Below are positions 1 to 55,467 of a stretch of 55,467 nucleotides of DNA, piece by piece. The DNA comes from Gemmatimonadaceae bacterium (GTDB taxonomy: Bacteria; Gemmatimonadota; Gemmatimonadetes; Gemmatimonadales; Gemmatimonadaceae), in NCBI GenBank assembly GCA_013813715.1, contig JACCRF010000175.1:1-55467 (forward strand). The letters run 5' to 3'. How positions within the stretch are numbered: position 1 is the first letter of the stretch; each line of letters opens with the position of its first letter. The position numbers were made by a program, and so were the translations under genes. Below the pieces are notes generated by a model. It saw nothing but the letters and a program-made list of their open reading frames with translations. It made no database searches and had not been told where the DNA came from.

Positions 1-174
1 TGAAAGGAATCGCCGCGGACGACAATCCCCGTCGCCATGCGGTCATTACGGGTAGACGGCATGGAGTTGTGATTTTATTCCATCCGTTTGCGTAGAGCTC
101 ACCTGAGGAATGTAGAGGCCTGCGCGACGAGGCGAGTGCTTGTCGGGTAGACAGGCGGAGATGATCTTTCAGGA

Positions 175-942
175 ATGAAAAGGCAACTCTGGCTTCGCTT
201 GAAGGACTATCACTTTGACGACCTCGTGCCATCACTGCTGAGGGATCACGTGAGGGCGATCTTCGGCGGAACCGACGCGTCGACCCAGGCGTTTGCCAGC
301 AAGATCGCTCGAAAGCTGGGATGGACACATGCGTTTTCCCTGCGCGCCATCGAAGAATACCGGAAGTTCGTTTACCTTGGAATGGTGAGCGAATTCAGCG
401 TCACGCCGCCGAAGGTGATCGACCAGGTCTGGCATGAGCACCTCCTCTTCAGCCGGGCCTACCGGGAGTTCTGCCGGGATGTGCTTGAACGGGATTTCGA
501 TCACAACCCGGAACTGGTACCAAACGAAAGGCAGACGGAGGCATTCCACGCCCAGTACGCCGCCACGCTCGACCTCTACCGCGATGAGTTCAATGTGATG
601 CCGCCTGCCGAGATTTGGGGTACGCCGAAATTCGCGACGAATAGTGACCGACTACAGATGCCAGAGCCGAAGAAGAAGTCCGGTGACGGCGGCGCGACTT
701 CCTCGGCGGGTGATGCGCCGCTTTATCTGCTCTTCGATGGTCAAGGAGCCGATGGCCTGGCTCACTCTTCGATGTCCGAATTCGGAGGTGGTGGTGGTTT
801 CTCAGGGGGCGGCAGCGGCAACGACTGGGGTGACGCAGTCAACTCGAGTCACGGTGCTGACGCAGCCGGCAGCGGTGATGGAGGCGATGGCGGCGGGGGT
901 TCCGGCTGCTCATCGAGCTGTGGCGGAGGCGGGGGCGACTGA
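175..942 (+). CDS. Glycine-rich domain-containing protein (GRDP)-like
   Basis: 255 residues. The N-terminal half (about 1-150) resembles the GRDP-like family known from plant GRDPs and some bacteria: it carries DQVWHEHLLFS at 83-93 followed by an aromatic/acidic helix. From about residue 160 the protein becomes low-complexity, dominated by Gly, Ser, Asp and Ala, and ends in a Cys-containing tail (CSSSC then a Gly run). No signal peptide or membrane segment is visible, so it is probably cytoplasmic. The function of bacterial members is unknown. The ATG is preceded by AGGA immediately and by GGAG about 15 nt upstream; no better in-frame start exists. It stands alone, with about 290 nt before the next likely gene. 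The family call rests on the WHEHL motif and the Gly-rich tail. Confidence 0.75.
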   Translation: MKRQLWLRLKDYHFDDLVPSLLRDHVRAIFGGTDASTQAFASKIARKLGWTHAFSLRAIEEYRKFVYLGMVSEFSVTPPKVIDQVWHEHLLFSRAYREFCRDVLERDFDHNPELVPNERQTEAFHAQYAATLDLYRDEFNVMPPAEIWGTPKFATNSDRLQMPEPKKKSGDGGATSSAGDAPLYLLFDGQGADGLAHSSMSEFGGGGGFSGGGSGNDWGDAVNSSHGADAAGSGDGGDGGGGSGCSSSCGGGGGD

Positions 943-1231
943 CAGCGCAAGCGGCTACGACCGTGGGTTAAGCAGTTGCTCCAGAACCTGAGCCGGGGCA
1001 TCCGCGGCTGTGTGCCGCTACTCCGCGAGAAGAAAACGGCAGTTCCGCGAGAAGGAACAGGCATCGACAAAGCGTGCACGGGCCGTAACGTCTTGTCCTG
1101 AAGTTGACCTGCCTGACACGGGCGAGGCTCTAACTGGGGTAGTCAGGTCACTTCGCCAGCGAATCCCGTCCGTGGGTGCTAAGGGCGAGTGAGCTGGCTT
1201 CCGTTCTCACAGGCGGGCTGTCCGGCACGCT
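943..1231. other. Intergenic stretch, nothing recognised
   Basis: About 290 nt between two plus-strand genes. Short open frames cross it but show no family resemblance, no good ribosome binding site and no hairpin followed by a T-run. Confidence 0.4.
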
Positions 1232-1594
1232 ATGTACGCACTTATCGAGTCTGTCCGCCGGTGGGTCACGCCGACGAAAACAGCAATGGTCTCGGACTCC
1301 TCTCCGTCAAGCGCCGGCACTGGCACTCAGGCGGGTGGGTCAACCCTGCCCTTGGGCGGCACCGATTCCGTGCCCACGCCTCCCTTCGGGGTTCCTGCCG
1401 ACACTCCGCCCGGGCAGGTCTACGAAGTGTTGCGCGCGGACGTCGCGAAGCGCCTCCGCAATGTCTGCTCTGATTGGTCAGAGGAGGACTTTGACGCGAT
1501 CGTCCATAAGGTTACGCAGACAGCGATAAAGCACCTGCCGGAGTTTTCTCAGGCATCCGCGTCAACCGATGGCCGCCGGGCCTTGCCCGGCTAG
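1232..1594 (+). CDS. Small hypothetical protein
   Basis: 120 residues, not recognised. Residues 1-70 are Ser/Thr/Pro/Gly-rich and look disordered. Residues about 65-105 (from PGQVYEVLRADVAKRL to TAIKHLPEF) have the regular hydrophobic spacing of a folded helical domain, with an acidic WSEEDFDAI stretch, which makes a real gene more likely than chance. No signal peptide or cysteine motif. No clear ribosome binding site precedes the ATG. The 3' end meets the 3' end of the minus-strand methyltransferase gene with a 4-nt overlap, as expected for convergent genes. A start further downstream is possible. Confidence 0.45.
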   Translation: MYALIESVRRWVTPTKTAMVSDSSPSSAGTGTQAGGSTLPLGGTDSVPTPPFGVPADTPPGQVYEVLRADVAKRLRNVCSDWSEEDFDAIVHKVTQTAIKHLPEFSQASASTDGRRALPG

Positions 1595-2844
1595 ACAATC
1601 CCCTTGATGCCGTTCAACCCCCGGCGAATCCAACCCGGCCTGGGGCCAGGTCGCTGGTTCCGCTGGGCGACGATGCTGTAAGCCTGGATGCGGTCATGAT
1701 GGAACGACCGCGTGCCTCCCCACAGATATAGGCGAAAGGCGCGGTACGTCTGCTCACCCCACCTCGCAACGATCTGCTCCCGCGCGCCGTCGAGTCGAGT
1801 TGCCCACTGAAGCATGGTGAGCTCGTAATCCCTCGACTCGTTCTTCACCTCGAGCACGTCCATTCCCTGGTACAAGAGCTCGCGCATGAAATCCTGAAGA
1901 CAGAGAAAGGTGTGAGTGCCGGGCCACACATAAGTCCGGGAGAAGCCGCTCACTCTGTATTTCTGCCGCGATGCCGACGCGTCCACATACAGCCGGCCAC
2001 CGGGACGCAGGCATTCCCACACCTTCTGCACGAACAGACGGTAGTTCGGGAGGTGCTCGATGACGCCATAGATCACTATCGCGTCATACGGCGCGGCCGG
2101 CTGGTGCTTCAGGAAATCCTCGAGCCGCGCTTCGGCAGGCAGATCATGCTCCTCGATGAGCCGCGAGATGTAGCGGTGCGAATCGGGCGCAATCGTGAGG
2201 CCGGTGACGTGGACGCCGCGGGTTCCGCAATACTGCTCGACTCCACCCCAGCCCGCACCGATGTCGAGGAGCCGCATCCCGGGCCGGAGGTTGAGGGACG
2301 AATACATTCGCTCGAGCTTATGCTCCGACGCCTCCTCTATCGACTCGTCCTCGCTGTGAAACAGTCCGTGTGAATAGAACCGCCAGCGCCCATCGATGAA
2401 TGTCAGGTAAAAGTCGTCGCCAAGGCTGTAGTGTGATTCGATCGCTTCGCGATTCTCGGCGGCAAGCGGTCGCAGCACTCGGGCCACCCAGAGCTTCGCG
2501 AGCAGCGCAACTGGCGGTCTCGATGCGAGTTTCTCTCGGATGTCCAGCGCCGCCTGCATGCTCAGCTCGATGTCGAAGTCTCCTTCGATATATGCGCGCG
2601 CTATCTCGAGCTCCTCGATGCCGCGGCGGAATGCGTCGTCTGTGCGAAGGCGCAGGCGAAACTCGGGCGGCCCCTCGCCGCATTGCAGCGTCGCGCCGGA
2701 AGCAAGAACGATCTCGCACGGCGTACCCGCCAACAGAAAAATCTGGTGAAGCGGCCGAAGTGATCGCGGCACCGCGGGCACCGCGCGCGGCGCGGCGTCA
2801 GGCGCGGCGTATGCCGATACCGTGGGAGGCGGGTGAATTGTCAA
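1591..2844 (-). CDS. Cyclopropane-fatty-acid-synthase-like SAM methyltransferase
   Basis: 417 residues, close to the usual CFA synthase length of about 380-420. CFA synthases transfer the SAM methyl carbon onto lipid double bonds at the membrane. Family signs: the N-terminal block ARAYIEGDFDIE (about 82-93), the SAM site LLDIGAGWGG (192-201), VIEHL with Glu263, and a C-terminal region resembling the CFA end. Two residues that bind bicarbonate in E. coli Cfa appear changed: the Cys of YSCAYW aligns with His159 (YSHGLF), and the His of LLHTIG aligns with Asp288 (YVDAS). Glu263 is kept. The reaction may therefore differ from cyclopropanation. The start is a TTG overlapping the kinase TGA stop by four bases, which implies translational coupling. 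The family is clear, the exact product is not. Confidence 0.8.
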   Translation of the reverse strand: MTIHPPPTVSAYAAPDAAPRAVPAVPRSLRPLHQIFLLAGTPCEIVLASGATLQCGEGPPEFRLRLRTDDAFRRGIEELEIARAYIEGDFDIELSMQAALDIREKLASRPPVALLAKLWVARVLRPLAAENREAIESHYSLGDDFYLTFIDGRWRFYSHGLFHSEDESIEEASEHKLERMYSSLNLRPGMRLLDIGAGWGGVEQYCGTRGVHVTGLTIAPDSHRYISRLIEEHDLPAEARLEDFLKHQPAAPYDAIVIYGVIEHLPNYRLFVQKVWECLRPGGRLYVDASASRQKYRVSGFSRTYVWPGTHTFLCLQDFMRELLYQGMDVLEVKNESRDYELTMLQWATRLDGAREQIVARWGEQTYRAFRLYLWGGTRSFHHDRIQAYSIVAQRNQRPGPRPGWIRRGLNGIKGIV

Positions 2845-5126
2845 TTGCCGCGCTTGTGCCAGACGTCGGCGTACCGCGTCAGGGAGAGCCTCTCCAGGAG
2901 CCGGTCGTATCGCGGGTCCACCCGGACGTGCTCGAGACCCGGCCAGCCGAGCAGAAAAGCGACCACCGGATCGTGCTGGTCAGCGCCCAGTTCCAGCAGC
3001 TCGAAACCCTTATCGAGCTCGCCCATGTGCAGGTGCAACCACGCCTTCGACGCCGGCCGGTCGAAGTTCGACGCGCAATAGTCGTATATCTCCGCCAGAA
3101 GCGCCCGTGCAGCCGCTTGCCGTCCGCTCTCCCAGAGCACCCCGCCGAGAACCATCAGGATTTGCGGAATCCGCTTCATCTGCACCGCCGTCCGCTCGAG
3201 AACTTCAAGAGCCTCGTCGAATTTCGCCTGTCCCGCCAGAGAGAGACCCAGCAGATATTGGGCAACGAAGTGTCCGGGATCGATCGCTACCGCCTGCCGG
3301 CAGGCCCCTTCGGTCAGCTCCATCCGCCCACTGAAATAGTAGCCCATGCTCGCCGAGGCGCTTATCAGCGGCGAGAGAGGCTCAATCTCCTGCGCGCGCG
3401 GGCCGGCATCGAGCGCCGTTACCTCGTCACCGACCAGACCCGAGACTGCGCAAAGGTAGGAGTGCGCCGCGGCCATTTGCGGATTTCGGTCGATGGCTTC
3501 GCCGAACGCGGCAATCGCCTCCTCGAAGTCCCAGCTGAAAAAGAACTGCAGAAGGCCGCGCGAATAGTGCACTTCGGCGGCGGTATCATCGCTCGCCATA
3601 GCGCGCTCGACCATTGATTTCGCCTTTTCATAGGCCATCGCGCTGGGTACCAGGCCCTGGAGTGCGAGCCCCGCGTATGAATCGGCTAGCCCGCAGTACG
3701 GAAGCGCATAGTCGGGATCCTTTGCGATCGCCTGCTCGAACAGCGCCATGGCGCGCTTGAAATCGCGCTGGTACCAGGAGTAGCGCCCCTGGAGGTACAG
3801 CCGATACGCTTCGACGTCGACATTGGTCTGCCTGACGACCGGCAGGTCGCCGCTGTTGATCAGCTTGCCCTTTACGGTATTGACGATGGCCGCCGAGATC
3901 TCGTCCTGGATTTCGAACACGTCCTCCATCTCCCGGTCGTACCGCTCCGACCAGAGGTGGAAACCGTCGGCGACATTGATCAGCTGGGCGGTGACCCGGA
4001 GCCGGTTGCCGACCCGGCGGATGCTCCCTTCGAGGACGGACGACACGCCCAGGTTCCGACCGACCGTGCGGATGTCTTCCGACGACCCCTTGTAGGCGAA
4101 CGATGACGTGCGCGCTGGCACCTGCATGAACGGAACATGGGAGAGGGCACTGATGAGATCTTCGGTCATTCCATCCGCGAAGTATTCGCTCTCCTTGTCG
4201 TTGGACATATTCGCAAAAGGCAGGACGGCGATCGAGCACTCCCTTGGCGCATCGCGCCTATGCGCCCTGAGCTGATCACGCGACAGGCTCACCGGTTCGG
4301 CGGTGAGCGCAGCCACGAACTCCGACACCTTCGCGAAGCGCCGTGTCACATCGCGCTCGATCGCGCGCATCACCGCGTCGGCCACGGCCGCCGGAATATC
4401 GTCGCGAAGCTTCGTAACGTGAGTCGGCCGTTCGATGAAACGCTTCGCGATGATCGACTGCACCGAATCGCCGGTGAACGGTGCCTGCCCGGCCAGCATC
4501 TCGTAAAGCACGCTGCCGAGAGAGTACAGATCCGAGCGCGCATCGGCGTGAGGATCACCGGCGGCCTGCTCGGGACTGATGTACAACGGCGTGCCGACGG
4601 CAATGCCGGTCATCGTCAGCCGTTCGTTGGCGGAGACGTCGATGGCCCGCGCGATGCCGAAGTCGGCGAGCACAGCGTTGCCCGATGAGATCAGAATGTT
4701 GTCGGGCTTGATGTCGCGGTGAAGCACGCCCCTCTCGTGGGCGAATGCCAGAGCGCCGCCAACGTGGCCGGCAATCTTCACGGCCTCATCCACTGATAGC
4801 CGATGCTGCCGGTCGAGCACGCCGCGCAAAGTTTCTCCCGCGACGTACGGCATGACGTAATAAGGAACTCCTTCTACCTCCCCGGAGTCGAAGACAGGGA
4901 GGATGTGCGGGTGGCTGAGACTGGCCGCGATCTCGATTTCCCGAAGAAAGCGCTCGGCGCCGAGGAGCGCGGCGAGCTCGGGCCGCAGGATCTTGATCGC
5001 CACCTTTCGGCGATGCCGGATATCCTCGGCAAGCCACACCGTGGCTGCGCCGCCCTGCCCGAGTTTGCGATCGATCGCGTAACGGCTGGCCAGCCCAAGA
5101 GCGAGGTGCTTCGCAAGCTGCGTCAT
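2841..5126 (-). CDS. Serine/threonine protein kinase with TolB-like and TPR regions
   Basis: 761 residues, cytoplasmic, with no membrane helix. The kinase domain (about 15-275) has the glycine loop GQGGAATVW, Lys in VAIKIL, the catalytic HRDIKPDN, DFGIA and the APE-region equivalent SPEQ. Residues about 295-415 (from SIAVLPFANMS) match the TolB-N/FlgO-like segment often placed between kinase or adenylate cyclase domains and TPRs. The rest (about 430-760) is TPR-like helical repeat, e.g. ALFEQAIAKDPDYALPYCG, likely for protein binding. It is a Hanks-type kinase expected to phosphorylate Ser/Thr; its substrates are unknown. The TonB receptor gene ends 65 nt upstream on the same strand and the methyltransferase start overlaps its stop, so the three may be co-transcribed. 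Confidence 0.92.
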   Translation of the reverse strand: MTQLAKHLALGLASRYAIDRKLGQGGAATVWLAEDIRHRRKVAIKILRPELAALLGAERFLREIEIAASLSHPHILPVFDSGEVEGVPYYVMPYVAGETLRGVLDRQHRLSVDEAVKIAGHVGGALAFAHERGVLHRDIKPDNILISSGNAVLADFGIARAIDVSANERLTMTGIAVGTPLYISPEQAAGDPHADARSDLYSLGSVLYEMLAGQAPFTGDSVQSIIAKRFIERPTHVTKLRDDIPAAVADAVMRAIERDVTRRFAKVSEFVAALTAEPVSLSRDQLRAHRRDAPRECSIAVLPFANMSNDKESEYFADGMTEDLISALSHVPFMQVPARTSSFAYKGSSEDIRTVGRNLGVSSVLEGSIRRVGNRLRVTAQLINVADGFHLWSERYDREMEDVFEIQDEISAAIVNTVKGKLINSGDLPVVRQTNVDVEAYRLYLQGRYSWYQRDFKRAMALFEQAIAKDPDYALPYCGLADSYAGLALQGLVPSAMAYEKAKSMVERAMASDDTAAEVHYSRGLLQFFFSWDFEEAIAAFGEAIDRNPQMAAAHSYLCAVSGLVGDEVTALDAGPRAQEIEPLSPLISASASMGYYFSGRMELTEGACRQAVAIDPGHFVAQYLLGLSLAGQAKFDEALEVLERTAVQMKRIPQILMVLGGVLWESGRQAAARALLAEIYDYCASNFDRPASKAWLHLHMGELDKGFELLELGADQHDPVVAFLLGWPGLEHVRVDPRYDRLLERLSLTRYADVWHKRGN

Positions 5127-5190
5127 CGGGCTTCAAGATGCGCAGGGCATGGGCTGGATGGAAGCGTGCGGCGCCGTGCAACCACGAGCC

Positions 5191-7797
5191 TCAGAGAGTC
5201 GCCGTGACACCCCCAATCACGCGGCGGCCGATGACCGAGCCTCCGTAGATCTGAAACCGCTGCTGATCGAGCACATTCGTCCCGGTGACGAATAACTTGA
5301 GACGGGGAGCCGCCCGCCAGCTCGCGTTCGCGTTTACGATCTGGGACGCCGGTACGTAGCCGGTGAAGACACCGGCCGCCCACTGATAGCCACTCACCAT
5401 CCGCAACGTGCCGCTCAGGTCGAGTCCCCGCCCGTTCTGATACAGCGCCGTAAGCGCCCCCTTGTGCTTCGGAGTGTTCGGCAACAGCGCGTCGGTTCCA
5501 ATGCTCGCCTCCTCGACCTCGAAGTGGAACAGAGCGTAGCTCGCCTCAGCGCGGAATGTATCGGAGATCTGCATCGAAACGCCGGTTTCCAGCCCGCGTT
5601 CCCGCACCTTGCCAGCGTTGGTATATGACACGACCAGCGCCCTCCGTCCTTCTACGGTTGCCAGCAATGACTGCGTTCCGGCGACAAGGGCGTCGTAGTT
5701 GGTGCGCAGTATCTGCGCACCGCCGATAATCGCCTGGCGTTGAGCTTCCGGGATCGCCCCCGCCGGAAGTGCCGCGGCCCGCGCGGCGATCGCCGCCAGA
5801 TACGCAGGCACGTCGGTGCCACCGTCGCTGTACAGATATTGCGGGAACTCCGGATTGACGTTCGCCAGAAGGTCAGTGACGAAGTCGCGTTTGTCGTTCA
5901 TGAAGAGATCGACCGTGAGGTAGCCACGCTTCCCAAGGTCACCGGAATAGCCCAGTTCGTATCCGGTAATCTTCTCGACCTCGAGCGCCCGGTTGCCGCG
6001 AGCCAGGACCGGGGTCTGCGAGTCGAAGTTCCACGGGAGATCAGCCGGAAGACCCTGCGTGCCGATTGCGCGACCCGTCGCCAGAAAGCCCTCGAGCGCG
6101 GCTTCGAGCGCGCGCGGGCTCGCGGTTGGTGCGGCGGCATTGGCGTGCAGGAAAAACTCGGAGTAGTTCGGTGTCTGAAACGCTTTGTTCACCGAAAGCC
6201 GTACCGACCGGTTCTCGCCGGCAGAGAAAACCAGCGCCGCTTTGGGTGAGAACTGCGACTCGAAGAGGCTGCCATCGTCCCACCGGCTGGCGGTCACGAG
6301 CTTCAGGCGCGGGGATAGCTTCACCTCCACCTGGCCATATGCCGAGTACAGCCCGTCGGTGCGATCGTCATTCTCGGCAGCGACGAGCGTCTGGGAGGTA
6401 TTCATATGCGTTGAGCGCGCCGAAGCGCCGACGATGAACCGGGCGCGATCGCCCCACAGGTCGTTATTGTACTGCGCTTCTCCGTGGGCGACGGCCGATT
6501 TCTCGAGGAAGAACGTGCCGGAGCCGAGGGCCCACTGCGGGTCTCGCGTGTCGCGTCCCGTGTACCACGTGAGGACGTTGAAGCGTTCGCCCGCCCATGC
6601 CGCCCGCGCCCACGGCCGTTGCGCGCGGGCTACCTGAACTCTGCCAAGGCCTGTAACGAAAGTTTCGTTGCGGCCTTCCCCGAGGCCTCCTTCGATGGTG
6701 GCGAGTGAGCCGTCTTGCGCGTAGTAGTCGACGCGCGCGGAGGCATGTGCGCTGGTCACCTGATCGCGATCCCCGATTGCGGCCAACGTCACGGGGTCGA
6801 GCCCCTGTCCGATGAGTGGTCTGCTCTCCCGTGATTTCGGCACCGGCGAACTCGTGACCGGATCATACTCCTGCACGATGTCAGTGCTGTCGCGGCGCGT
6901 GCGCGAACGGGCCCAAGTGTCGCTCGCGGAGTATCCCGCCGCGAGCTTGTAGCCGAAGCGCTCGCCGCCGAAAAGGCCGGCGTGCATCGCCTCGGCGCGG
7001 ATCGTCTCGAGCTCGCCGCCGGCGAGCGTCAGGCGCGAGCCCGCGGCCTCGCGGGCCGTCTGCGAAGTGAGTGTCAGCACGCCCGAAAATGCGTTGGCGC
7101 CGTACAGTGCCGAGCCGGGCCCACGGACCATCTCGATTCGGGAAACGTCATCGAGTGAGGTGCCCATCGCGCCCCACTCCTGAGAGCCGAGGAACGCGAT
7201 GGCCACATCGCGACCGTCTTCCAGCACAAGCACACGCCGCGTCAGGGAGGAGTTGAACCCGCGAGCGTTGACGTTGAAGTCATTCACGCCGTTCTGTACG
7301 ATGTCGACGCCGGGAACCGTCGCGAGTACGAGTGGAGTCTGTCCCGTGGGGGCGATTGCCGCGACTATTTGAGGCGACACGACGCTGATCGCCGCCGGCG
7401 CCTCGACGAGCCGTTCGGGTGAGCGCGACGCCGTCGAAACGATGACGTCGCTCAGCCGTAGGGCAAGGGCGACCATGGCGACGTTCACCGTCGCAGTTTG
7501 CGCGGCGACGACGTTGACTTCCTCGACGCGCGGGATGAAGCCCAACGATCGGAACTGGACCGTGCGCTGTCCGGCGGCTACGCGAGGGAGGGTGTAACGC
7601 CCGTCGGATCCGGTGGACGTGGCAACGCCGGTGCCCAGCACGGTCACGGTCACACCGCTGAGCCGGATTGCGCTCTCGCCACGCGTAACAGTCCCCCCAA
7701 TTACTCCCGTTGCCTGCGCGCCCGCGAGCGGAACACAAAGGTGAGCAGCCACGGCGGTGAATCCCAGAATGACAACTCTACCGGACATACAACGCAT
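5191..7797 (-). CDS. TonB-dependent outer-membrane receptor with carboxypeptidase-regulatory-like domain
   Basis: 868 residues. A signal peptide ends near AGAQA. It is followed by a carboxypeptidase-regulatory-like (CarboxypepD_reg) beta domain (about 30-110, VIGGTVTRGESAIRLSGVTV), a plug domain (about 125-240, including VPGVDIVQNGVNDFNVNARG and MVRGPGSALYGANAFSGVL) and a 22-strand-type barrel to the C-terminus. It would import an unknown substrate through the outer membrane using TonB energy. The ATG at 7797 is chosen because GGGAG lies 6 nt upstream; a TTG codon sits directly before it. No partner SusD or substrate-specific enzyme lies beside it; the downstream same-strand genes are a kinase and a methyltransferase. 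The C-terminal residue is Leu, not the usual Phe. Confidence 0.92.
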   Translation of the reverse strand: MRCMSGRVVILGFTAVAAHLCVPLAGAQATGVIGGTVTRGESAIRLSGVTVTVLGTGVATSTGSDGRYTLPRVAAGQRTVQFRSLGFIPRVEEVNVVAAQTATVNVAMVALALRLSDVIVSTASRSPERLVEAPAAISVVSPQIVAAIAPTGQTPLVLATVPGVDIVQNGVNDFNVNARGFNSSLTRRVLVLEDGRDVAIAFLGSQEWGAMGTSLDDVSRIEMVRGPGSALYGANAFSGVLTLTSQTAREAAGSRLTLAGGELETIRAEAMHAGLFGGERFGYKLAAGYSASDTWARSRTRRDSTDIVQEYDPVTSSPVPKSRESRPLIGQGLDPVTLAAIGDRDQVTSAHASARVDYYAQDGSLATIEGGLGEGRNETFVTGLGRVQVARAQRPWARAAWAGERFNVLTWYTGRDTRDPQWALGSGTFFLEKSAVAHGEAQYNNDLWGDRARFIVGASARSTHMNTSQTLVAAENDDRTDGLYSAYGQVEVKLSPRLKLVTASRWDDGSLFESQFSPKAALVFSAGENRSVRLSVNKAFQTPNYSEFFLHANAAAPTASPRALEAALEGFLATGRAIGTQGLPADLPWNFDSQTPVLARGNRALEVEKITGYELGYSGDLGKRGYLTVDLFMNDKRDFVTDLLANVNPEFPQYLYSDGGTDVPAYLAAIAARAAALPAGAIPEAQRQAIIGGAQILRTNYDALVAGTQSLLATVEGRRALVVSYTNAGKVRERGLETGVSMQISDTFRAEASYALFHFEVEEASIGTDALLPNTPKHKGALTALYQNGRGLDLSGTLRMVSGYQWAAGVFTGYVPASQIVNANASWRAAPRLKLFVTGTNVLDQQRFQIYGGSVIGRRVIGGVTATL

Positions 7798-7914
7798 CAA
7801 CTTCTCCCGTTACGACGTGGTTCTGCGCGGGGCGGTCTATCATACCTTGCCTCCCGCGCAGCCGCCATGGGGCGCGGGCAGGCGACCAGTCCGCATCAAT
7901 ACGGGTACGCGAAA

Positions 7915-7936
7915 GCCCCGCCGGTTCCGGAGGGGC
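7915..7936 (-). terminator. Candidate hairpin terminator
   Basis: GCCCCgCCGG at 7915-7924 pairs with CCGGaGGGGC at 7927-7936 around a 2-nt loop with one mismatch. On the minus strand only three T residues follow, so it is weak as an intrinsic terminator. It lies between the small gene ending at 8022 and the receptor start. Confidence 0.35.
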
Positions 7937-8001
7937 CTGGATGGTAAAACGTTGTCCGCGCGTGCACGGAATTTGAGAGACGAAACCAGGCGCCGCAAGG
8001 C

Positions 8002-8016
8002 AAGCGCCGGGCGCTT
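8002..8016 (-). terminator. Small hairpin just after a minus-strand stop
   Basis: AAGCGC (8002-8007) and GCGCTT (8011-8016) form a perfect 6-bp stem with a 3-nt loop, 6 nt past the stop of the small minus-strand gene. There is no T-run, so termination is uncertain. Confidence 0.3.
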
Positions 8017-8021
8017 CTGTT

Positions 8022-8267
8022 TCAGGCGGCGGTGCCCATCACGTTGGTTTCCAGCCAGCCAAGAAGCGCCTGAGTCGTTTCGCCCTCTGCAGCGCCAGGT
8101 GTATGCGGGATCGCCGGCCATCGCTTGCCGGCGCGCATCAGGCACCACATGGGTCCCATCTCGACGTCACCGCGACGCGCGTTCGCCACCTGCGCCTCGT
8201 AGGACACGAAGTGAAAGCTCCGGCCACCGCACGTCACACGGTGCTGTTCGACCTTGTATTTTTTCAT
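8022..8267 (-). CDS. Small hypothetical protein
   Basis: 81 residues, MKKYKVEQHRVTCGG at the start, with a mixed alpha/beta composition that looks like a small folded domain (RSFHFVSYEAQVANARR, then GPMWCLMRAGKRWPA). No signal peptide, membrane segment or metal motif; two Cys are far apart. The family is not recognised and no function is proposed. The alternative frames here are worse. No clear Shine-Dalgarno sequence is seen. It lies alone between the TonB receptor and the SusD-like gene, all on the minus strand, and is followed by two small hairpins. Confidence 0.55.
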   Translation of the reverse strand: MKKYKVEQHRVTCGGRSFHFVSYEAQVANARRGDVEMGPMWCLMRAGKRWPAIPHTPGAAEGETTQALLGWLETNVMGTAA

Positions 8268-8497
8268 CGGGAATCTGTGGTGAGGAGGCTGGAGTGGCGC
8301 ACCACTCGCAGAGTTGGAAGTTAACCATTTATTCGTCCCCGCGCTGGCAAGGCCGCGTTACACCTGGCTAGACGGGCTCAACGGTCAGAAGGTCAAAGAA
8401 ATGCAGAGGCCCGCGGCGCGACCTTTTGAGCTTGAGCCGGTCAGGCTCGCGCTGCAAAGAAGCTCTCGCTACAGGCCTTCCTCCTATCGACCCCGGA

Positions 8498-9778
8498 TCA
8501 GATGCCGATCTTCGGGTTGTTGAGCCTTTCGGCCTGGGGCAGCGGGAAGCAGAGCTGCGTGCCGTACGAGCCGCCGCCAAAATGATACGGCGTGCCGACC
8601 GCCGGCTGAAGCGTGATTCCAAACCGGATGATGTCGCCGAGATGCTGGCTCTCGAGGAACAGCTCCCGGCGGCGCTGGTCGATAAGCTCGGCCAGGTACT
8701 CCGCCTGCGTCGTACCGGTGAATGCTCCCTGTCCGCCGCGCGCCCTCGAAGCAGCGAGGATTGGAAGCGCTGTGGCAAGGCTTCCCGCTCTGATGTCGGC
8801 CTCGGCGACGATAAGCTGCGCTTCCTCATACGACGCGAGCGGTATCGGAGCACTCACGCTTGTGTACTTCGTCTGGTAGAAATGACGAATTCCCGGAGCG
8901 CTGGTAGTGTTCGTCGCCACGATCGGCACGCGCGTGTCGACCATTGTACGGTATGGCTCGCCAACCGAGCTCTGGTCGCCAGTGACCGAGTTGTCGCTGA
9001 AGACCAGGTTGTTTCTGCGGCCAACGGTCGCCGAGTAGGTTGCGTTCTTCAGGTAGCCTGCGGGTACCTGCTGTGCATCCGCCTTAGCGCCCGGATAGTC
9101 GCCCAGGTTGAGCTTCGCGCGGGCGCGCCCAGCATACGACATCCGCAGTATGTCGGTATTGGCGGTTGCCTGCGCCGTCGTGATCGCCTGCGTGAACAGC
9201 GCGATCGCGCTCCTGAAAACACTGTCGCGCTGGATCTCTCCCCCATAATCGATACTGCGGTCGGGATTGATGCGCGACACGGCCAGCGTGCACATGCCTT
9301 CGCCGAGCATGACGTAGGAGTACGCGGCGTATGCCGCGGCGAATGAGATCAGGCGAGTGCGATTGGGCACCTCCGCGTCGGTCCATCCATTGAGATAGCC
9401 AAGGATGGTCTCCGCGGAATTCCGCGATGTCTGGAGCGGCGAGTAAATGCCGAATGATTGGCATCCGGCCAGCGCGTACCGCCCATCGCTCGAGGTAGTG
9501 GTACGCCGGTCCGACGGGACACGGTCGGCCGTCTGCTGGGCGTAGATGAACTCCTCACCAACAGTAGCGCTCTGGACGACGTATGCGGCGAACGCGCACT
9601 CGAAGTCGGCGATCGCGCCGTCGACGAGAAGCTGCGCGTTGGCGGGCGATTCGACGTTCTCCGCCGGGATGCGGCTGCTCGTCTCGACGACGAGCGGATT
9701 CTCGCAGGCGACGATGGCGGCGAGGGCGAGCAGGCCAGCGAATCGCACTGCGCTGTGCGCAATAGTTGCTTTAGACAT
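8498..9778 (-). CDS. RagB/SusD-family outer-membrane lipoprotein
   Basis: 426 residues. The start at 9778 is chosen because GGAGAA lies about 9 nt upstream and the product then begins with a lipoprotein signal, LLALAAIVAC, Cys being the lipidation site. The body is the all-helical SusD fold: GAIADFECAFAAYV near the N-terminus, a TPR-like middle (ISFAAAYAAYSYVMLGEG), and a C-terminal part with AEYLAELIDQRRRELFLESQHLGD, a common feature of the family (RRxELxxEG/SxxxxD). SusD proteins sit on the cell surface as lids over SusC receptors and capture glycans or peptides. The SusC partner is directly upstream, its stop 39 nt from this start, so the pair is one operon. No hydrolase in the neighbourhood reveals the substrate. 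Confidence 0.92.
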   Translation of the reverse strand: MSKATIAHSAVRFAGLLALAAIVACENPLVVETSSRIPAENVESPANAQLLVDGAIADFECAFAAYVVQSATVGEEFIYAQQTADRVPSDRRTTTSSDGRYALAGCQSFGIYSPLQTSRNSAETILGYLNGWTDAEVPNRTRLISFAAAYAAYSYVMLGEGMCTLAVSRINPDRSIDYGGEIQRDSVFRSAIALFTQAITTAQATANTDILRMSYAGRARAKLNLGDYPGAKADAQQVPAGYLKNATYSATVGRRNNLVFSDNSVTGDQSSVGEPYRTMVDTRVPIVATNTTSAPGIRHFYQTKYTSVSAPIPLASYEEAQLIVAEADIRAGSLATALPILAASRARGGQGAFTGTTQAEYLAELIDQRRRELFLESQHLGDIIRFGITLQPAVGTPYHFGGGSYGTQLCFPLPQAERLNNPKIGI

Positions 9779-9817
9779 TGTGATCGATTCTCCAGTCGTT
9801 GATTGGCTGCGCATGGA

Positions 9818-12800
9818 TCACCAGTCCAGCTTGACGCCGAGAACCCACTGTGACGTCTGCGGGTTTGTCGTCTGTTCGAACTGCGAGAAGCTTCCGCCGC
9901 GGCTGCCGCCGAGGAAGAACGCCTCTGGCTCGAGGCCGGTGTAGTCGGTCCAGGTTGCGAGGTTTCGTCCGGCCAGCGTGATGACGGCCCGGCTGAAGTT
10001 CAGGAATCGCGTGCTGACCGCTGGCAGCGAGTAGGACAAACTCACTTCGCGCAGTTTCGTAAAGCTTGCATCGTTGATGTAGTAGTCGGGGAGTACGTCG
10101 GTGCCCGCCTGGATGCCTGCGATTCTCTTCACGTCAAACTCGGCCGGATAGAAGTTCTCGCGGCAGCGCCCGTTCACCGCGCAGCGGAAGCGGGTGTTGC
10201 CATCCACCTTGTAGTGGCCGCGCTTGAAATCGAGCAGCGCATAGGCCCGGAAGTTCCTGAAGAGAGTGAACGAATTGCCGAAGGAGCCCTCGCTTGTTGG
10301 GATGGTGCGTCCGAGGAAAACGAAGGGAGCGCTGGCGCAGGCAATCGCGCCGCCCTTGTCGTCGTCGCACATGATGTTGATCGCCCGGCCGGCGGCATTC
10401 AGCTCTGCCGAGACGACGCGTTTGTGGAAGTACGACCCGATCGGATAGCCGACCTGGTGTCGCGGTGGCAGCGATCCGGCGCTGACGAGGACGAAATCCT
10501 GGACACGGCACGTGGCGGGATCCGATGTGCCGGGAATGAACCCCGGGCATGCGGTCTGTCTGCGCAGATCAAGAATCTCAAGCGGTGTGGCGAGATCCTC
10601 CACCTCGCTGTCGTTGGTGGAGTGGCCGAATGTCGCTTCCCACTCGAACCGGTCGCGCACGACCGGCTTCAGGCGGAGCAGAAGCTCGGTCCCGGAGTTT
10701 CGCACCGATCCGGCGTTAAACGGCTGCGTGCCCGGAATTCCGATTGAGGGCGCGATCTGCCTGTTGAGAATCGCGTCCACCGTCTTCTTTCGGTACCAGC
10801 TGAACTCAGCCCCGACCCGGTCCTTGAACGCCCCGATGTCGAAGCCCAGCTCGATCTCCTTGCTCCTTTCCGGTCCGAGATCAGGATTGCCGATCGAGAG
10901 CGCGGTCACGGTTGGAACGTCGTTCGGTCCGGTGGCGCTGGTGTACGTCTGGAGCGCCGAGAAGGTGATGGGTTGCTTGCCTGATTCGCCGTAGGCCGCG
11001 CGCAGCTTGAGCGCATCCACTGTCGGGAAGCGCCAGAACCCTTCCTCGCTGATGATCCAGCTTGCGCTGAACTTCGGATAGTATATGCGGTCGAAATTGC
11101 GTCCGAAGGCACTGTTGTCGTCGGCGCGAATCGCCGCCGTGAGGAACAGGCGATCGCCGAAGCCCAGCTGCTCCTGAGCGTAGACGCCGAGCGTCGCGTC
11201 CTCTTCGATGTCGTGACAGGTTCCGCGTCCGACGGTGGTGGCCGATACGGTCGTGATTCCAACTGACGGGAACTGAGACCCGAACGCGCAGGAGATCTCG
11301 AAGTAGTTGCGGTAGTACTGCGTTCCGAACGAGGTAGTCGACTTGATGGACTTCGCCAGGTCGAATGCCGCGGATGCGGAGTAGTCTACCGTGTAGTTGT
11401 TGATAGTCCGGAATGTCATGTCGCGATAGCCGAGCGTCGAGCCAAGGAGTGCCTTGAAGAGAGAATCCTCGAGGCGCCGTCCAAGCTCACTGTTTTCCTC
11501 GCGGGTGCGATCGGTCCCTGCCACCAGCCGGTGCTTTAGCCAGCTCGTCGGCTGCTGGTTCACCTGGACGCCGGCGGTGAACCGGTCAATGATCTGGTAG
11601 AACTCGTAGAATGCGTCGTACGCTTCCGGAATGATGTTGTTGAAGCCTCGCCGCGGATTGGGCTGCCCGTTGGCAAGTAGTGTGTCGTTGCGCGGATTGG
11701 CGTTGATCGTGGTCAGCGTCCGGCCCCCGCAGCCAGCCTCGCACGGAAGCGTAATGTTGCCGTTCGAGTACCCGAGGTTGATTCCAAAATCGAGGCGCGG
11801 GCTGATGGTGGAAGTCAGGTTGAGCCGTCCCGTGCGGCGCTTGACTGTGTTTGTAGGCTCGATGCCTTCGCTGTCCTCGAGACCAGCGGCGGCGAAGTAG
11901 CGGAACAGGTCGGAGCCGCCGCCGGTGCTGAAGTCGTACTCGCGGAGAGGGCCCTTCCCGAACACAGGCGTCCCGCGCGCATTCTCGAGATCTATGATGT
12001 CGATCGAGACGGTGTCGCGTACCGCATCGCTCGTTTGCCCGGCCTTTCTGATTGTCTCGTAGTTCACCGGCCATCGGCCTTCCGGATCCCGGAGGTAGTT
12101 CACACCCTGTCTGGTGGCGAATGTCCAGCGCGGTTTGCCGCTCGAACCTTTCTTCGTGATGATCTGGATGACGCCGTTCGATGCTTCGGTTCCGTACAGC
12201 GTCGCCGCCGCGGGACCCTTGATCACCTCGACGGATTCGATGTCGTCGGGATTGAAGTCGTTGATGCGCGAGATGGAGGTGGATCCGAAGCCCTGATTGA
12301 TCGGGCCGGTCGAAGGCGCGCCGTTGACGCGGATGCCGTCCACGTAGATCAGCGGCTCGTTCGAGAGCGAAAGGCTGGATGCGCCGCGGATGCGGATGCG
12401 GGCGCCGGTGCCGACGTTGCCAGTCGATGGAATGATGATCAGGCCGGGCACTCTTCCATTGAGAAGCTGCTGAAAGCTGTTGACCGTCGCCTTCTCGGTG
12501 ACGTCGGCGGCGTTGACCATCGATACCGCGTTTCCGATCTCACGGAGCGCCTGGCCGCCAGCGGTTCCGGTGACAATGACTTCATCGAGCGCGACGGACT
12601 GCTCGATGAGCGGAATGCGAAGACTGACTTCGCCAACGACTGCCGGAACGGTTGACATCCGGAATCCGATTCGACGCACCTCGAGAGTGGCGTTGGTTCC
12701 GGAGAGTCCGCCGATCCTGAACCGTCCGTTGGCATCCGTAATTGCGCCGAGCGTCGTTCCCTGTATGCGCACCTGAGCGCCGGGAACGGGGTTGGCGAAC

Positions 12801-12959
12801 GTCCCTCCGACTACGACACCGGATATTGAGCCTGTCTGCGCAGATAGAGCAGCGGATGAAGGTCGCGAGTAGCGCGAGCGCTACCAGTTGCAGGACTTTT
12901 CGCAGGGCGCAGGGCGACGAGCCTCGCGAGCGTCCTATCAAGGACAAAAGGAATTCCAT
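9818..12959 (-). CDS. SusC/RagA-family TonB-linked receptor, frameshifted near its signal peptide
   Basis: The uninterrupted frame runs from about 12880 to 9818 and encodes the carboxypeptidase-regulatory-like domain (GSISGVVVGGTFANPVPGA), plug (NSFQQLLNGRVPG, ARIRIRGASS) and barrel, ending in the aromatic VLGVKLDW. Its first in-frame start (GTG 12772) would cut into the first domain and leave no signal peptide. A signal peptide (KVLQLVALALLATFI) is present in a second frame starting at ATG 12959. Removing one base near 12852-12858 joins ATFI to AALSAQTG and gives 1046 residues, since 3142 nt is one more than a multiple of three. Either the gene carries a +1 frameshift or the base is a sequencing or assembly error. 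It works with the SusD-like lipoprotein just downstream to import an unknown ligand. Confidence 0.88.
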
Positions 12960-13263
12960 AGAAAGTCACCCGGCAGGATGTGGGAATCCGCGTCGCCGAT
13001 CAGTGGGCGACGCAGTGGAATTGCTGGCGGCTCTATTGTACCGGCGTGTCCCACATGCGGCAAGTCAACATTTCGAGTCAACATTCGAGCGAACGCTCGA
13101 GTGTCGGGGCGAGCCGTAGATCGCCTGCTCATCATGGCCAACCAGGCGCGTCTCGACTTCCGACACCGGCCCCCGTGCACGCATGAGCCGGATTGCCGGG
13201 TTTACCGGGTGAATGAAGCGGTGTTGCCTAGTGCGAGCGATACTGCCGCCGTATCATGGCGTG
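12960..13263. other. Divergent intergenic region between susC-like and antiporter genes
   Basis: About 300 nt separating divergently transcribed genes, so it should hold both promoters. The one structure I can point to is the near-perfect palindrome at 13081-13104. Open frames across it look like chance frames. Confidence 0.4.
13081..13104. promoter_or_regulatory. Palindrome, possible operator
   Basis: ACATTCGAGCG and CGCTCGAGTGT are inverted around AA with 10 of 11 positions matching. No T-run follows, and it lies between divergent genes about 160 nt before the antiporter start, which fits a dimeric regulator site better than a terminator. No regulator gene is adjacent. Confidence 0.35.
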
Positions 13264-15381
13264 ATGGAGAACGCGCACGCATTCCTCCAAAATCTGGCGC
13301 TGGTGCTCTGCACGGCGGCGATCACGACGATCGTGTTCCAGAAACTTCGGCAGCCGGTGGTGTTCGGCTACCTGCTGGCCGGCATGATCGTGGGCCCGTA
13401 CGTGCCCATTCCGCTGGCCGCCGACGAAGCGATGGTGCGCACACTCTCCGAGCTCGGCGTGATTCTGCTCATGTTCTCGCTCGGGCTGGAGTTCCGCCTC
13501 CGCCGGGTGGGACAGATCGCCGCGACTGCCGGACTCGCGGCACTGCTGGAGACGAGCATCATGTTCGGCCTCGGCTACCTCGCCGCGCAGATGCTGGGGT
13601 GGACCGCGCTCGAGAGCATCTTCACCGGCGGAATTGTCGCGATCTCCAGCACTACCATCATCGCCAAGGCGTTCGACGAGAAGGGCGTGCAGGGCAGGAT
13701 CCGTGAGACGGTATTCGGCATTCTCATCGTGGAGGATCTAGTAGCGATCATTCTGATCGCGCTACTCACCGCGACTGCCAAGGGATCGGGTCTTTCGGCG
13801 CAGGAGCTGGGGTTGACCGTCGTTCGCCTTGTCACGTTCCTCGCGGCGCTGATTGGCATCGGGCTTCTCATCGTGCCGCGGATCGTTCGCGGCGTGGTCA
13901 GACTGGATCGCGCGGAGACGACGCTCGTCGCGAGCATCGGCATCTGCTTCGCCGCCGCCTACATCGCGCTCGTGTTCGGGTACTCGGTGGCGCTCGGCGC
14001 ATTCATCGCGGGGTCGCTGATCGCCGAGTCGGGCGAGTCGCCGGTTGTTGAACGCCTCGTCCATCCCGTACGCGACATGTTCGTCGCGATATTCTTTGTG
14101 TCGGTCGGGATGCTTATCGATCCTCGTGTTGTCGCGGAGCACGCCGGGGCAGTCGTCGCGCTGACAATACTCGTGATCACGGGGAAGGTGATCGCGGTTA
14201 GCGCGGGAGCGTTTGTCACGGGGAACAGCCTCCGCTCATCCATGCAGGCGGGCATGAGCCTCGCTCAGATCGGCGAGTTCTCGTTCATCATCGCCGCCGT
14301 CGGACTTTCGTCAGGGGCAACGCGGGAGTTCCTCTATCCGGTGGCGGTCACGGTCTCCGCGATTACGACGCTCACCACGCCGTGGCTCATCGCCGCCGCG
14401 CAGCCCGCCGCGATGTGGGTGGACCGGAAGCTGCCGCACGCGATGCAGACCTCGCTCGCGCTCTATGGGTCGTGGATAGAGCGAATGCGGAGCGCACCGG
14501 GAGCGAGCGGGCGGTCACGAACGCGGCGTCTCGTGCGCGTGATCCTCATCGATGCGGTCGGCCTCGCCGCGATCATCATCGGCGCGGCCGCAGAAAAGGG
14601 AAGGGCGACGGCTCTGCTGCAGCGATGGACCGGCGTGGCTGAATCCACTGTACCGATGCTGATAATCGCCGCTGCGATCGTACTTTCTGTTCCCCTCGTA
14701 TGGGGGATCGTGAGAAGCGCGCGCATGCTCGGTTTCCTGCTCGCGGTCCGGGCGCTGCCGACGGCGGGCAGGAGAAAGGTGGATTTCGCCGTCGCCCCGC
14801 GCCGCGCACTCGTCACGATGCTTCAGCTCGGGACGCTCTTTCTCGTTGGCGCTCCGCTCGTCGCGATCACGCAGCCTTTTCTTCCGAGGTTCCCCGGCCT
14901 GGCGGTGCTCGGGCTTTTCACGCTCGTGCTGGGCTTCGCGTTCTGGAGGAGCGCGCTCAACCTTCAGGATCACGCTCAGGCCGGCGCGCAGGCGATCGTC
15001 GCCGCCCTCACGCCGAAGCTCGGGACCGAGGACGATCCGGAAGATCTTGTCCGCACGATGGAGCATGTGGCGATACTTCTGCCCGGGTTGGGCGAGCCGG
15101 TTCCGGTGAGGATCACCGAGCGGAGCCCGTCGGTAGACCGCTCGCTCGCCGAGCTGAATGTGCGCGGCATGACGGGCGCGACGATTCTCGCGATAACGAG
15201 AAAGGGCGACACGGGCGAAAAGGTGATGGTGCCGACGGGAAAGGAAACGCTGCGCGCCGGCGACGTACTCGCGCTCGCGGGTTCGAGGGAAGCGGTAGAT
15301 GCGGCGCGCGATCTCCTGACTGTCTCGCGGCGCGGCCAGGAAAAACTAGCGGGGCTATCAGCTGTCCCTTCCGGGAAGTGA
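13264..15381 (+). CDS. CPA2-family monovalent cation:proton antiporter (KefB-like) with TrkA-C domain
   Basis: 705 residues from ATG 13264, which places the first membrane helix right after the short N-terminus; an upstream in-frame ATG would add 17 residues. Residues about 5-385 are the Na+/H+ exchanger core (QPVVFGYLLAGMIVGP, LSELGVILLMFSLGLEF, GLSLAQIGEFSF-like MSLAQIGEFSFII). About 430-580 adds four more hydrophobic segments, then a TrkA-C regulatory domain (about 600-690, PVRITERSPSVDRSLAELNV, VPTGKETLRAGDVLALAG). No NAD-binding TrkA-N Rossmann domain is visible between them, unlike KefB/KefC. It likely exchanges K+ or Na+ for H+ at the inner membrane under ligand control through TrkA-C. 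It stands alone, divergent from the SusC-like gene. Confidence 0.92.
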   Translation: MENAHAFLQNLALVLCTAAITTIVFQKLRQPVVFGYLLAGMIVGPYVPIPLAADEAMVRTLSELGVILLMFSLGLEFRLRRVGQIAATAGLAALLETSIMFGLGYLAAQMLGWTALESIFTGGIVAISSTTIIAKAFDEKGVQGRIRETVFGILIVEDLVAIILIALLTATAKGSGLSAQELGLTVVRLVTFLAALIGIGLLIVPRIVRGVVRLDRAETTLVASIGICFAAAYIALVFGYSVALGAFIAGSLIAESGESPVVERLVHPVRDMFVAIFFVSVGMLIDPRVVAEHAGAVVALTILVITGKVIAVSAGAFVTGNSLRSSMQAGMSLAQIGEFSFIIAAVGLSSGATREFLYPVAVTVSAITTLTTPWLIAAAQPAAMWVDRKLPHAMQTSLALYGSWIERMRSAPGASGRSRTRRLVRVILIDAVGLAAIIIGAAAEKGRATALLQRWTGVAESTVPMLIIAAAIVLSVPLVWGIVRSARMLGFLLAVRALPTAGRRKVDFAVAPRRALVTMLQLGTLFLVGAPLVAITQPFLPRFPGLAVLGLFTLVLGFAFWRSALNLQDHAQAGAQAIVAALTPKLGTEDDPEDLVRTMEHVAILLPGLGEPVPVRITERSPSVDRSLAELNVRGMTGATILAITRKGDTGEKVMVPTGKETLRAGDVLALAGSREAVDAARDLLTVSRRGQEKLAGLSAVPSGK

Positions 15382-15548
15382 GAAAATCAAGGGCATTACC
15401 TCAAGGGTCCCCGCTATCGGTCATCAACGTTGTACGACTATTGTAAGGGCTGTGGCGCGTTTGAAACCCATGTTCAATATTTGACTCCACCTTCTCCGCG
15501 GCGCTCCGGCTTCGACGGACAAGTGATCACTCCTTTATCCCAACAGCC

Positions 15549-17582
15549 ATGTCAATCAAGATCTCGTCCGGGCTTCTGGCACCGGCGCTAGCCGTCATCG
15601 CGATGGGCTGCGCCCAGGCATCAGCAAAGCAGACGCAGGCGCCCAAACCGGCATCCGGGCAGGCGGCATCCGGGCAGGCGGCATCCGGGCAGGCGGCCGC
15701 CTCCGCCGCAAAGCCCGCGGGTGCTGCAGCCGCTGGAGCGGCGGAAAAAAAGACCATCGCCGCGACCGTCAAGAACATGAAGAAGCACGATGGCCTTTTC
15801 ACCGTCTATCAGGACACCGCGAACGGCTCGGTCATGGTATCTGTGTCGAAAGACAAGATCGGTAAGGAATTCGTGTACTTCACCCACATCGTGGATGCGC
15901 CGGTCACCGCTGGAATGTTCCGCGGCGCGTTCGGGTCGAACAACGTCTTCACCGTTCGCAGGCATTTCAACCGCCTCGAGTTCGTGACGCAGAACGACGG
16001 ATTCTGGTTCGACTCCGGTAACGCGCTCTCGCGTGCGGCGTCGGCGAACATCAGCCCCGCCGTCTTCGCGGTGCAGGAAATCGCCGGCGAGGACAGCACG
16101 ACTTTTCTCATCAAGGGTGACGACCTCTTTCTGACGGAAGCATTCGCCCAGGTGAAGCCGACGGCCAACCCGACCGCACGGCCAGGCGAGAACTTCACGC
16201 TCGGTACGCTAAGCAAGGGGAAGACGCGCGTGACGCGGGTGAAGAACTATCCGCTCAACACAGACGTCACGGTGGAGTACGTCTACGAGAATCCGGCGCC
16301 GTGGAATCGCGGAAACCGTGACATCACCGATGCGCGCAACGTCACGATCGCCGTACAGCACAGTCTCATCGAGATGCCGAAGAACGGATACGTTCCGCGC
16401 TTCGACGATCCGCGTGTTGGCTACTTCACGCAGGAACAGACGGATCAGGTATCGGTGAGCGCCGCACCGTATCGCGACCTCATCAACCGCTGGCACCTGG
16501 TGAAGAAAGATCCGAGCGCCGCGTTGTCGGACCCGGTCGAGCCGATTACGTGGTGGATCGAGAACACCACGCCCGTCGAGTTCCGGGATGCGATTGCGAA
16601 AGGCGTGCTGGCATGGAACCCCGCATTCGAAGCGGCGGGTTTCCGGAATGCTATGGTCGTAAAAATCCAACCCGATGACGCCGACTGGGACGCCGGCGAC
16701 ATGCGCTACAACGTTCTCCGGTGGACGTCGTCGCCCAACCCCCCGTTCGGCGGCTACGGCCCGAGCTTCGTGAATCCGCGCACCGGCCAGATCCTTGGCG
16801 CGGACATCATGCTCGAGTACATCTTCGTCACCAATCGCGTGCGCCAGGAAAAGGCGTTCGGGACTGCGGCACTCGGGATGGAGTCGATGGACGAGGAGAG
16901 CCCGGCGAAGTTCTGCTCGCTGGCCGACCAGCTCCAGCTGAACGTGTTGGCTGGCCGGCAGGCGCTCGTCGCCAACGGCGCGTCGCAGATCGAGATGCGC
17001 GACTACATCAACCAGGCGGTCGTTTCGCTCGTGCTGCATGAGGTTGGTCACACGCTTGGCCTGAACCACAACATGAAGGCGAGTCAGATGCTGTCGCCGA
17101 AGGAGATCAACGACCGCTCGATCACCGGCCGTGTCGGCGGCATGGGGTCGGTGATGGACTACGACATCGTGAACCTCGCGCGGAAAGGTCAGACGCAGGG
17201 TGACTTCTTCGCGCACAAGGCCGGACCGTACGACGTCTGGGCGATCCAGTTCGGCTACACGCCGGCGCTCACCGACGCGTCAGCCGAGCGTGCGCGTCAG
17301 AACGCGTTGCTCGCGCGCTCAACCGAGTCGGCGCTCGCCTTCGGCAACGATGCCGACGACATGCGCTCGGCCGGCGGCGGAATCGATCCGCGCGTCAACA
17401 CGAACGACATGACGAACGACGCGATCGGCTATGCGTCGGAGCGCTTCGAGATTATCGACGACTTGATGAAGACGCTGCCGGCCCGCTACAGCGCGCCCGG
17501 CCAGTCGTATCACGAGATGCGCAACGCCTACCTTGTGCTGAGCGGCCAGCAGAACATCTCCGCCAACGTCATCTCGCGATAA
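15549..17582 (+). CDS. Zinc-dependent metalloprotease (DUF5117/DUF5118), N-terminal part before an internal stop
   Basis: 677 residues to the TAA at 17580-17582. It starts with a lipoprotein signal (LAVIAMGC) and a low-complexity Ala/Gly/Gln linker containing ASGQA three times. It continues with DUF5118-like and DUF5117-like regions (about 65-330) and a metzincin-type site HEVGHTLGLNH at 497-507 (His497, His501, His507 for zinc, Glu498 as base). A Met-turn candidate is SVMDYDIVN. The family normally runs to about 850 residues. The missing C-terminal part continues in the same frame directly after the TAA, so one nonsense codon splits the gene. The active site lies in this part, but the lost segment is conserved and the product is probably impaired. 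Likely exported and anchored to a membrane; substrate unknown. Confidence 0.9.
   Translation: MSIKISSGLLAPALAVIAMGCAQASAKQTQAPKPASGQAASGQAASGQAAASAAKPAGAAAAGAAEKKTIAATVKNMKKHDGLFTVYQDTANGSVMVSVSKDKIGKEFVYFTHIVDAPVTAGMFRGAFGSNNVFTVRRHFNRLEFVTQNDGFWFDSGNALSRAASANISPAVFAVQEIAGEDSTTFLIKGDDLFLTEAFAQVKPTANPTARPGENFTLGTLSKGKTRVTRVKNYPLNTDVTVEYVYENPAPWNRGNRDITDARNVTIAVQHSLIEMPKNGYVPRFDDPRVGYFTQEQTDQVSVSAAPYRDLINRWHLVKKDPSAALSDPVEPITWWIENTTPVEFRDAIAKGVLAWNPAFEAAGFRNAMVVKIQPDDADWDAGDMRYNVLRWTSSPNPPFGGYGPSFVNPRTGQILGADIMLEYIFVTNRVRQEKAFGTAALGMESMDEESPAKFCSLADQLQLNVLAGRQALVANGASQIEMRDYINQAVVSLVLHEVGHTLGLNHNMKASQMLSPKEINDRSITGRVGGMGSVMDYDIVNLARKGQTQGDFFAHKAGPYDVWAIQFGYTPALTDASAERARQNALLARSTESALAFGNDADDMRSAGGGIDPRVNTNDMTNDAIGYASERFEIIDDLMKTLPARYSAPGQSYHEMRNAYLVLSGQQNISANVISR
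15651..15695 (+). repeat. 15-bp tandem repeat, three perfect copies
   Basis: GCATCCGGGCAGGCG occurs three times head to tail inside the metalloprotease linker and encodes repeated Ala-Ser-Gly-Gln-Ala. As a whole-codon repeat it can change copy number without shifting the frame. Confidence 0.95.
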
Positions 17583-17591
17583 ATCGGGGGC

Positions 17592-18194
17592 GTGTACGTG
17601 GATCGCGCCTTCACCGGCCAGCCCGGTGCGACGAAGCCGTTCACGCCGGTGAACCGGGCCGATCAGAAGCGCGCGATGAGCTCCCTGTCGAAGCTCGTCT
17701 TCGCTCCGACGGCGTTCCTCGCTCCGCAGACCGTATACAATCACCTCCAGATGCAGCGCCGCGGCTTCAACTTCTTCGGACAGCCCGAGGATCCGAAGAT
17801 TCACGAGCGCGTGCTGAATACGCAGAAGAACGTGCTCAACCACCTTCTCCACCCGCGCGTGCTCACCCGCATCACCGACTCGCGGATGTACGGCAACGAG
17901 TATCAGCTCGCCGAGGTGATGTCGGACCTGACGGCGGCGATCTTCGCGGCGGATGCGCGTGGAAGCGTTAACACCTTCCGGCAGAACGTCCAGCTGGAAT
18001 ACGTGAATCGTCTCACCGCGATGATCACGCCGCCGACTAAAGCGGCCTTCGACTATCCCTCGCAATCGGCCGCACTGGCCAACCTGCGGTCGATTCAGCG
18101 GATGCTGAGCGGCAAGTCGGGCGGAAGCGCGGAGACGGCGGCGCACACGCGGCACGTGCTGTTCGCGATCGAAAAGGCGCTGAAGACGGACTGA
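17592..18194 (+). CDS. Detached C-terminal part of the zinc metalloprotease
   Basis: About 200 residues in the same frame as the upstream metalloprotease, separated from it only by the TAA at 17580-17582. Translation across the stop reads NVISR-stop-IGGVYVDRAF, and the GGVYVxR stretch plus FTPVNRADQKRAMSSL are what members of the DUF5117 metalloprotease family have at this point. The listed GTG start lies inside that conserved stretch and has no ribosome binding site, so independent translation is unlikely. The segment (helical, GFNFFGQPEDPKIHERVLNTQ onward) is the family's conserved C-terminal region. It is best read as the tail of a gene interrupted by one nonsense mutation, by a sequencing error, or by a read-through stop. 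It ends 21 nt before a strong terminator. Confidence 0.75.
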   Translation: MYVDRAFTGQPGATKPFTPVNRADQKRAMSSLSKLVFAPTAFLAPQTVYNHLQMQRRGFNFFGQPEDPKIHERVLNTQKNVLNHLLHPRVLTRITDSRMYGNEYQLAEVMSDLTAAIFAADARGSVNTFRQNVQLEYVNRLTAMITPPTKAAFDYPSQSAALANLRSIQRMLSGKSGGSAETAAHTRHVLFAIEKALKTD

Positions 18195-18214
18195 CCGCCG
18201 CTGCGGTTGGAAGA

Positions 18215-18250
18215 GGGGCGGGGATGAGAGTCCCTGCCCCTTTTCTTGTC
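18215..18250 (+). terminator. Rho-independent terminator of the metalloprotease gene
   Basis: GGGGCGGGGA (18215-18224) pairs with TCCCTGCCCC (18231-18240), ten pairs including one G-T, with a 6-nt loop, followed by TTTTCTTGTC. It lies between the metalloprotease stop and the convergent kinase gene. Confidence 0.8.
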
Positions 18251-18255
18251 TGCTG

Positions 18256-19866
18256 CTACGCGCCCACAGTCTCTGCGGCTTCGAGCGTAGAGGTCGAGTG
18301 CACGCCCCACCACTCCTGTGCGAGCGCGTCGGTCCATGGATGCCTCGCCGAGCACGCGTCGAGCAGTTTCGCCATGCTCACAGCGTCAGGCGGGCGTTGT
18401 GCAGGCTCCTTCGCGAGGCACCGGAGTACGAGATCGTCGAGATCTCGCGGTACGGGATGAGGAGCCTTGCGCGACGGCGGCTCGGGAATGGCCTGGATGT
18501 GCTGAACCATCATCATCATCGGGTTCGGAGCCGTAAAGACATGCCTTCCGGTGAGCAGCCAGTACGTCACGCAACCGAGCGCGTAGACGTCGGCCGGAGG
18601 TCCTACTGGCCCTCCACTCACCGCCTCCGGGGCCATGAATGCCGGCGTGCCGCTGACTGAGCCTTCCGCAGTGAGCGTCATCTGCTTCGCGGGCGCGTCG
18701 GTGCCTTTCTTCACGAGACCGAAGTCGAGCACCTTCACATAGTCGACGGCGAGCCCCATCCGGCATGCGAAGATGTTGGACGGCTTCACGTCGCGGTGCA
18801 CGAGTCCGCGCTGGTGCGCCTCTCCCAGCGAATCGCAGACCTGCCGCATTAGGTGGATGACGCGTTCTGCGGGGAGCGGACCGTGGCGCGTGACGAGCTC
18901 CTGAAGGTCGACTCCGTCGAGCAGCTCCATCACGTAATAAAAAGTCCCGTCTTCGGCGACGCCGTAGTCATAGAGATCTATGGTATGCGGCGAGCGAAGC
19001 GTCGCCGCCGCCTCCGCTTCGCGCCGAAAGCGCTCCACCGCAACGCGCCCGGCGCCGGGTCCGCTTGCTTCGAGCGCGGACGGCGAGATGAGTTTGACCG
19101 CGGCTGGCCGGGCGAGCAGCCGGTGCTTCGCCTTATACACCTCTCCCATTCCACCTTTGCCGAGCAGCTCCTCGAGCTGGTAGCTGCCGAGCTCGCGCGC
19201 TTTGCTTACCTGTCTCGTCAAGGTGCGGATGACATTGGCCGGTACCACGGCAAGGAACGCGCAGATGTATACCGGCAGCACCAGCCAGAGTCGCTCGAAG
19301 AGCGATGGGTTTGTGTCAACTCCGCGCAGCTCGGCGACGACGAGCGCAAGCGGTATGGTCGTGGCGGCAGCGAGCGCGACGAACAGCGTCTTCCGGGGAG
19401 ACGCGGGAGCGATTGACGGATACACGAGGATGATGATGCAGACCCACGACACCGCCCACGGTTCGGTTCGCGGCTGCCATTCGCTGATGAGGGCAACAAT
19501 CACCGCCGTCGCCAGCTCGAAAGCGAGCCCGATATTGATCGCCCGGGTCGGATTGCTCTCGCAGCGACCCACGTATCCGGCGACTGCGAGCGCGAGAACA
19601 AGGCCGATGACCGCGAAGACGCTCTCGGCGGGATTCCAACTCGGCATTGCCGCGGGCGTCGGGAGGATCCGCCTCAATCCCTCGTTCATTACGAGGACGA
19701 AGACCCAGAGCCCGGCGAAGGAAAATGCGGCGACGCGGACACGAGCACGGGCACGGTCGAGGATGTCGGCCGGAAGCGGAGTTCGTCCTCCGGTGAAAAG
19801 TCCGCCACTGCTGTCGCTCGGGGGCGAGGTGGCGGGTACGATCGTGATGTCGGGGTCGGTCTTCAT
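18256..19866 (-). CDS. Serine/threonine protein kinase with N-terminal membrane domain
   Basis: 536 residues from ATG 19866, which has GGATAAG about 6 nt upstream; an in-frame GTG seven codons earlier is the alternative. Residues about 45-215 contain about five or six hydrophobic segments (VRVAAFSFAGLWVFVLVM, VFAVIGLVLALAVAGYVG, LWLVLPVYICAFLAVV). The kinase domain follows (about 225-505): GKGGMGEVYKAKH, Lys in AAVKLI, HRDVKPSN, DFGLVKK and MAPEAVSG. The usual bacterial layout is kinase first and membrane helix after; here it is reversed. It would signal at the inner membrane through Ser/Thr phosphorylation, with the membrane part as possible sensor. Convergent with the metalloprotease gene and downstream of the L,D-transpeptidase gene on the same strand, 89 nt away. 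Confidence 0.93.
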   Translation of the reverse strand: MKTDPDITIVPATSPPSDSSGGLFTGGRTPLPADILDRARARVRVAAFSFAGLWVFVLVMNEGLRRILPTPAAMPSWNPAESVFAVIGLVLALAVAGYVGRCESNPTRAINIGLAFELATAVIVALISEWQPRTEPWAVSWVCIIILVYPSIAPASPRKTLFVALAAATTIPLALVVAELRGVDTNPSLFERLWLVLPVYICAFLAVVPANVIRTLTRQVSKARELGSYQLEELLGKGGMGEVYKAKHRLLARPAAVKLISPSALEASGPGAGRVAVERFRREAEAAATLRSPHTIDLYDYGVAEDGTFYYVMELLDGVDLQELVTRHGPLPAERVIHLMRQVCDSLGEAHQRGLVHRDVKPSNIFACRMGLAVDYVKVLDFGLVKKGTDAPAKQMTLTAEGSVSGTPAFMAPEAVSGGPVGPPADVYALGCVTYWLLTGRHVFTAPNPMMMMVQHIQAIPEPPSRKAPHPVPRDLDDLVLRCLAKEPAQRPPDAVSMAKLLDACSARHPWTDALAQEWWGVHSTSTLEAAETVGA

Positions 19867-19955
19867 ATCAAGCTTATCCGGGTACACTCAATGCTAAGCA
19901 TGGCGGAGAATGACGGCAAAGAGTCGCCCTGTTCCTCGTTCGCCGGTGAAAGACC

Positions 19956-21695
19956 TTACCGCGCTGCGATTCTCCTCAGCGCCTGCACCGCCTGCACCGT
20001 TTCGGGGTTAGGAAGCGCACCCTTGAACACCGCCTGGACGAGCCGGTCGTCGCGGTCGTAGAGATCGTTTCCGAACCAGAGCTGGCCGTCCCGAATGTAT
20101 GCTGTTCCATAGGTGATGTAGACGGGCAGCTTTTTCGGCAGGTTCACCCTCCTGTCGTTCGGACCCTGCCGCATCTGCTGCTCGACTTCTGCCGCGTCCC
20201 AGCCAAGTACCCACTGCGCGAGCTGATTGGGTTTCTCGAGGCGAATGCAGCCATGGCTGAACGCGCGCACGTCCTTCTCGAACAGATTGTCCTGCGGCGT
20301 GTCGTGCAGGTAGATGTTGAAATCATTCGGGAAGATGAACTTCACGAGTCCGAGCGAATTCTTGTCGCCTGGCTTCTGCCTGATGCGCCGCTGCCCGTTC
20401 TCCGACCAGAACTCGTAGTCGTTGGCTTCCATGTATCCGGGATTCGACGCGAACTTGGGGAAAAGCTCCTTCTCGGCGATATCCGGTGTCACGTTCCAGT
20501 ATGGTCTGAATACGACGTATTCCATCGAATCCGAGAAGACCGGGGTAATGCGGTCCTCGTATTCCTGGCCGACGATGACCTTCATGTCGAGCGCCTTTTT
20601 TCCGCCGTCGAAGGCTTCGAGCCGGAATCCGGGGACGTTGACGATGACGTATCGCGATCCGAAGCTGCGGGGGAGCCAGCGAAGGCGCTCGAGGTTGGCG
20701 GCGATCTGGGCCGTCCGGTAAACGGCCGATTGATTCAGAGATTCCAGAGTTTCGCCACCGAGCGCGCTGTCGACGACGATTCCGTGCCGCGCCTGATACA
20801 GCGCAACAGCGGCCGCGAGGCCTCCGTCGTAGACACTCGATGCTGCCGTCCGGCTCCGCGACTGGCTTGCTGGCTTCACTGCCGCGGTCGACGTCTGCCG
20901 GGGGACAATCCCTTCCATCGTAAGGCGGTTGCGGAGTGCGGTTAGGCGTGCTGGACTGTCCGAATCGCCGGTCTTGAGCGCCTTGCCCTCCGGAATTCCG
21001 GCCCACCCGCCCTTTGCGACGATGCCCTGAAAGCGGTTGAGCTCGCGGCGAAGGCCGAGGTAGCCCTCGTCCTGGGGGCGCATGGATGCCATCGCCTTCT
21101 CGATGGCGGGCGTTCGGAGTCCGCGGGCGAGCGCGCTGTCGACGTTTTCCTCCTGCGGGTCAATGTGCCAGCTCTGCGCGACCGTTTTCGGGTTCACCTG
21201 GCCGGTGAGATAGTCCTCGCCCAGGGCGGCGAAGGATGCGGTGAGAATCAGGTCTGCATCGGCGAGTTGTTCTGCCGTGGGTCTATCGCTCTCCTGAACC
21301 GTGCTGATAGCGGTGGCGAGCGCGCCGACGGGATACGCGTCCATTCGCATTCCGTCCTGCTCCGCCTGAAGCACGGCAGTGGCGAGCGCGAACGTGCGGT
21401 CATTGTGGAATCCGTCATCGGACAGCCATAGGGGATTGTTGCCGTAGAGCTTGTAGAGCCGCTTCGTGTGGCCCCACTGGTCATCGTCGATCTTCGCCAG
21501 AGGCTCGGAAGCGAGGCGTTTGCGCATCGCGGTTTCAATCGCGGTGGCGGGCACGCCTTTGACGGAAGTGAGCTTCGCCGGCGACCAGTTGGAATCTTCG
21601 CCGCCGCCGTTCGCGCTATCGGCGGGTTTGCCCGAAGAGCAGGATACTGTGAGAATCGCGGCGATTGCGATCGCTGCCGGCCTTGAAAGCTGCAT
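19956..21695 (-). CDS. L,D-transpeptidase (YkuD/YcbB type) lipoprotein
   Basis: 579 residues, with AAGGGA 5 nt before the ATG. The lipoprotein signal ends ILTVSC. After a helical region and a peptidoglycan-binding-like segment (about 270-320, SVYDGGLAAAVALYQARHG) comes the YkuD domain (about 355-520). Its catalytic motif SHGCIRLEKP has nucleophile Cys483, preceded by the conserved HDTP His. The overall layout and length resemble E. coli YcbB/LdtD, which makes 3-3 cross-links in peptidoglycan. It acts in the periplasm, anchored by lipid. Carbapenem-type sensitivity is a family trait. The membrane kinase gene follows 89 nt downstream on the same strand; the divergent neighbour is a broken serine hydrolase. 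Confidence 0.93.
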   Translation of the reverse strand: MQLSRPAAIAIAAILTVSCSSGKPADSANGGGEDSNWSPAKLTSVKGVPATAIETAMRKRLASEPLAKIDDDQWGHTKRLYKLYGNNPLWLSDDGFHNDRTFALATAVLQAEQDGMRMDAYPVGALATAISTVQESDRPTAEQLADADLILTASFAALGEDYLTGQVNPKTVAQSWHIDPQEENVDSALARGLRTPAIEKAMASMRPQDEGYLGLRRELNRFQGIVAKGGWAGIPEGKALKTGDSDSPARLTALRNRLTMEGIVPRQTSTAAVKPASQSRSRTAASSVYDGGLAAAVALYQARHGIVVDSALGGETLESLNQSAVYRTAQIAANLERLRWLPRSFGSRYVIVNVPGFRLEAFDGGKKALDMKVIVGQEYEDRITPVFSDSMEYVVFRPYWNVTPDIAEKELFPKFASNPGYMEANDYEFWSENGQRRIRQKPGDKNSLGLVKFIFPNDFNIYLHDTPQDNLFEKDVRAFSHGCIRLEKPNQLAQWVLGWDAAEVEQQMRQGPNDRRVNLPKKLPVYITYGTAYIRDGQLWFGNDLYDRDDRLVQAVFKGALPNPETVQAVQALRRIAAR

Positions 21696-21849
21696 GGCGT
21701 CCCTTGGATGCGTTCAGGTAGTGATACCCAGGGGATGGAGCGGGGATTCCTCAGAAGGCCAGAAGCGGGCCATTGCAACTCGCCGCGCCGTAACGGCGAC
21801 CCATGAGGAAGACCACTTGCCCCTTACGACCCGAACCGGAGTCCGATCG

Positions 21850-22522
21850 ATGCGTCTATCTGCAGTAATTCTGCTTTCCCTGTTGACGGCCGCATCAGCC
21901 GCCGGTGCCCAGGACCTCGGCGTCCGCGCTGACTCGGTCATGCGTATGGCCGAGTAAAACGGATTCAGCGGCGTCGCAAGAATCGAAAAAAATGGAGTCG
22001 TTCTGCTCGAGAAAGGATACGGTCTCGCAAACCGTGCTTATGAAGCACGAGGCGGGGTTCCCACTCGGGCTGGGCGGCGACTTCGAGACGGTGACGCGCG
22101 ACCAGCTCATCGCAAACGCGATGCGCTTCAAGCTGCTCTTCCAACCCGGTGCGCGGGTGAGTTACTCGAATACCGGGTACGCGCAGCTGGCGGCGATCAT
22201 CGAAACGGTGACCGGCAAGAGCTACGACAAGTACGTCCGCGACAACATCCTCATTCCGCTCGGGCTCACGCGCACCGGCTTCCATTTGCCGAACTTCGAC
22301 CGACGACAACTTGCCGGATACAGCACTGGCGGCAAAGACGCCGGCACGATGTTATCGAAGCCGCACGGCTCTGACGGCCCATGGTGGAACCTGCGCGGTA
22401 ACGGAGGAATGCTGTCGACAGTCGCCGACATGCACGCGTTCTACAAGGCGCTCTTCGAGACCGACAATCAGGAGGCTCGGCGTCCAGGTAGGCGGGAGCG
22501 ACGGGTAGGCCCGACCAGCTGA
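21850..22522 (+). pseudogene. Decayed serine hydrolase (beta-lactamase-related family)
   Basis: The ATG at 21850 starts a signal peptide (LSVILL-type, ending AAGAQ) and 35 codons, then hits TAA at 21955-21957. Past the stop the same frame reads NGFSGVARIEKNGVVLLEKG and YGLANRA, a typical start of the penicillin-binding/beta-lactamase-like hydrolases. Near 22045-22050 the reading moves to the next frame (HEAGFPLGLGGDFETVT). The segment that should hold the catalytic SxxK is missing, so a deletion and frameshift lie there. YSN (in SYSNTGYAQL) and the GNGGMLSTVADMHAFYKAL region remain. After about 22475 the family resemblance fades and the C-terminal third is absent. Three independent lesions make this a genuine pseudogene rather than a read error. 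Confidence 0.85.
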
Positions 22523-22606
22523 GTGGCGCAGGCAACGCGGGCGCGGCCGAGTAGCTTCGCGAGGGCCGCGGCGCGCATCTAAACGCGCACGAGGCGGGGA
22601 GTTGAG

Positions 22607-22644
22607 GCCGGTGGCTGGCGAGCGCGAGCTTGACAGCCACCGGC
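22607..22644 (-). terminator. Strong hairpin downstream of the histone-like gene
   Basis: GCCGGTGGCTG (22607-22617) and CAGCCACCGGC (22634-22644) are a perfect 11-bp inverted repeat with a 16-nt loop, starting 9 nt past the minus-strand stop. No T-run follows on the minus strand, so it may stabilise the 3' end rather than terminate by itself. Confidence 0.5.
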
Positions 22645-22652
22645 GCGTTCGA

Positions 22653-23219
22653 TCAGTCGATCTCTCCCGGCTTCGGCGGTGGTTTTGGCGGCGGCTCGGG
22701 AGTCCCTTCACCGCGGTCGGCGGCCAGCGCTTCATCCCAGCCGCCCATGCCGCTGCTCATCGACTCGTAGCTGCGGTTGACGATGGCTGGGCTTGGCGGT
22801 GGTGGCGGGGGCGGTGGCGTGCTCTCCTTCCTGCGCCTCACGGTGGTACGTACCGGCGGCGGAGAGGGCGGCTCCGGTGTGACCTCCATCCGCGTCCGCC
22901 TGCGCGTGACGGCCCTCGAACCCGTTCGCGCCGGAGATTTTCGAGCCGGTGCTTTCCGCGCGGAAGACTTCTTCATCGCGGTTCGCCGCCCGGTCGACTT
23001 GCGACTTGCGATCCGTTTTCTAGCCGTTGCCTTCCGTGCTATGGTCTTCCGTCCTGTTGTCTTCCTTCCTGCCGACTTGCGGCTTGCCGACTTGCGCGGA
23101 GCAGCCTTGCGCCCCGGCTTCCGCGCCGCCGTCTTACGTCCAATCGTCTTTCGCTTGGTTGCCTTTCTGCCCATCGGCTTTCGCACCGTCTTCCTTCGTG
23201 CTCCCTTTTTTGCCGCCAT
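22653..23219 (-). CDS. Histone H1-like, Lys/Arg/Ala-rich DNA-binding protein with proline-rich tail
   Basis: 188 residues from ATG 23219, chosen because GAGGAG lies 6-7 nt upstream; upstream in-frame ATGs have no such site. Residues 1-110 are almost only Lys, Arg, Ala, Thr, Ser and Gly in short repeats (RKTxxRK, RKSASRKSAGRKT), like eukaryotic H1 tails, chlamydial Hc2 and Pseudomonas AlgP. Residues about 111-150 are Pro-rich with PPPPPPPP. The acidic end (about 150-188, SSGMGGWDEALAADRGEGT then PPKPPPKPGEID) is unusual for this class. It probably coats or compacts DNA, with the Pro-rich and acidic tail available for protein contacts. It is monocistronic with a strong hairpin after it. Function is inferred from composition only. 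Confidence 0.75.
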   Translation of the reverse strand: MAAKKGARRKTVRKPMGRKATKRKTIGRKTAARKPGRKAAPRKSASRKSAGRKTTGRKTIARKATARKRIASRKSTGRRTAMKKSSARKAPARKSPARTGSRAVTRRRTRMEVTPEPPSPPPVRTTVRRRKESTPPPPPPPPSPAIVNRSYESMSSGMGGWDEALAADRGEGTPEPPPKPPPKPGEID

Positions 23220-23610
23220 AGCGAGATCTCCTCTCGAAGAAGGGATTCTACTGTCCTGCGACCATCTGGCCGCCGCGGAGTGCGGCGAGCCTGCTCCTGA
23301 ACCCTGCCGCTCCATCGGCATCCGCCAGTGCCGTTGCCGCGCTGGCTCGAAGCTCCGGACTGGCGGGAAGATACAATAGATATACCGCAAGCCAGGCGGA
23401 ATCGAAAACGTTCGCGACCCGTGTAACGGTCGTCCACAACTCCGGTGAGCGCCAGCGCTCTCGGCCTCGTCCTCTCGTCGTTTACAAAACATTGACAACA
23501 CTCTGCGCAAACCCGGACAACGCATCCGCGCGTGCAGAGTTATCAATGACCGATTGAGTTTCGCAGAACCAAACCATTTCCGGCGATTTCGCGTCCAAGA
23601 TATAGCCGCC
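23220..23610. other. Divergent intergenic region, 390 nt
   Basis: It should hold promoters for the histone-like gene (minus) and the DUF5916 gene (plus). TTGACA at 23492-23497 is a good -35 hexamer on the plus strand, but the hexamer 17 nt later (GGACAA) is a poor -10. ACTCTGC (23500-23506) and GCAGAGT (23534-23540) form an inverted repeat over that region, a possible operator. In-frame coding upstream of both genes lacks family resemblance. Confidence 0.35.
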
Positions 23611-26382
23611 ATGCCAAACGGTCCGTCTTGCAAGGACGCGTCGAACCCACAACGCCTACTTCGAATGTGCATCTCATCGGGTCCCCGACTCTCAGCCGCG
23701 ATCACCTTCATCGTCACGAGCGCCTTCTTCACAGTGAATGCTCCTCCAGCTGAAGCACAAACAAGCGCGGGGGGCGTTCACCCTACGAGTCCTCCGGTTG
23801 TCGGAGCGGCGCGGCTCACGTCCACTGTGACGATTGACGGGAAGCTCAACGAGGAGGTGTGGCGCACGCCGAACCCCGCGACCGGTTTCCGCCAGTCGCA
23901 ACCGGACGAGGGGAAGGACGCCACGCAGAAGACCGAGGTGCGCTTCGCGTACGACGACGAGGCGATCTACGTCGGTGCGCGTATGTTCGACGACAAGGGC
24001 GCCGCCGGAGTGAGGAGCCGGCTGATGCGCCGCGATGCCATGACGGAGAGCGACAGCGACATTCTTCAGATCGTTTTCGACAGCTACCACTCGCACAACT
24101 CGAGCTATTTCTTCTGGGTGAATCCGGCCGGCTCGAAGCGGGACGGCACCGGCGATCCGACGTGGGATCCGGTCTGGGAAACGGCAACGAACATCGACTC
24201 GCTGGGGTGGTCCGCCGAGCTGCGCATTCCGCTCAATCAGCTCAACTTCTCGCGCGCTGCTGACCAGACCTGGGGGGTTCAGATTCTTCGCTTTGTGCAC
24301 CGTCTCAACGAGCGGTCGCACTTCTCGTGGTGGGGCAACAACGAATCAGGCGGCCCCCAGCGCTACGGCCACCTCGAGGGTATCAGGATAACGGAGCGGC
24401 CGCGCGGTATGGAAATCGTTCCGTACACCGTTGCCCGCGCGCGCTACGTTCGGCCAGCCGATCCAACCAACCCCTTCACGAAAGACAACGACCGCGACTA
24501 CCGCATCGGCGGCGATCTCAAGTACCGGCTGACGTCGAACCTGACGCTCAACGCCGCCGTCAACCCTGACTTCGGCCAGGTGGAGGTGGATCCGGCAGTC
24601 GTGAATCTCTCGGCGTTCGAGACATTCTTTCAGGAGCGGCGACCGTTCTTCATCGAGAATCAAAGCAACTTCGGGTTCGGAAGCTTCAACTGCTATTTCT
24701 GCAGCAACGTCTCGAACCTTCAGATGTTCTACACCCGTCGAATCGGCCGCTCGCCGCAGCTCTTTCCGGCGGGCACATACGTCGACCAGCCCGAAAACGC
24801 GACGATTCTCGCGGCGGCCAAAATCACCGGGCGGACTGCGAACAACTATCTTGTGGGAGTGCTCGACGCGGTGACGCGGCGCGAGAACGCCAGCGTCATC
24901 GTCCAGAATCCGAGCGGCAGGGATCAGTTCGAGCGCGAGGTCGAGCCGCTCACCAATTACTTCGTTTTCCGTCCGCGGAAGGAATTCCAGGGCGGCGCCT
25001 ATTCGTTAGGCGGCATCGTCACGGCGGTTGACCGGTTCACGGACGATTCTCTCGCACTGTTCCGGCTGCCCAAGAACGCGCGCAGCGTCGGTCTGGACTG
25101 GTTCGCCTCGCGCGACAACCGGACCTACAGCTTCATGGGTCAGCTCGCCTTGTCAGACATCCAAGGCTCGGCCACTTCCATTGACAGACTTCAGCGCTCG
25201 AGCGCGCGGTACTTCCAGCGGCCGGACAGGGAGAACGGTGACAACGGCTTCTTCTCCGACAGGTACGATCCGACCGCTGACAATCTGCGCGGGTACGCCG
25301 GATACGCTCGCGTGGCGAAGGATGCCGGAGTCTGGCTTTGGGAGTCGATGATCAACTATCGGAGCCCCGGCTTCGAGGTCAACGACATCTCGTTCCTCAG
25401 CAAATCCGATTTCGTCTGGATGAACACGAACGTCGCGCGGTCAATCGTGAAGCCCGGGCCCATCTACCGGAACTACTTCGCCGTACTGAGCGCGCAGCAG
25501 GAGCTGAACTACGACGGCTACCTCACCGACCGCCAGTTTGCTGCCGGCATTTTCGGCCAGCTCAGGAATTTCTGGCAGGCAAACGCGTTCGTGATCCGCA
25601 CTCCCGAGAGCTACGATGACCGTGCGACCCGCGGCGGGCCGCAGGTGAAGCGCTACGGTTACCGGTACTACCAGACATTCATTGCGACCGACGCGCGAAA
25701 AAAAATCTCCTTTTCGATAAACCCGAGCTATACAGCGCGCGAGCACGAGGCCGACAATTACAACATCAACCTGAGCGCGACTTACAAGCCGTCGTCAAAC
25801 GTCCAGCTGTCCCTCGGACCTTCATTCAACAAGACATGGAGCGCCGCCCAGTTCGTCACTTCTGGCCCCGATTCGACGAACACTGCATTCTTCGGACGGC
25901 AGTACGTGTTCGCCGGCCTCGAGCAGCGGTCGCTGTCCATGAACACCCGGGCGAACGTCACGTTCACACCCAACCTGACGCTCGAGGTGTTCGCCCAGCC
26001 GCTGATCGCGAGCGGCGATTACGTCAAGTTCCGTACTTTCGTCGCGCCGAACCAGTCGGCGCTTCATGACCTGACGCCGAGCGAGATAACGTCGACCGGT
26101 GAGGGCGGCTCGAAGGTCTACACGGTTGACCGTGACGGAGCCGGCCCGGCGCAACCGCTTTCGTTCGGAAATCCCAACTTCAACTTCCGGTCGCTCCGCG
26201 GAAACGCGGTGATGCGGTGGGAATACCGCCCCGGCTCCACGCTGTTCTTCGTGTGGCAGCAGAACCGGTCGCAGACTGTGCCATTCGGCAACTTTGATTT
26301 CTCCCGTGACCGGCAGGCGCTATTCTCGGCGCATCCCGACAACATCTTCCTCGTCAAGGCAACTTACTGGCTGGCCTTCTAG
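23611..26382 (+). CDS. DUF5916 family outer-membrane protein with CBM9-like domain
   Basis: 923 residues from ATG 23611; an ATG at 23665 would also keep the signal peptide (LSAAITFIVTSAFFT, cleavage near AEAQ), and neither has a good ribosome binding site. Residues about 60-230 form the CBM9-like carbohydrate-binding fold: TSTVTIDGKLNEEVW, AYDDEAIYVGARMFD, GWSAELRIPLNQL. The rest is DUF5916 (about 260-923), predicted as a large beta barrel, with the conserved NPDFGQVEVDP and FFQERRPFFIENQ stretches and a C-terminal TYWLAF ending in Phe, the sorting signal for outer-membrane barrels. The family is common in Gemmatimonadota and Bacteroidota and its substrate is not established; surface binding or uptake of a sugar polymer is a guess. 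Monocistronic, followed by a palindromic repeat. Confidence 0.92.
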   Translation: MPNGPSCKDASNPQRLLRMCISSGPRLSAAITFIVTSAFFTVNAPPAEAQTSAGGVHPTSPPVVGAARLTSTVTIDGKLNEEVWRTPNPATGFRQSQPDEGKDATQKTEVRFAYDDEAIYVGARMFDDKGAAGVRSRLMRRDAMTESDSDILQIVFDSYHSHNSSYFFWVNPAGSKRDGTGDPTWDPVWETATNIDSLGWSAELRIPLNQLNFSRAADQTWGVQILRFVHRLNERSHFSWWGNNESGGPQRYGHLEGIRITERPRGMEIVPYTVARARYVRPADPTNPFTKDNDRDYRIGGDLKYRLTSNLTLNAAVNPDFGQVEVDPAVVNLSAFETFFQERRPFFIENQSNFGFGSFNCYFCSNVSNLQMFYTRRIGRSPQLFPAGTYVDQPENATILAAAKITGRTANNYLVGVLDAVTRRENASVIVQNPSGRDQFEREVEPLTNYFVFRPRKEFQGGAYSLGGIVTAVDRFTDDSLALFRLPKNARSVGLDWFASRDNRTYSFMGQLALSDIQGSATSIDRLQRSSARYFQRPDRENGDNGFFSDRYDPTADNLRGYAGYARVAKDAGVWLWESMINYRSPGFEVNDISFLSKSDFVWMNTNVARSIVKPGPIYRNYFAVLSAQQELNYDGYLTDRQFAAGIFGQLRNFWQANAFVIRTPESYDDRATRGGPQVKRYGYRYYQTFIATDARKKISFSINPSYTAREHEADNYNINLSATYKPSSNVQLSLGPSFNKTWSAAQFVTSGPDSTNTAFFGRQYVFAGLEQRSLSMNTRANVTFTPNLTLEVFAQPLIASGDYVKFRTFVAPNQSALHDLTPSEITSTGEGGSKVYTVDRDGAGPAQPLSFGNPNFNFRSLRGNAVMRWEYRPGSTLFFVWQQNRSQTVPFGNFDFSRDRQALFSAHPDNIFLVKATYWLAF

Positions 26383-26402
26383 GCGCTGGAACGGACCACG
26401 AA

Positions 26403-26529
26403 GGGAAAACGATCTGGCGGATTGAACGGATCAGGGCCGGGAACGGATGGATGGGCAAAGACAGAATGGGGGGGTGCCGAACCCCCATCAAGACGTTCCG
26501 GATCTGATCCTTTCCCATCCGTTTGATCG
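26403..26529. repeat. Palindromic intergenic repeat, copy 1
   Basis: The left arm (26403-26438, with CGATCTGGCGGAT, ACGGAT and AGGG) matches in inverted form the right arm (26496-26529, read on the minus strand as CGATCAAACGGATGGGAAAG). Between them sits a hairpin ATGGGGG/CCCCCAT (26466-26472 and 26482-26488). The left arm closely matches both arms of the element at 38788-38938. It lies between the convergent DUF5916 and zinc-ribbon genes. Confidence 0.75.
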
Positions 26530-26645
26530 TTCTTACAAAAAAACTGCCCGCGACACGGATGTTCTCGCATCGCGGGCTGGGTCTGGCCGCCCCCACAGCG
26601 CCAGACTTGAATCTGCTCCGTGCTATTCCGGTTCTCCCTCTTCTC

Positions 26646-26864
26646 CTACTTCCAGGAGCCGAGTTCCCGCAGCTGCGCGATCGACTGTCGCGGCAGGGAA
26701 ATCATCGAATCGCATTCCCCGCAGACTGCGACCAGGATTTTCGAGAACGTCACGCGGGAACGGTTCAACCGAATATCTCTGCTCTCATAGCGGGTTCTGA
26801 CCTGCTTGCCGCAAACCGTGCATGTAGTCGACGCTACATCGCCTTCGTGCCATGGTGCCTGCAT
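26646..26864 (-). CDS. Small zinc-ribbon protein
   Basis: 72 residues from ATG 26864, chosen because GAGAGG lies about 6 nt upstream; an ATG at 26921 would add 19 residues but has no such site. CTVC near residue 15 and CGEC near residue 46 form a four-Cys zinc ribbon. Between them is RDIRLNRSRVTFSKILVAV, beta-strand-like, and after it ISLPRQSIAQLRELG, a likely helix. The spacing recalls the N-terminal zinc fingers of YgiT/MqsA-type proteins, but there is no helix-turn-helix domain and no toxin gene next to it. It could be a small regulator or protein-interaction module; function unknown. Confidence 0.7.
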   Translation of the reverse strand: MQAPWHEGDVASTTCTVCGKQVRTRYESRDIRLNRSRVTFSKILVAVCGECDSMISLPRQSIAQLRELGSWK

Positions 26865-27021
26865 GTTGCCTCTCTTGTTTGAACGAGCGATTTGTGTATC
26901 AGGTATCTGCTCGTTGGACATGCATGCACTACGGAAAGTTCGTCGCTTTGTGTCCGATTCGGCCAATCTTACGAACTTCGTACACCCCGGCGACACGTAC
27001 CAGACGTCAGCTCGCCGGCGA

Positions 27022-27441
27022 TCACACCTGAGCCTCGCGCTGGGTAGGATCTCCTGTCGGAACTTCGCACATCAGCGCGAGGATGTTGTTCTCGGTGTCG
27101 CGGAAGGCGGAAATCCAGAGATCATGATCGGGCATCTTCGCGACGACGGCTGGCGCATTCTCGATGGTCACGCCGCGCGCGGCGAGCGCAGCGTGAGCCG
27201 CATGTATGTCATCCACTTTGTAGTAGATGAGGGAGGCGGCGTGGTCGAGCTCAGCTTTCTCAGGCTTCGCGAGCATGAGCCGAACGCCGCCGCAATCGAA
27301 GAACGCGAGCCCCGGGAACTCGAAGAGAAGGCGGAGCCCGAGTGTGTCCCGGTAGAATGCAGTAGCGCGCCCGACATCCTGTACGTTGATTGCGATCTGA
27401 CCGATGCTTCGTGGAGTGAGTTCTCTGGAATCAGTCGGCAT
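27022..27441 (-). CDS. VOC-family (glyoxalase/bleomycin resistance fold) protein
   Basis: 139 residues with GGAG 7 nt before the ATG. The fold shows as IGQIAINVQDVGRATAFYRD at the first beta-alpha unit, LGLRLLFEFPGLAFFDCGG, then YYKVDDIHAAHAALAARG and a C-terminal strand FRDTENNILALMCEV with the Glu expected as a metal ligand (DTENN). The first-unit ligand position appears to be Asn/Gln rather than His, so metal binding is not certain. The family covers glyoxalase I, ring-cleaving dioxygenases and antibiotic-binding proteins; the substrate cannot be told from this sequence. It lies 74 nt upstream of, and on the same strand as... no other VOC gene; its neighbours are the zinc-ribbon protein downstream and the M20 peptidase upstream. 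Confidence 0.88.
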   Translation of the reverse strand: MPTDSRELTPRSIGQIAINVQDVGRATAFYRDTLGLRLLFEFPGLAFFDCGGVRLMLAKPEKAELDHAASLIYYKVDDIHAAHAALAARGVTIENAPAVVAKMPDHDLWISAFRDTENNILALMCEVPTGDPTQREAQV

Positions 27442-27515
27442 CGGAGGCTCCGGTTGCAGGATTGCAGTTCATGGCGGCAGGTGGCGGTGGCGACCTAAGC
27501 AGGAGATATGCCGCA

Positions 27516-29066
27516 CTAACGCAGCGACATCATCATCACCGCGGCCATCATCTCGATGCCGTCCCACAGATTCTGGAGACGGATGCTTTCGTTCTCGGCG
27601 TGCTGGTTATTGTCGTAGTTGGCGATGGGGACTGTGATTGTCGGCACGCTGAGCGTTTCTCCGATGATCGAGAGGGGCAGGCTGCCGCCGAGCGTCGGCA
27701 CCGCGAGAGTTCGTCGCGGAAACGCCGATTCGATCGCCGACAGCACCGCCCGGGAGACAGGCAGGTTCATCGCCGTGCGCTCGGCGTTGTAGCCGCCGCC
27801 GCGGCGCCGCACCTGGGCGATCATCGGATGACGGCTTCGCTCCGCGTCTGTGGGCTCTCGATCGATCACGTGATAGCCCTGGCGCTCGATGTGGCGGACG
27901 AGCCGACTCACCTGTCGGGCAACGTCATTCCCCTTCACGAGCCGAAGATCGAGCGTCGCTGTAGCCGTCGTCGGAATGACGTTCCGCGCGCCGGCGCCGA
28001 CTTCCGCGCTCGCCATGCCATTGATGTTGAGCGACGGAAGATTGATGAGATCCGCCAATGGTTGCCCCCCGCCCTCCGCTCTGCCAATGCCGAGCTGTGT
28101 GCGAAGCGTGTCGTCGAACGCGGGAGAGTCGCCGATCGCCCGCCGCTCGAGCGCCCCGAGCGGAACGACGTCATCGTACCAGCCGCTGATGAGGACGCGA
28201 CCGGCCTCATCCTTCATCGATGAAAGAAGGCGTGCCAGGCGGAGCGCGGGGTTTGGCGCCCAGTTGCCGTAATGTCCGCTGTGCAGCGGGCGGTTGGCGC
28301 CGTATACGGTTACATCCACGTTTACATCGCCACGCACTCCGTAAACGACCTGCTTGCGCCCCGATTGATGCACGGGCCCGTCGCAGATGATCCAGGCATC
28401 GGCGGCTACCAGCAATTGGTTCCGACGGAGCAGATCGGCGAGGTGCGGGGAGCCCGCTTCCTCTTCCCCCTCGAAGAAAAACTTGATGTGGGCGGACGGC
28501 CGCGCTCCGGTGGCCCTCAGCGCCTGGACCGCGGCGAGAATCGCCATGACTCCGCCCTTGTCGTCCGACGCTGATCGTGCATACACGCGCATCTCGGAGT
28601 CGAGGCGCTCGCCGGGAGCCGGCAGCGCCACCTCGCGGCCGCCTCTCTCAAGCGCAGCCGTGCGAAGGATCGGGACCCACGGCCGACTCCCGGTCCATTT
28701 TGCGGAATCGGTGGGCTGACCGTCATAGTGTGCGTACATCATGATCGTCCGGTTGGCTCCCGGCGCTCTCCATTCGCCGTAGACGGCCGGAGGCGCCGAT
28801 GAATCGGATCCGTACAGCAATCGCGGCGACAGGCCCCGTGCTTCCATCATAGCGACGATGGCATCCGCGTTTCTGCGGATTCCGGCGCTGTCCGATGCGA
28901 GGTTTGGATTGGCCAGGAGGCGCATGAACTCGCCAAGAATCTGGTGCTCGTGCGCCACCCGGAAACGGCGGACGTCCACCTGCTGCGCGCCGACTTCGGA
29001 CACTGGCACGCCCAGGAGAGCAGTTGCTAACCGGGCGACAACATGGACGCGCGTCGGAAGGCTCAT
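27516..29066 (-). CDS. M20-family metallopeptidase, exported
   Basis: 516 residues from ATG 29066, chosen because it begins directly with a signal peptide (LATALLGVPVSEVGAQ); an ATG at 29144 would precede it with 26 polar residues. Zinc ligands visible: His in MMYAHYDGQPTD, Asp in SASDDKGGV, the Glu pair in FFEGEEEAGSPH, and Asp in IICDGPVHQ. A dimerisation lid domain is inserted (about 230-390, YGVRGDVNVDVTVYGANRP with HSGHYG). The C-terminal catalytic part includes VPTLGGSLPLSI. Family members are di-zinc exopeptidases or dipeptidases in the periplasm. It is divergent from the lytic transglycosylase gene with about 80 nt between the starts. Confidence 0.92.
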   Translation of the reverse strand: MSLPTRVHVVARLATALLGVPVSEVGAQQVDVRRFRVAHEHQILGEFMRLLANPNLASDSAGIRRNADAIVAMMEARGLSPRLLYGSDSSAPPAVYGEWRAPGANRTIMMYAHYDGQPTDSAKWTGSRPWVPILRTAALERGGREVALPAPGERLDSEMRVYARSASDDKGGVMAILAAVQALRATGARPSAHIKFFFEGEEEAGSPHLADLLRRNQLLVAADAWIICDGPVHQSGRKQVVYGVRGDVNVDVTVYGANRPLHSGHYGNWAPNPALRLARLLSSMKDEAGRVLISGWYDDVVPLGALERRAIGDSPAFDDTLRTQLGIGRAEGGGQPLADLINLPSLNINGMASAEVGAGARNVIPTTATATLDLRLVKGNDVARQVSRLVRHIERQGYHVIDREPTDAERSRHPMIAQVRRRGGGYNAERTAMNLPVSRAVLSAIESAFPRRTLAVPTLGGSLPLSIIGETLSVPTITVPIANYDNNQHAENESIRLQNLWDGIEMMAAVMMMSLR

Positions 29067-29144
29067 GGAAAGAGGTGGAATGAGAGAATGCGAATTGTGG
29101 TCGCGAGGTTCAGAACTTTGTCTCGACTGGTTAGTATAAGACAT

Positions 29145-29951
29145 ATGAACCGGATCAGAACGGCGCTATCGGCAGTGGCGCTGGTTGCAATAGTCATTGC
29201 TGCAGTCGCAGGCCAGATAGGTGCGGCACCGCGAGTCGAAGCGAAATGGGACGGAAGCCCGGCAGTTGCGGCCCCGCAGCTTGCCTTGAGTGCCGTGACC
29301 GTGATCGCAAGGAAGCCGACGGTCTCGGAGATACTGGACATCATCCTCAATGACCGTCCAGAGTCCCGCGGTGATTCGTTCGCTGCGGGAAGCGACGAGA
29401 GTTATGTCGCCAGGGTTCTGCGCGATTACACCAGTGATGAGAAGCGCGCCGGGCGAATCGCGGCCGCGCTCGTGCGCGAAGGGCGGCGGAAGAATGTGGG
29501 ATCGACTCTTCTGCTGGGCGTAATGCTCACCGAGAACCCGTGGCTCGATCCGAGGGCGACGAGCTTTATGGGTGCGCGTGGTCTGATGCAGGTCATGCCG
29601 TTTCACGCGGGGAAGTGGGGGTGCGGCTCGGGTGATCTATTCGACATCGAGTCGAATATCTGTCACGGCGTCGCCATCCTCGCCGACAACCTCAAGGGGT
29701 CGAAGACTCTCCCCGAGGCCCTGCTCGGCTACAACGGCTGCGTGCGCGGCACCAACACGCCCGACTGCTGGCGCTATCCCGGCACCGTGTTCCGGCATGC
29801 GCGGAACAGCGCAATCAAAGGGGGTGGGACAATTCCCAGCGGCATGATGCCTTTCTCCTATCAGGCTACTGCCCCGCGCCGCGTGAGCCGTGGGGCTCAG
29901 ACCGTGCGACGCGGAAACATCATGCTGCCTCGAGAACTGCTGGTGGATTGA
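29145..29951 (+). CDS. Lytic transglycosylase (SLT domain), exported
   Basis: 268 residues from ATG 29145, chosen for the clean signal peptide (ALSAVALVAIVIAAVAG). The SLT domain spans about 115-240: the catalytic Glu130 in GVMLTENPWLDP, the conserved GARGLMQVMP (143-152), and the ALLGYNGC motif. Such enzymes cleave the MurNAc-GlcNAc bond of peptidoglycan to form 1,6-anhydroMurNAc. Extra Cys residues around WGCGSGD, NICHG, NGCVRG and PDCWRY could pair as disulfides in the periplasm. A C-terminal tail of about 30 residues is Arg-rich. With the L,D-transpeptidase at 19956 it is one of two peptidoglycan enzymes in the window. Confidence 0.92.
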   Translation: MNRIRTALSAVALVAIVIAAVAGQIGAAPRVEAKWDGSPAVAAPQLALSAVTVIARKPTVSEILDIILNDRPESRGDSFAAGSDESYVARVLRDYTSDEKRAGRIAAALVREGRRKNVGSTLLLGVMLTENPWLDPRATSFMGARGLMQVMPFHAGKWGCGSGDLFDIESNICHGVAILADNLKGSKTLPEALLGYNGCVRGTNTPDCWRYPGTVFRHARNSAIKGGGTIPSGMMPFSYQATAPRRVSRGAQTVRRGNIMLPRELLVD

Positions 29952-30059
29952 CGCCAGGGCAGGACATGTAGACTTCGATAGATTTACGGCCATCCAGGCA
30001 GCCGCAGACTTCCTTCGCCTTCGCCTGCTCTGCGTGTTCGCACACCTGCCCGGCCCACC

Positions 30060-32273
30060 ATGAGCGATCGATTCGACCTCTCACTGCGATACAAGATCGC
30101 CGCCGGTCTGGTGACGGCAGCGCTTGTACTGCTGGTTGGCGCGATTTCGTTCTGGGCTGTATCGCGCTCATCAAGGGCATCGAGTCAGGTCGAGCGTACC
30201 GGCGAAGTGCTGCTGGCGCAGGAACGACTGCTCACCGGCCTCGCCGATTCGGAAACCGCGACGCAGGGCTACGTCCTCACGGGCGACACGACGTTCCTCG
30301 TCCCCTTCAGGTCGGCCGAAGGAAGAGTTCCCGCCTCGATCGCGCGCCTGAGAGTGCTGACGCAGGGGAATCCGGTTCAGCAGGCACGCCTCGACACGCT
30401 CGAGAGCGTCGCCACGAGCCGGCTCCGGCTCGACGAGCAGATCGTCGAATTCAGGAAGAGCTCCGGCTTCGAGCTGGCGCGCGCGATGGTGGCCACCGGG
30501 CAAGGCATGATCGTCATGGACCACGCGCGCCATATCACGCGGGCAATGGAGAACACCGAGCGCGCAACACTCGCGACCCGCCGCGCTGAGCAGAAGGCAT
30601 CGCAGCGTCTGGTCTATCTCGTGGTCGGGCTGGGCAGCTTCATCGCTTTCCTGTTATCGGTGCTCATCAACCGGGCGATCCGGAGCGACGTCATCGATCG
30701 CGAACACGCGCGGGAGCTGATCGAGCAGCAGTCGAAGAAGCTGAAGGAACAGGCGGCGAAGCTCGAGAAACAGCAACGCGAGCTTGCGCAGAAACTGGAA
30801 GAACAGGAAGCGCTCCTCGAGTCCACCGATGCCGGCTTCTACGGATTGGACGCGGAGGGTCGCTGCACGTTCGTCAATCCCGCGGGCGCGCGGATGCTCG
30901 GCTTCTCTCCCGGAGAGCTGCTCGGAAGAAACATGCACGACACGATTCACCACAAGAGAACCGACGGCTCGCCGTATCCGGCCGGGGAATGTGCGATCTA
31001 CATCGCCTGCCGCACCGGCGAGCGAGCGCGCACCGACGAGGAAGTTTACTGGCGCAAGGATGGAACGCCGCTGCCGGTCGAGTACTCGACCTCGCCGATT
31101 CACGGCAACGGCATGTTGCGCGGCGCCGTCGTGGCTTTCGCGGATGTCACAGAGCGGAAGCGCGTTCAGCGCGCGATCACCGAGAGCGAGGAGCGCAAGG
31201 CGGCCGTGCTTCGATCCACCCTCGATTCGATTATTTCGATGGATTCCGACGGGAAAGTCACCGAGTTCAACCGCGCCGCGGAAGCGGCGTTCGGATACAC
31301 CCGCGCCGAAGCGCTCGGGCAGCCGCTCGGACAACTGGTCGTGCCGGAGCGGTTCCGCGACGCACACCGTGTGGGGCTCATGCGGTACCTCGAGACCGGT
31401 GAGGCGCACGTGATCGGGAAACGGCTCGAGCTGCCCGCCATGCGGAAGGACGGCTCGGAATTTCTTTCCGAGCTCACCATCACTCGCAGCGACATTGACG
31501 GCGAGCAGGCGTTTACCGGCGTCCTTCGGGACATCACCGAACGAAAAGCGGCTGAAGCCGAGCGTGAGCTGCTGATCAAGGCGCTTGCGCGCAGCAACCA
31601 GGAGCTCGACCAGTTCGCGTATGTCGCGTCGCACGACTTGAAGGCCCCGCTTCGCGGAATCGCGAATCTGTCTCAGTGGATCGAGGAGGACTTGGGCGAT
31701 GCTCTCGCCGGCGAGAGCAAACGCCAGATGGAGCTCCTGCGCGGGCGAGTCCAGCGGATGGAGTCGCTCATCGACGGAATCCTTCAGTACTCGCGCGCGG
31801 GGCGTGCCAAGGCGAGGCCGGAGGCGGTGGATGCAGGCGCAATAGTCAAGGAAGCTGTCGAGCTGCTCGCCCCGGAGTCCGCGCTCAGGCTCGAGATAAT
31901 GGAAGGAATGCCGACTGTCACCACAGAGCGCGTTCCCCTCCAGCAGGTGTTCCTGAATCTCATCGGCAACGCACTGAAGCATACTGGCATGTCGCACCCG
32001 CTCATCACGGTGGCGTGGAGGGACGCGGAACCCTTTTTCGAGTTTTCTGTATCCGACAACGGCCAGGGCATCGCCCCTCAGTACCATGAGCGCATATTTG
32101 GCATATTCCAGACGCTCGAAGCGCGCGACAAGGTCGAGGGTACGGGCATCGGCCTTTCGGTGGTGAAGAAGATCGTCGAGGCGAAGGGCGGGCGCGTCTG
32201 GATCGAGTCGGACGTCGGACGGGGAGCGACGTTCCGTTTTCTCTGGCCGAAACACGAGACCACCCTGGAGTGA
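30060..32273 (+). CDS. CHASE3-PAS-PAS sensor histidine kinase
   Basis: 737 residues. Two membrane helices (about 13-35 and 184-206) enclose a CHASE3 sensor domain facing the periplasm. A coiled coil rich in Glu/Lys/Gln (about 215-255) leads into two PAS domains (about 258-370 and 380-495; ALLESTDAGFYGLDAEGRC, GKVTEFNRAAEAAFGYT). The HisKA box VASHDLKAPLRG holds His525, and the ATPase domain has NLIGNALKH, DNGQGI and GTGIGLSVVKK. The HisKA form resembles that of bacteriophytochrome-type kinases, which often pair with single-domain receivers. It autophosphorylates on His and passes phosphate to a receiver, probably the one starting 4 nt after its stop. The signal sensed is unknown. Confidence 0.95.
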   Translation: MSDRFDLSLRYKIAAGLVTAALVLLVGAISFWAVSRSSRASSQVERTGEVLLAQERLLTGLADSETATQGYVLTGDTTFLVPFRSAEGRVPASIARLRVLTQGNPVQQARLDTLESVATSRLRLDEQIVEFRKSSGFELARAMVATGQGMIVMDHARHITRAMENTERATLATRRAEQKASQRLVYLVVGLGSFIAFLLSVLINRAIRSDVIDREHARELIEQQSKKLKEQAAKLEKQQRELAQKLEEQEALLESTDAGFYGLDAEGRCTFVNPAGARMLGFSPGELLGRNMHDTIHHKRTDGSPYPAGECAIYIACRTGERARTDEEVYWRKDGTPLPVEYSTSPIHGNGMLRGAVVAFADVTERKRVQRAITESEERKAAVLRSTLDSIISMDSDGKVTEFNRAAEAAFGYTRAEALGQPLGQLVVPERFRDAHRVGLMRYLETGEAHVIGKRLELPAMRKDGSEFLSELTITRSDIDGEQAFTGVLRDITERKAAEAERELLIKALARSNQELDQFAYVASHDLKAPLRGIANLSQWIEEDLGDALAGESKRQMELLRGRVQRMESLIDGILQYSRAGRAKARPEAVDAGAIVKEAVELLAPESALRLEIMEGMPTVTTERVPLQQVFLNLIGNALKHTGMSHPLITVAWRDAEPFFEFSVSDNGQGIAPQYHERIFGIFQTLEARDKVEGTGIGLSVVKKIVEAKGGRVWIESDVGRGATFRFLWPKHETTLE

Positions 32274-32277
32274 ACTG

Positions 32278-32694
32278 ATGACGGAGAGAGTCCTGAATAT
32301 TCTGCTGGTAGAGGACGACGCGGTTGACGTCATGAACGTCCAGCGCGCATTCGAGCGGAACAATGTTTCCCATCCGCTGTTCCTGGCCGGCAACGGGCTG
32401 GAAGCGCTCGACGTGCTGCGCAGCGACAGAATGCCAAGAGAACGCCGGCTCGTGCTGCTCGACCTCAACATGCCGAAGATGAGCGGCATCGAGTTTCTCC
32501 AGGCGCTCCGCGCCGACCCCGACCTCGCGAGCACGCCGGTAGTCGTGCTGACGACCTCGAACGACGACCAGGACAAGATCGACGCCTACAATCTGAATGT
32601 CGCCGGGTACCTGTTGAAGCCCGTCACCTTCAATAACTTCTGCGAGAGAATGGCGACGCTCGACAAGTACTGGGCGCTGGTGGAGATGCCGTAG
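32278..32694 (+). CDS. Single-domain response regulator (Rcp1-like)
   Basis: 138 residues, receiver domain only. The acidic pair VEDD (11-14), phosphoacceptor Asp62 in LLDLNMPKM, the Thr of VVLTTSND and Lys of LLKPV are all in place. The inserted loop before Asp62 and the layout resemble Rcp1, the receiver of cyanobacterial phytochrome kinases. Without an output domain it likely acts as a phosphate carrier or allosteric partner. It starts 4 nt after the kinase stop with GGAG upstream, and the next kinase follows 3 nt after its own stop, so the three genes are one transcription unit. Confidence 0.95.
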   Translation: MTERVLNILLVEDDAVDVMNVQRAFERNNVSHPLFLAGNGLEALDVLRSDRMPRERRLVLLDLNMPKMSGIEFLQALRADPDLASTPVVVLTTSNDDQDKIDAYNLNVAGYLLKPVTFNNFCERMATLDKYWALVEMP

Positions 32695-32697
32695 CGC

Positions 32698-34344
32698 ATG
32701 CCTGACCTGGCACTGAAGGTTCTCGTCGTGGACGACGACGAGGTAGATCGCATGGCGGTACGCCGGGCGCTGAAGGCCTCGGGAATCGACACGCTGGTGA
32801 CCGAGGCTGACGGCGCCGACAGCGCGCTCGCATGTCTCGCCGGAGGCACCTTCGACTGCGCGCTGATCGACTACCGCATGCCGGGAAGTGATGGCCTCGA
32901 GGTCGTGCGCCGCGCCCGGGAGAAAGGGGTGCTGGTGCCGTTCATTATGCTGACGGGATTCGGCGACGAGCAGACGGCGGTGGAGTTGATGAAGGCCGGC
33001 GCATCGGATTATATCCCGAAGAGTTCGCTCACTTCGCAACGGCTCGCTCAAAGCCTTCGCGGTGTAGTCCGGGTGCACCAGGCTGAGGTCGAGGCTAGCC
33101 GGGCCGACGACGAGCTCAGGCGGTACGCGCAGCAGCTCCGATCGGTTGCCCAGGCGGCGATCGAGATCAACTCGACGCTGGCGGTGGACGCCATGTTACA
33201 GGCCACCACCGAGAACGCGCGGCGCATCCTCAGCGCGAGGCGCGCGGAGACGCGCCTCAGCGTCGAGGGCGCATCGAGCCCGGGCGGGAATGCACTCGAC
33301 AGCCAGACGGCGCTCTGGCGCGCGACAGCACCGGCCGACGACGAGCAGGAGCTGACGTCCTGGGCCGATGCGACGCGCGACGACATGCCCGGAATCACCC
33401 CGGAGATTCTGGCGATGCTCGCGGCGGATCCCGACGCGCCCGGACTTCTCGACTCGACGGGATTCCGCGTCCCGACCACCCTCTCGGCGGAGCTCGTCGG
33501 GCGCGACGGCCGGATGCTGGGCGTGATTCAACTGTGGGACAAGAAGGAGGGCGACTTCGACGAGGCCGATGAGGCGATCCTCACGCAGCTCGCGCAGCTC
33601 GCATCGGTCGCGCTCGAGAACGCGCGGTTGTTCAAGGCGGCGCAGGAGGCGACTCGCGCGCGTGACGATCTCGTCGCGATCGTGTCGCACGACCTGCGCA
33701 ATCCGGTGCACACGATCCACATGGCCACGGCGTTCCTGCTCGAGACCGCCCCGGCGAACGACCGCCGGCTGACCGCGCGGCGCCAACTCCAGGTAATTCA
33801 GCGCGCGGCGACGCGGGCCAACCGGCTGATTCAGGATCTGCTCGACGTGGCGCGTATCCAGGCGGGCGGACTGGTGGTGGATCCGATCCCAGTCGAAGTG
33901 AGCTCGCTGATCATCGAGGCTGTCGAGGCGGCGACGCCGCTGGCCGGCGCGCAGGACCTCAAAGTTCAATCCGACGTCACGGAGCCGACACCCATGGTGG
34001 CGTCCGACAGAGAGCGGATGCTTCAGGTATTCGCCAATCTCATCGGGAACGCAATAAAGTTCACGCCACGAGGGGGTCAAATCAGCGTTCACGCGCGCGT
34101 CGAGGATTCCGAAGTGCGGTTCACCATCGCTGACACCGGGCCAGGAATTCCACACGAGCACCTCGAGCACGTCTTTGACCGGTACTGGCAGGCAAAATCC
34201 ACCCGCAAGCTCGGCACCGGCCTTGGACTGTCGATTGCAAAGGGAATTGTCGAGGCACACGGTGGCCGCATCTGGGTAGAGAGTCCACCGGGTAGCGGTG
34301 CTCAATTCAACTTCACTTTGCCGGCCACGTCACGGGCCAGCTGA
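32698..34344 (+). CDS. Receiver-GAF-histidine kinase hybrid
   Basis: 548 residues, soluble. The N-terminal receiver (about 6-125) has VDDDEVDRMA and phosphoacceptor Asp58 in ALIDYRMPG. A linker and a GAF-like domain follow (about 150-310, ending FDEADEAILTQLAQLASVALENARLF). The HisKA box AIVSHDLRNPVHTIH holds His331, and the ATPase part has NLIGNAIKFTPRGG, DTGPGIP and GTGLGLSIAKGI. Having receiver and kinase in one protein fits a phosphorelay: phosphate or binding from the upstream pair may tune its kinase. No DNA-binding output gene is nearby. The small secreted-protein gene starts 16 nt downstream. Confidence 0.95.
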   Translation: MPDLALKVLVVDDDEVDRMAVRRALKASGIDTLVTEADGADSALACLAGGTFDCALIDYRMPGSDGLEVVRRAREKGVLVPFIMLTGFGDEQTAVELMKAGASDYIPKSSLTSQRLAQSLRGVVRVHQAEVEASRADDELRRYAQQLRSVAQAAIEINSTLAVDAMLQATTENARRILSARRAETRLSVEGASSPGGNALDSQTALWRATAPADDEQELTSWADATRDDMPGITPEILAMLAADPDAPGLLDSTGFRVPTTLSAELVGRDGRMLGVIQLWDKKEGDFDEADEAILTQLAQLASVALENARLFKAAQEATRARDDLVAIVSHDLRNPVHTIHMATAFLLETAPANDRRLTARRQLQVIQRAATRANRLIQDLLDVARIQAGGLVVDPIPVEVSSLIIEAVEAATPLAGAQDLKVQSDVTEPTPMVASDRERMLQVFANLIGNAIKFTPRGGQISVHARVEDSEVRFTIADTGPGIPHEHLEHVFDRYWQAKSTRKLGTGLGLSIAKGIVEAHGGRIWVESPPGSGAQFNFTLPATSRAS

Positions 34345-34360
34345 ACGGCATGGAGATCTG

Positions 34361-34804
34361 ATGACGCGTTCTATTCTGCTGGTTCTCGCCGGCGGTGTAG
34401 CGGGACTTGCCTCGGCACCCGCGGATGCGCAGCCAGCATGGCCGGTAATTCTCAGAAACGCGAACGTCACCGTCGCGCTCGACACGGCGGCCGCGAAGCG
34501 AAATGCGGACGGGTCGTACCTGACCGTCACCCGCTGGGATTATGCAAGCCTGCACGCTCTCGAGAGCCGCCGGCCGTATATGTCCATGACCCAGACCGCG
34601 CTCGTGCGGTGCGCTCCGGTTCGCATCAAGCGGCTCAACGAGTCGTTCTACGCGGCGAATGGTGCGGTGGTTGGCGAAGGTACGCCGCCGCATCCGCGCG
34701 ACGTTCAGTACATGACGTGGGACCGGCTCAAGACGGGGTCCGACGGCTCGCGCGCGATGAGCCAGGTGTGCGCGCTGCTCACGCGGCGGGAACGGAGGCG
34801 CTGA
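34361..34804 (+). CDS. Small secreted hypothetical protein
   Basis: 147 residues, with GGAG 6 nt before the ATG. A signal peptide (ILLVLAGGVAGLASAPADA) precedes WPVILRNANVTVALDTAAAK and a Trp/Tyr-containing beta-rich body with single Cys residues near ALVRCAPV and SQVCALL, which could form a disulfide. The pattern of strands recalls small surface-adhesin-E-like proteins, but the similarity is weak. Periplasmic or surface location is likely. Because it follows the receiver-kinase gene by 16 nt it may belong to the signalling operon, possibly as a sensed or regulated envelope protein. Confidence 0.65.
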   Translation: MTRSILLVLAGGVAGLASAPADAQPAWPVILRNANVTVALDTAAAKRNADGSYLTVTRWDYASLHALESRRPYMSMTQTALVRCAPVRIKRLNESFYAANGAVVGEGTPPHPRDVQYMTWDRLKTGSDGSRAMSQVCALLTRRERRR

Positions 34805-35011
34805 GGTTACATCGGGCGACTGAGAACTACGTAACGGAGAACGACCAGGCCGCCGGCGACCGGCCCGGTATTGCGCTGCCGGCTGCGGGCTCACTCGGAA
34901 CCGCAACTGACGAAGCTCCGTCGTTCTGGTCGAAGCCGGCGGCCGGTAGCGCATTATGTGGCCGGCAGCCGGTAGCGGGGTATTTCTATGTTCCGTTCTT
35001 TCATTGCTTAG

Positions 35012-35602
35012 GTGAACGTCCCCGCGCTCGGCCCGGCCGTACCTCAGAGAGGGAACTCCCTCTCCCGGGGCATCGGGCGAACGGCCATGTCGCTCACCGG
35101 GTGGCGGTTCGACGGCGCGATGCCGAATCAGCCGAAGTTCGTCGTCGTCGTCGCGCCGCACACATCCAACTGGGACTTCTTTCTCGGCGTCGCGGCGCTG
35201 TTCGCGCTTGGCTTCCGGGTGTCGTTCCTGGGCAAGCACACTCTATTCGCGGGGCCGCTCCGCGTGCCGATGCGATGGCTCGGCGGGCTACCGGTCGACC
35301 GCTCTGTCAGTCGTGACAGAGTGAGCGAGACAATCGCCGCGTTCAACGCCAACGAGAAGCTGATCCTGGCGGTGGCCCCTGAAGGAACGAGAAAGCGCGT
35401 TACGGAGTGGAAGACTGGCTTCTATCACGTGGCGCACGGCGCCGCGGTGCCGATCGTTCCGGTGGCGTTCGACTACGGCACAAAAACGGTCCGGATCGGA
35501 AATCCGATCGTGACCACGGGGAACATGTCCGAAGACATGGCGCGGATTCGTGGCTTCTACCGCAACGTGATTGGGAAACGGCCGGATCAGTTTCAGCCTT
35601 AG
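35012..35602 (+). CDS. Lysophospholipid acyltransferase family protein (PlsC-like)
   Basis: 196 residues from GTG 35012; an in-frame ATG at 35087 would trim 25 residues and still keep the active site. The acyltransferase motif I is APHTSNWDFF (HX4D: catalytic His and Asp) and motif III is APEGTRKR; a glycine/proline region VPIVPVAFDYG fits motif IV. The length suits the short bacterial members of the family. Such enzymes acylate lysophosphatidic acid or related lipids from acyl-ACP or acyl-CoA at the inner membrane; the acceptor here is not known. It follows a roughly 200-nt non-coding stretch and is followed by an unrelated barrel-like gene. Confidence 0.88.
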   Translation: MNVPALGPAVPQRGNSLSRGIGRTAMSLTGWRFDGAMPNQPKFVVVVAPHTSNWDFFLGVAALFALGFRVSFLGKHTLFAGPLRVPMRWLGGLPVDRSVSRDRVSETIAAFNANEKLILAVAPEGTRKRVTEWKTGFYHVAHGAAVPIVPVAFDYGTKTVRIGNPIVTTGNMSEDMARIRGFYRNVIGKRPDQFQP

Positions 35603-35712
35603 CGCCGAATGTCCGTGGGGTACGGAGCTTACGCAACGATGGTCAGGCTTTTTGTTTTCGGATGACGGGCGCAGAGTGTCGTTCGTCGTCTCCTACACGT
35701 TCAATTAACCGG

Positions 35713-36735
35713 ATGGGAAGGATGAAAGCAGGTCTCGCGACGGCGGCTCTTGTTCTGGGGTTGGCTTCGCCGGCGACGGCGCAAGGAATTGATTCACAAT
35801 GTCCTCCTGGTGGGTTCAATTCGAGCGGGGGGCCGGACAATACGAAAGTCGCCCAGGACGCCTGCCAGAAGGCGATCGATCTCTTCAGGTACGTGGCGCC
35901 GCAGCTCGGTGCCGTGCTCTCGGGCGGCAATCCGACCCAGAGTATCACCGGAACGCTTGGCGGCATCGGTCATTTCGCGATCGGACTCCGCGGCAATGCG
36001 TTGCGCGCGTCGCTGCCCGAAGTCGACAAAGTCGTTCCGAACACTCGTGGCGCTCAGCAGAGCACATATTCCCTCGATCAGAAGCCCGCCGGCCTCGTGA
36101 CGGGCGACCTCGCCCTCGGCGTCTTCGGAGGACTGCCTCTCGGGCTGACGAGAGTCGGCGGAGTGGATCTTCTCGTTAGCGGATCCTATGTCCCGAACTA
36201 CAGTAGAGGCCAACTCGACATCGCCGCGCCGGGTGGATCGCTCGAGCTCGGATTCGGTGCAAAAGTCGGATTGCTTCAGGAATCGCCGCTGGTTCCGGGT
36301 GTGTCAGTAAGCTTTCTCGAGCGTGAGCTTCCGGTCGTCAATCTCGCTGGCGCGTCGGGCGAGGATCGTCTCTTTCTGGACAGTGTCAGGGTGAAGGCGA
36401 GGTCATGGCGGGCAGTAGCCGGGAAGAGCATCCTCTTCCTCGGATTCGCGGCGGGATTCGGGCAGGATACCTACGACTCGAACGCATCGATCCGCGTCAG
36501 TGTCGCGCCCCGTCCCGCGACCGAGGGCGGCACCGGTGGGCCGATAGCTCTCGGACAGAAGCTGACGCGCAACAACATCTTCGGTTCGGTGTGGATTACG
36601 TCTCAGGTTCTCCGGGTGGTGGGAGAGATCGGACGCGTGAGCGGCGGCAGCGTCGTGACGTACAACCAGTTCGACGGGGCACAGCCGACCGAGAGTCGGA
36701 CCTATGCTTCGGTGGGGGTCAGCTTCGGGAGATAG
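35713..36735 (+). CDS. Probable outer-membrane beta-barrel protein, hypothetical
   Basis: 340 residues from ATG 35713; the ATG at 35722 (MKAGLATAAL) is almost as likely. A signal peptide (AGLATAALVLGLASPATA) is followed by a short Cys-containing segment (CPPGGFNSS, VAQDACQKAI), then alternating hydrophobic/polar strands (GHFAIGLRGNALRA, GGSLELGFGAKVGLLQE, KSILFLGFAAGFGQD, SRTYASVGVSFGR) that suggest 10-14 barrel strands. The C-terminus ends in Gly-Arg after Phe. No family is recognised. It probably sits in the outer membrane. It lies about 110 nt after the acyltransferase gene and is followed by an inverted-repeat element. Confidence 0.65.
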   Translation: MGRMKAGLATAALVLGLASPATAQGIDSQCPPGGFNSSGGPDNTKVAQDACQKAIDLFRYVAPQLGAVLSGGNPTQSITGTLGGIGHFAIGLRGNALRASLPEVDKVVPNTRGAQQSTYSLDQKPAGLVTGDLALGVFGGLPLGLTRVGGVDLLVSGSYVPNYSRGQLDIAAPGGSLELGFGAKVGLLQESPLVPGVSVSFLERELPVVNLAGASGEDRLFLDSVRVKARSWRAVAGKSILFLGFAAGFGQDTYDSNASIRVSVAPRPATEGGTGGPIALGQKLTRNNIFGSVWITSQVLRVVGEIGRVSGGSVVTYNQFDGAQPTESRTYASVGVSFGR

Positions 36736-36785
36736 AGGTTTGTTCGTTCGAAAGGCGGTGCGACGAGGGCCGGATCTTGCGGATT

Positions 36786-37006
36786 GCCACAGAGACACAA
36801 AGACACAGAGAACTGCAACGGAAGGGGGAACTGCGCGGAGATGAGCTCGTTTTTCGCCGTGCTCCGCACCTGTCCTTCGTTAAGCGCAGCCAGCCGCGAT
36901 TTCTGTTTTGCTGTTGCTCTGCTGTTCCCCCAAAAATCCAGAACGAGGCGTTCCCGCAATTAGTGTCCCCGCGTGATGTTCCTCAGTGGCTCCGTGCCTC
37001 TGTGGC
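36786..37006. repeat. MITE-like element with GCCACAGAG inverted ends
   Basis: The left end GCCACAGAGACACAAAGA... (36786-36811) and the right end, read on the minus strand as GCCACAGAGGCACGGAGCC... (36981-37006), agree at about 20 of 26 positions. The enclosed 170 nt encode nothing convincing. Sequences like this ('cacagaggcacagag') recur between genes in many environmental genomes. It fills most of the 357-nt gap (36736-37092) between the barrel-like gene and the convergent lipase gene; the rest of the gap shows nothing. Confidence 0.65.
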
Positions 37007-37092
37007 GACGACATGAATCCCGCTCTCCCGACGATCTCGCTCACGGGCTACCATCCCTCCCCCGCGCCCGCACACAATCACCCCTCCAATCT

Positions 37093-37782
37093 CTAGTCGA
37101 CGAAGTCGCGCACCTGAACGTACGTCGGCCGATCCACCAGCAACTGGAGGTGAGCGATACATGCCGTCTCGTTGTTGGTTGCTCCGGCGAGGACTACGCT
37201 CTCATCGGGGTTGATCGTCGCGTCGCACGGCGACCTCCACGTGGCGTACCGCGGCAGCCCTGGCGTCTCATCCCCGGAGTTCAGTGCGGCAAGAAAAGTT
37301 GACCCGGGCAGGATCTCCGTGCACGGCATGAAGAGATTGCTGCAGTTGATCGCCGTGTCTGTTCCGTGATTGGGCCCGCCAAGTGAGACCCAGGCATCCG
37401 CCCTTGCATCTCCTCCGAGGGTCTTCAGGTAGTATCGTGACGAGACGCTGCCGATCGAGAACGCCACGATGTCCACCTTTGTCGCGCCGGTTGCCGCGAC
37501 AATTCCGTTGATCTGATCGCGAATCTCCTGCGCGTTGACCGCGTTCGAGGTGGTGAAGCTGTAATCGTATGCATACAGCTCGTTGTCCTGCCACCCGTCG
37601 GCTTTGAAGCTCGCGATCATCTCACTGAAGTTTCCCTTGCTCCTGCCGTATCCATGCACGAACAGAATCGGGTCGTGCTTGAGCTCGGGAAGGTCGATCG
37701 GCCCGGTGCCGCTGTCGCTGCAGGCGGCCCCGAACGCAATGAACGCCATCAACGGAAAGAGATTGCGTGTCGTCCTGATCAT
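37093..37782 (-). CDS. Alpha/beta-hydrolase lipoprotein, lipase-like
   Basis: 229 residues. The lipoprotein signal ends AFGAAC. The fold begins DPILFVHGYGRSKG (oxyanion region), continues with the nucleophile elbow VDIVAFSIGSVSSRYY (Ser in A-x-S-x-G, as in Bacillus LipA-type AHSMG), a likely acid in INPDESVVLAG and catalytic His in ACIAHLQLL. After the elbow comes VSLGGPNHGTD, typical of lipases. Four Cys suggest disulfides. It probably hydrolyses lipid esters outside the cytoplasm. It is divergent from tonB with about 200 nt between them; the gene is alone on its strand. Confidence 0.88.
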   Translation of the reverse strand: MIRTTRNLFPLMAFIAFGAACSDSGTGPIDLPELKHDPILFVHGYGRSKGNFSEMIASFKADGWQDNELYAYDYSFTTSNAVNAQEIRDQINGIVAATGATKVDIVAFSIGSVSSRYYLKTLGGDARADAWVSLGGPNHGTDTAINCSNLFMPCTEILPGSTFLAALNSGDETPGLPRYATWRSPCDATINPDESVVLAGATNNETACIAHLQLLVDRPTYVQVRDFVD

Positions 37783-37990
37783 GATCTGAGTATCGCTGGA
37801 AGTCGGGAAGGAGAGACCTGTCTGCCTTGTGGACGGGTCAGCATGACGGTGGAAGATACCTTCATTAAATAACGATTAGCATATGTGTTCTTGTCATCAG
37901 TCAAGTGTATCAGAGTCATGGAAAACCACCAGCGTGGCAGGAGGCTTGCTTAAAGAGCGAGATGTTGTTTCAACCGGGAGTAACGCAGCA

Positions 37991-38779
37991 ATGATGAATA
38001 CCCTGCTCGAATCGAGACCCCAGAAACAGCGGAGCCCGGGGACCGCACTTTTCAGCATCGTCCTGCACTCGGTTCTCATTTTTTTCGCGATCTATGCCAC
38101 AGCGCGCGCCGGAATCCCGAAGGACAACGAGCAGCGTGAGCAGAAGGTCGATTTCGTCAAGGTGAAGCCGGCCGAGCCTCCGCCGGTGGAGAAAAAGCCC
38201 GAGCCGCCACCGCCGCCGAAGCCGAAGCCGCCGAAACCGTCCGAGCACCGTCCGGCCCCGCTTCCGCCTGCCCCCAAGGTCGAGATCGCGCCTCCGAAGG
38301 GATTCCAGGTTCTCGAAGCGCCAGTGACCATTCCGACTGAGATTCCGACGGTGGATCTCTCCGCCAAGGTCACCAACGAAGCCGACTTCAGTGGCAAGGG
38401 CACCGCTGGCGGCAGCTCGACCGGTACGGCCGGCAGCGAGGGCACGAAGGAAGGTGCCGGAGCCGGTGTCGACACGAACAGGAATTACGCGGAGTTCGAA
38501 GTCGAGCAGCCGGTGAGTCCAATCTCCGGCGTCTCGGTGGCCTATCCCGAAGGACTCAGGTCGTCGGGTGTCGAGGGCGAGGTGCTCGCCGAGTTCGTGG
38601 TGAACGAGAGTGGGCGTGTCGAGGCGAGCACGTTCAAGATTCTGAGCTCGAGCAACCCGAGTTTCACGGCGGCGGTGAAAGCTGCCCTCCCGCGCATGCG
38701 CTTCCGCGCGGCGAAGATCGGCAAGACAAACGTGTCGCAGGTGGTGCAGCAGGCGTTCGTGTTCAAGCTCGAGCGATAG
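37991..38779 (+). CDS. tonB: Energy transducer TonB
   Basis: 262 residues from the double ATG at 37991. One membrane helix (about 18-37, SIVLHSVLIFFAIYATA) with the conserved Ser-His pattern is followed by a Pro/Lys-rich periplasmic spacer (about 55-95, PPPVEKKPEPPPPPKPKPPK), a Gly/Ser/Thr linker and a C-terminal TonB domain (about 180-262: YPEGLRSSGVEGEVLAEFVV, RMRFRAAKIGK). It couples the inner-membrane proton gradient to receptors such as those at 5191 and 9818. No exbB or exbD lies beside it, so those must be elsewhere. A palindromic repeat follows the stop. Confidence 0.93.
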   Translation: MMNTLLESRPQKQRSPGTALFSIVLHSVLIFFAIYATARAGIPKDNEQREQKVDFVKVKPAEPPPVEKKPEPPPPPKPKPPKPSEHRPAPLPPAPKVEIAPPKGFQVLEAPVTIPTEIPTVDLSAKVTNEADFSGKGTAGGSSTGTAGSEGTKEGAGAGVDTNRNYAEFEVEQPVSPISGVSVAYPEGLRSSGVEGEVLAEFVVNESGRVEASTFKILSSSNPSFTAAVKAALPRMRFRAAKIGKTNVSQVVQQAFVFKLER

Positions 38780-38787
38780 GGGAACGA

Positions 38788-38938
38788 GGGGAACGATTTG
38801 GCGGATGAAAGCGGATAAGGGACGGGGTAAGGCCGCGGCGTCAGATGACCGCTGAGTTAACTTTCTTCCCGTCGTTACCTAGGCTCATCCCGCCTCTTTT
38901 CCGTCCCTAATCCGTTCCCATCCGCCAGATCGCTTTCC
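38788..38938. repeat. Palindromic intergenic repeat, copy 2
   Basis: The left arm (38788-38826: CGATTTGGCGGAT, GCGGAT, AGGGACGGG) is inverted in the right arm (38901-38938, minus-strand reading CGATCTGGCGGAT, ACGGAT, AGGGACGG), about 30 of 36 positions agreeing. The same arm sequence occurs at 26403-26438. It lies between tonB and the amidohydrolase gene, both plus strand. Confidence 0.8.
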
Positions 38939-38954
38939 AGCACTTTTCCACGCC

Positions 38955-40493
38955 ATGAAGGCACGACTCTCTCTCTTGATGCTGCTCCCCGTCGCCGCGA
39001 TCGTGTTTTTCGCACAGACGGGGTACGCGCAGGGCGCGGCACGTGCTCCGGTAAATGGCAAGCGCGCGGCGAGCCTCGCGATTCGAAACGTCACGATCGT
39101 CGACGGCAACGGCACGCCCGCGTCGGGACCTGCCGACATCGTGATACGGGGAAACCGGATCGTTGAGATCCGCTGGCTAGATCCCGTGGCGCTGCAGGAA
39201 AGGGCCGTGCCCAGAGTCGCCGCCGACACAGAAATCGACGGAACCGGAAAACACGTTCTCCCTGGATTGATCAACGCGCATGCGCACGTCCAGGACGAGC
39301 GCGGAGGCACACCGCAGCCGCTGGATTATGAGCTGAAGCTGTGGCTCGCGTCGGGGATCACGACGGTACGCGAAGTCGGTGCCGACGATACGCGCAAGCT
39401 TCTCGATCTGCGCGCACGGAGCGAGAGAGGTGAGGTCGCGTCGCCGCGAATCTTCGTGTATGCCCGCTTCGCGAATCCCCCAGCACCGCGTACTATCGAA
39501 GCAGTGCGCGAACGAGTTCGCGAGCTGAAGCGGATGGGCGCGAACGGAATCAAGTCCGCCGGCATAGATCGCGATCTCATGACGGCAATGGAGGAGGAAG
39601 CCCACAAAGTGGGGCTGCGCATAGCGCACCACGCCGGCGTCGAAGAGACCAACGCGTGGGATGACATCCGACTCGGCACCACGAGCATCGAGCACTGGTA
39701 TGGGATTCCGGATGCGGCACTCGCCGACGGGGTGCAGGGCTTTCCGTCAAGCTACAACTACCGCAGCGAGGTGGATCGCTTCCGTTACGCAGGCAGGCTG
39801 TGGCGCGAAGCGGATCCGGTGAAGCTGATGTCGGTGCTCGACGGAATGGTCGCGGCGAAGGTGGCATGGGTTCCAACGCTCGACATCTACGAGGCGAGCC
39901 GCGATCTGCAGCGCGCGCAGACCCAGCCCTGGTTTGCGGACTACCTGCATCCTACGCTCGAGGAGTATTTCCGCCCGAATCCGAAGCACCACGGGTCGTA
40001 TTTTCTGGGCTGGACGTCTACCGACGAGGCCTTCTGGAAAGAGAATTACCGAATCTGGATGAACGCGCTGCGCGAATTCGAGCGCCGCGGCGGCGTGATT
40101 GGCGCCGGTGATGATGCGGGATTCATCTACCAGCTTTATGGATTCGGCCTCATTCGCGAGCTGGAGCTCCACCAGGAAGCGGGATTCAACACGATCAAGG
40201 TCATTCAGCACGCCACTGGGAACAACGCGAGAATTCTTGGAGAAGAAGCGCGGCTGGGGCGCGTGAAGGTGGGGTATCTCGCCGATCTCATCGTCGTGAA
40301 CGGCAATCCACTCGAGAATCTCAAGGTGCTTTATCCCACGGGGGTCGAGGTGATCCGCGACGGGAGAGCGGTGAAGACGGGTGGCGTCGAGTGGACGATA
40401 AAGGATGGGATCCCCTATCACGGCCCGACTCTGCTGGCCGAGGTGAAGGAAATCGTGCGCGCGGCACGTGCGACGCGCGCGGGTAGCCGTTAA
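38955..40493 (+). CDS. Amidohydrolase-family protein, exported
   Basis: 512 residues. A signal peptide (LSLLMLLPVAAIVFFAQTGYA) precedes a TIM-barrel amidohydrolase: LPGLINAHAHVQDE (first His pair), the Lys of NGIKSAGID, His in RIAHHAGV, the TSIEHWYG His, and the Asp of IGAGDDAGF. The N-terminal beta sandwich (LAIRNVTIVDGNGTPA) and its C-terminal counterpart (VGYLADLIVVNGNPLEN) complete the fold. Members hydrolyse amide or peptide bonds, often imidazolonepropionase-like or prolidase-like secreted forms; the substrate is not evident. It is about 120 nt upstream of the carrier-protein operon and not clearly part of it. Confidence 0.9.
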   Translation: MKARLSLLMLLPVAAIVFFAQTGYAQGAARAPVNGKRAASLAIRNVTIVDGNGTPASGPADIVIRGNRIVEIRWLDPVALQERAVPRVAADTEIDGTGKHVLPGLINAHAHVQDERGGTPQPLDYELKLWLASGITTVREVGADDTRKLLDLRARSERGEVASPRIFVYARFANPPAPRTIEAVRERVRELKRMGANGIKSAGIDRDLMTAMEEEAHKVGLRIAHHAGVEETNAWDDIRLGTTSIEHWYGIPDAALADGVQGFPSSYNYRSEVDRFRYAGRLWREADPVKLMSVLDGMVAAKVAWVPTLDIYEASRDLQRAQTQPWFADYLHPTLEEYFRPNPKHHGSYFLGWTSTDEAFWKENYRIWMNALREFERRGGVIGAGDDAGFIYQLYGFGLIRELELHQEAGFNTIKVIQHATGNNARILGEEARLGRVKVGYLADLIVVNGNPLENLKVLYPTGVEVIRDGRAVKTGGVEWTIKDGIPYHGPTLLAEVKEIVRAARATRAGSR

Positions 40494-40616
40494 GCCGCCG
40501 TTTCGGGGCTGAATTGATGCTACGTCATTGGAGGGTGACGACTACGTAAGGTTGCGGATATGTCGTGACAGCGGGGGGAGCGATCGTTAGCGCGTCCCCT
40601 ATCAGGATCGTCGCGA

Positions 40617-41609
40617 ATGGCTTCTGCCGCTTCAAGCTCCGCTTCACCTTGTCCCGCCATCTCGGGAATCAGCTACGTCTTCCCTGATTGCTCGCGCTCC
40701 GTGCGCCAGCTTTTCGACGAAGGCAAGCTGGCTACGTCGGCTGAGACCCTCGAGTCATTCGGGTTTGAGAACGTGCACGTCGGCACCTCGGAGAGCCCTT
40801 ACGACCTTGCTCTCAGTGCAGTCACCAGACTGCTCGACGAGCAAAGTATCGATCCGGAAAGCGTAGGCCTGTTGATTTATGGGGGGACGCCCGGGTTCAT
40901 GGCGTTCTCACCCGCCGCTGACGCGGAGAAGGGAGCGGCCGGAATGTGCGGCAGCAACCGGTTCAAGTATCCGGCCGCGCGGCTGCAATACGATCTTGGC
41001 CTCACGAGCGCGTCGACGTTCGCCATAGACCAGCTTGCCTGCACCACGCTGCTCGGCGCGGCGCGGATCGCGCGTTCGCTGTGCATCACAGAGGGGATCG
41101 AGCGCGCGATCTGCGTGTCGTCGGAGTTCTTCCCGATGCACGCCGGGCGCGAAGCCATCTTCAACTGCACCTCGGACGCCGCCTGCGCCGTGCTCATAGA
41201 GCGCGATGGCGCGCGAAACCGGCTCGTGTCCGCGAGCACGGTGACGAAGGGCTACTACTGGGACGTCGACGCGATGCGCGATGAGATCGTTGCGTCGTAC
41301 TTCCCGACGTCGCGATTCGTCGTTGAGCGCACGCTCGAGCAGGCCTGCTGGAAGACGGCCGACGTGGACTGGATCATCCCGCACAACGTGAGCCTGCGTA
41401 GCTGGGAGATCCTTTCCGGCCTCCTTCGCCTGCCTAACGCGCGGCTCTGGTCGGAGAACATATCCCGGCACGGTCACACCCTTGCCGGAGACAACTTCAT
41501 CAATTATCGCGATGCTATCGATGCGGGTGCGATCGAAGCGGGTCAGCGCGTCCTGCTTTTCTCCTACGGGTTCGGCGCACACTGGACCGGCGTCGCGGTG
41601 GAGGCCTGA
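40617..41609 (+). CDS. 3-oxoacyl-ACP synthase III (KAS III/FabH)-like enzyme
   Basis: 330 residues, the FabH length. Thiolase fold with nucleophile Cys142 in DQLACTTLLGA and catalytic His256 in IIPHNVS. The third FabH residue, Asn in GNT, appears to be His287 (HGHTLAGDNF), giving Cys-His-His in place of Cys-His-Asn. FabH starts fatty-acid chains by decarboxylative condensation on malonyl-ACP; relatives in natural-product pathways instead transfer acyl groups to amines or alcohols, and a changed third residue is common among those. It is the first gene of the nine-gene operon. Its likely partner is the carrier protein three genes on. Whether it condenses or transfers cannot be told from sequence. 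Confidence 0.88.
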   Translation: MASAASSSASPCPAISGISYVFPDCSRSVRQLFDEGKLATSAETLESFGFENVHVGTSESPYDLALSAVTRLLDEQSIDPESVGLLIYGGTPGFMAFSPAADAEKGAAGMCGSNRFKYPAARLQYDLGLTSASTFAIDQLACTTLLGAARIARSLCITEGIERAICVSSEFFPMHAGREAIFNCTSDAACAVLIERDGARNRLVSASTVTKGYYWDVDAMRDEIVASYFPTSRFVVERTLEQACWKTADVDWIIPHNVSLRSWEILSGLLRLPNARLWSENISRHGHTLAGDNFINYRDAIDAGAIEAGQRVLLFSYGFGAHWTGVAVEA

Positions 41610-41610
41610 A

Positions 41611-42711
41611 ATGACTGATCACGACACAGTTCTCGTGACCGGCGCGACGGGCCTGGTCGGCGGAGGCATTCTGATGCGGATGCTGCGCGCAAATCCGCGC
41701 CTGCGGGCTTTCGTGCTCGTGCGGGACGAGATCGGGTGGCACGCCGCATCACATCGCCTTGGAAATCTCGCCGAGCGGATCGTGCCCGTGCGGGGAGACA
41801 TGACCGTCGTGGGATTGGGCCTCGAGGACGGAGCTCGCCGTCGTCTCGCTGAGGAAGTCACGATGATCGTGCACGCCGCGGCCGACACGAGCTTTTCGAG
41901 GCCGCTAGACCAGGCGCGTCTGGCAAACACTCAGGGAACTCGTGAGCTGCTGTCGCTGTCGCGCATCTGCGGGGGCCTCCGGCGCTTCGCGTACGTCAGC
42001 ACCGCATTTGTCGCTGGCCGTCACCGCGGACTGATCCGCGAGATGGACAATGGCCCGGCCGAGGGCTGGGTCAACTCGTACGAGCAATCGAAGTACGAAG
42101 CCGAAGCGCTCGTTCGGGCCAGCGCGGCGGATTGGGTGATCTTCCGGCCGAGCACGATCGTTTGCCGCGGTGTTGAGGGAAGCATTCCGCAGATCAACGC
42201 GGTGCACCGCGCTTTGCGGGTGTACTATCGCGGCCTCGCAGCGATGATGCCGGGTGGCCGCGAGGATCTTCTCGACCTCGTGACGGCCGACTACGTGAAT
42301 GACGCGATCGCTCGCGTCACGCTGGATCCCCGCGCCTCGCGCAGAACGCTCCACCTCTGCGCCGGCAGTGCAGCGCTGCCGCTCGGCGAGCTGGTGGACA
42401 CGGCGTACGAGCTGTGGGCACGAGACCCGATGTGGCGGAAGCGCGGCATCGAGAAGGCGGTGCTCACCGATCTCGCGACGTACACGCTTTTCGCCAACGC
42501 CGTGATCGAGACGGGCGACGCCCGGCTCGGCGCGGTGCTGTCGTCGCTCTCGCATTTCATTCCGCAGCTCGCGCTCTCCAAGCAGTTCGACACCACAGTC
42601 GCGGATCGCCTGGTCGGCTGCGCCGCGCCGGAGGTGCGCACGTACTGGAGCGCCATGCTGGCTCATCTGCTCGCAGGAAACTGGGGCGTTGTCTCGGAGA
42701 GAGCGGCATGA
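41611..42711 (+). CDS. Thioester-reductase-like NAD(P)-dependent SDR protein
   Basis: 366 residues, with GGAGG 7 nt before the ATG, starting 1 nt after the KAS III stop. Extended short-chain dehydrogenase fold: nucleotide site TGATGLVGGGIL, VRGDM, HAAADTSF, the catalytic Ser in AYVSTAFVAG, and Tyr/Lys in SYEQSKYEAE. Substrate side FRPSTIVCRG. The pattern is that of the NAD-binding-4 group (thioester reductase domains of NRPSs and fatty acyl-CoA reductases), which reduce carrier-bound thioesters to aldehydes or alcohols. In this operon the natural substrate would be an acyl or aminoacyl thioester on the carrier protein encoded next. The final GTG-ATG-A junction overlaps the carrier gene by 4 nt. 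Confidence 0.85.
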   Translation: MTDHDTVLVTGATGLVGGGILMRMLRANPRLRAFVLVRDEIGWHAASHRLGNLAERIVPVRGDMTVVGLGLEDGARRRLAEEVTMIVHAAADTSFSRPLDQARLANTQGTRELLSLSRICGGLRRFAYVSTAFVAGRHRGLIREMDNGPAEGWVNSYEQSKYEAEALVRASAADWVIFRPSTIVCRGVEGSIPQINAVHRALRVYYRGLAAMMPGGREDLLDLVTADYVNDAIARVTLDPRASRRTLHLCAGSAALPLGELVDTAYELWARDPMWRKRGIEKAVLTDLATYTLFANAVIETGDARLGAVLSSLSHFIPQLALSKQFDTTVADRLVGCAAPEVRTYWSAMLAHLLAGNWGVVSERAA

Positions 42712-42974
42712 GCGCGCGAGCCGAGAATTTTGTGACGGCGATGGTGGCCTGGCTCAACACGCGGTTCGCGCCCGACGGCATCACGATCGGCAGGGATACG
42801 CCGCTGTTCGCGAACGGCCTCATCAACTCAATCCGCGTGCTGGATCTCATCGCCTGGACGGAGGAAGCGATCGGGTCGGAAATCCCCGACCCGCGCGTCC
42901 GGATGGACAATTTTCGCACCGTGGCGCGGATCGCCCAGGTGTTTGTCGAGGAGAGCGCCAATGTGGCTGCCTGA
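42708..42974 (+). CDS. Acyl carrier protein of the amino acid:[carrier protein] ligase type
   Basis: 88 residues, starting in an ATGA overlap with the reductase stop. It has the four-helix carrier layout with the prosthetic-group site GLINSIRVLDLI, Ser41 being the expected phosphopantetheine attachment. The usual Asp before this Ser is Asn40. The helix after it (AWTEEAIGSEIPDP, then the FRTVARIAQVF helix) matches carrier proteins. It overlaps the ligase gene by 14 nt, which fits the known pairing of such ligases with a neighbouring carrier. The carrier would hold the amino acid as a thioester on phosphopantetheine while the oxidases and transferases act. The phosphopantetheinyl transferase is not encoded nearby. 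Confidence 0.88.
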   Translation: MSARAENFVTAMVAWLNTRFAPDGITIGRDTPLFANGLINSIRVLDLIAWTEEAIGSEIPDPRVRMDNFRTVARIAQVFVEESANVAA

Positions 42975-43881
42975 GGAGCTCGTAGCCGAGCTGCGTGCGC
43001 GCCAGTATCTGTGGGAAGCAACGCCGGGCCTGGTCGGCATGCGCGGGCCGCTCCTGGATTTGGCGCGCGATATCGAGCAAGCGATCGCCGGGGTCGCGCG
43101 TGCGGAGACCAATGATGAGTGGCGCGTGCCGTCGGGCATCGCGTTCGAGACCCTCGAGTCCGCGCAGTACTTCGCGTCGTTTCCGCAATGGCTCACGGCC
43201 GCTTCGCATCTGAGCGGCGATGAGGCGATGCTGGAGCGCGTCGCCAAGTCCGCATCTCCAGGTGCCGCCGCACGCGCGTGCATGTCGCCGGCGTCGGCCG
43301 CTTTGTCGCCTGCGGTCTGCTATCACGCATACGCGGCGTTGTCGGGGAGCGCGCTCGAGGGGACGAGCCTCATGACCGCGGAAGAGGTATGCTGGCGGCA
43401 CGAGGGCGACCGGTTCGCTCCGCTGGAGCGCGGCTGGGCGTTTCGAATGCGAGAGATCGTGTGCCTTGGAACCGCCGCCGATGTAGAAGAGTTCCGGCAG
43501 CGCGGAATGCGGAGCGGAGCCGCGCTGGCGGCATCGCTCGGAATCGCAACTTCGATGCTCGAGGCGACGGATCCCTTTTTTGCGCCAACCGGGCGCGGGC
43601 GCGCGCTGCTGCAACGGCTCAAGGCGTTGAAGCACGAGCTGACGATTGAATACTCCGGCGGCCGCCAGCTCGCGATCGCTTCGTTCAACAACCACGAGCG
43701 GTTCTTCGGCGAGGCGTTCGGCATCACGCTGAGCGATGGCTCTCCCGCATACAGCGCCTGCGTCGCGTTCGGCCTCGAGCGGTGGCTGCTCGCGTTTCTC
43801 GTCGCGCACGGCCCGTCGCAGGCCGGGTGGCCTGCGATCGACGCGACGAGCTGCGATGAACCCGTTTTCCAGGAGCATTGA
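42961..43881 (+). CDS. Amino acid:[carrier protein] ligase homologue (class II aaRS-like)
   Basis: 306 residues from ATG 42961, with GAGGAG 6-7 nt upstream. It has the catalytic core of atypical (methanogen-type) seryl-tRNA synthetases but is too short for a tRNA-binding domain. Motif 2 is FRMREIV (161-167) and motif 3 GLERWLLAF (271-279). Cys120, Glu165 and Cys267 stand where the Cys/Glu/Cys zinc site of the family lies, with its characteristic spacing. Bradyrhizobium relatives activate Gly or Ala with ATP and load the phosphopantetheine of a carrier protein, not tRNA. The adjacent carrier gene, overlapping by 14 nt, supports the same role here. The zinc would bind the substrate amino group; which amino acid is chosen cannot be read from the sequence. 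Confidence 0.86.
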   Translation: MWLPEELVAELRARQYLWEATPGLVGMRGPLLDLARDIEQAIAGVARAETNDEWRVPSGIAFETLESAQYFASFPQWLTAASHLSGDEAMLERVAKSASPGAAARACMSPASAALSPAVCYHAYAALSGSALEGTSLMTAEEVCWRHEGDRFAPLERGWAFRMREIVCLGTAADVEEFRQRGMRSGAALAASLGIATSMLEATDPFFAPTGRGRALLQRLKALKHELTIEYSGGRQLAIASFNNHERFFGEAFGITLSDGSPAYSACVAFGLERWLLAFLVAHGPSQAGWPAIDATSCDEPVFQEH

Positions 43882-43882
43882 G

Positions 43883-44641
43883 ATGCAAGGGACAATCGAG
43901 CTGGTCGCGGCGCGGAAAGCGCGGCTCTATGCGCGTTGCGCTTCGGCGGCGGAGCGCGGCGGATGGTCGGTCGAGCGGGACATCGCCTGGTCGGAAGTAG
44001 ATCGCGATCGGGCGCATGCCAAGCCTGAGGTTCTCGCCGCGCTGCGCGACGCCGCGCTCATTGAATCCTATCACCCGGTAAACCTCGCGCGACTCATGCG
44101 GGCAACATGGGATGATGTTGACGCGTCGGTGGTCTTCTCACTCGAGCTGTACGAGGGGTTCAAGCATTTCCACGCGCTGCGTTGGTATCTCGAGGCCGTC
44201 GCGTACGAGCCGGCGATAACTGACGAGGAGCTGGTGGACATTCGGCGCTCTCAGGCCGAGGTGGAGGTGACGCGGGACGAGGTCATCGAGCGGCTCGTGG
44301 AGTTCATGCTGTCCGAGCATCTCGCCCACTACTTCTTCCGTCGCCTTGGCGAGCAGGCCGAGGATCCGGTGCTTGCGGATCTCCTTGGACGAATCGCGTC
44401 GGATGAGGTGCGGCACGCGCAGAGCGCGTCCGACATCATTGCAAAGCGCATTGCGGCTGACGCGTCTCTCGTGCCGCGCGTGCTCGATGCCGCGCTCGAC
44501 TTCCATCACTTCGGCGAGCAGGCAATCGGCACTGTCCCGGTAGCCCAGCCCGGGGACCCAATCGCCATCCAGACATTCGCGCGACGGATAGAGCGGCTGT
44601 GCGGCGTGCGCCTCGTAGATCACATCAAACAGGGTTTCTGA
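43883..44641 (+). CDS. Acyl-ACP-desaturase-like diiron protein
   Basis: 252 residues from ATG 43883, with AGGAG 7-8 nt upstream; an in-frame ATG at 43856 is less likely. The helical-bundle core (about 80-215) has a second-half motif IASDEVRHAQ (Glu175, His178) matching the IAADEKRH box of plant stearoyl-ACP desaturase, preceded by Glu145 in LSEHLAHYFF. The first-half ligands would be Glu91/His95 (YEGFKHFHAL), spaced ExxxH rather than ExxH, so the first iron site may differ. A diiron oxidase acting on carrier-bound substrates is likely: desaturation, hydroxylation or amine oxidation are all possible. It lies between the ligase and a second diiron gene. Confidence 0.8.
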   Translation: MQGTIELVAARKARLYARCASAAERGGWSVERDIAWSEVDRDRAHAKPEVLAALRDAALIESYHPVNLARLMRATWDDVDASVVFSLELYEGFKHFHALRWYLEAVAYEPAITDEELVDIRRSQAEVEVTRDEVIERLVEFMLSEHLAHYFFRRLGEQAEDPVLADLLGRIASDEVRHAQSASDIIAKRIAADASLVPRVLDAALDFHHFGEQAIGTVPVAQPGDPIAIQTFARRIERLCGVRLVDHIKQGF

Positions 44642-44655
44642 CACCGGAGATAGCA

Positions 44656-45195
44656 ATGATTGTCGACAACGCGGAGATCTCGCTACTCAACTTTTATCGC
44701 GCGTCCGAGCTGCACGGCGGGCTCATACTCGGCCAGATGGTTCGCAGAACGCGCGATCCGGATCTCATTCTGCAGCTCACGCGTCATAGCGCCGAGGAGG
44801 TCATGCACGCGCAGTTGTGGACGGAGACCATCTTTGCGGTGGGTGGCCGGCCGGGGCCTGTGCGCGACACATATCAGAACCGGTACGTCGAGCGGGTCGG
44901 CACACCGATCAGCACGCTCGAAGTGCTCGCGCTCACGCAAGTGTTCGAGCGGAGAGTGTACCGCCATTTCATGCTCCACCTTCGCCGGCCGAACGTGCAT
45001 CCAACTGTCGCAGTGACGCTGCGCAGAATGCTCGAGGAGGAGAAGGGGCACCTCTCCTGGGTGAAGGAATGGCTCGACGAGCAGTCGAGAGATCACGGCA
45101 TTGAAGTGCGCGACGCGATGAGGCGCTACGCGGCCGCCGACCAGAACATCTACGACGCGTTGACGGCGGAGTACGGCTTCAGGAGCGCTGCATGA
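44656..45195 (+). CDS. Ferritin-like diiron protein
   Basis: 179 residues from ATG 44656, with GGAGA about 7 nt upstream. All six ferritin-type ligands are visible: Glu18 (ASELHGG), Glu48 and His51 (AEEVMHAQLW), Glu98 (VFERRVYRHF), Glu129 and His132 (EEEKGHLSWV). The four-helix bundle is compact and has no signal peptide. Ferritin-like proteins of this size serve as oxygenases, peroxidases or oxidases in natural-product pathways as well as in iron storage. Next to a desaturase-like diiron gene and a carrier-protein ligase it probably acts on the carrier-bound intermediate. Its ATGA junction overlaps the following gene by 4 nt. Confidence 0.82.
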   Translation: MIVDNAEISLLNFYRASELHGGLILGQMVRRTRDPDLILQLTRHSAEEVMHAQLWTETIFAVGGRPGPVRDTYQNRYVERVGTPISTLEVLALTQVFERRVYRHFMLHLRRPNVHPTVAVTLRRMLEEEKGHLSWVKEWLDEQSRDHGIEVRDAMRRYAAADQNIYDALTAEYGFRSAA

Positions 45196-46361
45196 GCGCA
45201 CCGGTGGCGATTCGCGCGGCGCCGGTCCGAACCCGTTACCGAGTGCCGCGCATCACGCTGCCGGGCGTGTTGCCAGGCCGTCTGTATTTTGCGCAGGTTC
45301 GCGAAGATCCGTTGCTCGAGATCGAGGCCCTCGTGCCGGCGCGCGACGATGTTGTCGTCGTCGTCGGATCGGGCGGGTGCACGGCCCTGTCTCTACTCGC
45401 CGCCGGTGCCGGGCGAGTGATTGCCGTCGATTCCAACTCGACTCAGACGAGCATCGTTGAGCTCAAGGCGGCGGCCGTGACCGCGCTCGGTACGAGCCAG
45501 GCCGTAAGCTTTCTCGGCGGATCGTCAATGGAGGGCAGGAAGCGCCGCCGAATCTACTCGACGTTGTCGCGATTCATGTCGTCGGCCGCGACCGCCTGCT
45601 GGAACTCTAACCTAGCGATGATCGAGAGGGGAGTTCTGAACGCGGGCGTCAGTGAGCGGTTCATCGCGTTAGTCGCGGGCGTTCTCAGAAAATGCGTCCA
45701 GCCACGCGAGCGAATCGAGCGTCTGCTCGCGTGCACCAGTCTGCCGGAGCAGCGCGAGCTGTATCACAGCGAGTGGAACAACCGTCGCTGGCGCCTGCTG
45801 TTCGATCTCATGCTCAATCGCTGGGCGTTCAACCGCACCTATGAGCCCGGGTTCTTTGCGAATGTCGCGAACCCGAGCTTTGCGGCGCACTTCCGCGGGC
45901 TGCTGGAACATGCGCTGTGCGAGGTGCCGGTAGCGACGAACTACTTCCTCCATCACATGCTTACCGGTGCGTACCCTGCGGGCGTGCCTCGAGGGGTTCC
46001 TCCATATCTGGATAAGTCGGACAATGACACGAGCCGCTCCGGCGCGCTTGGACTCGAGCTGGTGGACGGACGGTATCAGGACTACCTCGCCTCGTGTGCA
46101 GACAGCAGCGTGGACGGATTTGCGCTGTCGAACATCTGCGAATGGTTGACCGCGCCTGAGGTTTCTGATCTCTTCGCGCAAGTGATCCGTGTGGCGAGGC
46201 CTGGGGCTCGAGTCTGCTTCAGGAACTTCGTCGGCCATACCGAGGTTCCGGAGCGACTGAAGGACATTCTCGTGGAGGATGCGGAGTGGGGAAGGGCCGC
46301 GATTCTCCGCGACCGGAGCTGCCTGCAGGCGCGCATCGCAATCTGCACGGTGGAGAAGTAA
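45192..46361 (+). CDS. BtaA-like (DUF3419) 3-amino-3-carboxypropyl transferase homologue
   Basis: 389 residues. The SAM-binding half has DVVVVVGSGGCTALSLLAAG followed by VIAVDSNSTQTSIVELKAAA, the characteristic first part of DUF3419. BtaA of this family moves the 3-amino-3-carboxypropyl group of SAM onto diacylglycerol in betaine-lipid synthesis. The C-terminal half carries FALSNICEWL and FRNFVG, resembling the family. In a carrier-protein operon the acceptor is probably not diacylglycerol; the usual N-methylating partner BtaB is absent. It may add a homoserine-like C4 unit to the amino acid intermediate. The start overlaps the ferritin-like stop by 4 nt. Confidence 0.82.
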   Translation: MSAPVAIRAAPVRTRYRVPRITLPGVLPGRLYFAQVREDPLLEIEALVPARDDVVVVVGSGGCTALSLLAAGAGRVIAVDSNSTQTSIVELKAAAVTALGTSQAVSFLGGSSMEGRKRRRIYSTLSRFMSSAATACWNSNLAMIERGVLNAGVSERFIALVAGVLRKCVQPRERIERLLACTSLPEQRELYHSEWNNRRWRLLFDLMLNRWAFNRTYEPGFFANVANPSFAAHFRGLLEHALCEVPVATNYFLHHMLTGAYPAGVPRGVPPYLDKSDNDTSRSGALGLELVDGRYQDYLASCADSSVDGFALSNICEWLTAPEVSDLFAQVIRVARPGARVCFRNFVGHTEVPERLKDILVEDAEWGRAAILRDRSCLQARIAICTVEK

Positions 46362-46365
46362 AACC

Positions 46366-47505
46366 GTGTCCGCCACGGTCGTTCAGCGTGCCGGGAATTC
46401 ATCGGAATGCGTGGTTCGCGAGGCGAATGCGGCTGACAACCGCGCCCTGATCGCGCTTGCGGCGGCGTGCCCCATGCGGGGCGACCTTTCTCTTCGCATC
46501 GACCGCGGTCCCGACTTCTTTGCGTTGAATCGCCTCGAGGGCGAGCGGTGGCGTGTCGGCGTCGTCGACAGGGAGGAGTTGCCGGTGGGGTGCGTCGCGT
46601 TCAGCGAGCGACGCGTGTACCTCAACGGAAAGCCGACACTGACTGGATACGCTGGAGATCTCAAGGTGCATCCCGCGCATCGTGACTCGCGGGTCGCGGA
46701 TGCTCTGTCGCTATTCGCGGGCGCGATGGGTGCGGGCCTGCCCACGGGAACGCCAACGCTGATCACGGTTCTGGCTGGAAATCGGGCGATGGAGCGACGC
46801 CTCTCCGGTCCCAGAGGGCTTCCGCGGTTCACGCACATTGCGACTGTGCGGAGTCATGCGGTGAGCATACTGTGGCGGCGCAGGCCGTTGCCGGGCTCCC
46901 GGCTGGTGATCCAGCGCGCGCAGTGGCGTGATCTGAACGACATGATCTCTCTGTGGCGGCGCGTCGCTCCCGTGCGGCAGTTCGCACCCGTGCTCGACGC
47001 CTCCGGATTGTGCGACTGGATCGGCGGAGCGCCGGGCCTCGCCATCTCGTCGTATCTGCTGGCGCGCGGCGGAGACGGCAAGCTGGTCGGCTTCTTCGCG
47101 CTATGGGATCAGCGCTCGTTCAAGCAGATGCGTGTCGAGAGCTACTCGCCGCGACTGGCGGTGACGCGGCGCTGTTTCAACGCGATCGCTCCGCTTATGG
47201 GGGCCGAGAAGCTACCGCGTGAAGGCGGGGCGCTGCGATTCCTCACGGCGTTGCACGTGTGCGTTCCGCGAGAACATCCCGAAATCCTTCGCGCGCTGGT
47301 GATCGAGGCGCACAACGCGCTTCGACACAAGGGTTACTCGTTTTTCAACGTCGGCCTCGACGTGCTTGATCCTCTGACAGCTGGAATGGGGGGACTGCTA
47401 GCGCAACCCACCGACGTCAACGCGTTCGTCACGTCGAGCCGAGCTCCGGTTGATGCCGCCGAGTTCGCTGGCCGTCCGCTTCACTACGAGATCGCGCTCG
47501 TATGA
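46366..47505 (+). CDS. GNAT-family acyltransferase
   Basis: 379 residues from GTG 46366, 4 nt after the upstream stop and with GGAGAAG about 10 nt upstream. The N-terminal GNAT domain (about 15-165) shows YAGDLKVHPAHRDSRVADAL, which covers the acetyl-CoA pyrophosphate loop, and VYLNGKPTL on the strand before it. A second, less conserved acyltransferase-like half (about 180-379) contains RVAPVRQFAPVLD and HKGYSFFNVGLDVLDPL. It would transfer an acyl group from a CoA or carrier donor to an amine, either to build or to cap the final product. It overlaps the MMPL gene by 4 nt (ATGA). Confidence 0.8.
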   Translation: MSATVVQRAGNSSECVVREANAADNRALIALAAACPMRGDLSLRIDRGPDFFALNRLEGERWRVGVVDREELPVGCVAFSERRVYLNGKPTLTGYAGDLKVHPAHRDSRVADALSLFAGAMGAGLPTGTPTLITVLAGNRAMERRLSGPRGLPRFTHIATVRSHAVSILWRRRPLPGSRLVIQRAQWRDLNDMISLWRRVAPVRQFAPVLDASGLCDWIGGAPGLAISSYLLARGGDGKLVGFFALWDQRSFKQMRVESYSPRLAVTRRCFNAIAPLMGAEKLPREGGALRFLTALHVCVPREHPEILRALVIEAHNALRHKGYSFFNVGLDVLDPLTAGMGGLLAQPTDVNAFVTSSRAPVDAAEFAGRPLHYEIALV

Positions 47506-49826
47506 TTGCCGCTACCCGTTACGTGCTACCCGTTGCCCGTAGGCCCTGGGCGGCGATCGCGGCGTGGATCATCACCAGGCGGCTCTGGGTGATGGGAGCG
47601 TGGATCGTCGTCGCGGCGCTGCTTATCCCGCGGGCGGCGCGGGTCGAGAAGACGCTCGACGTGGCGGCGCGCGTCCCCGGAAGTGAATCGGCTCGTGTTG
47701 AGCAGGTGATCGCGACTCGCTTCTCTTCGGGATTCGCGCAGTACGCGGTCCTCGTGATAACAGGCGGTGCATCGCCGATAACCGAAGCGGGGCGGACTTT
47801 GCTCGAGCGAGTTCGTGCCGATCTGGCTGAATCCTCAGTCGTGACGCGCGCTTTCTCCTGGCTCGATGTTCCCGACACCCTGTTCATCGGACAACGAGGC
47901 GAGACCTTCGTCATTGTCGGTCTCGATGCCAACCGTCGCAGGCCCGACGACTTGATTCCGGTGCTTCGCGACGTGACCGCCCGGATCAGCGAGTCAGCGC
48001 GAGGCATCCATCCAGACATCTCTCTGATGTGGACCGGAGAGATCGCACTCAACTACGATCTTCGGCAGGTCAGCGCCGCGGACGCACGGCAGGCGGAGCG
48101 CCGCGTGCTCCCTCTCACCCTCCTTCTGCTCATGATCGCGTTCGGAGCAGTTGCGGCGTCGCTGCTGCCGCTGGTCGCGGGCGGGCTCGCGATCGCGCTG
48201 GCGCTTGGTGCGTCGGTCGCGATCGCCGGAGTCTGGCCGCTGTCAATCCTCCTCCAAAACGTCGTCACGATGCTGGGACTCGGTCTTGGGATCGACTATG
48301 CGCTACTCGTCGTCGGACGTTTCCGCGAATCGCTTGCATCGGGTCGCAGTCATTTGCACGCTGCGCGCGCGAGCGCCGAGCATGCGGGTCACACGATACT
48401 TCTCTCCGGGGCCAGTGTCGCCATCGGGTTCGCTGCGCTGCTGCTTGTTCCAGTCAACGAGGTTCGTTCGATCGCCGTGGGCGGGCTCCTCGTGGTCGCC
48501 ACGTCGGTAGTGCTGTCCGTCACGCTGCTTCCCGGGATGCTCGCGATGCTTGGGCCTCGCGTCAACTGGGGCCGAGTCGTAAAAAGACATGAAGCTGAAG
48601 CTGGAGCTAAAGCCGAGGCTGGAGCTGGGCGAGGCGGGTCAGCTCGCTGGAGACGTTGGGGGATGTTCGTCTGCTCGCACCCGATCCTCGTTCTCATTGC
48701 GGCGGGCGCGCCCACGGCGCTGCTTGCGCTGCAATCCACGCGTCTCAACACTGACCTGCCGCGCGGTGACTGGCTTCCGGCGGCGATGGAATCTTCGAGG
48801 GGCCTGCATGCGCTCGAGCGGATGCAGCGTAGCGGAATAGTCAACTCCGTGCGTGTCTTGGTGGAGCTTCCCGCCGGCGCTCCCTGGGATTCACCGGCTG
48901 GCTGGAACGCCGTCCGCACGGCTGGTGAGAAGTTCTTCCGCGATCCACGCGTCGCGAGAGTGCGTTCTCTTTCCACCGCGACTGGATTCCAGTCACCAAA
49001 CCTCCAGTTGATCGCCGCGCTGCCGCCGGATCTCCGCGGCTCGCTCGTCAGCACCGACGGGCGGTCGGCACTCATCGAGGTGATGCCCGCCGAGGCTGCG
49101 GCGCAGCACGGCGCGATGGACATCGTGCGTGAGCTGCGCAGTCGGCCCGGATCTTCGCTAACCGGACTGGCCGGCTCGTCGATCCAGGTCGGTGGACTCC
49201 CCGCATTCAACGTGGACTACGAAGCAGCGATCGGAGACCGCTTCTGGAGCGTTGTCGCTGCAGTCGTAGGCGTGACGATGCTCGCGCTTCTCATCGGTTT
49301 CCGGTCGCTGCTCATCGCCGTGAAGGCAGTCGCGCTCAACCTGCTGTCGGTAGCGGCTGCCTTCGGTGCCGTCGTGCTGGTCTTCCAGGATGGTATGGGC
49401 ATTCATCTCGTGGGCATGTCCTCGCCGCTCGACGGCACATTCACGGCGATTCCTGTGATTGTTTTCTGTGTCGTCTTCGGGCTCAGCATGGACTACGAGG
49501 TCTTTCTCGTCGCCCGGATCGCGGAGGCGCGAAGGAACGGTTTGGCCGACGCGGAAGCGATCGCCGAGGGCATGGCTCGCACCGGCGGGCTCATCACGAG
49601 CGCAGCCGCGATCATGATCGTCGTGTTCGCCGCGTTCACACTCGGCGATTTCGTGATCGTGAAGATTCTCGGGCTCGCGCTCGGCGTTGCAGTGCTGGTG
49701 GACGCAACCGTTGTACGAATGGCGATCGGACCGGCGCTGTTTCGACTTGCCGGACGGTGGAACTGGTGGCCGGGCGAACGGACACATGCTCGTGCGGAAA
49801 GATCACTCGCGCTGCAAGTTCGTTAA
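47502..49826 (+). CDS. MMPL-family (RND) transporter
   Basis: 774 residues. It is organised as two halves, each with one N-terminal helix, a large outer loop and five helices. The two repeat motifs are GLGIDYALLVVGRFRE (in half 1) and FGLSMDYEVFLVARIAE (in half 2), the paired Asp-Tyr being the proton relay of MmpL proteins. A soluble linker rich in Glu/Ala/Lys (KRHEAEAGAKAEAGAGRGG) joins the halves. Proton-driven export of lipids or small molecules is the family role; at the end of this operon it most likely exports the product. A hairpin follows the stop, and the convergent glycosylase gene lies beyond. Confidence 0.93.
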   Translation: MIAATRYVLPVARRPWAAIAAWIITRRLWVMGAWIVVAALLIPRAARVEKTLDVAARVPGSESARVEQVIATRFSSGFAQYAVLVITGGASPITEAGRTLLERVRADLAESSVVTRAFSWLDVPDTLFIGQRGETFVIVGLDANRRRPDDLIPVLRDVTARISESARGIHPDISLMWTGEIALNYDLRQVSAADARQAERRVLPLTLLLLMIAFGAVAASLLPLVAGGLAIALALGASVAIAGVWPLSILLQNVVTMLGLGLGIDYALLVVGRFRESLASGRSHLHAARASAEHAGHTILLSGASVAIGFAALLLVPVNEVRSIAVGGLLVVATSVVLSVTLLPGMLAMLGPRVNWGRVVKRHEAEAGAKAEAGAGRGGSARWRRWGMFVCSHPILVLIAAGAPTALLALQSTRLNTDLPRGDWLPAAMESSRGLHALERMQRSGIVNSVRVLVELPAGAPWDSPAGWNAVRTAGEKFFRDPRVARVRSLSTATGFQSPNLQLIAALPPDLRGSLVSTDGRSALIEVMPAEAAAQHGAMDIVRELRSRPGSSLTGLAGSSIQVGGLPAFNVDYEAAIGDRFWSVVAAVVGVTMLALLIGFRSLLIAVKAVALNLLSVAAAFGAVVLVFQDGMGIHLVGMSSPLDGTFTAIPVIVFCVVFGLSMDYEVFLVARIAEARRNGLADAEAIAEGMARTGGLITSAAAIMIVVFAAFTLGDFVIVKILGLALGVAVLVDATVVRMAIGPALFRLAGRWNWWPGERTHARAERSLALQVR

Positions 49827-49851
49827 ACCGTGAGGGCGAGCAGACGTGTTT

Positions 49852-49872
49852 TCTTCCGCTTTTTGCGGGAGA
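49852..49872. terminator. Hairpin between convergent genes
   Basis: TCTTCCGC (49852-49859) and GCGGGAGA (49865-49872) pair over 8 bp (one G-T) around a T5 loop, 25 nt past the MMPL stop. No T-run follows it on either strand, so termination is unproven. Confidence 0.35.
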
Positions 49873-49998
49873 GGAGGTTCAAGGTGCGCCGCCAGTGGGC
49901 TCCATGTGCCAGCGTGCAAATCCAGAATAACATGATGGGCTGCGCGATTTCCACGGCTTAGCTGAAGCAGCCGATCCATCGCGGACGAGTGCCAGTGC

Positions 49999-50601
49999 TT
50001 ATCGCCTCCGCCCGACGATCGGATAGCGGAAGCAGTCGGTAGTGTGGTCGTTGACAAGCCCGACCGCCTGCATGAACGCGTAACAGATCGTCGAGCCGAC
50101 GAATTTGAATTCTCGGCGCAGCAGATCACGGCTGAGGTTGTCTGAATCCACCGTGCGCGCGGGAATCTCTTCGAGCGCACGCCAGCGGTTCACCAGAGGT
50201 GCTCCCCCGACGAACCCCCAGACGTAGGCATCGAAACTGGCGAACTCCTCCTGAACAGCGAGGAACGCTTTCGCGTTGCGCACCGTGCTGTTGATCTTGA
50301 GCCGGTTGCGAACGATCCCCTCGTTCCGGAGCAGCCGCTCGACCCGCGCCGGCGTGAACAGTGCCACCCTCTTCGGATCAAAATCCAGGAACGCGACACG
50401 ATAGGCCTCGCGTTTCTTCAAAATGGTCTCCCAACTCAGACCTGCCTGTGCACCTTCGAGCGTGATGAACTCGAACAGGATCCTGTCGTCGTGGACCGGG
50501 ACGCCCCACTCGGCGTCGTGATACTCAATGCTGAGCGGCGTTCGCGCCCAACCGCAACGAACAACGGGGTTGTCCGGCCTAAGTGCTGGCGACTCATGCA
50601 T
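49999..50601 (-). CDS. tag: DNA-3-methyladenine glycosylase I
   Basis: 200 residues from ATG 50601; longer in-frame starts reach 50733 but add an untypical Arg-rich stretch, and the Tag family is about 190 residues. Signs: CGWA near the N-terminus, YHDAEWGVPVHDD, FEFITLEGAQAGLSWETIL, and a C-terminal NDHTTDCFRY. CGW, YHDAEW and the HTTDC pair supply the zinc snap (Cys, His, His, Cys) of E. coli Tag. The enzyme cuts N3-methyladenine from alkylated DNA, starting base-excision repair in the cytoplasm. It stands alone, convergent to the MMPL gene and divergent from the hydrolase gene. Confidence 0.95.
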   Translation of the reverse strand: MHESPALRPDNPVVRCGWARTPLSIEYHDAEWGVPVHDDRILFEFITLEGAQAGLSWETILKKREAYRVAFLDFDPKRVALFTPARVERLLRNEGIVRNRLKINSTVRNAKAFLAVQEEFASFDAYVWGFVGGAPLVNRWRALEEIPARTVDSDNLSRDLLRREFKFVGSTICYAFMQAVGLVNDHTTDCFRYPIVGRRR

Positions 50602-50855
50602 TTGTTTGTCGGGGCTCTTGCCGATACTTATTCTGATGGTGTTCGCCGATTCCACCGGACCAATTGGGCCGAGCCAGCGCGACGAGCAGACCGTTGGTAA
50701 TTTCAGTGACCGAGGCCGCGGTCGCAAACACACGGCTCCGGATAGCGTTACCCGCGAATGGCGGGGACTGACTCCGCATCTCGAGCAGGCAGGCTTTCCG
50801 TCGAAAGTCGCGCATCCTTCATTTTCATTCTCCCTCCAACTCGAGGAGCACAGCG

Positions 50856-51689
50856 ATGAGCAACACGATCACAGTCGGCAAGGAGAACTCGGCATCCATC
50901 GACCTTTACTACGAAGACCATGGGGCCGGGTCTCCGGTGGTACTGCTTCACGGATGGCCGTTGAGCGGGGCTTCGTGGGAAAAGCAGACGGCGGCCCTTC
51001 TAGCCGCTGGTCACCGGGTGATCACCTACGACCGGCGTGGTTTCGGCCGCTCGAGCAAGCCGTCAATCGGCTACAACTATGACACGTTCGCCGCCGATCT
51101 CGACGCGGTGTTGACCGCGCTGAATCTGACGAACGTAAACCTGGTGGGCTTCTCCATGGGCAGTGGCGAAGTCACACGGTACATCGGTAAATACGGCACC
51201 AAGCGCGTACGCAAGGCGGTGCTCATCGGGACCCTCGGCCCGTATCTGGTGAAAGCCGCAGACAACCCGGAGGGCGTGGACGTCAGCGTCTTCGCGGGCA
51301 TTAAAGGCGCTATCGCGGCAGACAGACCCGCCTTCCTGATCGAGTTCCTGCGCAACTTCTACAACTTCGATGTAACCGGGGGAAAGCTTGTCAGCGAGCG
51401 TGTGCTGGAAGACAATTTCAACGTCGCCACAGGCGCATCGGCCATTGGTACTCTGGCATGTGTCGATGCGTGGATCGAGGACTTCCGCGAAGACCTGCCT
51501 CGCAATGACGTGCCGACGCTCATCCTGCACGGCGATGCCGATCGCATTCTCCCGCCTGATGCCACATCCCGCCGGCAGGCGAAGATGATCAAGGGCGCAA
51601 AGCTGGTCGAGCTTCCGGGCGGTCCGCATGGCGTGCTCTGGACTCATGCAAGCCAGATAAATAGCGAGCTGGTGAGCTTTCTCGCATAG
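50856..51689 (+). CDS. Alpha/beta hydrolase, non-heme chloroperoxidase type
   Basis: 277 residues, with GAGGAG about 9 nt upstream of the ATG. HGWPLSG is the oxyanion turn, VGFSMGSGE the nucleophile elbow (catalytic Ser), HGDADRILP the acid Asp, and LPGGPHGVLWTH holds catalytic His. The proportions and motifs are those of the cofactor-free haloperoxidases (CpoF, BpoA), which are esterases that can make peracids. No signal peptide, so cytoplasmic. The physiological substrate is not known. The 255 nt upstream, shared with the divergent glycosylase gene, show no clear promoter. Confidence 0.92.
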   Translation: MSNTITVGKENSASIDLYYEDHGAGSPVVLLHGWPLSGASWEKQTAALLAAGHRVITYDRRGFGRSSKPSIGYNYDTFAADLDAVLTALNLTNVNLVGFSMGSGEVTRYIGKYGTKRVRKAVLIGTLGPYLVKAADNPEGVDVSVFAGIKGAIAADRPAFLIEFLRNFYNFDVTGGKLVSERVLEDNFNVATGASAIGTLACVDAWIEDFREDLPRNDVPTLILHGDADRILPPDATSRRQAKMIKGAKLVELPGGPHGVLWTHASQINSELVSFLA

Positions 51690-51738
51690 CGCCGATTCAG
51701 CACGATAGAAGGAACGATACACTCCTTTCACACGTCAC

Positions 51739-52464
51739 ATGCGCATAAACCAGGGCGATCTCCACCAGCAGCTACGCGCCGAAGCAATTGCTACGCGTGA
51801 GCGAATTGCCGTGATGGTGCGGCTGCTCGACCCATCGAAGATCAATGAGCATCCTGAGCCAGCGGGATGGAGCGTGGGCGAAGTGCTCGAACACCTTTGC
51901 ATCGCAGACGAGTTGTACCAAGGACAACTCGCGGCCCTGCTGCAGAGCTCTCGTCGGGACGCGGGAGCGCCGTCGCGAGAGTGGAGTTCGTCGTTCATCG
52001 GCGGGATGATCGCGAGCTCGCTTCTCAAGCCCCGGCCGCTTAAGAGTCCAAAGGTCTTTCGACCTGGGCCCACACCACGCAACGGCGTCGTGGAGGAGCT
52101 TCTCTCCCGGGAGATGAGTTTTGTAAAGGAAATGGACGATGCTGCGTCGTTCGACTGGCGCGCGTTGCGAATCCGCTCTCCGGCTTTGCCATCATGGGCG
52201 CCGAAAATGAATCTCGGCGACGGGTTCAGGATTCACATCGTCCATCTCACACGGCATTCCTGGCAGATCGAACGCCTTGCGGGTAAGCTGTTATCGCACA
52301 AATGCGCATCCTGGCCCCCCGGCGACCGGAGACACTTACGCACGACCACGTACTCATTCCTCGACCAGCGAATTCTCCCGCGCGAAATCAGCCAGCTCGC
52401 CGCGCGAGCTGACGCCGACCTTGGCGAAGATGTTCGACATGTGAGTGCTCACCGTGCGCGCTGA
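51739..52464 (+). CDS. DinB-like protein with a read-through tail
   Basis: 241 residues. The DinB four-helix core (about 1-180) is visible in WSVGEVLEHLCIADELYQGQL, with a metal-ligand His, and in FRIHIVHLTRHSWQIERL, with two further His expected to bind the same metal. DinB-like proteins include thiol-dependent transferases and DNA-damage-induced proteins of unknown role. The last 60 residues (after SHKCASWPPG) have no family resemblance. The final 111 nt overlap the end of the convergent LuxR gene in antisense. The original stop may have been lost through a frameshift or mutation near 52300. No ribosome binding site is evident. Confidence 0.8.
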   Translation: MRINQGDLHQQLRAEAIATRERIAVMVRLLDPSKINEHPEPAGWSVGEVLEHLCIADELYQGQLAALLQSSRRDAGAPSREWSSSFIGGMIASSLLKPRPLKSPKVFRPGPTPRNGVVEELLSREMSFVKEMDDAASFDWRALRIRSPALPSWAPKMNLGDGFRIHIVHLTRHSWQIERLAGKLLSHKCASWPPGDRRHLRTTTYSFLDQRILPREISQLAARADADLGEDVRHVSAHRAR

Positions 52465-55395
52465 GATGTCGAGACTGGCTCCGATCTCTTTGTTGGACTT
52501 TCGCTGAGCGACCATTCGCGCAATCTGTACCTCGCGTCCGGTGAGTCCTGCCACCCCTTCAGCGACCGTGCGCGCAGGGGGCCGGGCACCGAGCTTTCGC
52601 AGTTCTTCCCTCACTGCGTCCAACTCACCCGCCGCGCCCAGGCGCGCGAACACATCGTGCGCAGTTCTCAGCTCACGCAGCGCACCTTCCCGGTCGCCGC
52701 TGTCGCGCATCGCTGTCGAGAGCACGCGGCGCACCCGTGATGCGCTGTCGGGATAGGGAATTGCCTCGAGAGCATCCACTGCTTTCCGAAGCAGAGGAAT
52801 GGCGGCCCCGGGATCGTGATCGCGGAGGAGAAAGAGCATCCCTTCGCAGGCATCGGCGACCGCGAGGCCGAGTCGGTTGCTCAGCGGAACGGCGTCGCGC
52901 CGCATGCGTGTGAGATGCGCCGCGGCGCGCTCGAAGTCGCGAATCCATAGTGCAGCTTCCCCAACCACGGGGAGAAGCCACTGGAGCGACCATGCCATGT
53001 ACCCAGACTTGTCGGCGATCGCAAGGCCGGCTTCACCAATACGGATCGCTTCGGCGCAGTTGTCGGTCTCGAGATGATAAGCCGCAAGTCCCATGTGAGC
53101 CGGCGCCATGGTCGGCACATCCACTCTGCGATCTGTCCCCGCGCCAGAGAGATCCCACGCTTCCTCGAAATACGCCCGTGCGCGCTCAAGCTCGCCACGC
53201 CATAGATAGATGAGTCCCGTCCAGACCAGAAGCCTCGGCAGCAGCGTTCGCTGCTTGAGGGTGCGCGCAAGAGCAATGGTCCGCTCACCCGTTGCTAGGC
53301 CCGCATCCCACTCTCCAACGCTCGACGCATACTGAACCGACAACTCCGCGGTCCAGAGTGGGAGCAAGGGCGACCGTAACTGATCCTCGAGCCGCTGGCA
53401 TTCGCCGATGTGTTTCACCAGCTCGGTTGCATTTCCGGTGAGGCCTGCAAAAACTCCCATCGCCCAGTGAGCCGTCCACTCGAGCATCCGCTCGCCGGAT
53501 TCTTTGGCGAGCGCGAGCCCCTCGATACCGTGTGCTAGCGCGACATCGGCCGGGCCGGTCCAAGCATACAATAGAAGAAGCGCACGGTGCGCTCTTGCGA
53601 GGAGGGGCTTGCTGCCCGTCTGCTCGGCGGCCACGCGTGCGCTCTCGACCTCGGCCTTCGCCGAATCGAGCCGCCCCAGCTCCTGAAAGCAGATGCCCTT
53701 CGCGAGATGGAGTCGCACCACGACCTCACGATCGGAGGAGGTGGGCGCGGCGCTGAGGCCTGCGGCAAAATGCACGAGCGCCTCCTCGAACTTTCCGCTC
53801 CAGTAACAAGCGAGGCCCATGCGATGCTCGATAGTCGCGAGGACACCGTGATCACCCGTCGCGAGGACCGTGTCGCGCGCTGACGCCCAGAGTGCCAGCG
53901 CCTCGTCGTATTCTCCAAGCCGCTGACGCGCGCGCGCGAGGCTTCGAACGATCTCGTCGCGATCCACCGGGGCTTCGTGAAGCCGATCTATCACCTCGAG
54001 CGCGGAGGCCAGATAGGTCGCCCCTTCGCGGTTGGCGTATGTCTCGAGTGCAGTGAGCCCGGCCTGACTCAGATACAGCACCGCTTTCGGAGCGAGCGAA
54101 TGCGAACGCGTGAAGTGAAAGGCGAGCTCGCCGGCGTGCGACGGCGCGCGTCTCCCGTAGTAACTCTCGAGCGCCTCCGCAACTCTTGCGTGCAGCAGCC
54201 GCGCGCGCGCGGTACCGAGAGCGCCGTAGATCACCTGCTGGAGTATCGGATGGGCGAAGTCGTAGGTGGTTCCGCCGGTTCCCTGCGTCTCCTCGATTAC
54301 CCTGTACGTCCGCAGCTCCTCGAGCGAGTCAGCGAGTGCGCTTTCGCCCAGCACGGAGACGGCCGCGAGCTGGTCGAACGTGAGTCTCGTGCCGACGACA
54401 GCGGCGACATTGGCGAGATCGCGTGCTTGAGGCGACAGGCGTTCGATGCGCGAGGCGACTGCGTCCCGAACCGTCGGCGGAAGCTGAAGCGATTCCACTT
54501 CCCACCCGACCCAGCGACCGTCGGCCTGCGCGAGCACCCCCGATTCGACCAGCCACTTGAGCGTTTCCTCGACGAAGAAGGGATTGCCGCGCGTCCATCC
54601 GTACAGCAGGGCCGTGAACTGCCGGATCGCCGACGGGTTCACACCGAACCCCTTCTCCAGCATCTTGCCGACGTCACTATGAGAGAGCGGCGCGATACGC
54701 AGCTGTGTGGCGAGGCCGAGGCTGACGAGCGATTGCTCGGTTGTCCGAAGGATGGGGTTGGCATCGCGCTCGGCCTCGTTGTACGAGGCCAGGAGCACGA
54801 TCGGGTGGCCGGAAATCTGCCGGGCGACGAAGTGGAAGAGCTCAAGCGACGAAGCATCGGCCCACTGGAGATTCTCGAGCACGAGACACAGCGGCTGGCG
54901 CGTCGCATAGCGCCCGAGAAACTGGCTGAAGTTCCAGAAGAGGCGCGACTTCAGCTCGGAAGCACCGGTTCCCGCTGCGGCACGCTCGCGGTCGCCGGGA
55001 CCTGCAAGCGCGGGGAACAGATAGGCGAGCTCGGCCGTGCTGCCGCGGGTCAGCAGCGACAGCGCGGCCGGCTCGAGCATCCGCAGGGATGGAAGGAGCG
55101 CATCGGAGAACAGGGCGTAAGGAATTCCCGTCTCCACGGCGTACGAGTGTCCGACAACGACGTTCCATCCGTCGCGCGCGGCCTTCTCGGCGGCAGTCGA
55201 AAGGATGCGCGTCTTGCCCACGCCACCCTCGCCGGAGACGATGAGCGTCTTTCCGGAGCCCTTTTCAGCCTCCGAGAAGAGAGATGCGATGAGCGACAGC
55301 TCGGCTGCTCGCCCGACGAGTGGAAGAGCGGCCAGTGAGGCGCGAGGGGCGGCTGGTGGCGGCATTGTCAGGGGTAAGGATACCAAGAGCGACAT
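52354..55395 (-). CDS. AAA-ATPase LuxR-family transcriptional regulator (LAL-like)
   Basis: 1013 residues. The AAA/STAND module (about 25-400) has Walker A GEGGVGKT (54-61) and the Walker B-like LCLVLENLQWADASS. The central region (about 430-920) is TPR-like helical repeat, expected to sense ligands or partners. The C-terminal LuxR helix-turn-helix (about 945-1005) reads LTGREVQIARMVAQRKSNKE then ISARTVSTHMSNIFAKVGV. This is the LAL/MalT-type layout: ATP and ligand binding lead to oligomerisation and promoter activation. The start at 55395 is the longest; ATG 55365 is equally plausible. The genes it controls are unknown. The last 72 nt of the window, upstream of it, show nothing. Confidence 0.95.
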   Translation of the reverse strand: MSLLVSLPLTMPPPAAPRASLAALPLVGRAAELSLIASLFSEAEKGSGKTLIVSGEGGVGKTRILSTAAEKAARDGWNVVVGHSYAVETGIPYALFSDALLPSLRMLEPAALSLLTRGSTAELAYLFPALAGPGDRERAAAGTGASELKSRLFWNFSQFLGRYATRQPLCLVLENLQWADASSLELFHFVARQISGHPIVLLASYNEAERDANPILRTTEQSLVSLGLATQLRIAPLSHSDVGKMLEKGFGVNPSAIRQFTALLYGWTRGNPFFVEETLKWLVESGVLAQADGRWVGWEVESLQLPPTVRDAVASRIERLSPQARDLANVAAVVGTRLTFDQLAAVSVLGESALADSLEELRTYRVIEETQGTGGTTYDFAHPILQQVIYGALGTARARLLHARVAEALESYYGRRAPSHAGELAFHFTRSHSLAPKAVLYLSQAGLTALETYANREGATYLASALEVIDRLHEAPVDRDEIVRSLARARQRLGEYDEALALWASARDTVLATGDHGVLATIEHRMGLACYWSGKFEEALVHFAAGLSAAPTSSDREVVVRLHLAKGICFQELGRLDSAKAEVESARVAAEQTGSKPLLARAHRALLLLYAWTGPADVALAHGIEGLALAKESGERMLEWTAHWAMGVFAGLTGNATELVKHIGECQRLEDQLRSPLLPLWTAELSVQYASSVGEWDAGLATGERTIALARTLKQRTLLPRLLVWTGLIYLWRGELERARAYFEEAWDLSGAGTDRRVDVPTMAPAHMGLAAYHLETDNCAEAIRIGEAGLAIADKSGYMAWSLQWLLPVVGEAALWIRDFERAAAHLTRMRRDAVPLSNRLGLAVADACEGMLFLLRDHDPGAAIPLLRKAVDALEAIPYPDSASRVRRVLSTAMRDSGDREGALRELRTAHDVFARLGAAGELDAVREELRKLGARPPARTVAEGVAGLTGREVQIARMVAQRKSNKEIGASLDISARTVSTHMSNIFAKVGVSSRGELADFARENSLVEE

Positions 55396-55467
55396 CTTTG
55401 TATCTTTCTACGTTGACATTCCTTATCGCGGCGGGAACGCTGGTGGCGGAACCGCTACCGTGATCGA

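Follow-up and report, generated by a model that had tools for sequence, protein, structure and literature searches.

A conserved nine-gene locus of Gemmatimonadota and a proposed NRPS-free route from a carrier-bound amino acid to an exported lipid

Amino acid:[carrier protein] ligases have been known since 2010; a review from 2022 still describes their biological role as unknown (PMC9437257). The locus analysed here shares with the rhizobial members of this group (Bll0957, PDB 3mey) the ligase fold, the zinc ligands and a dedicated small carrier adjoining the ligase; the rhizobial neighbourhood differs, however, in holding an ACP, an acyl-CoA dehydrogenase, a DUF1839 protein and a glycosidase, and has no KAS, thioester reductase, diiron, BtaA-like or MMPL protein. 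Biosynthesis of valdiazen and fragin brings together a carrier-bound amino acid, an AurF-type N-oxygenase and thioester reduction (PMC11659414); the likeness of these (ham) and of the pvf systems lies in a carrier-held amino acid, an AurF-type N-oxygenase acting upon it and reductive release, whereas there an NRPS-like protein carries the amino acid, and neither a ligase of the Bll0957 family nor a KAS III, BtaA-like, double-GNAT or MMPL protein has been described. A lipid hydroxamate is the product of the lipothrenin (lit) cluster, in which genes for an AurF-type N-oxygenase and an R2-like diiron protein stand with those for a KAS III, a FAAL and an ACP (PMC10616846). This enzyme set is alike, and what it makes is an amino acid both N-acylated and N-hydroxylated, but no amino acid:[carrier protein] ligase or thioester reductase is listed for it, a BtaA-like protein is missing, and an MFS protein stands in for MMPL. 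The DOBA/diazoacetone (dob) pathway also works on a carrier-bound glycine-derived unit, with ketosynthase extension and ferritin-like diiron N-oxidation; it differs in its hydrazone chemistry, its type I PKS and its loading enzymes.

For the later genes of the locus the comparison shifts to lipid enzymes. DUF3419 proteins elsewhere make betaine lipids, and BtaA/BtaB synthesis likewise uses a DUF3419 protein with predicted 3-amino-3-carboxypropyl transfer from SAM; here, by contrast, the BtaB partner is missing from the operon and the BtaA-like protein sits in a carrier-protein pathway. The model of the double-GNAT protein overlays eukaryotic N-myristoyltransferase (NMT) over its full length, its conserved free C-terminus falling on the catalytic position of NMT, whereas the operon protein is bacterial and has no sequence-level match to NMT families. 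Literature searches (subscription papers lay outside their scope) found this gene combination described nowhere, in keeping with the first-pass annotation, which knew of no such pathway.

For this locus we computed the gene set, conservation of gene order, co-variation, fusions, conservation of catalytic residues, and folds. Nine open reading frames occupy positions 40617–49826 on the plus strand of the window, that is, the whole 55,467-nucleotide stretch that was analysed (Table 1); coordinates and strand were verified, and the eight junctions measure, 5' to 3', +1, -4, -14, +1, +14, -4, +4 and -4 nt, exactly the range of -14 to +14 nt first given. A scan of the operon found no promoter- or terminator-like site above shuffled sequence, and a single transcript is implied only, by the overlap of genes. 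NRPS adenylation and condensation domains are absent from all nine proteins in domain searches, and FER1, FER2 and the double-GNAT protein score under every curated family cut-off.

Table 1. Genes of the locus, with positions in the window
Feature	Position	Strand	Length and key features
KAS III-like condensing enzyme	40617..41609	+	330 aa; Cys142, His256, His287
Stand-alone thioester-reductase-like SDR	41611..42711	+	366 aa; TGATGxxG, Tyr157-x3-Lys161
Carrier protein	42708..42974	+	88 aa; phosphopantetheine Ser41 (codon 42828-42830)
Amino acid:[carrier protein] ligase	42961..43881	+	306 aa; zinc ligands Cys120, Glu165, Cys267
Diiron protein 1, FER1	43883..44641	+	252 aa; acyl-ACP-desaturase / R2-like oxidase fold
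Diiron protein 2, FER2	44656..45195	+	179 aa; minimal ferritin-like
BtaA-like DUF3419 protein	45192..46361	+	389 aa; predicted SAM-dependent 3-amino-3-carboxypropyl transferase
Double-GNAT protein	46366..47505	+	379 aa, GTG start; predicted N-acyltransferase, N-myristoyltransferase-like architecture
MMPL-family RND exporter	47502..49826	+	774 aa; MmpL3 = nearest curated model

Within Gemmatimonadota, this nine-gene order is shared by at least seven genera, spread over three families: at least six loci hold all nine genes in this order (the window, L011, L012, L059, L061, L062), and six more (L022, L056, L060, L065, L066, L125) are the same cluster, either cut by a contig end or minus one gene. 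Purifying selection acts on all nine genes (dN/dS 0.07–0.55 across every one). Pairwise gene distances co-vary within these type A clusters for all genes (r 0.66–0.95), as do core-gene distances over types A to C (r 0.88–0.95), with at most 10 of 2000 shuffles attaining the observed value. Two modules are nested in the pathway: a core of six genes (KAS III-like protein, thioester reductase-like protein, carrier, ligase and the two diiron proteins), found elsewhere with other tails, and a variant-specific tail of BtaA-like, double-GNAT and MMPL genes. The core spans four phyla. With a methyltransferase tail it occurs in Gemmatimonadota and in one MAG of Verrucomicrobiota; in type C, seen in Myxococcota and in Catellatospora bangladeshensis, an actinomycete in culture, it comes with an AurF-type N-oxygenase, a second carrier and an acyl-AMP ligase. 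Among 396 sampled Actinomycetota genomes there is no strong match besides Catellatospora itself. Type B clusters have the carrier fused to the ligase and FER2 fused to a canonical ACP; Sfp-type PPTase genes adjoin several clusters, and an AurF–carrier–ligase–PPTase run stands on its own in a Streptomyces polyketide-like locus. An MMPL gene accompanies type A and the Catellatospora cluster, the latter also encoding a FAAL-like ligase. Ligase relatives were absent from the viral contigs searched, and FER1 relatives from the plasmids.

The ligase matches the solved Bll0957 structure at 4.9e-40 over residues 50–292, as against only 1.7e-7 for the best SerRS, and scores 187.5 bits (2.9e-55) with the PRK07080 model, short of that model's cut-off of 357; it is a SerRS-like class II catalytic core without a tRNA-binding domain. 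Its three zinc ligands align with those of Bll0957, Cys131, Glu176 and Cys279. The carrier reaches 21.8 bits with the PP-binding family, barely above the cut-off, and its gene overlaps that of the ligase by 14 nt. Judged from sequence, it is highly probable that an amino acid is loaded onto this carrier without an NRPS.

The two diiron proteins resemble each other only in a short helical match. Invariant in FER1 are E61, E91, H95, E145, E175 and H178; its model overlays best on 2uw1 (Z 19.6, rmsd 3.2, 236 aligned), R2-like oxidases reaching Z 18.5, and FA_desaturase_2 scores 21.7 bits against a cut-off of 22.7. The AurF family gives no match to FER1, and the seventh histidine (HxxxExxH) is missing, residue 171 being Ile; its chemistry may therefore be desaturation or C-hydroxylation. 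FER2 has E18, H44xxxE48xxH51, E98 and E129xxH132 invariant, with the HxxxExxH motif apparently on the other ligand helix and an AurF score of 16.2 bits against a cut-off of 29.6. FER2 may be non-essential, since one type A cluster (G235/L125, in which the ligase reading frame is broken) is without it and related genomes keep FER2 alone; Myxococcota homologues (~33% identity) are also solo genes without the core. In place of FER1, type C encodes an AurF-family protein (2.6e-40, 138.8 bits) with E69, E111xxH114, E158 and H185xxxE189xxH192 invariant in three sequences, which covers the seven diiron N-oxygenase ligands listed in PMC12154687. Orthology of FER1 to this protein is unsupported at the sequence level, profile comparison returning no match. 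That the diiron proteins act upon the carrier-bound unit is probable; N-oxidation specifically, argued by analogy with the AurF-type replacement, falls a little short of even odds.

The KAS III label of the first-pass annotation stands insofar as the C-terminal domain scores 55.5 bits, above cut-off, but the protein is of a divergent form: the Cys-His-Asn triad of FabH is replaced by Cys-His-His, with Asn changed to His in every aligned cluster homologue. Cys-His-His is typical of decarboxylative condensing enzymes. The adjoining reductase-like protein scores 153 bits with NAD_binding_4 and 128 bits with the thioester-reductase domain, the NCBIfam cut-off of 213 not being reached, and matches MxaA (4u7w) at 4e-24. 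In type C the KAS-like protein carries Gln where the catalytic His stood, and the joining step may therefore not be a Claisen reaction. The gene is nonetheless kept there, beside the AurF-like protein and ACPs, and this, together with the FAAL-like ligase of Catellatospora and the lipid hydroxamate arising from a comparable enzyme set in the lipothrenin cluster (PMC10616846), lends some weight to a reading in which the KAS-like protein is an acyltransferase onto the (N-hydroxylated) amine, yielding lipothrenin-like N-acyl-N-hydroxy hydroxamates that may serve as metal chelators. We regard this as somewhat unlikely: types A and B retain Cys-His-His, type A encodes another candidate for acyl transfer as it is, and in lipothrenin litB serves fatty acid synthesis whilst litE is nearly dispensable.

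In the tail, the BtaA-like protein scores 185 bits with DUF3419 (cut-off 28.2) and its SAM-binding motif SGGCxxL is invariant (n = 11); the nine proteins include no BtaB-type N-methyltransferase and no second SAM enzyme. The double-GNAT model overlays eukaryotic NMT over its whole length (Z 24.4, rmsd 3.6, 317 residues), nearly tied with a mycobacterial tandem GNAT, 7q3a, whose function is not known (Z 23.7); NMT Pfam models gave no match at E ≤ 0.1. A Fem/VlmA-like aminoacyl-tRNA transferase is a further, less likely candidate, the list of fold matches being filled with NMT and tandem-GNAT structures. The end of the model falls on the NMT ends (451/455/496), and the C-terminus -E-x-A-L-V is found in 11 of 11 sequences, also where the DNA is free of constraint from an overlapping gene; in NMT the C-terminal carboxylate has a catalytic role (PMC4964394). 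We see the operon protein's C-terminus as a conserved position for which a role as base is predicted. The MMPL protein (223.5 bits) keeps both Asp-Tyr pairs of the proton relay (D265-Y, D664-Y). Taken together, the composition of the tail, the NMT overlay and the shared -ALV end make the product probably an exported N-acylated lipid, and we hold lipidation with export to be fairly probable.

Such a lipid could instead be structural and no secreted specialised metabolite, an envelope aminolipid that replaces a phospholipid or outer-membrane lipid and that the MMPL protein places in the outer membrane. MmpL3 and HpnN, which place mycolates and hopanoids, are among the nearest exporter models, and the double-GNAT is NMT-like; bacterial membrane aminolipids are, moreover, known (PMC11631085). 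The distribution is, however, very patchy, with a FER2 match in ~4% of sampled Gemmatimonadota and same-genus relatives without the ligase, and exchangeable tails resemble specialised metabolism; we consider a structural role rather unlikely.

It is improbable, in our estimation, that one operon serves two pathways, a small metabolite coming from the core and an independent membrane lipid (homoserine-type head group, N-acylation, export) from a module of the BtaA-like, double-GNAT and MMPL proteins, with nothing but the transcript in common. Cores of types B and C are indeed found without the BtaA-like and double-GNAT genes, and DUF3419 proteins are betaine lipid makers in other settings. Against this, across 395 Gemmatimonadota genomes the BtaA-like subfamily is never found without the core: all nine genomes with a cluster-type gene (≥51% identity) also have a cluster-type ligase, and the remaining DUF3419 genes examined (27–37% identity) have no neighbouring core gene. 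Tail-gene distances correlate with those of the core, and the operon lacks the BtaB-type methyltransferase. Chance adjacency of unrelated genes on the contig is already refuted by an order kept in a dozen loci, gene fusions and co-varying distances.

That a single dedicated pathway, from biosynthesis to export, is encoded by all nine genes is a reading we hold with very high confidence, and the shared-neighbourhood check set out in the first-pass annotation comes down on its side, with conserved order, purifying selection, co-varying distances and both carrier–ligase and diiron–carrier fusions. The same annotation had the amino acid activated without an NRPS, oxidised on the carrier and exported; the retained zinc ligands support the activation, oxidation on a carrier is the likely mode, and export by the MMPL protein is supported as well. 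The elongation that it also proposed is less secure, for related clusters retain the KAS-like protein although one catalytic His has gone. What it underrated is the GNAT: an NMT-like double-GNAT is central and makes a lipid product likely.

In the single pathway as we propose it, whose substrates, order of steps 2 to 4 and product we infer, the ligase would turn a small amino acid (Gly or Ala by family precedent) into its adenylate and load it onto the operon's carrier, on the pantetheine arm (step 1). The two diiron proteins would then oxidise the carrier-bound amino acid, one of them most likely at the amino nitrogen (step 2). The KAS III-like enzyme would couple the aminoacyl unit with a second acyl unit; if its triad is of the decarboxylative type, the partner would be malonyl-ACP and the link a C–C bond. 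Release by the thioester reductase would give an aldehyde or alcohol (step 3). Finally, the BtaA-like enzyme would attach a SAM-derived 3-amino-3-carboxypropyl group, the double-GNAT would put a fatty acyl chain on an amino group, the carboxylate at its C-terminus serving as base, and the MMPL protein would export the amino-lipid (step 4). We put the probability of one pathway with these steps at roughly 0.6; the exact order is doubtful. Unlikely as a whole is the fullest version: a new NRPS-free line running from an aaRS-derived ligase through Gly/Ala-carrier, diiron N-oxidation and joining to NMT-like lipidation with the C-terminus as base, a SAM-derived aminocarboxypropyl head and export. 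Were it true, the product would be an exported N-oxidised amino-lipid like no known lipid, and the ligases would have their first biological role.

Two known folds would gain a novel use, in a bacterial NMT-like enzyme and in a BtaA-like enzyme of specialised metabolism, and such clusters would probably escape genome mining that looks for NRPS or PKS domains. The locus ties the amino acid:[carrier protein] ligase to a fixed set of partners and, given these partners, the fusions, the spread over four phyla and a culture-collection strain (Catellatospora bangladeshensis NBRC 107357), the role of the ligase is directly testable.

Moving along the operon in the direction of transcription, we find the nine plus-strand frames described by the first-pass annotation: a KAS III-like protein, a thioester reductase-like protein, a carrier, an amino acid:[carrier protein] ligase, two diiron proteins (FER1 and FER2), a BtaA-like protein, a double-GNAT protein and an MMPL exporter, with measured junctions of +1, -4, -14, +1, +14, -4, +4 and -4 nt. 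In this 3.7 Mb genome an amidohydrolase gene lies 123 bp upstream on the same strand, and a convergent gene ends the run downstream. The flanks are shared within the window's own genus, outside of which a regulator gene is the only one to reappear, apart from a single weak amidohydrolase match; the conserved block therefore stops at the operon ends. As relatives of the regulator are found near cluster or solo FER2 genes in five loci (L011, L021, L061, L063, L064), it may control these genes.

The window's layout—nine genes in this order, here type A—is complete in L011, L059, L061 and L062; L012 also holds all nine, its exporter truncated at a contig end, and contig ends interrupt the layout in L022, L056, L060, L065 and L066. 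Type A spans at least seven genera and three families. Across all nine genes dN/dS runs from 0.07 to 0.55, far under 1, the strongest constraint tending towards FER1, KAS and FER2. Pairwise distances are strongly correlated among the genes; a measure of shared history that alone is no proof of common function. One member, L125, is either a decaying cluster or an assembly error. FER2 also occurs alone in loci where the neighbouring genes are related to those flanking the window's operon; in L021 a 46-aa stretch matching the exporter C-terminus comes after it, which looks as though the remaining cluster genes had been deleted. Solo FER2 homologues of ~33% identity, with no further cluster gene, are seen in Myxococcota (L100-L111).

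Loci and features discussed, with positions in each locus
Feature	Locus	Position	Description
Regulator	window	52354-55395 (-)	AAA/TPR/LuxR-type, 1013 aa
Type A variant	L125 (G235)	5101-10696	different family; PPTase upstream, no FER2, ligase frame broken near residues 170-207
Type A spacing	L060 (G327)	4814-5832	~1 kb gap, double-GNAT to MMPL, unlike remaining type A clusters
Solo FER2	L021	whole	
Solo FER2	L064	1242-1778	
Solo FER2	L063	6550-7086	
Type B	L013, L014, L015, L016, L057; L058 (partial)		
Type B-like	L034		Akkermansiaceae MAG
Type C	L028, L029, L030, L033		Myxococcales and Kofleriaceae MAGs, some partial
Type C	L032		Catellatospora bangladeshensis
AurF-like run	L142	4087-9568	Streptomyces sp. 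NBC_00335 plasmid; genes consecutive, beside ketosynthase genes
Ligase context	L141	5482-8793	Rhizobium gallicum plasmid pRgalR602b, immediately past nif genes
Ligase context	L140	2860-11234	Streptomyces plasmid
Ligase context	L143	2076-10246	Streptomyces plasmid

Two further layouts delimit the core and show the cluster to consist of two nested modules. Type B comprises KAS, reductase, carrier, ligase, a methyltransferase-like protein, FER1 and a FER2 with a canonical ACP domain; type C has KAS, an AurF-family diiron protein, carrier, ligase, reductase, FER2 and a second carrier, joined by a PPTase in the Myxococcota clusters, by an upstream acyl-CoA-ligase-like protein in L028 and L033, and by a downstream MMPL gene and FAAL-like ligase in Catellatospora. 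KAS, reductase, carrier, ligase and FER2 thus make up the invariant core, together with another diiron protein that is either FER1 or of the AurF family. Since carrier and ligase form a single ORF in L013-L016, and FER2 of type B is itself fused to an ACP domain, these fusions link the ligase to its own carrier and also connect a carrier with a diiron protein.

We propose that a carrier-bound amino acid would be oxidised, lipidated and then exported as the product. The ligase retains all three residues that bind zinc in Bll0957, a rhizobial enzyme of solved structure, and family precedent would make glycine or alanine its amino acid. FER1 gives a confident model (pLDDT 88.7) whose fold is that of acyl-ACP desaturases (Z 19.6) and R2-like proteins (Z 18.5), with VlmB azoxy synthase at Z 16.9, and its candidate ligands form a complete set. 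In FER2 six ligands are invariant, as is an additional histidine in HxxxExxH, which recalls the seventh histidine listed for diiron N-oxygenases (PMC12154687), though apparently sited on the other ligand helix and thus suggestive only. In the AurF-like protein of type C the seven-ligand signature is complete. A very different Streptomyces locus (L142) contains the same run of AurF-like protein, ACP, ligase and PPTase, an independent use of the ligase–carrier–N-oxygenase set, suggesting more than one pathway in which an amino acid loaded by the ligase undergoes N-oxidation while carrier-bound.

The reductase is similar to reductive release domains of the MxaA type. Our scheme is weakest at the KAS reaction: the cysteine is kept, as is the first histidine in types A and B, but the Asn of FabH is His in all aligned cluster members and the first histidine is Gln in type C; substitutions on account of which it is not an ordinary FabH. 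A KAS-like acyltransferase might instead yield lipid hydroxamates by analogy with lipothrenins, which are such compounds (PMC10616846). A second main rival takes the product to be a structural envelope lipid. Both match our preferred scheme of oxidation, lipidation and export in most steps, and confidences in the three are consequently not exclusive.

The third main rival, two independent modules on a single transcript, concerns the tail. Type B clusters have none of BtaA-like, double-GNAT or MMPL genes; every cluster-type BtaA-like (DUF3419) member found in the phylum accompanies the core, unlike the other DUF3419 genes examined. The double-GNAT protein is weak by sequence search (20 bits), but its model (pLDDT 87) overlays N-myristoyltransferase (NMT) over the whole length, both C-termini coinciding. 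NMT uses its own C-terminal carboxylate as catalytic base, said to be unique within the GNAT superfamily (PMC4964394); in HisAT, the other human double-GNAT, the C-terminus stops past the last strand, short of the active site (PMC12219266). All 11 cluster proteins end in -E-x-A-L-V, and as four of the 11 stops are free of overlap with the next ATG, gene overlap alone is insufficient to explain this ending. We do not claim NMT membership, since the Z score is tied with that of a tandem GNAT from mycobacteria. The MMPL protein has both Asp-Tyr pairs.

Each protein family in the operon is already known; we found no description of the assembly in the open literature searched, and it is quite possible that the product belongs to a new class. 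The nearest logics are those of the valdiazen/fragin and pvf clusters (ham/pvf), with an amino acid on an NRPS-like protein, an AurF-type N-oxygenase and reductive release, and likewise of the lipothrenin (lit) and DOBA/diazoacetone (dob) clusters. The ligase neighbourhood noted in 2010 (carrier, dehydrogenase, uncharacterised protein, glycosidase; PMC2922099), seen again in Rhizobium, is a different context from that of the window. In that Rhizobium locus, L141, ACP, acyl-CoA dehydrogenase, ligase and a DUF1839 gene lie together. In L140 and L143, ligase relatives annotated as hypothetical lie near ACP, 3-hydroxyacyl-CoA dehydrogenase, acyl-CoA dehydrogenase and acyltransferase genes, a grouping suggestive of aminomalonyl-ACP extender-unit supply.
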